This document shows, one piece after another, positions 1 to 64,000 of a stretch of 64,000 nucleotides of DNA (the stretch's first letter is position 1; every line of letters begins with the position of its first letter). The notes under the pieces are model-generated. The model searched no databases. It was not told where the DNA came from and worked only from the letters and a program-made list of their open reading frames with translations. The position numbers were made by a program, and so were the translations under genes. Source of the stretch: Apostichopus japonicus (taxonomy: Eukaryota; Echinodermata; Holothuroidea; Aspidochirotida; Stichopodidae); assembly GCF_037975245.1 (NCBI RefSeq), contig NC_092576.1:15501611-15565610 (forward strand), read 5' to 3'.

Positions 1-150
1 GACAAAATTTCTCCTCACAGATCTGGTTCTGATGTAACTAAAAACGACTCAGGAAGGCCGTCTCCTGCGATCTAGGGGGTCTTATGTACCCAAAATTTTC
101 TGGTACGCTACGCGCCAACCAATGGTGGCGCTCCGCTTAGATAGTATAGT
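1..150 (-). mobile_element. fragment of a hAT-type MITE (GTAGCCAGG family)
   Basis: Positions about 85-150, read on the minus strand, match the interior of the complete MITE at 15220-15510: both share the stretch with GGAGCGCCACCA, TTGGCGCG and an ACAAGAAAATTTTGG-like segment. No terminal inverted repeat is visible, so this is a truncated or rearranged copy. The only open frame here is incidental. Confidence 0.55.
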
Positions 151-332
151 GTCCCCCCCCCCCCACTTTCTGAAACCTGCTGACGCCCATGATAATGGTC
201 AACGCTTATCCTAACCAACCTTTCCAATAACAACCTTTCCAACAATATTAAGGCTTTTGCTACGCGAAATATTAATAAAATAGCTTTTCCCATAGGTTTA
301 TAACCAAAATGCCATTGCACGTTAATTCCCAC

Positions 333-2071
333 CGTCCACTATGCTTCACCATAGAAATATCTTTCTTCCATTATAGGACGTAATATTACAACGCTGCTTT
401 GAATAGAATGACTTTATGCACAAACTTAATTTGCATATGCCGTAGACAAATTAAAACCACTTCTATCCGTCCTGCTTGTATGCCTAGGCCATTGAGTTTT
501 GAGAAATTACCCTTTAAATCAGTCATTGGTCAACTGACTGGACCTTATATTATAATATACAGACCATTGGATCAACTTTCTCAGGTACAATAAAAACGTC
601 AATGGTAAAACACATATCATTGTTATGACCTTTAATAAGATGTTCATAATGTGTTACAAAAATGACACAGAATTTTTATATTTTTTTAAGGAAGAAATAT
701 AGAAAAGAAAAGAAAACAATGGATTAACTAACATTAACATTGGTAGATGACGTCATCATCAACTCAGCCTTAAAGGAGCATTCCAAAGATTTAGCATATT
801 TAAAGATGAATATCTTATCATATCTTATCATTATTATCACTAAAATGATTTTTGCTTTCTTTTCTAAAAGTCTGCCTTCAATCATCTTTCTAAGCAGAAT
901 ATTTTGCAAATGTCCTTCATTATGATCCATTGCTAGGCTATGTGTTCAGTAAGGAGGAGGATTTGAACGGGGGTGGGGTGGGGGTGGGGAAGGGGAGGAA
1001 TGGGACAAGGGTTTGGAGAAGAAGGAGAGTAGGTTGAAGAGATGGTGGATATCTAAATAGGTATTTTACACCGAAGCCCTCGCGTAATATTTAGGTCCTT
1101 CGTTTACCTATACCTTTTTAACGTTCCAATACCGGAACTGCAGAGGAACTGTTTTTTTTTTCTTCAAAAATATCAATACAGAATAACTGCTTGCTGGGGA
1201 AACGTACTGAAAAGTTAATACCTCTCCAGGGACTTTTTTTTATTTTTTCATTTTTTTTTTTACGAATTCCCTCTTAAGACACCTGGCGTTGAAAATTACT
1301 AGCGTGTCACTTCCAACCGGGAAATGTCTTCCAGTTCGTTTTGTGAAGTTATCTTAATAAAAAAAAAAAAAAAAAAAATCAGAATTGAAAGTGGCATCTT
1401 TCATGACCTTTTAGGCTGTAGGAATGTAATGAATCTGTTATACATAGCTTCAGGGTGGAAAGCATTCAAAACGAAGTTTTTCTTTTCAAAATCTTTTCTC
1501 GCTGATCGAAAGGTTCAAGCCGCAGAAAACCAACGAGTCGTATTTCATTGTAGCTTAATGATTTGGTTAGCTTACAAGTACGGTGAGTTCAATGGCAAAC
1601 GTTTTTAAGAATAGTCTTATACCATCAATAATGTGAATGATTGGTTTGTAAAGAAAATAAGAAATAAACTAAGCAGGGGCGGGTTTTGATGCCTTAAAGT
1701 GGGGGTGGGGTAGGAGAATGGGTCTAAGAGGAGTGGTGTCGCACCAAAACTCCAAACCCCCCCCCAAAAAAAATCTTATAACGAATCTGTCACTTCCGAT
1801 ATATTGCCACCCCCCCCCCCCCCCCCTTCGTGATCTTTATTTCTAAGTAATTTCACTCTTTCTCTTTTGTTCAAAATTATACTGATAACATAACATTCTC
1901 TCATTGTTACTTACTTAATTCTAACTACATGTCTCAGTGCTATGTACATATCACATAGAAGTGTGCCTGCATATGCCATCGATACCTAAAATAAAGAAGG
2001 AAACTTTTGCCCAGTTGTCTAGTTATTATACACACTCTTATATAAATCGTGAAACTGGTTATACCACTTAC
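333..2071. other. non-coding stretch with homopolymer tracts
   Basis: I see no gene here. The stretch holds poly(A) (about 1358-1377), poly(C) (about 1810-1826), T-rich and G-rich tracts (950-1020, 1700-1730). If the solute-binding-domain gene (exons at 8311-2072, minus strand) continues, this would be its next intron. I searched for a minus-strand exon in the right phase and found none I could support. Confidence 0.4.
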
Positions 2072-8311
<6,240 letters not shown>

Positions 8312-8399
8312 GTTCACGGGACTCAGTAAAACGTTGTCCGTTGAAAAGTATACGGTACAGATGCTACCGATCAAAACCTACACAGAAAGATGTGGATCT

Positions 8400-11300
8400 T
8401 GTATCTCGGACCGTACATCAACTAAAAACTAAATAAAATTGTTTTCCAGGCATGCTCAGGCCCTGTCGTCCCCGTTTAATGTAACGTCAACCCCCTGTCG
8501 TTAACAAAGATGTGATAGAGTATGGAATCGCTTACGTGCCATAAACATCAACATTTCCTCCACCCATCGGCTATTGTACAGAAAATACGTTACGTGTTAA
8601 AGAGAATGAACATTCTCTGCATGGTTATTACGGTTATTACAGTAATGTTCATGAAATTTAAACCGCAACGGTATCAGAGTTTTCAATTAATTGTTGACAA
8701 ATGATATTCTTAATTCCAAAAAAGAGTGAACATTTCAATCTTTGACAGTGCTCTGGAATGACTCTGGAATGGCTCTGAAATATCGTGGAATGACTTCCAC
8801 TAGTTCCTAAGCCGAATATTCAAGGTTACCAATTAAAAAAAGAAGTATTTTCTGGTGACGAACGATGTCAAAATATATAAATATATATAAATATTTGTTG
8901 TGGTATGTGGAAGCGGGTGGGGGTGGGGGGAGCGAGGTGGGATGGGAAGAGGGGGGTAGGCGTATACTGGGAGGGGAAGGTATCCGCTCCCCTTAGAGAT
9001 TGTTTTTCTATGATTAAAGGTGATTGGTTGAGAATGGTGTGTTATGTTGCAACGTTTACAACTTCACCTTTTTTTTCAAAAGATTATTGGCAAATTTCTT
9101 CCAAATTTTCGGCAACCCTGCAAACTTGATTTGTTGACCCTAAAAAAGATTGGCGAGCCCACTTTGAATATCAAGTGTCTTATATTGTCCTCCTCAATGT
9201 CACAGGGTGTGGGGGTGGGGTGGGGGAACAGAACAACTTGGAATGTGCCTTCATATAGTATTTAAATATGGCGGCCATTGAAGATAGCTTTTAAACAGAC
9301 ATTCATCATTTGATCTGCACGACGTGTACAATGGTGAACTAAACTAAGGACCCACTCCTCCCACCCCATCGCACGCCTTCCCTTCGTGGAAAATTGATAT
9401 ACAAATATTTAAAGAGAAAGAAACTCCAAAATAAGTCTCAAAAGTGAAATATTTGAAAGAATAAATTACAAGAAGCCGGTTGATAATAGCTGCTTTCGAT
9501 CAAATGTATACTAAACACATTCGTGTTTTTAGTACACGTTTACTTCCATATCATTTGTAACCAGTGCGAAATAAATTTGGCAGTCTATCAAATTCCTTTT
9601 CTTCCCTATATATATATAGTGTGGCATAGATATATATATCAAGCCGTTTTTAATTGCAGCCGGGGGAGCTCAAATATATTACCCTCCGAATACGTAAATG
9701 GATCATTCATAAATGACATAGAATTCGCAACAGACATTCAGGCTGTTTAATAAAACGTTCAATTAAAAATTGTCAGTGTCGAGTTTTGTACGTATCGAAC
9801 GGAGGCAATAGAGGCCATTGCGTGGCATACTTATCAGATACCGTCATCGCTTTTAGTGGTGGTTATTACCTAGAACTGATGCAGAACTCGAGGGAGATCG
9901 ACCCATAATAAACAAGGTCATCTTACGTATTCCTTGATTTGGGGTTTTCTGCCACTGTATATGAACTTTGGAAATGATATCATTGTGAACGTATTCTTTG
10001 GTTTATATTCTTCACCACCCATAGATTTGGTTAGACCTACTCCAGGTGGTCTTAACGGGGGTTTTAAGCTACTATATCAATGATAAGAATGTAATAATAC
10101 ATACTGTTTTGTACCATACTTTAGATAAATCTTAATTTCGAGGAACCTACTTAGTGGCGAAAATCCAGAATGAGGTCATAGTATCGACGAGCCGATATAT
10201 CTCTTTACTCTTTCCTTTCCTTGGCATTTTCGAGATTAAACCAAAACACGAATATCAAATGTCAATATGTTTTGAGAGAGAATCCGCGGACTCGTACAAT
10301 AAATATGTATAATCTTTCTAATGTTACATTTCTCATTTCCGGGTTAACACACACCCCTTGCCCCCCTACCACCCCACCGGATCCTAAGGTGCCATATACG
10401 TGTACACTTCAGTCTTTCAGGCACAACCCGATAAAGAAGGTTGGTATACCTTGCCTGCACAAAGTGTTCTGAATGGGACGGGGAGGGGAGGGGGAGGGGA
10501 GGGGAAGGGAAGGGGCGTACGTTTACCACTATTTCAAACGGGTGTAGAGTTCCCCCCTAGGCTATATGCCGATATTGTCTCATCCGCTGATTGGATAATT
10601 GGAGGTTGATTTCTGTACCCAACGCTCAATTGAACCGAGAATGACTGTATAGATGTTGCGTGTAACCCAATCTCGCAGTAATAGTGAATGTGCTATAACA
10701 TTACGGTAGGTTAATAGGACTGTCTTTTTGTTTTAATTTGCTGTTTAATCGACAGCAAATTGCAAGTTAGTTATCCCCTGCAAATGAACAAAGTCAAGAG
10801 TGCCACATCTGTTTTGCCTACAGTTTGTATGTGAGGCCATGGGTCCATGGCCAATTTAGATCTAACCAATTTGGGCCCCTTCGAAATTTCATATCGTTTT
10901 CTTCCTCAGAATTAAAAATAGTCTTATATGGACCTAACATAATTTAACAGGATCATGACTTTAGGCAAAATTTGAGTCTTGTAATGTTATAGGCCAGAGC
11001 GATACATATGACAAAAATTACTGAAAATATTCACCTCTAAAATATACAAATTCTTTGGAATGTTGCTTTCAAAATAAATTGATGATGACGAAATTGGCCG
11101 CTCAGTCGCAAGGTTATTGTAAATCCGTTATTTTTTTTTAATAAACTCTAAAACTTCAACGGAACATTTGTTTTTGCTTTTACTTCATATAAACAACAGA
11201 AAACATTTTGGATGCCATTTAACACCATTTATCCTTGACAAACTTGTAACACATTGTACTAAAACATGTTATTTTTGGCCATAAATGTTTTGTTATATCC

Positions 11301-11590
11301 CATTGAGTGTTGTGGTGCATCTGAGGTTAACTAACCTCATTGTATGTGTGTTTAGACTAAACAATCCAGTCACTTTAATCGATGAACCTCTGCTGGCTGT
11401 TTTAAAGTCTCAATACGTGTTGCTGATGAATTTCGGAAAACAAACTACCGAAGCATATTCAATGTTTCTTATTCTAAGTGCACTCTGACCAGGTGCACGG
11501 GTTTAATGGATAACCAGATTGCGAAAATGCATTGTGGTTTCGATGATGTAACGTGCAGTTTTCTTCATGAATCTGACGTAATGTATAATG
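8400..11590. other. intergenic DNA, no gene recognised
   Basis: I found no conserved coding frame. The stretch holds G-rich runs (8905-8960, 9205-9230, 10480-10515), a short AT tract near 9607 and unique AT-rich sequence. None of the frames of 60-80 codons resembles a protein I know or is bounded by convincing splice sites. Confidence 0.45.
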
Positions 11591-11599
11591 AGTGTGTAC

Positions 11600-11960
11600 A
11601 TGTTTACAAGGGTTTCACGATTTGACCTCTGATGACCCCAAATGACCTTTGACCTCCACCAAAACTATAGGCTTCTTCAACTCAATGTGGTACTTCTACA
11701 CACTAAATTAAAGGTCAGACCCAGCTTCCAGTATTGAGATATCGTGATTACAAGGTTTTCACAATTTGACCCCTGGTGACCCCAAATGACCTGTGCACCT
11801 CCACCAAAAACAGTAGGCTTCTTTTACAAAATGTGGTACTCCTACACACCAAATATGAGGTTTGCCCATAATTCCCTTCTTTAGATATCGTGTTTACAAG
11901 CTAGGCGTCACAAACACATACACACATACATTATCACACATATACATTACGATTATCATC
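11600..11960 (+). repeat. dispersed repeat with about 170-bp submonomers and (CA)n tail
   Basis: Two diverged tandem units share 'caatttgacc', 'gaccccaaatgacct', 'tccaccaaaa', 'atgtggtact', 'acacaccaaatat' and 'gatatcgtg.ttacaag'. The end is GGCGTCACA followed by CACACA. A second copy lies at 19310-19490, and a short piece (GACATCAAATGACCTTTGAC) is near 12890. It is a non-coding interspersed family of unknown class. Confidence 0.75.
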
Positions 11961-12196
11961 GCAACCAAAAAGCATTTTGTACTTCCCTATAGAAGTACTA
12001 GGGAAATCAAAGTAAATTTGCAAGTTTTGTTATATTTGATTGGTTTACTAATCACCCTACCTGCATACATTAAATCATGACCTTGTCTACCTTGCAACCT
12101 GCCCAGTGGTTACTTGTCATATATAAAGATATGTAATCCAGAATTCAATTGAAATGATATACCAGTTGGAGAGAAAATGTTAAGAACTGCTGTTAT

Positions 12197-12577
12197 CAAG
12201 GGCGTAGGAACCGGGGGGCTGGGGGGGGGGGGGGCGCCAGCCCCCAGTGAAAAATATGGGGGGGGGCGGAAGTATCATTCCGTCCCCCCCCCCCCCCGCT
12301 CCGCAAGTCAGAAAACCCCTTTTTCATTTCCAAATGAGAAAAAAATCTCATTTGGAGCACCAAATTGCATTTAAGGCCAGGTGAAAATGCAAAATTCTTT
12401 ACAAAATGGAGTGGGAGTTGAAGTGTGCTATATTGCACCAAATTGCATCTGAGGCCACCTGGAAATGCAAAAAAAAAACCAAAGGGGAGGGGGCACCCCC
12501 TCCCCTTAGACCCCTCCCCCAGGCCGGCCATCAGTCTTCAGCCCCCCCCCACTCAAAAGTACCTTCCTACGCCACTG
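12197..12577. mobile_element. hAT MITE, GCGTAGGAA family, 381 bp
   Basis: The left end is CAAGGGCGTAGGAACC and the right end is CCTTCCTACGCCACTG, which are imperfect terminal inverted repeats. A perfect 8-bp target duplication GCTGTTAT is at 12189-12196 and 12578-12585. The interior has G-rich and C-rich runs and the phrase CTCATTTGGAGCACCAAATT, also present in the 42550 and 59588 copies. It is non-coding. Confidence 0.95.
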
Positions 12578-12589
12578 GCTGTTATTGAG

Positions 12590-14880
12590 AATGTTTGCTC
12601 CCATGTTAACGTTCAAATACCTCTGCAAAGGTGTCATCAGGATTGGAAAGTAAACGTTTGGAACAATCTTTGCTGTTCGTTAGCTGGCCAGGTTTCATTT
12701 TGCATTAAGAAATGAAACAAAGACCACAACATTGAAAATGTCAAATTTGCTTTTGCAAGTGGTTAATGGAAAAGTGTCTGATTAAAGTATCTCTACCCTT
12801 CATAAAAACAATGCCAAAAAAAAAATGTACTTTTCATATGCAAACCTTGTTCAAGATACATGTCATGGATTTTTCAGATTTACATCGGCTGACATCAAAT
12901 GACCTTTGACCCCACCAAAAGCATTGCAGATATAACTTGCATTATATAGCAATTCTTGGTGTTTTGCCAGAAAACTCATGACACTTTTCACAGGGAAATA
13001 TAGTCGAAAACATGTAAACTTTCATCGGGGTTGATGCATCTGCACTGTGGGGTTGATTCATGATCTTCCGTTTTGTCGGGAAGAAATTGGTAATGTCAGA
13101 TAAGATGTACAATGATGATACGATAGTCAAAAATAAATACAATTTTATCGTCTCTATTAGTTCTGTAAATCCTAGGCCTAACCGTAATATTTATGCGATC
13201 TCAAATCATTCTTTGAGTCATTCTTTGAGTCAGTAGCTGTTTACTCTCGTAGAATAGACTAACCACAACTTCACCAAGTTCAATAGACCACATTTGATAT
13301 CTACAGTAAAACTCTGTTTATCCGAACTGGTTGAGACTACCGATAGGTGGTATATAAGAAATCTGCTTGCCAATTCCGTACTTTTTATTCAACATTTAAT
13401 GATATCAGTTATTAGTTAATGATATCACTGAATCGATCGATGATATTATTAAATATTCAACACTATCTTTCGTTATTTTTTGATATCTTAACTTAATTAA
13501 AAATATCATTTTTTTTTGCTGAGGTGCAGGATAGTTGTTGATATCATAATTTCTTTCATTGATATCACTTATCGAATCGTTGATATCACAAGTTCTTTGG
13601 TATCTTCAATAAGTGACTTATTCAAGATATCATCAGTTTACATCAAGATATCATGAATTGATTTACAGATATCTTTAGTTAAGTTAATGATATCGATAAA
13701 TATGACGTACATATCACAAATTGATCCACATTCAATGAATGCCATCATATTTTAATAATGGCATTAAACATATAGTAAGCAATACATAATTTATGATAAC
13801 AAATTGGTGATATCAACATTTATATTAATGATATAATTAAATGGTTAGTAAACCACAAAACGGCTTCCCATAGATCCGTCCGCGGCAGAGTCTTTGGTCA
13901 AATTCGACTGCACTGGCTCTGCTGGTCGTGTCTATAAAGCAATGATTTTATTGTTGCAGGTGGCCATCTTGAACTTTCTGCGTTTGATCACGATGTTCTA
14001 TTTTAAATGTTGACAGTCGATTTATCCCGACATTCGACATATCTTTTGATATCTTTTCTTGAAGTTGTGATTTTTTATCTCAATCTTTGGACGTCTCATT
14101 CTAAAATTAAGACGTATCTATGTCGAAAATTCGATGCATTTTAAAATTTGGCTCAAGATTTTGATTTTTGATCTCACACTGTTGATATTTTATTGAAACA
14201 TTTCATAAGTTTATCTCAAAATTTTGGGGTTTTATTTGAATATTTCAACGCTTCCTCGCGAAATTATGACGCACCTGTATAGTGTGCCGGTCTTCCCCAA
14301 AGTAGCTTAATCGGATTAAGCTGAAGTTTGGAGCAAACTTAGATCATTTTCTAATTTCTCGACTACGATAACTTTAAAGAGAGACAAGATTTATCAAACT
14401 GTTCATCCTTCAAGGAGCCTGCCCATGCATGTGAGTTAATGTTAGAAAGTTCGATCCGGCAAAATTAACACCAAAACAGAACGGATATCAAATAACTCCC
14501 ACATTTTTAAATTAAACGAAATTTCGAGTTGCAATTTGTCCAAATTTCGACAGTAACATCGAAATTTCGATTTCAAATGTCGTACTTTTGAGATGAAACT
14601 TCAAAAGTGGGAGAATAAAATGTCGCCATTTTGAAACAATACTTCAGAATATCGAGATAAATTTCGAACCTTCAGGTTAAAATGTCATTTTGAGATGAAA
14701 AAGTGGAATATTGGGATAAAACGTTCGAATTGCAACAACAACATACAACAAAATTCGTAATGAAAGGTCGTCATTTGTTGATGAAAAATTAAAAATGTCG
14801 ATGTAAAATTCTATTCCATCGTCTTTCCAAAGCTTCTATAATAATATTCTTCTTTATTATAGGGAACATCTAAATCCCGC
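12590..14880. other. AT-rich non-coding tract dense in GATATC and TCGAAATTTCGA motifs
   Basis: No gene seen. From about 13385 to 13850 the motif TGATATC(A) or its variants recurs every 20-60 bp. From about 14025 to 14820 there are many degenerate short palindromes built on ATTTCGA, TTTGAGAT and their complements. This looks like a decayed version of the palindromic satellite-bearing element at 52908-53984, but no clear termini remain. Confidence 0.45.
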
Positions 14881-14901
14881 TGGCATTTCCCCTTCACTTT
14901 T

Positions 14902-15145
14902 CTAAGCTTCCATCACTCGCAGTTCAATTAAATTGGAGCCAATTTCCCAGCTGTCGGACATTAGTAACCCACATTGGTTAAGCGCCGGCTTCATCTTGCG
15001 TGATGTTAGTGATCGTGAGAATGACTTGATAATGAGTAGAATGGGCATGCGCACGAACTTTGAAGCGATCCGATGTCGTGTTATTGAATGTTGGTGCACA
15101 TTGAGCTATCTGGTTATCTGCATGTTCGAACACGATGACCATATC
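14902..15145 (-). pseudogene. C-terminal half of an immunoglobulin V-like domain, broken by one extra base
   Basis: On the minus strand, after a pyrimidine-rich stretch ending acacag (acceptor at about 15146), the frame reads DMVIVFEHADNQIAQC..., then RFKV, then YQVILTITNITQDEAGA. It meets a stop at 14978-14980, inside GCTTAACCAATGT. In the +1 frame the sequence continues Q-C-G-L-L-M-S-D-S-W-E-I-G-S-N-L-I-E-L-R-V-M-E-A to a stop at 14902. The combined pattern (LTI-x-N-I-x-x-D-E-A-G-A-[Y]-Q-C ... I-E-L-R-V) is the E, F and G strand region of an Ig V domain. One surplus A at the expected Tyr codon of the D-x-G-x-Y-x-C motif splits it. It may be a pseudogene or a sequencing error. The first half of the domain, with the first Cys and Trp, was not found. 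Confidence 0.5.
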
Positions 15146-15219
15146 CTGTGTCGTAAACGAGATGAAGAAAAGAACTGAATAAGAAAAGGGACACATAGTC
15201 AATAGTAGAATTAAATGTA

Positions 15220-15510
15220 CAGGCGCGTAGCCAGGAATTCGCCAAGGGAGGGGCGAAACTGTAGATTCTGCATTGCAAACTATCTAAGCGTAGCGCCACC
15301 ATGTTTGGCGCGAAGCGTACAAGAAAATTTTGGCTGTAAATGCCTCCCAGATCGCCTGAAATGGCACTTCCCATGCCTTGTTAGTTACATCTTAGCATTT
15401 TCTCTTTGGAAAATACTAGCAATATCATAAAAACCTAAAAAAAATGGTAAAAAATATGCTCAAGGGGGGGGGGGCGGCTGCCCCCTTCGCCCCCCTTGGC
15501 TACGCGCCTG
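15220..15510. mobile_element. hAT MITE, GTAGCCAGG family, 291 bp
   Basis: The termini are CAGGCGCGTAGCCAGG and CTTGGCTACGCGCCTG (inverted repeats), with a perfect 8-bp target duplication TAAATGTA at 15212-15219 and 15511-15518. It is non-coding, with a G/C-rich right interior. Related truncated pieces are at 1-150, about 25013-25160 and about 46150. Confidence 0.95.
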
Positions 15511-15519
15511 TAAATGTAT

Positions 15520-17040
15520 AGATCTCTCATGAGGTCTGGGAGATCGAGCAACCGGCCACATATTGTCATCAGCTGAAATAAGTTAGATCAATATGAAAAT
15601 TATTTCCAACATAGTACAATTTCACTGCTTGTACAACTATTGAATGACTAAATTGTCGCCACTCCCCACCCCCCCCTCCACCTCCATAGCAAAAAGGAGA
15701 GAGTCCGCGAGTGATGGAGACGCAAATAATTTGTCACTCGCACATGTCAAACAATCTTACGATAACAATGCATAACCTGGAATAGTTCTTCGAAATTTGA
15801 AACAGGAGTGTAGGCCTAATATAAGGGAGGGGATGGGTTTGGTCAGTGGCAGCGCCAGGGGCAGGGAGTGTATGGTCTGAATTAGACTGACACATCCTAT
15901 ATGATATACAATACCCAACTTTATTCTATAATGACATGCCTACGAAAAGCCGTCTAGTTAATATAGTGTTGGGATAATATACATCAGCGCCAGTTTTGAA
16001 AAAAAATATCAGCATGTGGCAATTACTAATTGCGTATGCCAAATATTGCTTCCGTTATAGTATGCCATGAGGGGGAGAGGGGGGGGGGGGGAGCAGTATC
16101 TTACACAACCCAACATGTCAAGGGAAAGTTTGAACAACCCGACAATCACATCACGTGTTGATAATATTTCTAAAATGTAAAACAAACCACATACGCCGAT
16201 GTGTTACCAAACGTTAAAGGTGTTTCTCCAATGGTTGAATCAACATTAATCGATGCATGCATGTTAATATCGAGCTTTAACATAATTGCTCTCATTTCTG
16301 ACATACTAATATAGAAATATATACACATATTACATTTAATGTTGGCATATCGATATCATGTAACAGTTTGTTAGTTCCTAAGCTTAAACGAAGTTAATAT
16401 TGAGTGGTATGGAACATTGAAAAACAAAACATCTCAATGGTAAACAACTGTAAACTCCAAATAATGATACGCCTGTACAGAGAATCAGGGGCGTATAGCT
16501 AATCTTCTTTTTAGGGGGTCCAATGCTATTTCTAGGGGGCAGTCACCACCATCTTATTTCAAAGACAAATCTGACAATTTGTTTTTGGAGGGGAGCAGCC
16601 ACATATTTGGGGGCCAAAGCCACTGGGGGTGATTGGATATCCAATAACAATCGAAATACTCTAATTACTAGTTTGGGTTCACTCAAATTGCGCCATTATT
16701 GTTTTGTTTTTACCTTCACTGTAATATCAGGTGCTAAAAGTGAAATATCTTGACCCACTCACATCTAAGACACATCAATGATATTTCACATATACCTGTA
16801 GGCCCTAATTCAAGAAGAAACGGCTCAAAGCTTGCAAAATAAAAATTGACACAATCATTATTAAATTGCAAAAAAAAAAAATATATATTTTCATTGTACT
16901 ATTTGGCATCATCTTATGTGTACGCACCTATACAGGTTATACATGTAATCCTTGTATTGAAAAAAAAAAAAAAAAACTGTGTACGTGAGCAAAACCACCT
17001 ACCTGGTCTAAACGATTTCCCGGGAGGTTACGGACATTGC
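15520..17040. other. non-coding stretch, partial element ends
   Basis: No gene seen. CAGTGGCAGCGCCAGGGGCAG near 15843 and CAGGGGCGTATAGC near 16488 look like single hAT-type ends without a matching partner. Poly(A) tracts occur near 16869 and 16959. If the signal-peptide exon and Ig exon on the minus strand belong together, this is intronic. Confidence 0.4.
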
Positions 17041-17067
17041 ATGCTAGTTCTACATTTGTGGACGTAC

Positions 17068-17181
17068 AAAGTCAGGAGAGATGTCGACAGAATCCAGATC
17101 AAGTCTCGGTTCTGCCAGCAAACCAGATGAAATACACAGCAAGATGAAGGAGATTAGCCTCAGATGTAGGACCACTGCCAT
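17068..17181 (-). CDS. candidate first exon: signal peptide of a secreted or membrane protein
   Basis: From ATG at 17181 on the minus strand the frame reads MAVVLHLRLISFILLCISSG then LLAEPRLDLDSVDISPDF. This is a classic signal peptide, with a basic residue, a hydrophobic core, and small residues with a likely cleavage after LLA. The frame stays open for 43 codons to a stop at 17050. A gtacgt donor at 17067-17062 would end the exon after 38 codons in phase 0. A stronger CAG|gtaggt donor lies beyond the stop. The broken Ig-like exon lies 1.9 kb downstream on the same strand, so the two may form one Ig-superfamily gene. That link is inference. Confidence 0.4.
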
Positions 17182-17189
17182 ACTTCAAA

Positions 17190-19300
17190 GCACACGGGTT
17201 ACCCTATGTAAGCGGTATATGATGATTGAGTTCTGCAGTGTAATCACTAAACGTTAGCACGGCAATACACGTCTGGCTTCTTCAAACAATTTCTGCGAAA
17301 TAATCGTTGTACAATAAAAGTTGAAAAAGAAAAACCCAGCGAAACTTGTTTTTGGATGTCTCATGTTTTTCGATGTACTTGTCAATACGATGAAAGGAAA
17401 TAGTGTGTTTATTATCTAAACAATACTTGTCCAAGTGTAAATAAATACTATTGAGGAAATGTCAGGCCTCTTCATAACTTTCGGTCCATTCAAGCACGCC
17501 GCACGGCACGCTCTGTGAGGAAGACACCTATAAACAATTGGTTGTTTCTCGATCAATTTTTTGCCCTTTGAGCATTTTTTTGTGGATGAATAGCCCACAG
17601 AAAATGGTCTTTTCAGAACCATTTTTCTGTACAAATCGAGCAATTGGCTACAACAAAAAGTGCCAACGGTATCTCTATGGATGTGAAACCGCACATGTTT
17701 ATCATAAATGGAGATAAAAAAAATAATGAAAAAAAAACTTCAGTTGTAACAGTATAGTGTGGAGATACTGGCTTGTATAGTCAATGAGCCTTGATCAATG
17801 CAAAGGGATTCCACTTTTGTGATAATCATACACATGAAATAGATTTTTTATTACTGCACAGAAACGTCGGGGTTTATACAGCCACAAGCTATCATTCTGA
17901 CATACTGCTAGATAAAGCTATGTACTCTCAAAAGTCCCTATATTGTTGCAATACGCTCGTGTTCCAAATTATGGAGTTCGAACCGAAAAGTCGCTATCTC
18001 ACATATCATTTTTCTTTTCCGTTTAGTCAGGTTGGTGTATAGACTCAGTATTTGGAAGAACGGAGCAATATACTCAGTTGACGGCGAAGCCGGGGACACT
18101 GCCGGCAAGATCCTTCATCCCCCTCTCTCCAAAGCTTCATCAAATGTGAATATCCTTTTACATCTTTGTTATTACATCTTTTTTAATTAAAATAGTGCCA
18201 ATACATAGTAAACATGAAATTAAAAGTCTTCTTTGTTGAAAACCACTGAAATACTGGTATTTGGTATGAGAAACATAGAAGAAAGTACTGAGTTAATAAG
18301 ACTTAGACAACTCCGGTTGTGCCCCCCCCCTCTCCCGAAGTTTTGTTTTGCTTTGTTTATATTTTCTTTTATTACTCTGTTCATTGTTCGTTCTATAAAT
18401 TTCTGATTTTGACTTGTTTTTCTTCAGTTTTTAGGGAGTGAAACTCTTCGCCAAGTTCCTCGGGTTATTTTAGTTTTACTTTCCCTCTATATTTCATTCC
18501 ACTACCTCATATTATTGTTCTTATTTTGTGCACTTGTACTATACAATGTTGTAGAAATTAATATGTACGAAGCGATATAAATTCTCTATGGAAATGTTAG
18601 TTCTTAATTGTTTTATTGTTGTTGGTGAACTGGTGCATGTTATCTGCACGAGTACCGTCATCGTACCCTTTCCCCCACCCCACCTTCCCCCTCTTCCCTC
18701 CCTCCCTCCCTCCCGTCATCATACCCTACATTAAATTTGTATAGTTGAGATATAAATGTAAATTTGTATTTCTAAGTCGGTCACACTCACCTTTTTTAAA
18801 ATCAATTTGAAGAGTTTATTTTGAAACTCCCTGTACGATATTAATATTTATTGACATTAGGAGCAAGTTTTTTTTCAGGTGTTTCGGGCTTGTATCTGTT
18901 GAATTAGAGTGTGGTTAAATCCACCCACTTGTTTTTCTCTTGTTCTTAATACTAATTAACAGGAATAATATTGTTAGTTTTACACTTTTCAATTTCAATC
19001 GAATTAATTTGATATCATCTTTCATTTAAATGTATATACGGATACATCACTCAGGGAGGTTTCCCTGCTTTTAAAACAAAAATAGAGCTCATTAGTTTTA
19101 CTGCAAAGAATAATATTTTTCACGGATCAAATTTTGCGTCTATGAACACAAGACCACACAGTCTTTCATGCAAAGTAGGCTACACCGGGTTGGCCTTTAT
19201 TGACCTTGGATCACATGACCGTTATGTTTGAAATGATCCCTTACCCCATTCACAACTGGTCCCAAAATATCAACCATGTCGGATCCTGTCAATGGGAGTT
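17190..19300. other. intergenic DNA, no gene recognised
   Basis: AT-rich, with C-rich runs (18322-18333, 18668-18715). No frame resembles a known protein and no splice-bounded exon stands out. Confidence 0.4.
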
Positions 19301-19309
19301 ATTGCTTGT

Positions 19310-19490
19310 TTTAATATTTTGGTTTTGGCCTCTAACTGACCTTTGGTGACCTTCACAGGCACCACAAAAAATAGGGCACATCTACTCAATGTGGTACTCA
19401 TACACACCAAATATTAGATTGGTCCAAGCTTCCCTACTTGAGATATCGTGTTTACAAGCCAGGCGTCACACACACACACACACCCATACG
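19310..19490 (+). repeat. second copy of the (CA)n-tailed dispersed repeat
   Basis: Shares 'tgacctttggtgacc', 'ctcaatgtggtact', 'tacacaccaaatat', 'gagatatcgtgtttacaag' and GGCGTCACACACAC with 11600-11960, in the same order and orientation. Confidence 0.75.
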
Positions 19491-19909
19491 TACATTGCAT
19501 ACCTATGTTGGTCGGAATTTTGTCCTAACCCTCGACATACCAATGTTGGTCAGGGATTTTTTACCAACAAGTGTATGTGAGGGACTTACACAACTGATCC
19601 TATTGGTGTGAGACACCAAGTTGCTGACAAACATGAAATATGATATGACCGGCATTTTTTAATACTGCCCCCAGTTATTGCTATATAGTTGAACTCTTGT
19701 ACATACAGTATGTTATTGTTAGCATACAGTGAGCAACAGGAGAAACTACAAGAATAAACTGCTGTAATGGACTGTGAAACACCAAGGTAGGTATTAGTAT
19801 TTTAATCTTGAACATCAAATTTACCTGAAGTATATCATGGGCTATGCCATTGGCTTGGAATTCTAAAACTAGCCCAATAAGACTACGTTTAGTATGTATC
19901 AAACCATGC

Positions 19910-20770
19910 AGAACACAAAACTTGGTTTGTTTTAGCTAGGCCTAACGTAAGGCTATATAGATTAACTGTAACACTAGGCTATGTTAATAGCATGCACTAG
20001 CCTAGGTTTATATGTAGCCTAGGTGGTCTTAATTTAGATCAGGTAAGGAATCAGTAAGCTGTTATTGTTAAAGAGGCAAACTGTTTCTTTTGCATCCATA
20101 TAGCAAATTTTCGTACAAAAAGGCAATGCGCTGTGACCAAACTTCCAAAGGAAGCTAGTCTAGGCCTAGGTCTAACTTAAACGTTACTCCTTAGGATATG
20201 GTATTTAATGGGTATAGCCTAGGCTAGGCCTAACTTAGGCTTGGTAATTTAACTGTTACCAACGTTAAGGACACCTAATTTTCTGCATGTTAGTAAATTT
20301 GCATCCTTCCAAAATGTAACTCAATGCTGACATACACATGACACAAATGTATGATAGGCCCTAGGCCAACAGAATCAGTAATAAACTTTAATTTCTAATT
20401 CTAGGCTCAGCCTAAGTTAGGCCTCCTATGCTGGTTTTACTTAGCTGACCTAAGAAAGATTAGCTCAGGCCTTTGTGCTTTAAAATAAGTGGCATATTTT
20501 GGTGTCTTTCGAAATCATTTACTTCTGAATTCATTATTTTAAAAGGAATCATAGCAGGTCAATGTGGTTATATAGTATAGGCCTTTCTTGTTAGGCCTAG
20601 GTGCAAACAGGGCAAACATTGGAGCACAAAATCAGGCAACACACACAATTAAGGACACGCTATAACCTACTTCGTCTATAGCCTACGCTGGACCTACAAT
20701 TTATGATGGGCTTAGGGCATTAAGCCTATGCCTAACCGGTTTGTTGTGGATTTCCTAGCTAAAATATAGG
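19910..20770. repeat. AGGCCTA-rich intergenic DNA
   Basis: Variants of TAGGCCTA, CTAGGCTA and AGCCTAGG occur dozens of times without fixed spacing here, and again at 21110-21260. No coding frame seen. It lies upstream of the SET gene and could include its unlocated 5' untranslated exon. Confidence 0.55.
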
Positions 20771-20772
20771 CC

Positions 20773-21038
20773 GTGGCTATTCTTACGACGAGTCGTAACA
20801 ATTATTTATAAACTATTCATACGACAAAGGCAAATTCAAGTGCAGTAAAGTAAATAAAGCAACTGCGCATGTAGTAGGGGTAACCCTAACCCTAAACCTC
20901 AATCCTAACCTTTACCCTAACCCTAACCGCAAATTATTGATATTCCTCGTCGTAAAAATAGTACTCCTGGTCATGAAAATAGCAACTGCGCATGCGTAGT
21001 CGGAAATTATTCTTACAACTAGTCGTAAGAATAGCCAC
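20773..21038. mobile_element. palindromic MITE carrying telomere-like repeats
   Basis: The left end GTGGCTATTCTTACGAC is repeated inverted at the right end (GTCGTAAGAATAGCCAC, ending 21038). Inside lie degenerate CCCTAA repeats (about 20880-20934) flanked by two copies of AGCAACTGCGCATG. The octamer AAAATATA occurs a few bases outside each end (20761-20768 and 21044-21051) and may be the target duplication. The CTGCGCATGCG motif is also a good NRF1-type site, about 0.5 kb upstream of the SET gene start codon. Confidence 0.75.
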
Positions 21039-21477
21039 TTTGTAAAATATACCTCCCCAAACTTTGATCTTGTTTAATTGGACTATTATACTAAGCTTAT
21101 AGACATGGGCACATATAGCCTAGGCATAGCTTATGATAGGCCTAACATTAGGGATATCTTACTGTAGCTGGCTGGGCTTAGGATCATGGAGCTTTTCGGT
21201 GATAGCCCCATGGTTCTATGCATGGCACTCTAGTATGAAAGTAGCCTAGGCCTAGCTTTACCTATATACCCTACACGGCTGTATCAGCATCGAGTTCAAT
21301 GGTCTGATTCCATTTACAAACTTACCACGAACTGATATATCCTTTTTTGTTTTCGTAGAGGAAATGTATGTTAAGCTAAATCTCCTTTACATGGAATAAG
21401 TCTTGAGAGATTCATTGTTTGTTGAAAACAGAGTAAAATAATAGCAATTAAAAGTTAATACTTATTTTCTCATGTAG

Positions 21478-23654
21478 ATGTACAATCTACGTCATAGAAG
21501 ACGAGCAGTCCAGGGCCATACAATCATTCAACCCATGCAAACTATGGACAGAGACGGTTTGTCAGTAGAATGGATTAATGGTCATAAAGGTATGCATTTA
21601 ATCTCTTGTACTGGAATATCATTGTTCAAATTGGAGAATGAAGAATGGTGTATTAATTGTTCAATGAACTCCTATTTGATTCACATTAATTTTAATGTGA
21701 GTTTTGGAGCATCAATATATGTTATAGGTGATCTTATTTTCATCAGTACTCAATTAAAGAATCTTGCCCATTGATGTTTTAATTGGGTGTGAGGGGGGGG
21801 GGGTGGGATCCAGACAAAAATAAGTAAATTGAAAATAAATAGAAATTGCTTAAATTATACTGGCTAACAGTCAAGATTCATATCAGGAAGTAAAACTTTG
21901 TGTCACAATTGTGTGGACTTGCTCTGGGGTTTTACTAATTTCATGATCTTGGTTGGCTAAAAGTGTTCTAATTGCAAATGTAGACTCATTGCAAGTGGCA
22001 GACAACATGTATCACTATTTTAAACTTGAAAAATGTCTGAAAAAAATTGTAGCTGTTCTAACAAGTGGCATAAACAAATTGATGTTTAAAATTAAAGCTC
22101 CATCATTGATACATTCTGGGGTATTGAAAGGGTTGAAACATTACATGAACATGCACTCATGAAATAAAACTTGTTCTACTCACACCCCAATATTTTCTAG
22201 GTGAACAACTCCTAGGAAACAAAACTGATTTTAGTATTTTGCTCCTATTTGAAATCATGGAAGCTTGACTTCAAGTGAAAGTAAAGGTTTTCAAAATTTT
22301 TACCACTCTGGAATTAGGATACATATAAGGCTGCAGAATTACAATTAAATCTCCCTGCAGTAAATCAGTATACATAGCCTCATCTGCTATATATGCTTAT
22401 CTCTGCATTAAATATGTACAAATGTTTAACCACTGCATGGCCACAGTTGCTGATGAATGTGTACATTTGCCTAATGTATTTTTATTCTAGGTGTCAGTGT
22501 ACTAATGCTTATGGTTGGTGGTGAACTCATTTCAACACTGCTACAGTGTATTTTGAGGCAAACTTATTTGTGGCCTTAATGAAGCAAATACACTCTTGAG
22601 ATTGACACAATTGAACATGTCAAAATTTAAAATGTCAAAGTAAAGAGTCTTTTGCTCAACATAATCATCAGTATGAGTAGGAGTGGAATTTAATACAGTA
22701 TTAAATTTATCTCTTTATTTATCCCTTGCAAACATGCAGGTAGAGGTGTATTTGCAACCAAAGCAATATACAAAAGAGAGTTTATCACAGAATTCAGAGG
22801 GGACCTCCTCTCCAAGAGAGATGCTGAGATGAGATGTCAGAAAAACATCTCAGACGTAGCATATATGTACTACTTCAAACATCAAGGAATAAACATGTGG
22901 TAATTAGAACTAGATAAATATTTCACATTGTATAGGGGCACATCCCATCTATTGATTCTTGATTTGATAAACATTCCTTCATGACTAATGGGATTTGACA
23001 TCTCCTCACAGTTTGCAAGGTAACAATGAACAAGTTATATCCATGAAACCTTTTCAGAAGTTTGTATGGTGACAAATGACATGAAAACAAGTTGGTTTAC
23101 CTTATTAGATAGTTGCTTGTGTGTGTTTTTATTTTTAAATCTGCATGCACTGTTTATTGTATTGTGAGATGTTCATGTGGCTGTCCACAAGTTATTATAA
23201 CATAAAATGATATCACCTAAAGCCTTACTTAAGTATGTAGTGGTAAGATAAGTGTATGTTTTGTGTATTGCTAAGTAGATGACTGTTAGTGTGACTCTGG
23301 GAATTTGTTACCACTGTTATTAGTTTATTAATGAATTCAGTCAAGATAATGCTACTAATGTAGAAATGTAACATAACCTTATATTTGAACTCAATCTAAA
23401 ACCACTGCCCCTGTCTTTTTTACACTAATTGTTTTTCTTTTTGTGTTTTCTTTTTTTATAGTATTGATGCCTCAAAAGAAGATGGTTCTATCGGACGCCT
23501 TGTTAATGACAACATTTCCTCTGTAGCTAACTGCAGGATGAGAATAATAGTGAAGGACAGCCACCCACATCTTTGCCTTTATGCGACTAAAAATATCCTT
23601 CAAGGAGATGAACTAGAATATGATTATGGAGGATATACCCCATGGCGAAAAAAG
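21478..23654 (+). CDS. SET-domain exons 1-3 of the fusion gene
   Basis: Three exons encode a compact SET domain that begins almost at the N-terminus. The motifs are K-G-R-G-V-F-A (37-43), E-F-R-G-D-L (55-60), Y-M-Y-Y-F (79-83), C-I-D-A-S (91-95), G-R-L-V-N-D-N (102-108) and E-L-E-Y-D-Y-G (141-147). This order and spacing match KMT5A (SET8/PR-Set7), the histone H4K20 monomethyltransferase. Two differences stand out. The NHS motif is N-D-N, replacing the His. The Tyr of the E-Y-x-G-D motif is Phe. Both sit at the cofactor/lysine channel, so activity or product specificity may differ from KMT5A. The long basic N-terminus of KMT5A is absent: only about 26 residues precede the domain, with an R-H-R-R-R cluster. 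Exon phases 1, 2 and 0 are consistent. Confidence 0.85.
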
Positions 23655-26600
23655 GTAAACTTTCATTAAAAACCTCTTTGATCATATCAGCAAGGTATGA
23701 AAGTGTGCAGTATTCAGGTATCCCTTACCAACACAATGCATGCTTAACATTCATACAAGAGCAATATAGGACTACTTATGGAAGTCAATTGTTTAAAGAT
23801 CCAGAATTTCTGCTCTATTTTAGCATTAGCACACAAAACAAGAGCTTGAATGACATATAACTGAATCGAACTGTTTGGATGGCTTCAATATCACTGTATA
23901 ATTCCACCTATGTGAACTTCTTACACCAGTAATATGCTCTTCACTCAACCTTTATGAGGCACAGTCCTTCTTGCTGTAAGCCTTACACGGGTTAATTTCA
24001 TTGGCTACTGAAAATGTGTGTTAGTTAGTTGGTAGCATTCACCTCAAGTAACTTTCCCTTTTGTATTTTTCTTTTGTTGTTTCTTTGATTCCGTAAGCAC
24101 TAGACCCAGGTAGTACAAGTGAAACTGTGCGTGAGTCCTGGGTTTCACAACTGTACAGCATGTGAAATTAAGCTTTCCGTACACCTATTTCAGGCATATG
24201 CAATATGATTCATTCACCAAGTTATTAATACCTTTTCCCACATTGTTATAAAACTCTGTGTATGAAAGGTATTTCAGTATTCACCCTGTCTATTCCACAA
24301 TATCAATTTTTTTTTATCATGAGTTTTCTCCTCATTTTTACACAGACAACCAGTAAAGACAACGAAGTACATGTTACAGAAAAACATAAGGTGGGTATTT
24401 AAAATGTGTTATGAAATTGGGTGAAATGTTAAAATTCTTTTGGGGAAGAAAATTAGGAACAATTATGTTTTAAAATAATTTCAAATCAAGTGGTAACATG
24501 TATCTTTTTTGTTCTTGTTTTTGTGTTCTTTGATATACTTAAAGTAAATAGGCAGTTGTGACAAATATTTTACATAATACCTTTCTATGCAATCTCCTTT
24601 CAAAACAACTATCTATATGCATCCTGTTGCATGTCCATTCAAGGGCGGCGGAAGCACTTTTAATCTGGGGGGGAGGGCACCGACATCAAAGGGCACTTTG
24701 CAGAAATTCTATTGGACTGATGTAGCCTGATATTTAGTACCCTTTATAACTCTTATTGTATTATCTTATTTGCGTATACACATCACTCCATGCCCCCCCC
24801 CCCCCCCTGAAGGAAAACATGCATACTAGCACTGCAATATTCAATGTGCAAACAAGGAACAAGTTTTCTATTGAGACAAATGAGGTGAAATCATGCTAGT
24901 TGCTAATATAGGAATCTTCCGAATTAGAGTTTATTTCTTGTTAATATCTTAACGAATTGTTTCCATTTGAAATAGCTTTGAGTTTGACCCACATAAATTC
25001 ATTATAAGTCAGGGGCGTAGCCAGGATTTGCAAAGTTGTATGCACGACTATCTGAGCGGAGCGCCACCATCGGTTGGCGCGGTGCGCACAAGAAAACTTT
25101 TTGTTGTACAAACCCCTCAGATGGCCGGAAACGGCCCTTCCCGAGTGTTCATTCTGGTTCCCTGGCCTCTTGCTAACTTGAGCCACCTAAATTTTTATGT
25201 AGAAAAAGGGCACATTTTTAACCCTGAGGAAAAGTGGGGGGGCACGTGCCCCCTGTGCCCCCCCAGTTCCGCCGCCCTTGCCATTGATAACTGTCTAATG
25301 TGTTAAAATGTTCATCAAAAATTTCCAATATCGATGAAAATATCTGTTTTATTCCAATTATACTTAAGTTTAAATTAGACCCACAAGTGACCCCGTGTGT
25401 AAGTCCAGTTGTGCCACAACTGTATGTGACTCTGTAATTTGATGTTAACATGACTATTTTGTCGTCATTTTTACACAGACCATTTGTGAAGCCAATGACG
25501 AAATTGTCACAGAAAATAGTAAGGTAGGTATACTAGCCTACATCCATGTACATTGAGATACTTAAAATGCTGTTTGAAAATGAGAAAATTTCATTACAAA
25601 ATAAAAGGAGTGACTGTCCTGTGATTTGAGTAAGTAGGGCACTATATGCAGACCTACAAGTGAATGTGTGTGTGCTCAGTTGACCAAGAACTGTTTTTAA
25701 CACTAGCTCTGGCACAAGCTCTTGAACAATTTTAACCAAAGTTTGATGGTGTGGGTTTCAGAAGACACCCTGTGTTATTGAAATTGATTCAAAACAAGTA
25801 GTAAATCATGTCAATTTTGTATTTGTTATGGTCTTTCTTAGATTTCATGAACATACAACTAGACCCACAAGTGACCCTGTGTGTAAGTCCAGTTGTGCCA
25901 CAACTGTATGTGACTCTGTAATTTGATGTTAACATAACTATTTTGTCGTCATTTTTACACAGACCATTTGTGAAGCCAATGACGAAATTGTCACAGAAAA
26001 TAGTAAGGTAGGTATACAAGCCTACATCCATGTACATTGAGATACTTAAAATGCTGTTTGAAAATGAGAAAATTTCATTACAAAATAAAAGGAGTGACTG
26101 TCCTGTGATTTGAGTAAGTATGGCACTATATTCAGACCTACAAGTGAATGTGTGTGTGCTCAGTTGACCAAGAACTGTTTTTAACACTAGCTCTGGCACA
26201 AGTTCTTGTACAATTTTAACCAAAGTTTGATGGTGTGGGTTTCAGAAGGCACCCTATGTTATTAAAATTAATTAAAAACAAGTTGTAAATCATGTCAATT
26301 TTGTATTTGTTATGGTCTTTCTTTGATTTCATTAACACTTACAACTAGACCCACAAATGACACTGTGTGTAAGTCCAGTTGTGCCACAACTGTATGTGAC
26401 TCTGTAATTTGATGTTAACATGACTATTTTGTCGTCATTTTTACACAGACCATTTGTGAAGCCAATGACGAAATTGTCACAGCAAATAGTAAGGTAGGTA
26501 TACTAGCCTACATCCATGTACATTGAGATACTTAAAATGCTGTTTGAATATGAGAAAATTTCATTACAAAATAAAAGGAGTGACTGTCCTGTGATTTGAG

Positions 26601-29600
26601 TAAGTATGGCACTATATTCAGACCTACAAGTGAATGTGTGTGTGCTCAGTTGACCAAGAACTGTTTTTAACACTAGCTCTGGCACAAGTTCTTGTACAAT
26701 TTTAACCAAAGTTTGATGGTGTGGGTTTGCAGAAGACACCCTATGTTATTAAAATTAATTAAAAACAAGTTGTAAATCATGTCAATTCATTATTATTATT
26801 TTTTTTGGGGGGGGCGGGTTCTTTGATTTCATTAACAATTACACTAGACCCACAAATGACACTGTGTGTAAGTCCAGTTGTGCCACAACTGTATGTGTCT
26901 CTGTAATTTGATGTTAACATAACTATTTTGTCCTCATATTTACACAGACCATTTGTGAAGCCAATGACGAAATTGTCACAGAAAATAGTAAGGTAGGTAT
27001 ACTAACATACATCCATGTACATTGAGATACTTAAAATAATGTTTGAATATGAGAAAATTTCATTACAATATAAAAGGAGTGACTGTCCTGTGATTTGAGT
27101 AAGTATGGCACTATATTCAGACCTACAAGTGAATGTGTGTGTGCTCAGTTGACCAAGAACTGTTTTTAACACTAGCTCTGGCACAAGTTCTTGTACAATT
27201 TTAACCAAAGTTTGATGGTGTGGGTTTCAGAAGGCACCCTATGTTATTAAAATTAATTAAAAACAAGTTGTAAATCATGTCAATTTTGTATTTGTTATGG
27301 TCTTTCTTTGATTTCATTAACACTTACAACTAGACCAACAAGTGACCCTGTGTGTATGTCCAGTTGTGCCACAACTGTATGTGACTCTGTAATTTGATGT
27401 CAACATAACTATTTTGTCGTCATTTTTACACAGACCATTTGTGAAGCCAATGACGAAATTGTCACAGCAAATAGTAAGGTAGGTATACTAGCCTACATCC
27501 ATGTACATTGAGATACTTAAAATGCTGTTTGAATATGAGAAAATTTCATTACAAAATAAAAGGAGTGACTGTCCTGTGATTTGAATAAGTATGGCACTAT
27601 ATTCAGACCTACAAGTGAATGTGTGTGTGCTCAGTTGACCAAGAACTGTTTTTAACACTAGCTCTGGCACAAGTTCTTGTACAATTTTAACCAAAGTTTG
27701 ATGGTGTGGGTTGCAGAAGACACCCTTTGTTATTAAAATTAATTAAAAACAAGTTGTAAATCATGTCAATTCATTATTTTTTTTTGGGGGGGGGGCGGGT
27801 TCTTTGATTTCATTAACAATTACACTAGACCCACAAGTGACCCCGTGTGTATGTCCAGTTGTGCCACAACTGTATGTGACTCTGTAATTTGATGTTAACA
27901 TGACTATTTTGTCCTCATATTTACACAGACCATTTGTGAAGCCAATGACGAAATTGTCACAGAAAATAGTAAGGTAGGTATACTAACATACATCCATGTA
28001 CATTGAGATACTTAAAATGCTGTTTGAATATGAGAAAATTTCATAACAAAATAAAAGGAGTGACTGTCCTGTGATTTGAGTAAGTATGGCACTATATTCA
28101 GACCTACAAGTGAATGTGTGTGTGCTCAGTTGACCAAGAACTGTTTTTAACACTAGCTCTGGCACAAGTTCTTGTACAATTTTAACCAAAGTTTGATGGT
28201 GTGGGTTTCAGAAGGCACCCTATGTTATTAAAATTAATTAAAAACAAGTTGTAAATCATGTCAATTTTGTATTTGTTATGGTCTTTCTTTGATTTCATTA
28301 ACACTTACAACTAGACCAACAAGTGACCCTGTGTGTATGTCCAGTTGTGCCACAACTGTATGTGACTCTGTAATTTGATGTCAACATAACTATTTTGTCG
28401 TCATTTTTACACAGACCATTTGTGAAGCCAATGACGAAATTGTCACAGAAAATAGTAAGGTAGGTATACTAGCCTACATCCATGTACATTGAGATACTTA
28501 AAATGCTGTTTGAAAATGAGAAAATTTCATTACAAAATAAAAGGAGTGACTGTCCTGTGATTTGAGTAAGTATGGCACTATATGCAGACCTACAAGTGAA
28601 TGTGTGTGTGCTCAGTTGACCAAGAACTGTTTTTAACCCTAGCTCTGGCACAAGTTCTTGTACAATTTTAACCAAAGTTTGATGGTGTGGGTTTCAGAAG
28701 GCACCCTATGTTATTAAAATTAATTAAAAACAAGTTGTAAATCATGTCAATTCATTATTATTATTTTTTTGGGGGGGGGGGGGCGGGTTCTTTGATTTCA
28801 TTAACAATTACACTAGACCCACAAATGACACTGTGTGTAAGTCCAGTTGTGCCACAACTGTATGTGACTCTGTAATTTGATGTTAACATAACTATTTTGT
28901 CCTCATATTTACACAGACCATTTGTGAAGCCAATGACGAAATTGTCACAGAAAATAGTAAGGTAGGTATACTAACATACATCCATGTACATTGAGATACT
29001 TAAAATGCTGTTTGAATATGAGAAAATTTCATTACAAAATAAAAGGAGTGACTGTCCTGTGATTTGAGTAAGTATGGCACTATATTCAGACCTACAAGTG
29101 AATGTGTGTGTGCTCAGTTGACCAAGAACTGTTTTTAACACTAGCTCTGGCACAAGTTCTTGTACAATTTTAACCAAAGTTTGATGGTGTGGGTTTCAGA
29201 AGGCACCCTATGTTATTAAAATTAATTAAAAACAAGTTGTAAATCATGTCAATTTTGTATTTGTTATGGTCTTTCTTTGATTTCATTAACACTTACAACT
29301 AGACCAACAAGTGACCCTGTGTGTATGTCCAGTTGTGCCACAACTGTATGTGACTCTGTAATTTGATGTTAACATAACTATTTTGTCCTCATTTTTACAC
29401 AGACCATTTGTGAAGCCAATGACGAAATTGTCACAGCAAATAGTAAGGTAGGTATACTAGCCTACATCCATGTACATTGAGATACTTAAAATGCTGTTTG
29501 AATATGAGAAAATTTCATTACAAAATAAAAGGAGTGACTGTCCTGTGATTTGAATAAGTATGGCACTATATTCAGACCTACAAGTGAATGTGTGTGTGCT

Positions 29601-32600
29601 CAGTTGACCAAGAACTGTTTTTAACACTAGCTCTGGCACAAGTTCTTGTACAATTTTAACCAAAGTTTGATGGTGTGGGTTGCAGAAGACACCCTTTGTT
29701 ATTAAAATTAATTAAAAACAAGTTGTAAATCATGTCAATTCATTATTTTTTTTTTGGGGGGGGGCGGGTTCTTTGATTTCATTAACAATTACACTAGACC
29801 CACAAGTGACCCTGTGTGTAAGTCCAGTTGTGCCACAACTGTATGTGACTCTGTAATTTGATGTTAACATGACTATTTTGTCCTCATATTTACACAGACC
29901 ATTTGTGAAGCCAATGACGAAATTGTCACAGAAAATAGTAAGGTAGGTATACTAACATACATCGATGTACATTGAGATACTTAAAATGCTGTTTGAATAT
30001 GAGAAAATTTCATTACAAAATAAAAGGAGTGACTGTCCTGTGATTTGAGTAAGTATGGCACTATATTCAGACCTACAAGTGAATGTGTGTGTGCTCAGTT
30101 GACCAAGAACTGTTTTTAACACTAGCTCTGGCACAAGTTCTTGTACAATTTTAACCAAAGTTTGATGGTGTGGGTTTGCAGAAGACACCCTATGTTATTA
30201 AAATTAATTAAAAACAAGTTGTAAATCATGTCAATTCATTATTTTTTTTGGGGGGGGGGGCGGGTTCTTTGATTTCATTAACAATTACACTAGACCCACA
30301 AATGACACTGTGTGTAAGTCCAGTTGTGCCACAACTGTATGTGACTCTGTAATTTGATGTTAACATAACTATTTTGTCCTCATATTTACACAGACCATTT
30401 GTGAAGCCAATGACGAAATTGTCACAGAAAATAGTAAGGTAGGTATACTAACATACATCCATGTACATTGAGATACTTAAAATGCTGTTTGAATATGAGA
30501 AAATTTCATTACAAAATAAAAGGAGTGACTGTCCTGTGATTTGAGTAAGTATGGCACTATATTCAGACCTACAAGTGAATGTGTGTGTGCTCAGTTGACC
30601 AAGAACTGTTTTTAACCCTAGCTCTGGCACAAGTTCTTGTACAATTTTAACCAAAGTTTGATGGTGTGGGTTTCAGAAGGCACCCTATGTTATTAAAATT
30701 AATTAAAAACAAGTTGTAAATCATGTCAATTTTGTATTTGTTATGGTCTTTCTTTGATTTCATTAACACTTACAACTAGACCAACAAGTGACCCTGTGTG
30801 TATGTCCAGTTGTGCCACAACTGTATGTGACTCTGTAATTTGATGTTAACATAACTATTTTGTCCTCATTTTTACACAGACCATTTGTGAAGCCAATGAC
30901 GAAATTGTCACAGCAAATAGTAAGGTAGGTATACTAACATACATCCATGTACATTGAGATACTTAAAATGCTGTTTGAATATGAGAAAATTTCATTACAA
31001 AATAAAAGGAGTGACTGTCCTGTGATTTGAGTAAGTATGGCACTATATTCAGACCTACAAGTGAATGTGTGTGTGCTCAGTTGACCAAGAACTGTTTTTA
31101 ACACTAGCTCTGGCACAAGTTCTTGTACAATTTTAACCAAAGTTTGATGGTGTGGGTTGCAGAAGACACCCTATGTTATTAAAATTAATTAAAAACAAGT
31201 TGTAAATCATGTCAATTCAGTAATTTTTTTTTGGGGGGGGGGGGCGGGGGCGGGTTCTTTGATTTCATTAACAATTACACTAGACCCACAAATGACACTG
31301 GGTGTAAGTCCAGTTGTACCACAACTGTATGTGACTCTGTAATTTGATGTTAACATAACTATTTTGTCCTCATTTTTACACAGACCATTTGTGAAGCCAA
31401 TGACGAATTTGTCACAGAAAATAGTAAGGTAGGTATACTAGCCTACATCCATGTACATTGAGATACTTAAAATGCTGCTTGAAAATGAGTAAATTTCATT
31501 ACAAAATAAAAGGAGTGACTGTTCTGTTATTTGAGTAAGTATGGCACTATATGCAGACCCACAATTGAATGTGTGTGTGCTCAGTTGACCAAGAACTGTT
31601 TTTAACCCTAGCTCTGGCACAAGCTCTTGTAAAATTTTAACCAAAGTTTGATGGGTGGGTTTCAGAAGGCACCCTATGTTATTAAAATTAATTAAAAACA
31701 AGTTGTAAATCATGTCAATTTTGTATTTGTTATGGTCTTTCTTTGATTTCATTAACACTTACAACTAGACCCACAAATGACACTGTGTGTAAGTCCAGTT
31801 GTGCCACAACTGTATGTGACTCTGTAATTTGATGTTAACATAACTATTTTGTCCTCATATTTACACAGACCATTTGTGAAGCCAATGACGAAATTGTCAC
31901 AGAAAATAGTAAGGTAGGTATACTAACATACATCCATGTACATTGAGATACTTAAAATGCTGTTTGAATATGAGAAAATTTCATTACAAAATAAAAGGAG
32001 TGACTGTCCTGTGATTTGAGTAAGTATGGCACTATATTCAGACCTACAAGTGAATGTGTGTGTGCTCAGTTGACCAAGAACTGTTTTTAACCCTAGCTCT
32101 GGCACAAGTTCTTGTACAATTTTAACCAAAGTTTGATGGTGTGGGTTTCAGAAGGCACCCTATGTTATTAAAATTAATTAAAAACAAGTTGTAAATCATG
32201 TCAATTTTGTATTTGTTATGGTCTTTCTTTGATTTCATTAACACTTACAACTAGACCAACAAGTGACCCTGTGTGTATGTCCAGTTGTGCCACAACTGTA
32301 TGTGACTCTGTAATTTGATGTTAACATAACTATTTTGTCCTCATTTTTACACAGACCATTTGTGAAGCCAATGACGAAATTGTCACAGCAAATAGTAAGG
32401 TAGGTATACTAACATACATCCATGTACATTGAGATACTTAAAATGCTGTTTGAATATGAGAAAATTTCATTACAAAATAAAAGGAGTGACTGTCCTGTGA
32501 TTTGAGTAAGTATGGCACTATATTCAGACCTACAAGTGAATGTGTGTGTGCTCAGTTGACCAAGAACTGTTTTTAACACTAGCTCTGGCACAAGTTCTTG

Positions 32601-35600
32601 TACAATTTTAACCAAAGTTTGATGGTGTGGGTTGCAGAAGACACCCTATGTTATTAAAATTAATTAAAAACAAGTTGTAAATCATGTCAATTCAGTAATT
32701 TTTTTTTGGGGGGGGGGGCGGGGGCGGGTTCTTTGATTTCATTAACAATTACACTAGACCCACAAATGACACTGGGTGTAAGTCCAGTTGTACCACAACT
32801 GTATGTGACTCTGTAATTTGATGTTAACATAACTATTTTGTCCTCATTTTTACACAGACCATTTGTGAAGCCAATGACGAATTTGTCACAGAAAATAGTA
32901 AGGTAGGTATACTAGCCTACATCCATGTACATTGAGATACTTAAAATGCTGCTTGAAAATGAGTAAATTTCATTACAAAATAAAAGGAGTGACTGTTCTG
33001 TTATTTGAGTAAGTATGGCACTATATGCAGACCCACAATTGAATGTGTGTGTGCTCAGTTGACCAAGAACTGTTTTTAACCCTAGCTCTGGCACAAGCTC
33101 TTGTAAAATTTTAACCAAAGTTTGATGGGTGGGTTTCAGAAGGCACCCTATGTTATTAAAATTAATTAAAAACAAGTTGTAAATCATGTCAATTTTGTAT
33201 TTGTTATGGTCTTTCTTTGATTTCATTAACACTTACAACTAGACCCACAAATGACACTGTGTGTAAGTCCAGTTGTGCCACAACTGTATGTGACTCTGTA
33301 ATTTGATGTTAACATGACTATTTTGTCCTCATTTTTACACAGACCATTTGTGAAGCCAATGACGAAATTGTCACAGAATGTAGTAAGGTAGGTATACTAG
33401 CCTACATCCATGTATATTGAGATACTTAAAATGCTGTTTGAATATGAGAAAATTTCATAACAAAATAAAAGGAGTGACTGTCCTGTGATTTGAGTAAGTA
33501 TGGCACTATATGCAGACCTACAAGTGAATGTGTGTGTGCTCAGTTGACCAAGAACTGTTTTTAACACTAGCTTTGGCCTTGAAAAGAAGCTTCCAACAAT
33601 TGAAATGTGATAACCTTTTGTGGAAGAATATACCACAAATTAACTATTAAAATTAATTGAAATTAATTCATAAATCCAAAGTAATGCTTTAACCCATTGA
33701 AATTTGAACTGTGTTTGAGAATTATTATCAAGTCATGTTGCAAAGTAAGTAGCTTTGTCTTTTCCGTTTGATGTCCTTTTGAATCCTGTAGCAGTGTGTA
33801 CAAGACCTACTGTACATGATACACTGCATGTGAACAAATTGTCCAAACTTAATGCGATTTGGCTTTTACATGCTGTTGTGAAGTCACTACGTAACACATG
33901 CCCTTTCTACTTGAGTCATATCACTCCTTTGTTAAGTGACTCATGCAACAAACAATTTTAAATCATGTAAACTGCATCAAACTGCATTCTGGAATAGTTG
34001 GTGCATTGCTTCCTTTTACTACCTTTACACTAATAACGCAATGTCGAAGCTACTGAAGTGAAGCAAATAGTCTTTTCTTTAGTAAATAGCGAGTTAAACC
34101 TTCAGGAGTCCATATCTACAGGCATCCTCTGTGTGCTGTCTTTGCCTGCTTTTTAATGCTAGTCTGGAACATAGTGAAAGAACAGGTTATATTGTTATAT
34201 TGCTACTTTAATATTGATTACATGTGATACTGATGCTTTGCAATCATAGCATTAAGATGGAAAAAATTTTGACTCAAATTTTGGTCCTTTTTTTGCAAAC
34301 AATAACAAATATGTTTCTTATATTTACTACATATTTCTTCAGGAGAGCATTTCAACCTCAACTTCAACATCATTTACTGGTATGTTTCATATTCATATCT
34401 CTATGATTAAACATTTTCTTGTAAATCCTTGTCGTGTGTTGATAGCTATAGTCCAAATGCATGCATGTTACTTAACTATCAGGCTTATGTGTTCTTTAGC
34501 TATTAACATTTAAATCTAACTACTGTTCAGGCATTATACTGTAGTTAAGATATATCCCTAACTATGTTAAATCTAAACATTTAATAGCTGCAGTAATATC
34601 ATTTACAACTTCTTACACTTTTAACTTACAGAAGACACAGGCGGTGAACTGTACTTTGATGCTGATCTAGGAAAATATCACAACTCCTTACTTGGTAAGT
34701 GCAGCCCAATGTCTTTGAATAAATTGTCTGTATCATATGTAGGTCCCCTTTTTTTTGGATTTTATATTTGAAGATGTATACTATTCGAAACAAATTGTGA
34801 TTATTTTCTTGCAACTAATTATGATAATATACCAAAATGGCATAGTTAAATAGCTTTAAGGGTTAGATGTGGGCTCTCTTCATTAATCTTGAATCTACTA
34901 TAATCACAAAATAAACAAAAAACTTCTAATCGTTTTAACATTGCAGACTCAAACCGTGATGAAGCAGTTTTTTTAGACGAATTGACAGGAAATATGTACT
35001 CATATGGTAAGATACAAACTAGAAGCAAAGCTATTTTAATAGTTATGACTAAAACATTATATGATTTTTGTGAGGTAAACAATGCATTGTAATTGTCTAA
35101 AGATGGAAATCCAACTTTATTTTGTAATCACCAGTGTGAAAATATCTTTACAACTAGTAAACAAAGCATTTTGTACTTTTTAAACTGTTAATTAACATTA
35201 CAAAAATATTTCCTAGTCAAAACTGTAGGCAGGTATTATTCTCAAGCAGAATATATCGCTTACATGTATGAATTCTTATGTGGAGGTAATATCTATAGAA
35301 ATCACTGTTTCTACATGCATACGGTTCTCTGGAAATTATTTTCTGTTTGTTACTGTTTTGAACTATGGTTACCTGAACTTTTTGGAATCAGGAAATGCTT
35401 CAACAAAAAGGAAAGTTATGACTGCTAAAAGAATGTTTAAGGTCAATGCAGGTTCAAGGTAAACAAATAAACGCATTACCAATATTAAAGCAATACACAC
35501 AATCCGAAACAATTTGCATGCATTTCAGACTGTGATAAATAAAATGTGTTATTTCTATCTTTTAAACAGATATCTTGAACAAACCATGTCAGGAAGTAAG

Positions 35601-38600
35601 TGTTGTTATTTCAAAACATTCAATTTAGGTTTTCAATTTTTTCTAACATAAAGTAAGATAAAGGAATGAGCTGCAAGTAATAAACATGTGTAATCCTACC
35701 TTTGTAATCAATGTTTCAACCATGTTACTTCAGGCCGCTTGTCTCCCAGAGACAAAATGACAAATTGTGGAGAAAAGCCATCTTCTAGTGCAGTAACTCT
35801 TCCTTTTTTTTGGCCAAGAAACCTATATTACCTCATGAAGTTTTTATTCAGAACCTTATAAAGGTATCAGTCTCAAGCTTCTATATCGTATCAACAATTA
35901 TGGCTCTGTTTACTTCTCTCATTAAAATTACAAATGCTCTAAAGAGGTTTAATTATCTGTTCACAGTCTCACCCTGAACTGCAACCAATCTTTGAAAGGA
36001 TGCTAGAACAAATGAAGGCTCAGGTATTGTAACTTTGGTATCTAAATGTGATATATGAATGAATAATGAAATTATAAATGGAAAAATGACTGGGAGATAT
36101 TTTAATAAAATTTGTAAAGTGCAAAGAATTGAGGCCAAGATGGGATTCTAAACCAGTGACTTCAGGATTATGGACCTGTGCTTCACCAACTGAGCTACTC
36201 AGCCATATGAAGGTAGCTGTCCCTAATTTCCTAGGCACTTTTCAAATTACAAGTTCTCCTAGTCAGTTTCCCATTTATAATTTCATCACGTGTTTGTTTT
36301 AATGGGGAACTTCTCTGGAAATAACTTCCCATCTGCTTCAGGCTTGTATCAAGTGAAAATTGGTTAATAATGGAGTTATAAAACATTGGGCAAGGTACTG
36401 TCACTTTGACTGGCACCCTTTGCCTGGAAATGAATGAAGAACCTGGTTAAAATAACTTGGCTTTGCCAGTTTCTTATGTATTTTAATAAATGTACTAAGA
36501 ATCTGTTAAAGTCATCTTTTCATTGAATCTTGTAATATGTACCATTATTAAAGGTGACTTTGCTCAGCTGCGAAAATATAAACCAAAGATCAAGTAAGTA
36601 GAGCAGGGATGAGATGACAAGGGGAAAATAGCTTATAAATATTGCACCATATAACATTTAGGAGCTTTATAAAATCCAAAACTTCCTAAAGATGAGTCTC
36701 TCTTTTTATACCCCTCCCCAGGTTTACCTCCTTCCCACTTTAAGACTTGATTTCCCAACAGTAATGTTTGCCTGGGCAGTCAGCCAGTTTGTTAGCTTAG
36801 CAGTGTTATAGCGCTAACTGACAGCTACGATAAGCAATTATACTGGAACACATATTATCACTCAGGAAGTTTTAAGTCAAAGGGTTTTCATTATTAGGTG
36901 ACTTCAGCCTGAAAGTTTTATGACAAGTTCCAGTTTTCCTGAAGTCAAATAATTAATTGACCAATAGGCAACAATAATATTACAAGACACTGACTATTTC
37001 AGATCTCAGACACCATTGTCCAAAATATAAGGTCTAGAACTCTGGATGTAATGTTGTACCATACAAACCAACTATGTTTGCATAAACTTGAATTCAATCA
37101 CAACATTTGTCTTTAAAACTATGTTTGCTTCTAGGTTCCAAAAAGGCTAAAGCATCTTAGCCATATGCAAACAACGGACTATGATAGTGAGGAATGCACC
37201 AGCACTGATGAGGAGGATTTCAGCGATGATTACCTAGACGCATTTAGTGAGAGTGAATCTTCAACAGATGAAGAATCCGAAGAAGAAAGCAGTGAAAATG
37301 AAAAGCCCTCAACAAGTAAAAATCATTCAGGTGGTGTCAAAGTATCTTCCACTTACTATAGTAAAAGTAGGAAAAGAACATGGAACAGACAACACTGTTG
37401 CCTCTTTTGTGAACAAAATGTAACCAAATTACCAAGACATCTAGAAACTCATCATGCTGATGAAATATTGGTAATGAAAGCTATGCTGTTGCCAAAAAGG
37501 TCAGCAGAAAGAAATGCAATTTTAGAAGAGATCAGAAAAAAGGGAGACAATGCCTATAATTGTCGTGTGCTAAAAGAAGGCAAGGGAAAGCTCTTGGTCT
37601 ACAAAAGACCAAAATTAGGCACAATGCATGTGGAAGATTACATTCCTTGCCCAGATTGCCAAGGCTATTTTGCGAAAAAGTCATTGTGGCGACATCAAAA
37701 GAAATGTACCCTAAAAAAAGCAAAGGAAAATCCAACCACATCTCGAACTGCACAGTGTCAAAAGGCTGGTAGGGCATTGCTTCCAACAAAAAGTCCCTGC
37801 AGTGCTAAACTGCAAGAGATACTTGCTGGTATGAGAACTGATAGTGTTGTTGTTACCATAAGAGCAGATTCCTGGATCTGCAAATTAGGAGAGCATCACT
37901 GTGATGATAGCAGCACAATTAATCACAACATTGTTTCAGAAAGAATGAGGCGCATTGCAAGGCTCCTTCTTGAAACACAGCAAATAAATGCATCTATTAA
38001 GTCTGCTAAAGACTTAGTAGACCCAGCACATTTCGATGACGTGATCCTTGGTGTTAACATTTGCTCTGGATTTGACACTTCAAACCAAAACTTTGAAGCA
38101 CCCACACTTGCTAAAAAGCTGGGACAAAGCCTAACTACTTTGGCTGAAATTGTAATTGCAGAATCCATTAAATCATCAGATACCTTGCAGGAGTGCAAAG
38201 CAGAGCAGTTCTTGAAACTAAAGAATCTGCAATGGAAACAAAGAATTGCCACAAAAGTTTATAAGCAACAATGCAAGCAAAAGTGGCAAAAACCAAAGAA
38301 AGTTCCCTTAACAGCCGACACTGTGAAGCTCAATCAGCTACTGACAAACCAAGTTTGTACTACAAAAGAGAAGTTACAAGGTAATGAAGTATCAACATCC
38401 ACTTGGCGGGAGTTGGCTTCTTTAACCCTTGCTCAGCTAATAATGTTCAATCGCCGTAGACCTGGCGAAACACAATATTTGAGAATGTCAGATTATTTAG
38501 AGCAAACAAAGAAAAAGAGAGAGTTCCAAGATGAAATATTTGAATCTCTTCCAATAGCACAAAAGCTGGCAGCAAAGAGGCTTACTCTAATAATGACACG

Positions 38601-39369
38601 TGGAAAACGTGACAGAGGGGTGCCAATCTTGTTAACCCCTGACATGGCAGATTCGGTTAAAGTACTCAACAAAACTCGTCAAATTGCTGGCATCGATCCA
38701 CAAAACCCATACATATTTGCTTGCCCATCAGGAAACTCTGTTCAGCCGCTTCGAGGTTATGATTGTTTGCACAAATACGCGCATTTGTGTGGGGCCAAAA
38801 ATCCTGACAGACTGACTGCCACCAATCTGCGCAAGCATTTAGCAACTCTTTCACAAATCCTTAATCTATCCAACACTGAATTAGAACAATTGGCCAACCA
38901 TTTAGGGCATGATGTAACCGTCCACAAGCAGTACTACCGGCTGCCCCAAGACGTCATATTTCTTGCAAAAGTGAGCAAGCTTTTACTAACTGCTGAGAAG
39001 GGAAAACTTCATGAATTTAAAGGGAGGTCCCTTGAAGAAGTTGAGATTGAGGAAAGCCAACTTCTGTCAGACATAGAAATGTCAGACGGAAATGAGAGTG
39101 ACAACTCTGAATCAAAAGAGCCAACAAAGGCACTTCCAACTAAGAGGGTGAAAATATCTAAAACAATGTGGACAAAAGAGGAAGAGACAGCTGTTATTAA
39201 TGATCCATGCCTTAGAAAGGCTATCAATGCCATGCACCCACCTGTGTCAAAAGATTGCCTTCAAGCAAAGCTAAAGAATTCCTGTCTTAAGCGCAGGTCC
39301 ATAGTACAAATAAAGTCCAAAGTATGGAACATCATACAAAAGAATAAGAGGGAACAAATGAAGTATTAA
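21478..39369 (+). CDS. SET methyltransferase / microexon array / tyrosine-recombinase-like fusion gene
   Basis: Exons: 21478-21589, 22740-22899, 23462-23654, 24346-24390, 17 array microexons between 25479 and 33387, 34343-34379, 34632-34694, 34947-35006, 35392-35458, 35570-35595, 35734-35792, 35967-36023 and 37135-39369. All boundaries are AG/GT and every phase matches. The total is 3879 nt, exactly 1293 codons including the stop. Domain order: KMT5A-like SET (about residues 27-155), sixteen if the diverged one is excluded plus two, i.e. 18 microexon repeats of 15 residues (156-425), Ser/Thr and acidic linkers, two zinc fingers, a tyrosine-recombinase fold, and a SANT/Myb-like end. A nuclear, DNA-bound lysine methyltransferase is the natural reading. 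Similar SET plus 'RRPGE' proteins exist in fish genomes as far as I recall. An acceptor immediately precedes the ATG, so a 5' untranslated exon lies upstream. Whether all microexons enter one mRNA is unknown. The weakest junction is the gtaact donor at 35793. Confidence 0.85.
24346..33387 (+). repeat. array of 18 homologous 45-nt microexons (1 diverged + 17 near-identical)
   Basis: Every unit has a polypyrimidine tract ending TTTACACAG, a 45-nt phase-0 exon and a GTAGGT donor (GTGGGT in the first). Exon starts: 24346 (diverged, TTSKDNEVHVTEKHK), 25479, 25963, 26449, 26948, 27434, 27929, 28415, 28917, 29403, 29898, 30394, 30880, 31384, 31869, 32355, 32858, 33343. The consensus peptide is TICEANDEIVTENSK, net charge about -3. 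E12A occurs in 26449, 27434, 29403, 30880 and 32355. I9F occurs in 31384 and 32858. N13C occurs in 33343. Two intron types occur. Type A contains TTTGTATTTGTTATGG. Type B contains a T-run/G-run (TTTTTTTGGGGGGG...CGGG). Any exon can be skipped or added without shifting frame, so the array sets linker length. Confidence 0.95.
24640..25280. mobile_element. non-autonomous hAT element in the SET gene intron
   Basis: The termini CAAGGGCGGCGGAAGC and GTTCCGCCGCCCTTG are inverted repeats. Its left 260 bp match the left end of the transposase-bearing element starting at 61044 (same order of motifs such as GCACTTTTAATCTGG, CCTTTATAACTCTTATTG and ATACACATCACTCCAT). The middle (about 25013-25160) resembles the GTAGCCAGG MITE, which is truncated or captured. 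The flanks share only CCATT, not a clean 8-bp duplication. It lies between the diverged microexon and the first array microexon. Confidence 0.85.
33400..34340 (+). other. intron after the last array microexon
   Basis: The repeat unit similarity stops at about 33575, roughly 190 bp past the last microexon, inside the usual intron sequence. The remainder to 34342 is unique AT-rich DNA with no supported exon. Confidence 0.6.
36133..36204 (-). mobile_element. tRNA-Met-derived SINE relic
   Basis: Read on the minus strand: GAGTAGCTCAGTTGGTGAAGC (box A type), an anticodon arm with GGTCCATAATCC, then a box B-like GGTTTAGAATCC. The CAT anticodon context resembles elongator tRNA-Met, but the T-arm is degenerate (TTTAGAA in place of TTCGAA). 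It sits in the last intron of the SET fusion gene. Confidence 0.6.
37135..39369 (+). CDS. terminal exon: acidic region, two zinc fingers, tyrosine-recombinase-like domain, SANT-like end
   Basis: After acceptor tttgcttctag the frame is open for 744 codons. Counting from the internal Met at 37165: acidic Ser/Glu-rich segment (residues 7-55), C2H2-type finger (C79, C82, H92, H96/97), C2HC finger (C162, C165, H177, C181), a helical region (about 205-400), then the recombinase fold. Catalytic-type residues are R432 in R-R-P-G-E, K481 in a T-R-G-K-R-D-R-G-V-P hairpin, R556 in T-N-L-R-K-H, H582 in H-L-G-H, and Y590 or Y591. Only the His of the usual H-x-x-R is replaced, by T553. From 668 a W-T-K-E-E-E start and a late V-W-N-I-I match a SANT/Myb-like DNA-binding domain. 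The fold is that of Crypton-type or phage-integrase recombinases. It is likely domesticated, since it is spliced to a SET domain and has no visible transposon ends. Confidence 0.85.
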   Translation, partial: VPKRLKHLSHMQTTDYDSEECTSTDEEDFSDDYLDAFSESESSTDEESEEESSENEKPSTSKNHSGGVKVSSTYYSKSRKRTWNRQHCCLFCEQNVTKLPRHLETHHADEILVMKAMLLPKRSAERNAILEEIRKKGDNAYNCRVLKEGKGKLLVYKRPKLGTMHVEDYIPCPDCQGYFAKKSLWRHQKKCTLKKAKENPTTSRTAQCQKAGRALLPTKSPCSAKLQEILAGMRTDSVVVTIRADSWICKLGEHHCDDSSTINHNIVSERMRRIARLLLETQQINASIKSAKDLVDPAHFDDVILGVNICSGFDTSNQNFEAPTLAKKLGQSLTTLAEIVIAESIKSSDTLQECKAEQFLKLKNLQWKQRIATKVYKQQCKQKWQKPKKVPLTADTVKLNQLLTNQVCTTKEKLQGNEVSTSTWRELASLTLAQLIMFNRRRPGETQYLRMSDYLEQTKKKREFQDEIFESLPIAQKLAAKRLTLIMTRGKRDRGVPILLTPDMADSVKVLNKTRQIAGIDPQNPYIFACPSGNSVQPLRGYDCLHKYAHLCGAKNPDRLTATNLRKHLATLSQILNLSNTELEQLANHLGHDVTVHKQYYRLPQDVIFLAKVSKLLLTAEKGKLHEFKGRSLEEVEIEESQLLSDIEMSDGNESDNSESKEPTKALPTKRVKISKTMWTKEEETAVINDPCLRKAINAMHPPVSKDCLQAKLKNSCLKRRSIVQIKSKVWNIIQKNKREQMKY

Positions 39370-39589
39370 AGACAGCTTGTTCTACTCTTCCTCAGCAACA
39401 GTAGTGTAAACGTGTGGTTTCTAAAAATTATCCCCAAATTTTAAAGACCCTCACATACTTTATGCAAGATTCCTCACTGTATGCATTGTAGGCCATGGGT
39501 ACACTTAGTAGAAGTGCTTATTGTAGCGAGCTTCAAGAGATTTCCAATGCAGATCTTTCATTAAATTTTCTTTCTTTTTAAAGCTTATT

Positions 39590-41530
39590 ACGATAAAGCT
39601 AAAAAGTTGTCTCCATACACTATCATATTTGTACAGTTGCTTATCACTGACATTTGTAAGTCCTTTGTGAAATTTGAACTTTATTCCTTTACAGGCACAT
39701 ACAAACATGTGATTTGTATGTCAAATTTTCATATGATTACAATTGGATATTTCTGAATGAATATAGTATTAGTATACCACTTTCATCATACAGCAAATTG
39801 TAACCATTAGTGTAATTATAGTATTTTCTTAAAGTGAGGGGGGGGTGGGATTTTGGAATGATTGCAAATATTCATTTTTAGTATCTTTTCAGTAAAAAAG
39901 TGCATTTGATTTGGAATGCCAAATGAGAAAACAAATGAAGGAGCTCGCCCCCTCAACTTGCATGTATCCTTAACATGGTACAGCCAGCTGTACCTCTGGC
40001 ACAAATTACTAAATTGTTCAGATTTTGACAGACTCACCACAGACATGACACATGATCTTAAATATCATGATTCGTTTTCATATCGCTGAGGAAAACCATA
40101 AAAGTAACATCCATACACTATCATATTGGGTTTTTTTTCACCAACGTTTGTAAGTCACAAGAGTCATGTTCTTGGACAGTACTAATTCAACATTAGAATA
40201 ATAACATACCTGTTTACATGTGTTGCTATAATGAATTTTAAAACAAAATTGTTGTTTGTTCATATAACTGCTAAATTTGTTTTTAATTTTTCTGCATAGC
40301 GTCTAATTGACACTTGATTGGTTATTTTAATTAAGCAAACTATTTTATGATTATTATGAATTTTATATCCCCCTTAAAGCGGATTTTACAAAATGCTAAC
40401 TCTAATGTAATACATTGATGATTGCATATGGTAACATTCTTTTGCAGCATAACAGTAACATACTGTACACTACACTATCATATTGGTGCAATTCTATTCA
40501 TTTTTTACTGAAGTTGGTAGTAAATCCTTTGTAAAATTTTAACTCATCATACCTTTACAGGCTCTTTTGAATTGTGATTTCTATATAAACTTTTTCATGA
40601 ATAAATTGAATATTTGAATTCTGAATTTATATTGTATAACAATTCTATTGTACAGCAAATTGATGCCTTAAGTGTAATTAATTCAGTTTAATTGTACATT
40701 GTATTGAAAGTTTGAAAGCATTGTAGATACAGTTTATCAATTTTTATTTCCCTGACTGGAGAAGCTGTACGTATTCTTAGTATGGCACTGTAAGGTTTTA
40801 CCGAATAATTCAAACATGAAAGAGGGAACATTTGCAGACTACTGACATTTCAAAATTTTCAAGAATCTTGTTGTTCTTCGACAATAGTAATTCAACATTA
40901 GAATAATAAAATACCTTCATTTTGTTTGTTTACATGTGTTACAATAATGCATTTTAAATCAAAATTGTTGTTTATTCATATAATTGCTAAAAAGCAATTG
41001 TCACTTTTCTACTTAGCATTTAATTGACACTTGATTGGTTATTTTGATTCAAATATTTCATCATTATTAGGGATTCTGTATCCACCTTAAGCGGATTTTA
41101 AAATATGCTAACTCTAATGTAATACATTGATGATTGCATATGGTAACATTCTTTTGCAGCATAAAAGTAACATACACTACATTATCATATTGGTGCAATT
41201 TTCTTCATTTTTCACTGACGTTCGTAGTAAATCCTTTGTGAAATCTTAACTCATCATTCCTTTACAGGCTCTTTTAAATGTGATTTCTATATAAACTTTG
41301 TCATGAATAAATTGAATATTTGAATTCTGAATTTATATTGTATTACAATTCTATTGTAATTAATTCAATTTAATTGTACATTGTATTGAAAGTTTGAAAG
41401 CATTGTAGATACAGTTTATCAATTTCTATTTCCCTGACTGAAGAAGCTGTACGTATTCTTAGTATGGCACTGTACGGTTTTACCAAATCATTCAAACATG
41501 AGAGAGGGAACATATGCAGACTATTCAGGA
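39590..41530 (+). repeat. diverged tandem repeat of about 0.71 kb in the 3' flank
   Basis: Blocks such as GTAATACATTGATGATTGC, CACTTGATTGGTTATTTT, CCTTTACAGGCTCTTTT and AATAAATTGAATATTTGAAT recur at about 712-bp spacing (for example 40431 and 41143). A third, more diverged partial copy covers about 39600-39850. No coding frame. It probably belongs to the 3' untranslated region of the SET fusion gene or its flank. Confidence 0.75.
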
Positions 41531-41755
41531 ATCTAGTGCTTTAAATTTGATAAATTAATTGGGTCATTTTCATCAGGAGTTGTGAAATTTAATTCCTGTT
41601 CACTTTACAAAAGCTTGTTATTATTATTGAAGTCATTTGTTACATATATATTTTCAACATGTTACTCCCAAGTCAGTGGTAGTTTATTATGCAATTTAGT
41701 TACTTCCTGTGTATACCGTTAAAACGTTATGATATTGTTATTTACAGGAATGTTA

Positions 41756-41761
41756 AATAAA
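41756..41761 (+). terminator. candidate poly(A) signal of the SET fusion gene
   Basis: AATAAA followed 20-60 nt later by T/GT-rich sequence. Other AATAAA motifs occur at about 40603 and 41308 inside the 3' repeats, so 3' end choice is uncertain. Confidence 0.4.
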
Positions 41762-41769
41762 TTTTGGAA

Positions 41770-42545
41770 TCTTGATACTATTTTCTTTTTCATTGTTTTT
41801 GAATGTCATCAGTGTTGTTATTCCTAACTTAATTGAGGAATTCTACCCCAAGTAAACATAGGGTGCAATCAGCTCTACCCCTTCACAAACAAGGCAATTT
41901 AACTGTTTGATTTACGCATTCCCCAAAACTGCTACAAATATATTGTGCAGTTTTGTTCATACACATAAACATCTTTTAGTGGGTGAATTTCTTTCACCGT
42001 AGCCTTTAAAGGCATTGAAGACTCGCCACAAACCGCGTGCGGCCAATCTGAAAAAGTTAACTCTCTGTTGCTTGCAAGTAACGTTTTGTTCGTGTTGCTA
42101 CAAAATGCAGACAGTAATGAAACGTGATACCTTAATTGTTATCTTTAGCTGGACCTGAGATGTCCATCGCTGTATGGTTTGTACACTGTGCTGTGGGTAT
42201 TAACGGCAGCTGTATGTACTGACTGTACACTAGTGTCTAATTACCGACGGCAGCAAGCTGTGTGTATTTTCGGGGATCAATGGTGGTGTTTAACACTTCT
42301 GTTACACCTCATTTGAAACTATATTGGTCAAAGTACCGGCATTTAGACGTCATTTTTGCGAGAGTCTTCACACCCGTTATGTTTTTTTTTTTTATGCAGC
42401 CGCACATTGGTTGAAAAATATTCTTGTAATATTACATGTCCTTGCCTAGCGTGGGATATCATGGTGGCTGTCTCGTATTCCATTTATGGTTGATGCAAAA
42501 GTTTTCATTATAAAGATGAATACATTGTGTGTCAGTTAATACATT
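41770..42545. other. intergenic DNA, no gene recognised
   Basis: Unique sequence with no supported exon. It includes a poly(T) run at about 42381-42392. Confidence 0.4.
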
Positions 42546-42549
42546 TTGA

Positions 42550-42914
42550 CAAGGGCGTAGGAACCGGGGGGCTGGGGGGCGCCAGCCCCCCCAGTGAAAA
42601 ATGTGGAGGGGCGGAAGTATCATTCCGCCCCCCCGCTCCGCAAGTCAGAAAACCCCTTTCTCATTTCCAAATGAGAAAAAAAATCTCATTTGGAGCACCA
42701 AATTGCATCTAAGGCCAGGTGAAAATAAAAAATTAAGTTTACAAAATGGAGTGGGTGTTGAAGTGTGCTATATTGCACCAAATTGCATCTGAGGCCACCT
42801 GGAAATGCAAAAAATTCCAAAGGGGAGGGGGACACCCCCTCCCCTTAGACCCCTCCCCCAGGCCGGCCATCAGTCTTCAGCCCCCCCACTCAAAATTACC
42901 TTCCTACGCCACTG
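42550..42914. mobile_element. hAT MITE, GCGTAGGAA family, 365 bp
   Basis: The left end is CAAGGGCGTAGGAACC and the right end is CCTTCCTACGCCACTG, with a perfect 8-bp target duplication CATTTTGA (42542-42549 and 42915-42922). It is almost collinear with the copy at 12197, which suggests fairly recent spread. Confidence 0.96.
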
Positions 42915-42924
42915 CATTTTGAGG

Positions 42925-45900
42925 ATATTTGTACCAAGAAACACTTTGCGAAAAAAGCCTCCTAGATTGCCACTTTCCAGGCACTTGAGTAACATGTACA
43001 ATTTCTTTATTTTGAGATCTCATGATTTGAGAAATGTCCACTTAAACAAACCATGTCAATAACGCACTTGTACCTATTGTTACGTAAATAACCAGATATG
43101 AAAGCACTGTCATTAGGCCATTCTGATGGTACCTGTGGTTGCCTACTTATAAGGGTGGGTGGGTGGTTGGGGGTGGGCTGAACGGTTGGGCCCCGTAGGG
43201 TACGGGGTGTGGCAGTTCAGGTCAGTCTGTGTTTGGTTTGTGTCCTCACACAAAAGCCTTCTGCATCATCATATCGACCAACCGTTAGAACTGATGACAC
43301 TATTTTCGCCTGCTTTTTCTGAGATGTAAGGGCAGGTCTGGGTTCATGAGCGTCTATACTTTGCCCTTATCGGCTCAAGTTTCATGCATGAATAGTTACA
43401 ATACCAGGATCAGGATTGGTCGTCTTTCGATGCCACTTCTTTTGCTTGAAGTTTGCACTTGTTTCCATGCGCACATGTACAATGTCCTAGTCATGTTAAA
43501 GATAAAAAATTGTTGGCATAAGAATTAAGTATTTAATTCACTATGTTCAAGTGGTATTACATGCGCACTAAAGATACCACAAAAACTGAGACTTGACAAA
43601 TGGAAGTACTTTTATTACATATTACTTACAATGTGAATGTACATCACATTTAGGCGATTAATATGAAACACGTCCCGGGTGGGCCTTGGCTCGATTGTTA
43701 TAAATGTAAGGACAATTTGATGGTTCTTCGAACCAAAAGTGGGGGGGGGGGACATTTAGTGTTATGTGAGGGGACAGGCCCCTCCCTCTCCCCTTGTATT
43801 GTTGTCCATGCCTAATTTATTGTTTAGATTTGCAAAATAACGAATTATTATTTTTCGCTTGTAACTGCTATTACACTTGGAGGTGGCACATTTTCAAACG
43901 ACATATTTGCCTGCGGGTAGCAGATGCTGTTGGCTATGAAGTCAGATCTTTAGTGAAGTGTTTGAACTGGGTACATATACATGGACTATTTTTATTGCGA
44001 TTACGCTTAGTCGTGATAGTTGGTTAGAAGATGAGTTGGACTGCTATATGACCCTGTTTGGCCTCCTCTACTCACTTTCAAAAATATAAACCTGTGTCAA
44101 TGTCTCACATGAGAAACTTACTGTTGATATAAATTTTCAAGCTTCAGTGAATTATGTGAATAGCATTCTTTGTAGTAATTTTGAAAGTGTATTTTAAAAG
44201 ATGAGAAGGATAATTTAACTTCATAAAAGGTGTTCATGCAAATAAACATAGGAGACTCCTTCCAACTTACCTTGAACCAGTACCGTATAGGGCCATGCTA
44301 TGACTAATGTTCTCTAACACACCACCATTTGTTAGACATGTTTGTAACTTAGGCAGAAGATTCAGTTAATATCAGACAACACTGTTGTGGGACAGTTCAT
44401 AATAGAGGGCGATGTTGAACTTTTGCTATATTCACGTTTATACACAAATGAACCAAGAATAGATTCACTTTTTGGACAAATTATGTTTTGCTGTATATGA
44501 ACTATAATAATCAAATTAAGCGTTTTGGAGTTTTTGAATGCATAATCACTTGTAGGACGACCAACAAGTGCACGTTACACAGAAAACTGACCCACAAATG
44601 CAGGTGTGTATTGTCCCACTTGTCCAACATATGTATGGCTAGTAAGAACACCCACGCACACACATACACACTATCCGCAAGCATGACTGCATAGGTTACG
44701 ATTATCATCGAAACCAAAAAAGGACGCAAGCTTGCTTTCCTCTTGAGAAATACACCAGGACAGTGTCGCAGCACTATTGTTCAGAAAAGCGAAGTTTCTT
44801 CTCATGGTCCTTCAAATTATCAAAGTCTCCGGCTATATATTTTGTTTAGGACGTTAAGTACTGAGCTTTTCCCTTCATTCATTCCTGTCATATTCCTAAA
44901 AAGGAAATTAAAAATTACTACAAAAATACATTCATTTTTTGTCTAATTACCAACATTTTTATACCTGTAAGAATTTGTCACAAGGACAAATGAAGTTGAT
45001 TGTTATCCAAACGGGGCTCCGTTGTTATATAAACTTTACAGAATAAAATATGTGTTTAGTTCTTAAGAATTCTTAAAATAAAGGATTAATATTATAACAT
45101 TTAGGTCATCACGGAGTAGCCAGTCATCACACGGACTAATATCTTTTTAACAGTGTAATTTTTGAACGGTCCACGAAATATGAAACATTAATTTCTCGCC
45201 CAAAGGCATCCTTATATAATTTAATACCGAACGACGCAATTCTTAGTGGAACTTAAAAGCTACGGTTGACTGTCGCCTTTGGTTAGTCAGATAATTGGGA
45301 ACGCAATCCTTAAAACAAAATGAATCACCAAAAAGAACGCGCGTGACATTTTGAGGGATAATTGTGTTTTTCTTCCAGCAACGTGATGAGAATCATATCG
45401 CATAATTGTGATGAAAAGTAGGACGTTGGATGAACCCGGTAAAAATTAAATATAGGCCAGTATGTGACCTAGTACCATTCCAGAAAACTCGACAACCATG
45501 CATCATAGGCTATTATATGATAGTACAAACATTGGTCGCCTCCCTGTTAAGAACCTATCACCAATAAACAGCAAATATTTTACTGGGGATTGTCAAAAAA
45601 AAACAAAAAAAAAACAAAAAAACGTCTGTGAGATTTACCAGACGTAAACCATTTGAACATAATTCGTTTTAGTTTCGTTTTTTTTTAACAAGACTGCCAG
45701 CCAATTGAAAGGAATATATTAAATATAATACTAACATGTACCTGTAATGTATATGATGCGATATTCGAGTGAAAGAAGACATGCACACTTTTCCGCTAAT
45801 CTTGACACAACCTTTGACCTTAAAAAGAATGACGGCAATTGAGTAAACAGAGTAAGAAACCCTGCTATTAACTTTTTCAAGTCCCTAACCTTGCTAATCA

Positions 45901-45980
45901 CCGATGTGTTATGTGTATGTTATTCTCTTAAAGATATATAGTTAGTTGGCATTATTCGTGATATAGGGAGTATCTCCTTA
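42925..45980. other. intergenic DNA, no gene recognised
   Basis: No conserved frame. It includes a short CA-rich tail followed by GGTTACGATTATCATCGAAA at about 44660-44720, a motif shared with 11946-11975 and, inverted, 49358-49385. Also present are a G-run near 43741 and A-rich blocks near 45595-45620. Confidence 0.4.
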
Positions 45981-46989
45981 ACACCGGTTGCTATGGCATT
46001 TTGAACGGGCTTCCTTCGTGCATGTAAATGCGATGGTGAGATTTGGAGGCCGGGGGGGGGGGGGGGTATTTGGAGGAACGAAGGAAGGACCGAGAGGAGG
46101 TTAAAGGAATGTGAGTGTGGGTGCCAATGAGGGATGTGGAGGGAACGACCCGTAGCCAGGAATTCGGAGTTGGAAGGGGCACCAATAATTGAATGAGAGG
46201 AGTGGGACCACAATTTAAGGAGGGATTAGATGGGATAGAGGGTAGAGTAGTTTGAACGGCGAGTGATAGAGGGTAGCTAGGCTACTGTGTCCGGCCAGGT
46301 TTCTGGCCTGAGGAGGAAATATACATCGATAGCAACATCGAGCAAGCACTGGATGCTGCCATATAGTCCTTCTGTTGTTGTAGTTTTGTTTTTTCTTTGA
46401 ATAAACCGAATTGTTAGGTACACGATGCTGTAGTTTTTTTTTAACGTAACATTTGCCCTCTCTCTCTCTCACACACAAACATGCAGGATTCACCTCACCG
46501 TAAGCACACGACGTACGAGCGGAAGTGACGTTTCTAAAATACGAGGACCGTACGTATTTTGCATGAGACGCACCCGAACACACAAAAACAGTCAACTATA
46601 CACAGAATCATTCGACGATAAAGATATGAACTAGCAGTGTCTCGTGCATTACAGGGGAGAGAAGAGTGGGATGGGTGTACATGGTTCCCAATAGTTACCA
46701 CATCAATAAATTTCACTCGGGCACAGCTGGCGGCACTGACAATATTGAACATTGCTCTGATTCATGTCTCACCCCCCCCCCCCCCCGGCCGCTCCTCCGC
46801 TCTCCTCTCACATCTGAAACCTGTACCGAAGTACCTAGTCTCCCCACTCAAGTCATTATTACTCTCACCTCTGTCATTCCACTCCCCACTCCCCCAAACC
46901 CCTTCCACCCCTAATCCTACTCTAATCTCAATCTCCTATGAACTGCACCCACCTCCTGCTATATTGCAGAACCACTTTTATATTTCCTA

Positions 46990-47555
46990 TTGAAGACTGT
47001 GGTAATATCTAGTTATGACATTGCATTATATATTTATCTTTCCTATTGAACACTGTTGTGTTACCTAGTTATGATACTGCATTATAACGTTTCTATTTCC
47101 TATTGCAGACTGTGGTATAATACCTAGTTATGATACTTCATTTTATCTTGTATATTTCTTATTGAAGAATGTGGTATAATACATAGTTATGATACTGCAT
47201 TATATGTACCTTTATATTTCCTATTGCAGACTGTGGTATAATACCTAGTTATGATACTTCATTTTATCTTGTATATTTCTTATTGAAGAATGTGGTATAA
47301 TACATAGTTATGATACTGCATTATATGTACCTTTATATTTCCTATTGCAGACTGTGGTATAATACCTAGTTATGATACTTCATTTTATCTTGTATATTTC
47401 TTATTGAAGAATGTGGTATAATACATAGTTATGATACTGCATTATATGTACCTTTATATTTCCTATTGCAGACTGTGGTATAATACATAGTTATGATACT
47501 GCATTATACTTTTATATTTCCATTGAAGACTGTGGTATAATACCTAGTTATATAT
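46990..47555. repeat. 121-bp minisatellite built of two 60-bp half units
   Basis: TATTGCAGACTGTGG occurs at 47101, 47222, 47343 and 47464 (period 121). Each unit consists of two diverged halves, both carrying GTGGTATAATAC.TAGTTATG. The flanking copies are more degenerate. Non-coding. Confidence 0.9.
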
Positions 47556-47932
47556 GATATATCTTTCTCGATCTAAAGATGGCCTATATCAGAGAAGGCG
47601 AAGACTTCTATTTACACCCGTGAATGGTCAAAGCTGGTTATTAATAAGAAAACATCGTCATTGGAAAGTAATTTGATGAGAACTCGTTGACGATAATTCC
47701 AAACGACAACCTCAAGCTGTGAAGAGTGAAGAGTCAGTAAGAGAAATAGTATCCCCTGGATATACTTTGCTTCAGTTTTTAAGGCAAGTTATAAAACAAA
47801 CATCAGCAAAACAACGATCTGAAAGGTCATAAGTGGAAGGTCACCATATTTTTTTTTTCTTTCTGAATTTTTCTTATAAAACTTAATTTTGTGGTAACAG
47901 CCTACAGGTAATACTACTGTTACACACCTGTA

Positions 47933-48349
47933 TTGCAAGCCATGTGGGACAAACACTGCATAATATATCAGCGTATTAATCGTAATTTATACGCGTATTA
48001 ATTGGAATATATACGCGAATATATTATTAGCCAATCATATGGCCCAAATATATCCGCGTATTAATTCGAATATATACACGTATTTACTCGAATATATACA
48101 CGTATTAAATAGATTACATATGGGGATAAAATCCAATATATGCACGGATTAATTAGAATATACACGAAAACACATTTCCGCTCTTGCTGTGTACATATAC
48201 CAACGATAAATGTTTTGGCGGGCTCGCGAGATCGCTTCATAAAGCGAAACTTTACACATGTACAACACATATATATTCGAATTAATACGCGTATATATTC
48301 GAACCTACGCGGATATATTATGCGGTGTTTGTCACACATGGCTTGCCAT
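47933..48349. mobile_element. palindromic MITE with 9-bp target duplication (CGCGTATTAATTCGAATA family)
   Basis: Long terminal inverted repeats: GCAAGCCATGTG.GACAAACAC.GCATAATATAT at the left, and its complement ending GGCTTGCCAT at the right. Perfect flanking repeat ACACCTGTA at 47924-47932 and 48350-48358. The interior is a string of short palindromes such as TATACGCGTATTAATTCGAATA. The 9-bp duplication points to a MULE-like or related class, but the class is inferred. Confidence 0.88.
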
Positions 48350-48974
48350 ACACCTGTAACTATAAGATGTATACATCTCACCCCTATCCCCTCCTCCATA
48401 TGCAAATATGTAGATATGAGGTATTCCTGCAAACATCGTGGTCGATCAATTAGGCACAGCTAAGGGGCAGACAAACCGGATAAGCTGTTCTTTACTGTTT
48501 CTCTATAGAAATTCTCATTTTCTGGGGAGAGGGGTTTGAGTTTGGGAGACGGGAGTGATTCGAATTAAGCCGATACCACTTCTTAACATGGGACTGTTTT
48601 AGCTTCCTGCAGTACTCGGATTTTCAACCGCTAGGCGTCCAACTTGCATATCACTGACCCCGCCAACAACACAATAGGGAAATATAAACTTTCAAACCGA
48701 CGAGCGGGTTTCTAGAAGTTCCATTCAGCCACATAACACGACAGACACAATATCACAGCTTACCGGCAATTTGGCAAACCCTGTATTTTGTTTTGAATTA
48801 AAGATAGTATCCTCTATCCCAGGGATACTGACTGCCCTACAAGCTGCAGTGAAAATAACACCGTTCTATGCAATTAGCATATCAATAATCATTATTTGTA
48901 TTGAGTTATCTGTCGTTAAACATTTTGAGCTGATTACAATTCGCCAGATATTTTAACGAGTCCGTAGACTCTAC

Positions 48975-49100
48975 AAACGTCAATCAAAATTTACAAGCCC
49001 CGCCCAACAGATCATGAGCCAATCAAATCTCTCTGTTTTGTTTACGATAGTTTGGCCTAGGGTTACTTTCACTTTCGTGGCTAGCCTGTGGTAGGTTCAT
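48975..49100 (+). promoter_or_regulatory. candidate promoter-like cluster
   Basis: Within 80 bp there is a GC box (CCCCGCCC), a CCAAT box (GCCAATCAAA) and an ISRE/IRF-like element (TTACTTTCACTTTCG), followed by a TGTG|gtaggt donor-like sequence near 49088-49094. No downstream coding exon was identified, so this rests on motif clustering only. Confidence 0.25.
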
Positions 49101-49357
49101 TCATTTGCATAGTATCTTTCTTTCGGTTTTACCGATGTAGCTTGCTTAATTATGTCATTTTCTCCCATTGCCAGGGAGAAACAAGTGTTTTCAGACGTTT
49201 CCTCCGTGAAATTGGGTCAAAAAAGTGTACGATATTAGTATATATAGGTCACATTTGTGTAATGAACATGCTGATTTCGGCGGTCGCGGTGATTTTACGG
49301 TAAATCGTTCGCGCCATAAAGGCAACAGAAAATAAATTTCTCTTTCGATTGCAACAG

Positions 49358-49440
49358 TTTTTGGTTTCGATGAAATCGTAACCTATGCATTCATGCAGGC
49401 GGAGACTGTGTGTATGTGTGCGTGTGTGTGTGTGTAGGTT

Positions 49441-49446
<6 letters not shown>
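49358..49446 (-). repeat. inverted copy of the GGTTACGAT...CGAAACC repeat end
   Basis: On the minus strand a CACACA tract is followed by GCATAGGTTACGATTTCATC and GAAACCAAAAA, matching 44660-44720 and 11940-11975. The match defines one end of a dispersed repeat family. Confidence 0.6.

Positions 49447-49497
<51 letters not shown>
49446..49497. repeat. (AT)n array
   Basis: About 50 bp of alternating AT adjoining a GT tract. Confidence 0.95.
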
Positions 49498-49498
<1 letters not shown>

Positions 49499-49854
49499 CC
49501 TATATATATTTATAGAAGGGGAGTGGGTGGTATATTTTATAGGCACTGATCACCCAATCCTTGACCGAGAGGTGTTCATCTGCCATCTGGATGCCCGAAC
49601 TGTTCTGAATCTCTGGATGCTTTCAGTTTAGGTCATGTATAGTGCACACCTCCCACCGCACCGCTTAGGTGTGCTTCTGGGGTGAGGGGGCCAGCAACCC
49701 CCCCCCCCACCCGTCAGTAGTTCCTAAGCTGCTGTGAACCACTGATTGGCCCATGTTGATTTATTTTATAGTGCCTTACAGCCTATATTAGCTCTTGACT
49801 TATGTCAATCTTCATGGGCTATTGTTGTTCACTCTAGCTTTTATAAAAAAAAAA

Positions 49855-49857
49855 TAT

Positions 49858-49936
<79 letters not shown>
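49855..49936. repeat. (AT)n array, probable SINE tail
   Basis: About 80 bp of AT repeat directly abutting the minus-strand tRNA-like sequence at 49937-50002. It fits a microsatellite tail at the 3' end of that SINE. Confidence 0.9.
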
Positions 49937-50002
49937 GGAATCGAACCCCCGGATCTTGTGTCACGAACCGAAGTCCGTACCACTCGACCACAACGGGAGA
50001 TA
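49937..50002 (-). mobile_element. tRNA-derived SINE head (GTGGTCGAGTGG type)
   Basis: On the minus strand: CGTTGTGGTCGAGTGGTACGG (box A), an anticodon-like loop with CTTCGGT, then GGGGGTTCGATTCC (box B). The long central part resembles a class II (Ser/Leu-like) tRNA. The acceptor stem is not well paired, so it is a pseudo-tRNA or SINE. Confidence 0.65.
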
Positions 50003-50099
50003 ATTGGAATTTCAGTAATGACGGCTATCCATTGTTTTCGATAGATGTAAGGATCATTCACTTGCTGAGTAGAGACAATAAAAACAATTGGTAAATGTT

Positions 50100-51000
50100 C
50101 CATTCAGTAATGACGCTATTATCGACACCTGCATTATTGTCAAGGTTGAACACTGAAGTTCATTCCACAGTAACTTCATTTGCAAACTCTAAAGAGAGAT
50201 TTGCTAACTCCCTGTTTGCTCAAATATACTAAAACAAACCTCACTTTCACGTAACACTATATTACAAGGCTACAGTATCAATGTGGGTGGATTGTGGTTG
50301 AGAATGGACCAAATTAAGTTATCTATTTATTTCATGCCCAAGGCTCGATCTTGCATGAATTAAAAGTATTATTATGAAACAAGACATTGAAAAAGTATTG
50401 TCGGTCAAAAGCAAATGTTCTTACAAATCAACTGAACTTTCGAAACGGTTTTTCCAACTGACCAAATAAGTTCCTTACATAACGACCTGTTTCCGATTGT
50501 CTTTTCTTTGTATTTAAAAGATACCACTTATATCTGGTTTCTTTTCAAGATGATGGCGCTATTTTAAAACGGCACACCATTTCACAGAAAATGATTATAT
50601 GGCACTTAAAGGCATCCGTACGTACACAATTAGGAGGATAGCCGCGTAATCAGGCCACGTATTGAGTGGACGGTGGCTGCAAGCATGCCGGTCGCAACGA
50701 GTGTTTCGACAATCTGGTTAGAATTCGCGCACGCCACCTAGCACGCTTCCGGTCGATTTGACCGACCCTCTTCGCATCCTCCCGGGTTCTTTTACGACAT
50801 CAAGGGAGGCATGACACGGGATCCTATAGGCCACAAAAAGTGCCATACCACCACCGGAGGGTTATGAGAACTCCAGTGTGCCTTGAACCCTACCACGATT
50901 TACCGAACCGGCAGAGCAAGAGTCTTCCATCTGCCCCTTTCTTGAACCAGCCATCACGTCAGCTAATAAATTAGAGGTTTGATTTATTTCTTTCCGGTTT
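50100..51000. other. non-coding stretch with a GC-richer island
   Basis: 50640-50950 is notably GC-richer than its surroundings and has no frame over 60 codons. It may be an old repeat, but I cannot name it. Confidence 0.35.
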
Positions 51001-51115
51001 ATTGACTTTTCGCTATACAAAACTACCAGAAATCAGCAAATACAGGATTATACAAAGGAGAAAGAAAGAAAACTATTACCTATATGTACAAGCTAAACAT
51101 TAAATAATAAGTTTA

Positions 51116-51732
51116 TCAACACTCTAACAATATGGTACTTGATTGTACTTCCCCGTTTACCATTTCACAAAAAGACGAACCATGAATCCAAGTTTTCATA
51201 AATTTGACTTCTAATCTACTTAAATCAATTTCATTGCGCTCTTGCATTTCTCTTTTAATCAATTTCACTACCTCCTTTTCATCAATAATACTCTTACCAA
51301 ACACAAGTTGACACCTTCTATTCCAAACTACTTTTCTAACGATACCAAATACAAAGACCAGTCTTTCCCATGTCCGCCTATGTAATCCAGGGTTAAGAAC
51401 CGCGAGTAAGAAGGCATCACAAGTGAGGAAAACATTCCTACCAACTACCCTTTCAACAACTTTATATACAAAGGATATGACTCTTGATATGTTTGTACAC
51501 TCCCAAAACACGTGCCTAATCCTCTCTGGTTTTGCATAATGAAACACATACCATCACCGATTTCGCACCTGTGCAGCTTCTCTGCAGTGCACATTGTCCC
51601 GTGAGTAATTCTCCAATTTAAAACTTTAAACTTATTACATAAACTAGGGTGAAACACCATTTTCCAAATACTAGCCCAGCCGCAAGATGGATCATTGCTT
51701 TGAACCCTAGATATAACCGTTTCAGTGTCCAA
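51116..51732 (-). pseudogene. decayed non-LTR retrotransposon: 3' end of reverse-transcriptase ORF (zf-RVT region)
   Basis: Two minus-strand frames (51732-51445 and 51547-51116) overlap across a frameshift near 51540. Together they read W-K-M-V-F-H-P-S-L-C-N-K-F-K-V-L-N-W-R-I, then T-A-E-K-L-H-R-C-E-I-G-D-G-M-C, then E-R-I-R-H-V-F-W-E-C. That is the zinc-binding C-terminal region found after the reverse transcriptase in LINE ORF2 (W...K...W R...L...C...C...E..H.F..C). The upstream polymerase is not present and the frame is broken, so it is a dead fragment. Confidence 0.75.
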
Positions 51733-51837
51733 ATACTAACCAATTCCTTGATCCTAGAAAGCTCTGTAAACAAAGGGCCTATCGTGTGCAAGAACTGGAT
51801 AATTGAAATCGCTGTACTCTACGGTGTTGTTGTGTTA

Positions 51838-52230
51838 TGAATTAATTGAATCAATTGAATCAATTGAATCAATCGAATCAATCGAATCAATAGAACAGCC
51901 CCAATAGAACAGCCCCTTTTTGTAAACTGGTAAAGACAGCTTCTTAGATCATTTGTTGTAGCTTCTTGATAATTTTGATAACTTTTGTAACGCTTTTTAT
52001 GTTTTCACTATTAACTTAGTCTCATAAACTTTTATATGTCTTAACCTGTATTTTGATGTTTTGTATATTGTTATATTTTTATCCTATTTATAAATTTCTC
52101 TGTAAATTTATACTGGAATAAAGAAATGAAATGAATCGAATCAATCGAATCAATCGAATGAATCGAATCAATCGAATGAATCGAATCAATCGAATGAATC
52201 GAATGAATCGAATTAATCGAATTAATTAAT
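51838..52230 (+). mobile_element. LINE-type 3' tail with AATCGAATC microsatellite
   Basis: The tract 51838-51895 (GAATCAATT/CGAATCAAT repeats) and 52130-52230 (AATCGAATCAATCGAATGA repeats) flank a 230-bp T-rich segment ending TACTGGAATAAAGAAATGAA. The end with AATAAA plus a simple-repeat tail looks like the 3' end of a non-LTR element. Confidence 0.5.
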
Positions 52231-52281
52231 ATATAAAGACTAGAGAGAGGAGTATCAGTAAGGGAAAAAGATAATTGTAAC

Positions 52282-52351
52282 TACAGTTGGACTCGAATCC
52301 GATACACCGGGTTAAAAGTCCACTACTCAAACCTCTGAGCTATCTGACTAT
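52282..52351 (-). mobile_element. tRNA-Lys-derived SINE head
   Basis: On the minus strand: AGATAGCTCAGAGGTTTGAGT (box A), GGACTTTTAACCC (loop with TTT, the Lys anticodon), then GGATTCGAGTCC (box B). The arms are imperfect, so it is a pseudogene or SINE rather than a working tRNA. Confidence 0.7.
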
Positions 52352-52907
52352 TTTACAACTTAAGCAGCTTAGTTTAGATTGAAGGCAGGACAACATCATC
52401 ATTGTTGCCCCCCACCCCGCCATCGGGATAACTTATTTCTGAAACAGAATCATTGATACACTACATGATACTTTGATTTGGAGGAGTCCTTACTTTGCCA
52501 TAAACACTACGATGGAATTATTTCGAATAATTTGAAATGCATAGTTTGAGGAACAAAAAATATCCAATTTCTCTAACCTTCACCTTTAGAACGCTTCGTG
52601 ACTGCATATTTGTTTACAATTGAATATACCAGGAAAGACAGATTACATATCGATACCTTGATTCTGTAGGAATCCGATGTCAGGTTTAGCTAGTAATTAT
52701 TGGAGATCGAATTTAATGACAATAATATTAATAATAATCAGGCCATCACGAATGTAGGAGAAACCTGCAAGGGATGACAACTTTCACGCCAGGTGGCTTC
52801 CAGTATCAACGTTACAACTCAAATCTGGAATCTTTTCAATTTTAGAAAGTCATTTCAAATGGGAAAATCGTAGATTGCTCTTGGATGAGGAAACCCACCT
52901 TACTATG

Positions 52908-53984
52908 ACCCGGCCGTATGGAAAGCCATTTTAACATTTAATCGGGAATTTTAGATATCTAAAATTGTTTCTTATTTCAGATATCTGAAATTGAATTCGA
53001 GATATCTTAAATAGATTTCGAGATATCTGAAATTCTAATTCAGATATCTGAAATTGAATTCGAGATGTCTTATATAGATTTCGAGATATCTGAAATTGAA
53101 TTCGAGATATCTAAAATAGATTTCGAGATATCTGAAATTCTTATTCAGATATCTGAAATTCAATTCGAGATATCTGAAATTGAATTCGAGATATCCGAAA
53201 TTGAATTCGAGATATCTGAAATTCTATTTCAGATATCTGAAATTTAATTCGAGATATCTGAAATTGAATTCGAGATATCTGAAATGCATATGAATAAATT
53301 TCCGATTAAATGTTAAAATGGCACGTATGGAAAGCCATTTTAACATTTAATCGGGAAATTTCAGATATCTGTTATTGAATTCGAGATATCTGAAATTGAA
53401 TTCGAGATATCTAAAATTCTATTTCAAATATCTGAAATTGAATTCGAGATATCTGAAATTGAATTCGAGATATCTGAAAATGAATTCGAGATATCTGAAA
53501 TTTTATTTCAGATATCTGAAATTGAATTCGAGATATCTGAAATTCAATTCGAGATATCTGAAATTGAATTCGAGATATCTGAAATTGAATTCGAGATATC
53601 TGAAAATGAATTCGAGATATCTGAAATTTTATTTCAGATATCTGAAATTGAATTCGAGATATCTGAAATTCAATTCGAGATATCTGAAATTCAATTCGAG
53701 ATATCTGAAATTCTATTTCAGATATCTTAAATTGAATTCGAGATATCTGAAATTGAATTCGAGATATCTGAAATTGAATTCGAGATATCTCGAATTGAAT
53801 TTCAGATATCTGAAATTCCCTGGTATTTCGAGATATCTGAAATTGATTTTAAGATATCTGCAATTATTTGTAGATATCTTAAATAAATTGGAGATATCTG
53901 TATTTTAATTTGAGATATCTGAAATTATTTCGAGATATCTGAAATTCCTTATTAAATGTTAAAACGGCTTTCCATACGGCCGGG
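52908..53984. mobile_element. foldback element filled with a 21-bp GATATC satellite
   Basis: Inverted ends: CCCGGCCGTATGGAAAGCC with TTTTAACATTTAATCGGG at the left, and the complement ending GGCCGGG at 53984. A partial copy of both ends meets head to head at 53305-53360, as if two elements were fused. Between them lie about 45 copies of AGATATCTGAAATTGAATTCG and variants, itself palindromic (AGATATCT, GAATTC). The 177-codon frame across it merely reads the satellite. Confidence 0.85.
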
Positions 53985-54075
53985 GATCGAACCACGAACC
54001 TCCTGAATTGCTAAGCCGCATTGATTCAAATAACCACCACCACCACCTTTATCCACTCGACCACAGCACCGGGGT
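53985..54075 (-). mobile_element. tRNA-Ser-like SINE head with GGT expansion
   Basis: On the minus strand: GGTGCTGTGGTCGAGTGG (box A), a (GGT)n run, an ATTTGAATC loop compatible with a TGA anticodon, a long variable arm, then GTGGTTCGATCCCCGGCC (box B and acceptor side). It directly abuts the right end of the foldback element. Confidence 0.6.
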
Positions 54076-54689
54076 TTGTAATTGTATCTGAATTTTATCT
54101 GAAATATGATCAGGATTGTCCTGTCGTTAAACTAAAAATATCAATATGGTGGACAATAAAGATTGTTTGCTTTCATATATTTATATAGAGTACCTGCTTG
54201 CCTCTTCGATCTTATGTTTCAATGCAACCCTGATAGGGTATATCAGGTCACGATACGGAAAAGTACAGTGATAATGGTTAGAATTTCAATATTTCATCAG
54301 GCTAATATCTATATACATATCCTAATAGCATCACCTCTTTTTTTTTTTTTTCTTTTCGCGCATGCAGATAGTAAATGAGATGTATACAGTTTAAGTGATT
54401 TCACAAATTCTTTTCTAAATATACGGCCGATTAATAAATCAGTCTATAAATCGATATTAGGTGTGTCAATCTTTATTAAGCTCTGTTTCATTCCAACCCA
54501 TTGATATCATCATACATAGTGTCATTTCCATGGAACAAAATTGAAGTGACTTAAATGAGTGATCTTTTCGTCTCATATTTTATATTTTTGAAAAATAACA
54601 CTGAAAATAAAAGCGAATAGCTTGTAATCTTTGCATGCATCTTGCATGTCGTTTTGAGCGTGTCGAATGGCTTTTATTATTTATTATTA

Positions 54690-54760
54690 TTTTACCAAAT
54701 TTATATAGCGCTCTTTTCATGCTTAAGCATGTTCAAGAGCGCTTTACAATGACAACAAAA
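54690..54760. repeat. AGCGCT hairpin repeat
   Basis: TTTATATAGCGCTCTTTTC, then CATGCTTAAGCATG, then TTCAAGAGCGCTTTACAA. The arms AGCGCTCTT and AAGAGCGCT and the inner CATGC/GCATG pair into a long stem. From memory, this ATATAGCGC...GCGCTTTACAA signature is widespread in marine animal genomes. Confidence 0.6.
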
Positions 54761-54779
54761 TGACAAAACCCTTAAATTA

Positions 54780-55940
54780 TGAATATGAAGAATAAAATTG
54801 ACACAGCTTAAACATTAATATAAAAAAATATATATATATATAAATCTGCGCCTGAATAATAGACTGACCTCAACCATGATTTATTTATTTTTTTAAATTA
54901 TTTTCTTATTTGCTAGCGAGCTGCTCCTCTCCTTAATACCCAGAAGCGGTACTGTAGAGGGCTTGGTCGGAGATGGGGGGGGGGGGGGGTGATGCAAAAT
55001 GATTTCTTTTTAAAAAGGCTTCAGCGGAGACAATGAATCCTTGCCCCTTGAGACATTGGTGATTATAATTTATTAATTAGTTATGTCAGTAATTTGATTG
55101 ATATTCTATCTTTGATTTTCTTTTTTTTCCCCCTCTGAATTGTTTGGTGACCTTTCATAAACTTTTGGCGAACCTAGAAAGGGGTCTTTGAATACCAGTG
55201 GGGATATATTAAGAAAAAGGAGAATTACTTGAATAATCTACCCATGCATGTTTTTTTCTTCCCGCCTCCTAATTGACCCCAGTCCCCTTAACCCCATTCT
55301 CCCCTCATGTCTCCCCAAAGGGTATCAATTAGAGGAACTGAGTGCGGGTATAGATATAACCTGTCCTCTTCCCAAGCTTGTGACGTCAATGTTACGTGTT
55401 TTCACCCAGTTTCGCTCTTTCCATCTCAATATAACAGAATAGACAAGCTATTAATCACACCGATATACAAGTTCGGATCCTAATGATCGATCGTGTGTGA
55501 AATTGAAAAAAAAAAAAAAAAAAATCAAGATTCAGCTTTTTTCCTCCACATTGGTTAGTTCTCTTAAGTTTTAATTAATTAATTAATCTAACGAGATCTT
55601 CTGAACAAAATCAAAGACACCATCCGTGGACAATGGAACGACTGTATAATTCCCTTTCATGGTGTAATCACTCCAAGCAGAACCATTCGTTTGAATAACT
55701 TTAGAAAGGGGAACGAAAATGGTATATGCCTTAACTTAATACTGGTATATATTTTGTAATGTCACTATGGGACGCATTTGCCGAAACACTTCACTTCCCG
55801 CCACTACTCTCTCGTCGTTAAATGTGTGACCTGGGTCAAGAACTGACGTCATTCGCTGACATGCGCATCTCAGATCTAAAGGGAATCGTGACACTGACAA
55901 TGAATACATGGCGTCGCCAAGATCATATACATGACCATAG
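54780..55940. other. intergenic DNA, no gene recognised
   Basis: G-run near 54975-54990, poly(A) near 55509-55523, otherwise unique. No exon supported. Confidence 0.4.
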
Positions 55941-55953
55941 TGCAGCATAGTGT

Positions 55954-56758
55954 ATGGCAAAACATATGGAACAAACACCGCATAATATATCCGCGGATTA
56001 ACTTAAAGATATACGCGTATGAATTCGAATTTATACACGTATATATTATAAGCCATTCATAAGGCTTAAATATATCCGCGTATTAATTCGAATATAAACA
56101 CGTATTAATTCGAATACATATGAGGATTATTTCGAATATATACACGTATTGCACCCAAGCCGAAAAGGTGTGAGGTTATATTTGTTCTTAACGTGAAGCA
56201 TATTATGCATTTATATGCCAGGGTGTTATAACACACTAACACGTGTTATGTTTTGGGAGCATGCGAGAGCTAGATATGTTAAAGATACAATACAGTAAAT
56301 CGTAGTGGTATTATATATATATATTTTTTATACATATATTTTTTTTTTTTTTTAATATTTTTATTTAATATAAAATATATTTTTATTTATTTATTTTTTA
56401 TATATTTTTAACACAGGCCGCAATAAAATGTGCCTCTAGCATAACACGTGTTATCATGTTATAACACAGATGCATATAAATGCGCAATATATTCAAGTCG
56501 AAAACGCTATTATAAGCAACTGTACAATTCGGTTCGGGTGCGTATTAAGGCATGCTGTTGTGTAGATCAAGTACGTTTGGCCGTCAAATAGAGACCAATC
56601 TCTCATCTATTGCACTGACGAAGCTACAATATGATCACTCTCGAAACTCGCTTGTGTAAACTATAAAACATGCCAGTGATTGTCTGAATTAAAACGTGTA
56701 TATATTCATATTAATTCGAGGATAAATTATGCGGTGTTTGTCCCATATGGCTTGTCAT
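55954..56758. mobile_element. second palindromic element of the CGCGTATTAATTCGAATA family, 805 bp
   Basis: The left end ATGGCAAAACATATGGAACA plus AACACCGCATAATATATCC mirrors the right end (GGATAAATTATGCGGTGTTTG... ending CTTGTCAT). The ends match those of 47933-48349. The centre holds a further inverted pair (TGCATTTATATGCCA...GTTATAACAC and its complement near 56445-56480) with TAACACGTGTTA palindromes, probably a nested element. No clear target duplication. Confidence 0.8.
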
Positions 56759-56799
56759 ACTCGTGTACCAGGAGATGCGGTATAGGTTTGGCACCACAA

Positions 56800-57780
56800 T
56801 TAGCCTGAGCAGTGTACATCCGCGAAAACAGGTAAAAGTACCTAATGTAATGCTTGTTTAAGCATGTTATCAGTTACCATCATTGTTTGTTCTGCCTTTA
56901 TATGGAAGATCATAACTAAAATACAGATGGTGTGAAAATATGGGAGGATCGAAGGTGATATAAACCATTTTAGAAAATCTTGCTTAAATGTTGTTATTAC
57001 TCCGAGCGAGCAGATGGAAGGGTGGGGGTTCAGTATGCTAAACTTGCTCCTCTTCTAGCTCAAAATCTTAACGGTCATGATAAAGAAGTTTGTAAGTGCC
57101 ATGATATGCCAAGATCTCAGCTATCATGCGGTGGGTAGGATATGCCAGTTGAAATTTTCTATCTATGCTTTGGCAGGTCTTGAAAGTGAGGAGTTTAGTG
57201 TGTAAGTCAATGGAACAATTAATTGTGGTGCAAGACCTATGGTGGCATACTCCTATTAGAGTCTATATCCATCCGCTCGATTGTTCTCCTTCAGGAAAAG
57301 TGCCAAAAAAAGCAGCAGGAGAACATCTTTTTTGACCTGTTATCAATCATGATCTAGTTTTTTTGTGTCTTGCATGTTCAAGAACATGAATGGAAGTACA
57401 TGTGGTGAAACAATCGGGTAAATTGAGGCAGTTTTAAACCCATTTAGGCCTCCAAGAAGCATCGTACGAAAATTGTTTACAACTGAGTGAAGAGGTTTGT
57501 TTACAAGTGGAGAAAACTTCAGACTCTGATAGCAAAAAAATCTGCGCGTCATGGTACGGAAAATTGATAATGCCATGAATGGCCAACTTGTCAGCTATCC
57601 GGTGATAGGTAGCGTTTAGCTAGTGAAAACTTCTATCTAGACTTAGAGACCACATTACTTTTGTGATTTTGTGTGTTAGTCAACGGGGCTTTTAATGGGA
57701 GTATGCTACCCTATAGGCATGAATCACTCTTCGATGGAACGCGCAAGGGAACTTTATTTTGTTACTTAAACTTAGTTTGT
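56800..57780. other. intergenic DNA with a degenerate duplication
   Basis: 57060-57260 and 57520-57700 share scattered words in the same order (CAGCTATC, TTCTATCTA, GTGTGTAAGTCAA-like). No gene seen. Confidence 0.35.
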
Positions 57781-57839
57781 TGCTGTCTAAACTAAAGTTG
57801 TTGCTGCTATTTGACCATGTTGCTGTTGTTCGTTTATGT

Positions 57840-58012
57840 CTTAACATACGTTGATGCCTAAACTCACGTTGATGTTTAAACTCACGTTGATGCCTAAACT
57901 CACGTTGATTTTTAAACTCACGTTGATGCCTAAACTCACGTTGATGTTTAAATTTACGTTAATGACTAAACTCACGTTGATGTCTAAACTCACGGTGTTG
58001 TCTAAACTTTGG
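57840..58012. repeat. 18-bp minisatellite (ACGTTGATGCCTAAACTC)n
   Basis: About nine units alternating CCTAAACTC and TTTAAACTC forms, degenerate at both ends. Non-coding. Confidence 0.9.
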
Positions 58013-58283
58013 TTGCTATCTTAAGTACCGTTGTTGAAACAAAAGACGCTGTGAACGAAAATCATTCTTTCTTTTCAAACAGTCACTTCTTCTTAAAAAT
58101 TCTACCAATCCTACAGATGATTGTTTGAAACGAAATAAAGTCATAACAAACAACCGCAAGTTGCTTCCGTGCAGAGCTAACAATATTTCTGTTACAGAGA
58201 TGTTCATGCTAAATATAGTTAATGATTTTTTTTTTTCCAAATTCGAAAGGGGAAAAAACAACATCCTGTGAAAACGGCAAAAT

Positions 58284-58430
58284 TCGTTAACGTCCTCATT
58301 TGTAGTAACAGCCATGTATATAACGTTAACAACGTGATTTGTATAGCAACGACCTTAACACAATCACGTTGTTAACGATTTTTACATGATAGTTGCTACA
58401 AATCAGGACATTGTTAACGATTTTGTTAAC
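58284..58430. repeat. imperfect palindrome of about 145 bp with GTTAAC ends
   Basis: The left arm (TCGTTAACGTCCTCATTTGT... GTTAACAACGTGATT) is the near complement of the right arm (AATCACGTTGTTAAC ... CAAATCAGGACATTGTTAAC) around a short centre near 58345. It looks like a small foldback MITE. Confidence 0.8.
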
Positions 58431-58861
58431 GTAATAATTGAATCACTGTTTTGATCACAAAATGTTATGAGTTGAGACAATCTATGAATTGTGTGGGTAA
58501 GCTAACATCTCTGATACTGAAAATTACTTTTCGAATCACAGTATTCACACCACAGTATACTTTCATCGTTGCCAACTTGCGTATATTTTCGCGGTCCTTT
58601 TGACCACGTACTTAAATCATGAGTTTGGCGCAGTGTTCGCGTGTATAAACTACTGTATTTCATACATCGTCAAAAGTAGGCATTGAAGTTTGAGATATTT
58701 GAATCGACCTTGCATAAAAAAAGTTATTTACATATACTATCAGTTTCGTGGATCTAGTTGATTTAAAATGATGCAAAAGCATCCTGGGTAAATGATCAGT
58801 TGCTCTATGATTGAATGTAGTCCGCGCTTCGCGAGCAACACGAAGGGCACAACGTACGTAA

Positions 58862-58949
58862 GGAGTGTTAGCTCAGTGGTTAACGCCGGTGCCTTTCAAT
58901 CATAAGGTCCCGAGTTCGAGTCACTCCCAGATTTAAAAAAAAAAAAAAA
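58862..58949 (+). mobile_element. tRNA-like SINE with poly(A) tail
   Basis: GGAGTGTTAGCTCAGTGGTT starts with a good box A, followed by a box B-like GAGTTCGAGTCACTCC, and the 5' GGAGTG pairs with the 3' CACTCC. The anticodon arm does not place a T33, and an A-run follows directly at about 58935-58949. It therefore reads as a short SINE or retro-pseudogene, not a functional tRNA. Confidence 0.65.
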
Positions 58950-58954
58950 ACGAA

Positions 58955-59579
58955 AAACAGGTACAGACAATTGTGCAAATGTTTGGTTTTGGTGAATATA
59001 AGCAATCATAATTTGAAGGTTATCATTGTACAAATGTGTCCTGATGCATTACTTAAAGGTCTGTTGTTTCAGTTTCATCAAACTTGGTCATATATACTGG
59101 ATCGCCTTCTTCCTATGACTCCTTCAGGATATTAAGAAACTGTTGTGTGAAAACAGCAAACCCGTGGGTGGACGTGACACGGATATCCTTAGTATATCAA
59201 ATACTAATCAGCACCAGAGCCCCATTCGTTCCTTTCATTGCCGTACCAAACTGTTCTATACAAACAGATCTATACCAAACAGTCTCTGAATTGAGAAACA
59301 GTATTAAAGAAAGAAATAGTATGTACAGTAGAACAAAATCATCAAATGTACTTTTTTGCTCTCACGTAACTTGTCATGGACAGCAAGCTATACATCCATC
59401 ATCATGTAGTCACATCGACTTCTGCTTTTTTTATATGAACTCATAAACCTTTAGTACAGTCTTTGGTATATAAACCTATATGCACTGTATTACCATACAC
59501 GCAATCAACTCATTTTTCAATGAAAAAAGTATACTTTCTAGTCCATTTTCGTTTTATAGATCATGAGTGTGTCTGTGCA
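58955..59579. other. intergenic DNA, no gene recognised
   Basis: One plus-strand frame of about 120 codons (59084-59446) has no recognisable domain and is not bounded by clear splice sites. I do not call it a gene. Confidence 0.35.
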
Positions 59580-59587
59580 GTTTTTCT

Positions 59588-59922
59588 CAGTGGCGTAGGA
59601 AGGTACTTTTGAGTGGGGGGGGGGGGGCTGAAGACTGATGGCCGGAATGGGGGTCTAAGGGGAGGGGGTGTCCCCTCCCCTTTGGAACTTTTTGCATTTC
59701 CAGGTGGCCTCAGATGCAATTTGGTGCAATATAGCACACTTCAACACCCAATCCATTTTGTAAACTTAATTTTGTATTTTCACCTGGCCTTAGATGCAAT
59801 TTGGTGCTCCAAATGAGATGAAGCGGGGGGGGGGGGGCGGAATGATACTTCCGCCCTCCTCATTTTTCACTGGGGAGGGGAGGGGGGCTGGCGCCCCCAG
59901 CCCCCCGGTTCCTACGCCCTTG
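59588..59922. mobile_element. hAT MITE, GCGTAGGAA family, 335 bp
   Basis: The left end CAGTGGCGTAGGAAGG and right end GGTTCCTACGCCCTTG are inverted repeats. The 8-bp target duplication has one mismatch (GTTTTTCT at 59580-59587, GTATTTCT at 59923-59930). The orientation is opposite to the copies at 12197 and 42550. Confidence 0.93.
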
Positions 59923-59938
59923 GTATTTCTCCTCCCAG

Positions 59939-60610
59939 AGATGTTATCCAAAGCAGCACTGTTTAGAAAAGCTGAAGAAAATGATCAGGTATTTTTAGAG
60001 GGTTGTTGTAGTACCTTTGTAATGCATTATATTATAACTGTGCTATATAATTACCTCATCTGTAAACATTTTGATGCATGCAGGAAGGAGACAAATAAAA
60101 CATGAATGGAATTGTTCCCCCACCCCCCCCCCCCCAAAAAAAAAGAAAAGAAGAGGGGTACTTAAACTGACAATTTGAAGAAAATGGTCCCAGATATTTA
60201 GGAGCAGATCCTGACACAAAATGTATCACATGCCCCTTTACCTTCATTAACATGGCAACAAAATGTTTGCTAGAACCTGGAATTCCGATCAGGTTCAATG
60301 TCGGTCAATGTCTACCTGTGCAGTTAACAAGGTTCGGTTAAAAGGCTTCCATATATGTAATGTCAAATTTCAAATCTGGTTACTCTCCAAGATGTAATAA
60401 TACATGAACACCATTATGATCACAATGCAGCTACAAACCATTATCCTTCATTTAATTTTCATTTTTCTTTCCTAGAATCTGCAAACAGAACCAATGGTGG
60501 TTTGGCATAGTTCAAGAAGCAGCCAACAAGTTCATCCTCTGGGGGCCAAAACATGGTACCCCTGGTGCAAGGCATTAAACCTTTCTGCATTTCCTACTAG
60601 AGGACAGTAG
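59939..60610 (+). CDS. candidate last two exons of an unidentified gene
   Basis: An excellent acceptor (tatttctcctcccag) precedes a 50-nt block, 59939-59988, reading (AG) MLSKAALFRKAEENDQ and ending CAG|gtattt. A second strong acceptor (atttttctttcctag) starts an exon at 60476, which in phase 0 gives 44 codons to a stop at 60608. An AATAAA lies at about 60846. I recognise no domain, and the second block could be untranslated. Upstream exons were not found; a MITE sits immediately before the first acceptor. Confidence 0.25.
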
Positions 60611-61043
60611 GGCTGAAAGTACGTCTGAGCTATCATCCCTAATGGAAGACAGAAATGACTGGAAATCTCGATGCCAGGTTATTGTCCGGCCAACTTCTCC
60701 TACCCCTCCATGATGATAATGGTCGACCGAGGTCGAACTGATGATGATGATGATGTTATTGTGTTGCGAAGATTAGAACAACTGCTGATGTGTTATTTTT
60801 CCTTCAAAGAATTTATATTAATTGACAAGATGAGCATTAGATACAATAAACAAGTGTAACATTTTGAAGGAGGGAGTGTGAAGAGGAGGGGAGTGATGGA
60901 TTTGGCCGCATTTTATGAATATTTTAGACATCAGAAATGACACTGCTTATATATTTTCTTGTTGTTGTTTCCTTGTATTGTTAGTACTTGACAACATGAG
61001 TTTTAGACAATGAACAGCTGTGAATTTTGAAGAAGGGTGTGTG

Positions 61044-64000
61044 CAAGGGCGGCGGAAGCACTTTTAATCTGGGGGGGCACCGACGTCGAAGGGCACTTTT
61101 CAGAAATTCGATTGGACTGATGCAGCCTGATATTTGGAACCCTTTATAACTCTTATTGTATTATCTTATTTGCATATACACATCACTCCATCAACCCCCC
61201 CCCCCCCCTCCAAGGAAAAAATACATACTAGCACTGCAATATCCAATGTGCAAATTGGGAAACAAGGAACAAGTTTTCTTTCGAGACAAAATGAGGTGAA
61301 ATCATTATAAAGTCCAAGTCCCTGCACACGCGATCGATACATGCATGAAAGCAAATTAAATATGTCAAAATACAAAAGGATGGGGTTTAGGTTATGGGAT
61401 ATACTCATTATTCATAGTAGGCTTTAAATGGCTTCTGCTTATTACAAAGTAACAATGTAATATAGCAATGCATTTTTGGAAATGCATAAGGATTTTTTAG
61501 GCAAATTGAATATGCATAATGGCACACACCAGAATGGTAGAGAGTCTTGTGGTAGAAAACATTCAAAACTTCCCGAAATATTTCATCCGACGTGGGTTTC
61601 GTCTTGTAAACTCCTTGGCGATATCCCGTATGACTAATCCGTCCGTTCTTGCTTTATGGATATGAAGCATTAGCATGTTGTTATAACGTTGTTCACCAAT
61701 TGTGCTCCGCAAGTATGTCTTTATCCGGCGTTGGACAGAGAAGGATCTCTCTCCGGAGGCTGCGCTCATTGGTGCCAGAAGGTATATATGTATTAGGCGG
61801 AGCACATTGGGAAATGCCAGGCGAATGTCATTGTGGTCAGACAGGAGAGATACTACGGTATCCATTGATGTAACTTTCTTTACCAGAGGAAGTCTCTGTT
61901 TGATGATTCCATTTAACAATGCCAGTTCCGCTTGCAGACAGTGGAAGTCAACGTCATTCTTATATAGACTCTTCGTCTGTTCGCTGAACCCAAAATCGTG
62001 GCCATTTGAGGAATTGATAAGTGCCGTCTCGATATCAACTAGGACTGTATATGATGTTTGTTGAAAGCGTCGCCCCAACTCGGAGATACAGACGTCAATT
62101 GCCCCGCAATGCTCCACTCGATATAGATCCTCTGGGGAAGCGAACATGTGTTGTTCTGCATTTCCAAGCTGTAACCGACGAGGAACTTTTCTGTGCCTAG
62201 GCAGCTCTGGTGGATTTACAAATTCAATCTGCTCTGCTGCTGAGACGGTCTGCTGGTAGTATACTTGAAAAGAATTTCGTTGCCGTTGGAGATTTTTTTC
62301 CAAAGCATTAACGCATTCAACAACTGTTTGTGCAGTTATAGATGGTTTTTGCATAGTAGATGCAACTTGTTCGGAAACGCTAAAAATATTCAATGCAGAG
62401 TGTAGACCGATGAATGTCGAGAACTTCTCCATTTTGCTTGCCAAACCAAAGGCAGTACTGGCACTGTCACCAGAGGAATTATCACCTGTACTAACCAGAG
62501 TGGCATACAGACCCTCGTAATTGTGCAGGATTGCAGAGATTGACTTTGTTCGAACTGTCCATCTTGTTGGGCACAGCATATGCAAGTTCTCAACGTGGTC
62601 TGCCGTATATTCCGATGCGATATTCTGGTAATTTGCCATTCGCTTAGGTGAAGCGTGAATGAATGCTGACACATCCTGCGCAAAACTCAGCGAGTCTCGA
62701 ATCATAGTACTAGACTTAACACAGCCTTGGAGGGCCAAATCTAAACTATGATTGCAACAATGCAAGTACAGAGCTGATGGGTTTTCTGCCGTAATTCTAG
62801 TCGCTACCCCGCTGAGACTGCCAGACATGTTTGCGGCACCATCGTAGGATTGCCACCGACAGTTGTCTAATGGCAGATTACATCGCAAAAGAATATCCTT
62901 TAAAGATGCAGTGATTGTTATGGCGTCTGTGCTGGTCAACTCATACATTCCTACGAAGTCTTCATGTACAGCTATATCTTCCTCTAGAGAAATCCATCGC
63001 AATACGCAAGTCATCTGTTCCTTGTTACTGATGTCTCTCGATTCATCTGCAATTATCCCGTAGAGGCCCTTCGAAGTTGTGTGAATTTCTGAAATTATCG
63101 AACGAAGCACAGAATTGCCCATCATTTCTATTAGTTCGTTAATGATCTCATGACTAAGATAGCGCCTATCTTCAACCCATTGTGCTAATCCAGGTACATC
63201 ATTTGCTCTACATCTTAAGAGTTGTATCAAGTTACTTTCATCATCATTTTTTCCTCGAATGCTTAATCCTTGACGCGTTAGGTATTGGATACTTTCAATC
63301 TGTTTCAATAACAGCTGTCTGTGCATTTCTTGCATTTGGATTTGTTTGCTATCTAATTTGATCGCAATATTTTGCTGTTTGTCTTCAAAACAAGCTATTT
63401 TCTCAACCGCCTCTGCATGGAAATGTGAACACGCATGCTTGGAGAGTTTTTCATAACACTTCTTCCAGTTACAAAATGCTCCGGAAAAGAAAGCCTCTTC
63501 TCCCCCGTGACTAGCGGTTATGAGATTGTAGCCCAATGCACGCTTACAAATATGGCAAGAGATTGTTCCTTTTGTCATGCAATAACTGAGCCAAGTGTAT
63601 TGCCTGAAAATGGATTGGGGACACAGTCGAGTCTTTGAAGCACTACCTTTACCGGTTTTCTGTTTAACTGATGTTTGCTTAATGTTATCAACTGTTGGGT
63701 GGAATGGTCGCTCTCCTGTGCAGCAAGGTGACTGACATGGTAAGCCTTTTGGTTCCTTCAGTTCTGCTGCACGTTCTACTTTCGCGGGACCAGTCTCTTG
63801 AATCGGATTTTGTTGGTGTGGATCAAGATCTTTATCCTGCGTCCAATGTTCCTCTTGATTCAGTTCCTCTGATTCTGCTGACTTCCCTGCTGTTTCTGTA
63901 TCAGTAATCTCTTGAACCATTAAACTTCCTTGGAGAGAGTTTGTATTTTCATCCTGCTCATTCACTTCAATATTACTATACTGAGGTGTTTCACACTCTG
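61044..64000. mobile_element. hAT transposon with intact transposase, one end visible
   Basis: The terminus CAAGGGCGGCGGAAGCACTT starts at 61044, preceded by GGTGTGTG (candidate 8-bp target duplication, partner outside the window). The sub-terminal 260 bp are shared with the non-autonomous copy at 24640-25280. A long transposase frame on the minus strand (from the window edge to 61563) lies inside, followed by about 520 bp of 3' non-coding DNA. The other end is beyond 64000. Confidence 0.85.
61563..64000 (-). CDS. hAT-superfamily transposase (ZMYM1/TTF-finger type), 5' end beyond window
   Basis: An uninterrupted frame of 812 codons is visible. The first ATG is internal, so the true start lies past the window edge. 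Numbering from the GTG at 63965: acidic, low-complexity N-terminus (1-110); TTF-type zinc finger with C137-x-x-C140, C165, C170 and H177/H181 (about 115-185); a coiled or helical linker (200-235); then the RNase-H-like core. The catalytic triad fits D307 (A-D-E-S-R-D), D375 (S-Y-D-G-A-A-N-M-S-G) and E739 (S-G-E-R-S-F-S). C-N-H-S-L-D-L-A (404-411) and P-T-R-W-T (466-470) are family signatures. The C-terminal hAT dimerisation segment spans 725-775. It cuts and pastes DNA at matching terminal repeats, producing 8-bp duplications. No stop or frameshift is seen, so it may still be active and could mobilise the copy at 24640. Confidence 0.9.
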   Translation of the reverse strand, partial: ECETPQYSNIEVNEQDENTNSLQGSLMVQEITDTETAGKSAESEELNQEEHWTQDKDLDPHQQNPIQETGPAKVERAAELKEPKGLPCQSPCCTGERPFHPTVDNIKQTSVKQKTGKGSASKTRLCPQSIFRQYTWLSYCMTKGTISCHICKRALGYNLITASHGGEEAFFSGAFCNWKKCYEKLSKHACSHFHAEAVEKIACFEDKQQNIAIKLDSKQIQMQEMHRQLLLKQIESIQYLTRQGLSIRGKNDDESNLIQLLRCRANDVPGLAQWVEDRRYLSHEIINELIEMMGNSVLRSIISEIHTTSKGLYGIIADESRDISNKEQMTCVLRWISLEEDIAVHEDFVGMYELTSTDAITITASLKDILLRCNLPLDNCRWQSYDGAANMSGSLSGVATRITAENPSALYLHCCNHSLDLALQGCVKSSTMIRDSLSFAQDVSAFIHASPKRMANYQNIASEYTADHVENLHMLCPTRWTVRTKSISAILHNYEGLYATLVSTGDNSSGDSASTAFGLASKMEKFSTFIGLHSALNIFSVSEQVASTMQKPSITAQTVVECVNALEKNLQRQRNSFQVYYQQTVSAAEQIEFVNPPELPRHRKVPRRLQLGNAEQHMFASPEDLYRVEHCGAIDVCISELGRRFQQTSYTVLVDIETALINSSNGHDFGFSEQTKSLYKNDVDFHCLQAELALLNGIIKQRLPLVKKVTSMDTVVSLLSDHNDIRLAFPNVLRLIHIYLLAPMSAASGERSFSVQRRIKTYLRSTIGEQRYNNMLMLHIHKARTDGLVIRDIAKEFTRRNPRRMKYFGKF

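Follow-up and report, generated by a model that had tools for sequence, protein, structure and literature searches.

Exon-level VNTRs are already known, as in LPA KIV-2, the titin PEVK region and the repeated exons of schistosomes. In LPA KIV-2, tandem units carry complete coding exons together with introns, several near-identical unit subtypes occur, and the copy number sets protein length; the unit measures 5.6 kb and its two exons, of 160 and 182 bp, encode a folded kringle. An early schistosome report (Davis et al. 1988) reportedly dealt, judging by its title, with tandemly repeated exons coding 81-base repeats. For titin, the available parts of PMC6469411 and PMC9142044 describe repeated PEVK exons whose splicing alters the length of a spring-like segment, and an intragenic block duplication in TTN with copy-number variation. 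The micro-exon genes (MEGs) of Schistosoma, in the available part of PMC10526429, have alternatively spliced exons that are very short and usually of a length divisible by three.

The window, a stretch of 64,000 nucleotides, contains a gene that resembles these systems in several respects: each tandem unit carries a complete coding exon with its intron, the units fall into near-identical subtypes, the repeated exons are very short, with a length divisible by three, and an internal block is duplicated; by its gene models, copy number and splicing would also set protein length. In other respects the gene differs. Its unit of about 486 bp holds a single 45-nt exon encoding a possibly unstructured 15-mer, whereas the KIV-2 unit encodes a folded domain, and besides copy number there are hints of a choice of exons within one allele. 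Titin is a muscle protein whose PEVK exons are numerous (113 are annotated in human) and whose repeat block comprises nine exons, as far as the same two sources describe it; the window gene, which encodes a chromatin-type protein, has 17 copies of one exon type. Schistosoma MEGs encode secreted proteins with a signal peptide (PMC10526429, available part), whereas the window gene is a SET-domain fusion; its N terminus, MYNLRHRRRAVQG..., has by eye no hydrophobic stretch and so no obvious signal peptide, and membership in the schistosome type was rejected. Human KMT5A (SETD8) shares the SET domain, while the window gene differs from it in a long fused C-terminal half, a variable linker and an altered NHS motif. 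Notable here are the microexon size and the apparent recurrence; no such array was found in the titles and abstract openings of the literature searched, which does not prove its absence.

The locus is probably a coding tandem array at the exon level, which its marks would class as a VNTR. It lies in an Apostichopus japonicus gene whose KMT5A-like SET domain is followed by an acidic linker and by a large C-terminal half with zinc-finger-like motifs and a putative recombinase origin. One symmetric exon of 45 nt, a relative of the divergent exon 0 (Table 1), would have been duplicated together with its intron, and the relations among units show that out-of-register recombination then multiplied the exon–intron unit. 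Different exon subsets would be used in the window gene and its sister gene, according to annotated gene models. The outcome would be a pool of proteins that differ in the length of the acidic linker by multiples of 15 residues, through splicing and probably also between alleles. The neutral satellite and the adjustable tether discussed below would be two alternative completions of this reading.

Table 1. Coordinates of the window gene and its array (positions within the window).
Feature	Position	Strand	Basis or remark
First coding exon MYNLRHRRR...NGHKG, 112 nt, ends in phase 1	21478..21589	+	Start and border consistent with P0001
SET exon a, RGVFATKAIYKREFITEFRGD...INMC, 160 nt	22740..22899	+	P0001 comparison, SET matches
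SET exon b, IDASKEDGS...YDYGGYTPWRKK, 193 nt, ends in phase 0	23462..23654	+	
Exon 0, divergent 45-nt exon TTSKDNEVHVTEKHK, donor GTGGGT	24346..24390	+	
Tandem array, 16.7 units of ~486 bp	25376..33577	+	TRF
17 microexons, 45 nt, phase 0-0	25479..33387	+	Sequence
Array exon starts 1-9	25479, 25963, 26449, 26948, 27434, 27929, 28415, 28917, 29403	+	
Array exon starts 10-17	29898, 30394, 30880, 31384, 31869, 32355, 32858, 33343	+	
~1,475-bp block of units 11-13; its head-to-tail copy forms units 14-16	30289..31763	+	Block ends approximate
Exon ESISTSTSTSFT, 37 nt	34343..34379	+	In P0001 and P0003-P0011
Exon EDTGGELYFDADLGKYHNSLL, 63 nt	34632..34694	+	
Exon DSNRDEAVFLDELTGNMYSY, 60 nt	34947..35006	+	In P0003-P0011, P0001 without
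Exon DILNKPCQE, 26 nt	35570..35595	+	In P0001
Exon SHPELQPIFERMLEQMKAQ, 57 nt	35967..36023	+	
Last coding exon, 744 aa	37135..39369	+	

The gene is assigned to A. japonicus by the match of its last exon to protein P0001, with 743 of 744 residues identical. Five residue differences from P0001 were noticed (G50R, Y56F, K88I, N169H and one V to I), and because of these the window gene is read as another allele or copy than P0001. Exon borders consistent with P0001, plus the one exon that P0001 lacks and the sister models have, sum to 3753 nt, or 1250 codons and a stop; the 1293 codons of the preliminary description were not reproduced. No tRNA genes or Rfam families were found within the window at the gathering threshold.

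The preliminary description had placed 17 near-identical 45-nt microexons from position 24346 onward; the number of copies was borne out, but the array starts at 25479, and 24346 is the start of exon 0, a divergent 18th exon. The consensus TICEANDEIVTENSK is exact in 9 of the 17 array exons, 1 base off in seven and 2 bases off in one. The preliminary account of the single unit proved accurate, namely that each carries its own acceptor and a GTAGGT donor: an AG lies directly 5' and GTAGGTATA directly 3' of every array exon (17/17), with only three acceptor variants across the copies. The 16 spacings range from 484 to 504 bp (485–504 bp had been stated), the introns from 439 to 459 nt, and the TRF score of 14099 is far above chance, which excludes chance repeats as the origin of the array. 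All 18 exons are in phase 0-0 and, as had been proposed for the 17, keep the reading frame of the SET exons upstream and of the exons downstream. Because all array copies share this phase and the same core splice signals, any subset of them can be joined in frame. Exon 0 has 30/45 nt and 6/15 amino acids in common with the array exon, and its flanks align partially to the array unit.

Three features of an exon-level coding VNTR of the LPA KIV-2 type were found: each tandem unit contains a complete exon and intron, the frame is preserved at any unit number (17/17 exons of 45 nt), and recombination has acted among units. Units 14-16 repeat units 11-13 in two exactly matching stretches, one of 955 bp at an offset of 1475 and one of 608 bp at an offset of 1474, so that the copies differ by this 1-bp offset and by no substitution. 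Between average alleles, 11 to 23 substitutions would be expected over ~1,475 bp at 0.73–1.59% heterozygosity, compared with 0 observed; length polymorphism is therefore expected. The units fall into two mostly alternating types, and units 7 and 10 are chimeric, with a type switch inside the unit (26 diagnostic columns, 12 of them from one insertion, defined from analyst-chosen unit groups). Because of the block copied without substitution and the two chimeras, the array is considered to bear clear marks of recent unequal recombination, in agreement with the unequal crossing-over suggested earlier.

Purifying selection within the array, which would have served as proof of function, was looked for and none was detected. 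Nucleotide diversity was 0.020 in the exon versus 0.044 and 0.038 in the flanks, and 111 of 461 sliding windows were as low. All four variable exon sites are nonsynonymous (4/4), an outcome with a probability of 0.43 by chance, and the splice-site dinucleotides are intact in all copies, for which the probability by chance is 0.60.

These values are compatible with a neutral intronic satellite that carries an exon, in which recombination resizes the array, copies with identical signals are spliced in at random and the length of the linker does not matter. This explanation is a serious one, if not quite a probable one: constraint is undetectable within the array, every variable exon site alters the protein, and with identical donors and three acceptor variants the core sites give the spliceosome little basis for choice. 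It does not account well for exon 0, which keeps its frame and 45-nt length though only 6 of its 15 residues match the array, or for the paralog P0002, whose different repeats in the same linker are unexpected for random growth, although a mutational hot spot would also produce them.

The SET domain of P0001 gave a Pfam SET match (E 9e-19), and its best PDB matches were KMT5A structures (E 1e-25), which are the closest among PDB chains and mark it as a KMT5A-like SET domain, with H4K20 methylation as a putative activity. At the NHS motif position of KMT5A the sequence reads NDN, with D for H. Y56F occurs in the window copy only, P0001 and P0003-P0011 being without it. The linker comprises 270 aa with a net charge of -46 and lies on the disordered side of the charge-hydropathy boundary, and by this measure the 15-mer and the acidic linker may be unstructured.

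In the 744-aa exon, two CxxC-containing stretches are zinc-finger-like, the C terminus is putatively Myb-like, and the residues R near 442, K 491, R566, H592 and Y601 would follow the R..K..HxxR..H..Y order of tyrosine recombinases. Of these motifs, searches returned only a weak Myb-like match (E 0.12). In the putative recombinase motif, the H-to-Y spacing is 9 and HxxR reads TxxR. No recombinase or integrase match was found in Pfam, PHROGs or PDB sequences, and hhalign against one lambda integrase gave a probability of 0.1, a single-sequence template being a weak test. The "recombinase" label given to this exon earlier depends on this motif order and was not supported by these searches.

A functional adjustable tether, in which unit number is regulated or selected and sets the distance between the SET domain and the C-terminal half, appears unlikely, although it had been proposed as the role of the array. 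The symmetric exons, isoform models stepping by 15 residues, the acidic and possibly disordered linker and the recurrence of repeats in P0002 are all consistent with it. The lack of a selection signal on the exons and the D in place of the NHS histidine argue against it.

The preferred reading of an exon-level coding array makes use of gene models, which are database annotation, and short reads cannot phase identical exons. Only cluster representatives were considered (the P0011 cluster holds 30 sequences and that of P0002 holds 26). A protein search with the array region, in which the 8000 candidates sharing most words were scored, returned 10 proteins, all from A. japonicus. P0001, the model closest to the window gene, contains the SET domain, exon 0, two array units and then the same downstream exons minus one. 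A sister gene, 98% identical to the window gene over 391 residues, is represented by nine cluster representatives (P0003-P0011) of 717 to 807 aa in 15-residue steps, each with 5 to 11 array units. These units can all be drawn, in order, from one array of 12, and each of the 12 is needed to explain the nine models. What is here called a sister gene may instead be a diverged allele, since it and P0001 lie on contigs of different length, possibly of different assemblies. Exon 0 is present in P0001 and P0003-P0011, with N in place of the H of the window. The earlier proposal that the linker changes in 15-residue steps is thus supported, like the exon anatomy, at the level of annotation.

P0012, from another locus-tag series, has 4 full array units and a partial one. 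Array units in the other models thus number 2, 4 or up to 11, in which differences of splicing, locus and assembly are inseparable. With only two units in P0001, splicing may commonly pass over the greater part of the array, or the assembly of P0001 may have fewer units. That real transcripts leave out most or all of the array, the many models being artefacts of ambiguous short-read mapping over identical exons, is rather improbable. The two units of P0001, the failure of short reads to phase identical exons, and the start of P0012 with residues matching array intron sequence would fit such an origin. However, exon 0 and two or more array units occur in each of the ten models that span the linker of the window gene or its sister (P0001 and P0003-P0011), and the sister unit types E, A, V, F and K follow one consistent order across nine models.

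An assembly artefact, in which one unit or the 1,475-bp block had been duplicated in tandem by error, would explain why units 14-16 equal units 11-13 but for 1 bp, but is hardly credible given the 65 variable alignment columns among the 17 units with their structured types and chimeras, the arrays also present in the sister models and P0012, and the HiFi reads (mean 14.7 kb, longer than the array) of one published assembly, which may not be that of the window (PMC10344927, available part).

As an exon-level coding array, the locus would be a clear example from nature of one unit, worth exactly 15 residues, that is subject both to unequal recombination and, if the gene models are right, to exon choice, and this in a chromatin-type host rather than a muscle or plasma protein. 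The units are sequence-tagged (types E, A, F and C in the window gene), so that single cDNAs would reveal which kinds of copy are joined. Such tags would allow random skipping to be tested against position preference among near-identical exons, and also selection on linker length.

Other homologues of the 744-aa exon were found in Lytechinus (P0013), Acropora (P0014) and Neodiprion (P0016), and also as P0015 and P0017. None of the five has a SET domain by precomputed annotation (P0013-P0016 also by Pfam), but some models are partial, and in P0013, which starts inside the recombinase-like half, this absence says little. No copy of the 15-residue repeat was found in P0013-P0017 by pattern match.

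P0002 is a 61% paralog that begins within the SET domain, with a Pfam SET match below the cut-off. A search with its linker returned only P0002 itself among 7465 candidates, and no isoforms with other 17-residue counts. It carries two different 17-residue repeats, in 5 and 4 copies, at junctions homologous to the position of the window array and to the last exon border, and these repeats are probably exons. It is conceivable, though doubtful, that microexon VNTRs have arisen time and again in the linker of this SET and putative recombinase family (15-residue exons here, 17 near-identical and one divergent; two 17-residue arrays in the paralog), with evolution and splicing repeatedly adjusting an acidic tether. 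Two male-biased copies, kmt5a-a and kmt5a-b, are described in a sea cucumber candidate sex-determining region in the available part of PMC9128100, and on that suggestion they could be members of the family.

In a direct scan of the window, a 45-nt exon coding TICEANDEIVTENSK was found 17 times, all copies lying within a single tandem array. Nine of the 17 were identical to the consensus, seven differed by one base and one by two bases. Every copy was preceded by AG and followed by GTAGGTATA, which bears out the preliminary description of near-identical microexons with their own acceptor and donor. Units were spaced 484-504 bp apart, with introns of 439-459 nt (n = 16 for both), and retention of any of the 16 introns would introduce an in-frame stop. 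The array had been described as starting at position 24346; that position holds a divergent 45-nt exon (exon 0) coding TTSKDNEVHVTEKHK, which shares 30/45 bases and 6/15 residues with the array exon and whose flanking introns are partly alignable to the array unit. The intron that separates exon 0 from the array contains a pair of perfect 14-nt inverted repeats, CAAGGGCGGCGGAA and TTCCGCCGCCCTTG, 613 bp apart, possibly marking an inserted small terminal-inverted-repeat element.

With three upstream exons, six downstream exons and the 45-nt exons, the frame closed at 1250 codons rather than the 1293 reported earlier. The top database match of the last exon was P0001, an Apostichopus japonicus protein of 1005 aa (743/744 residues identical). 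This protein runs from SET through exon 0 and two of the array exons to ESISTSTSTSFT and beyond, in agreement with the exon borders modelled from the sequence, and it skips one downstream exon. Two open exon-like stretches (69 and 67 nt) with AG/GT borders had no counterpart among the database proteins compared and may be a partial source of the larger codon total.

The SET domain gave a Pfam SET match, with KMT5A as the nearest solved structures; the NHS motif, a cofactor contact, reads NDN here. SET exon a codes R50, F56 and I88; the corresponding residues are G, Y and K in P0001 and in all nine cluster representatives of a near-identical sister gene (P0003-P0011). This makes three residue changes in 160 nt, against one in the last exon (744 aa). 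F56 takes the place of the tyrosine of the ExYxG motif, presumably catalytic in SET8. According to PMC9128100, the candidate sex-determining region of A. japonicus contains two kmt5a copies that are male-biased, and the gene at 22740-39369 or its sister may be one of them.

Array units fell into two types, separated at 26 alignment columns (12 within one insertion) that were defined from unit groups of the analyst's choice. The types largely alternate; the type switches inside unit 10, unit 7 is a long-type unit with short-type sequence at its exon, and lesser mixtures occur in units 1, 3, 5, 6, 13, 16 and 17. Units 14-16 repeat units 11-13 in exact stretches of 955 bp (offset 1475) and 608 bp (offset 1474), with no substitution over 1,475 bp. 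Species heterozygosity was estimated in PMC5638244 at 1.59% from k-mers and at 0.73% from mapping (the latter an underestimate according to its authors), and therefore about 11 to 23 differences are expected per 1,475 bp between average alleles. Under an exponential coalescent, the probability of zero differences is 0.04 to 0.085. The latest three-exon gain therefore probably postdates most alleles, and polymorphism in length is to be expected, unless gene conversion or a false duplication in the assembly accounts for the missing substitutions. The earlier term "exon-level VNTR" suits the anatomy, with population variation as a prediction.

The sister representatives, which are gene models and not reads, each lie on a contig of 21.65 Mb. 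They showed about 98% identity to the window across residues 1-391 of the last exon (identities for all nine; P0003 aligned directly), after which they stop mid-exon at KWQKQRKFP; the sister gene may be a shortened copy retaining SET, array and zinc fingers. Their lengths (717, 732, 732, 747, 747, 747, 762, 762 and 807 aa) differ in 15-residue steps, with unit types EAFFF, EAEVFF, EAFFKF, EAEVEFF, EAEVFFF, EVFFFKF, EAEVEFKF, EAEVFFKF and EAEVEAAFFFF. Each of these strings can be obtained from EAEVEAAFFFKF by leaving out letters without changing their order, and every single letter of EAEVEAAFFFKF is needed to fit the nine. None of the nine fits as a subset of the window order, EEAEAEEEAEEAFEAFC, and the sister array has therefore diverged from it in number and order. 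Another array-bearing model, P0012 (290-kb contig, locus tag BSL78_18941, a series we take to be the 2017 assembly), carries EEAF and part of a further unit. Both orders accommodate this model and also P0001 (EE), so neither protein discriminates between the two arrays.

A 61% paralog, P0002, carries a 17-residue repeat five times in the stretch from the end of SET (PWRKK) to the counterpart of ESISTSTSTSFT, and a second one four times between the counterpart of exon 35967-36023 and the last exon. Both sites are exon borders in the window gene, and we infer that these repeats would be tandem 51-nt exons. SET gave no match in the other homologues of the last exon (P0013-P0017), some of which are partial models.

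Whole-exon coding VNTRs are already known. Examples are LPA KIV-2 (PMC11201333), the titin segmental duplication (PMC9142044), titin PEVK exons (PMC6469411) and schistosome micro-exon genes, for which the title of an early report names tandemly repeated exons encoding 81-base repeats. The window array differs from these, and is new, in its tiny exon, its many copies of one exon type and its location in a SET fusion.

Diversity among units was 0.020 in the exon, 0.044 upstream and 0.038 downstream, and 111 of 461 45-column windows were as low as the exon. All four variable exon sites were nonsynonymous (chance 0.43), and splice dinucleotides were intact in all copies (chance 0.60 at the observed variation). 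Accordingly, diversity windows, site classes and splice dinucleotides gave no signal or proof of selection within the array. Exon 0 versus the array exon yielded dN 0.38 and dS 0.77 over 15 codons, too few for inference.

The 18-exon linker comprises 270 aa with a net charge of -46, 18 cysteines and 18 S/T-x-x-D/E sites, and falls on the disordered side of the charge-hydropathy boundary. The C-terminal half contains zinc-finger-like motifs and an R-K-R-H-Y order resembling that of tyrosine recombinases, together with a weak Myb-like match (TBF1, E 0.12); none of the searches confirmed the recombinase label given to the downstream exon. The hypothesis that the array acts as an adjustable tether seems to us rather unlikely. 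Elsewhere in the window, a fragment with a sub-threshold zf-RVT match is likely a dead non-LTR retrotransposon.

Coordinates of the features in the window
Feature	Position	Strand	Remarks
SET exon a	22740-22899		R50, F56, I88 at 22775-22777, 22793-22795, 22889-22891
Exon 0	24346-24390	+	
Inverted repeats	24640-25280		
Tandem exon array	25376-33577		TRF; 16.7 copies, unit 486 bp
Exon skipped in P0001	34947-35006		
Exon-like stretch, 69 nt	35217-35285		
Exon-like stretch, 67 nt	35392-35458		
Last exon	37135-39369		
Tandem array, 13/18-bp unit	4131-4862		TRF
Tandem array, 59/121-bp unit	46974-47551		TRF
Similar 22-bp unit, AATATATACACGTATTAAT-like	47962-48017, 48047-48162, 56069-56150		TRF; sites ~8 kb apart
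zf-RVT fragment	51448-51735	-	E 2e-4, below threshold
Tandem array, 21-bp unit	52979-53946		TRF
Tandem array, 18-bp unit	57831-58008		TRF
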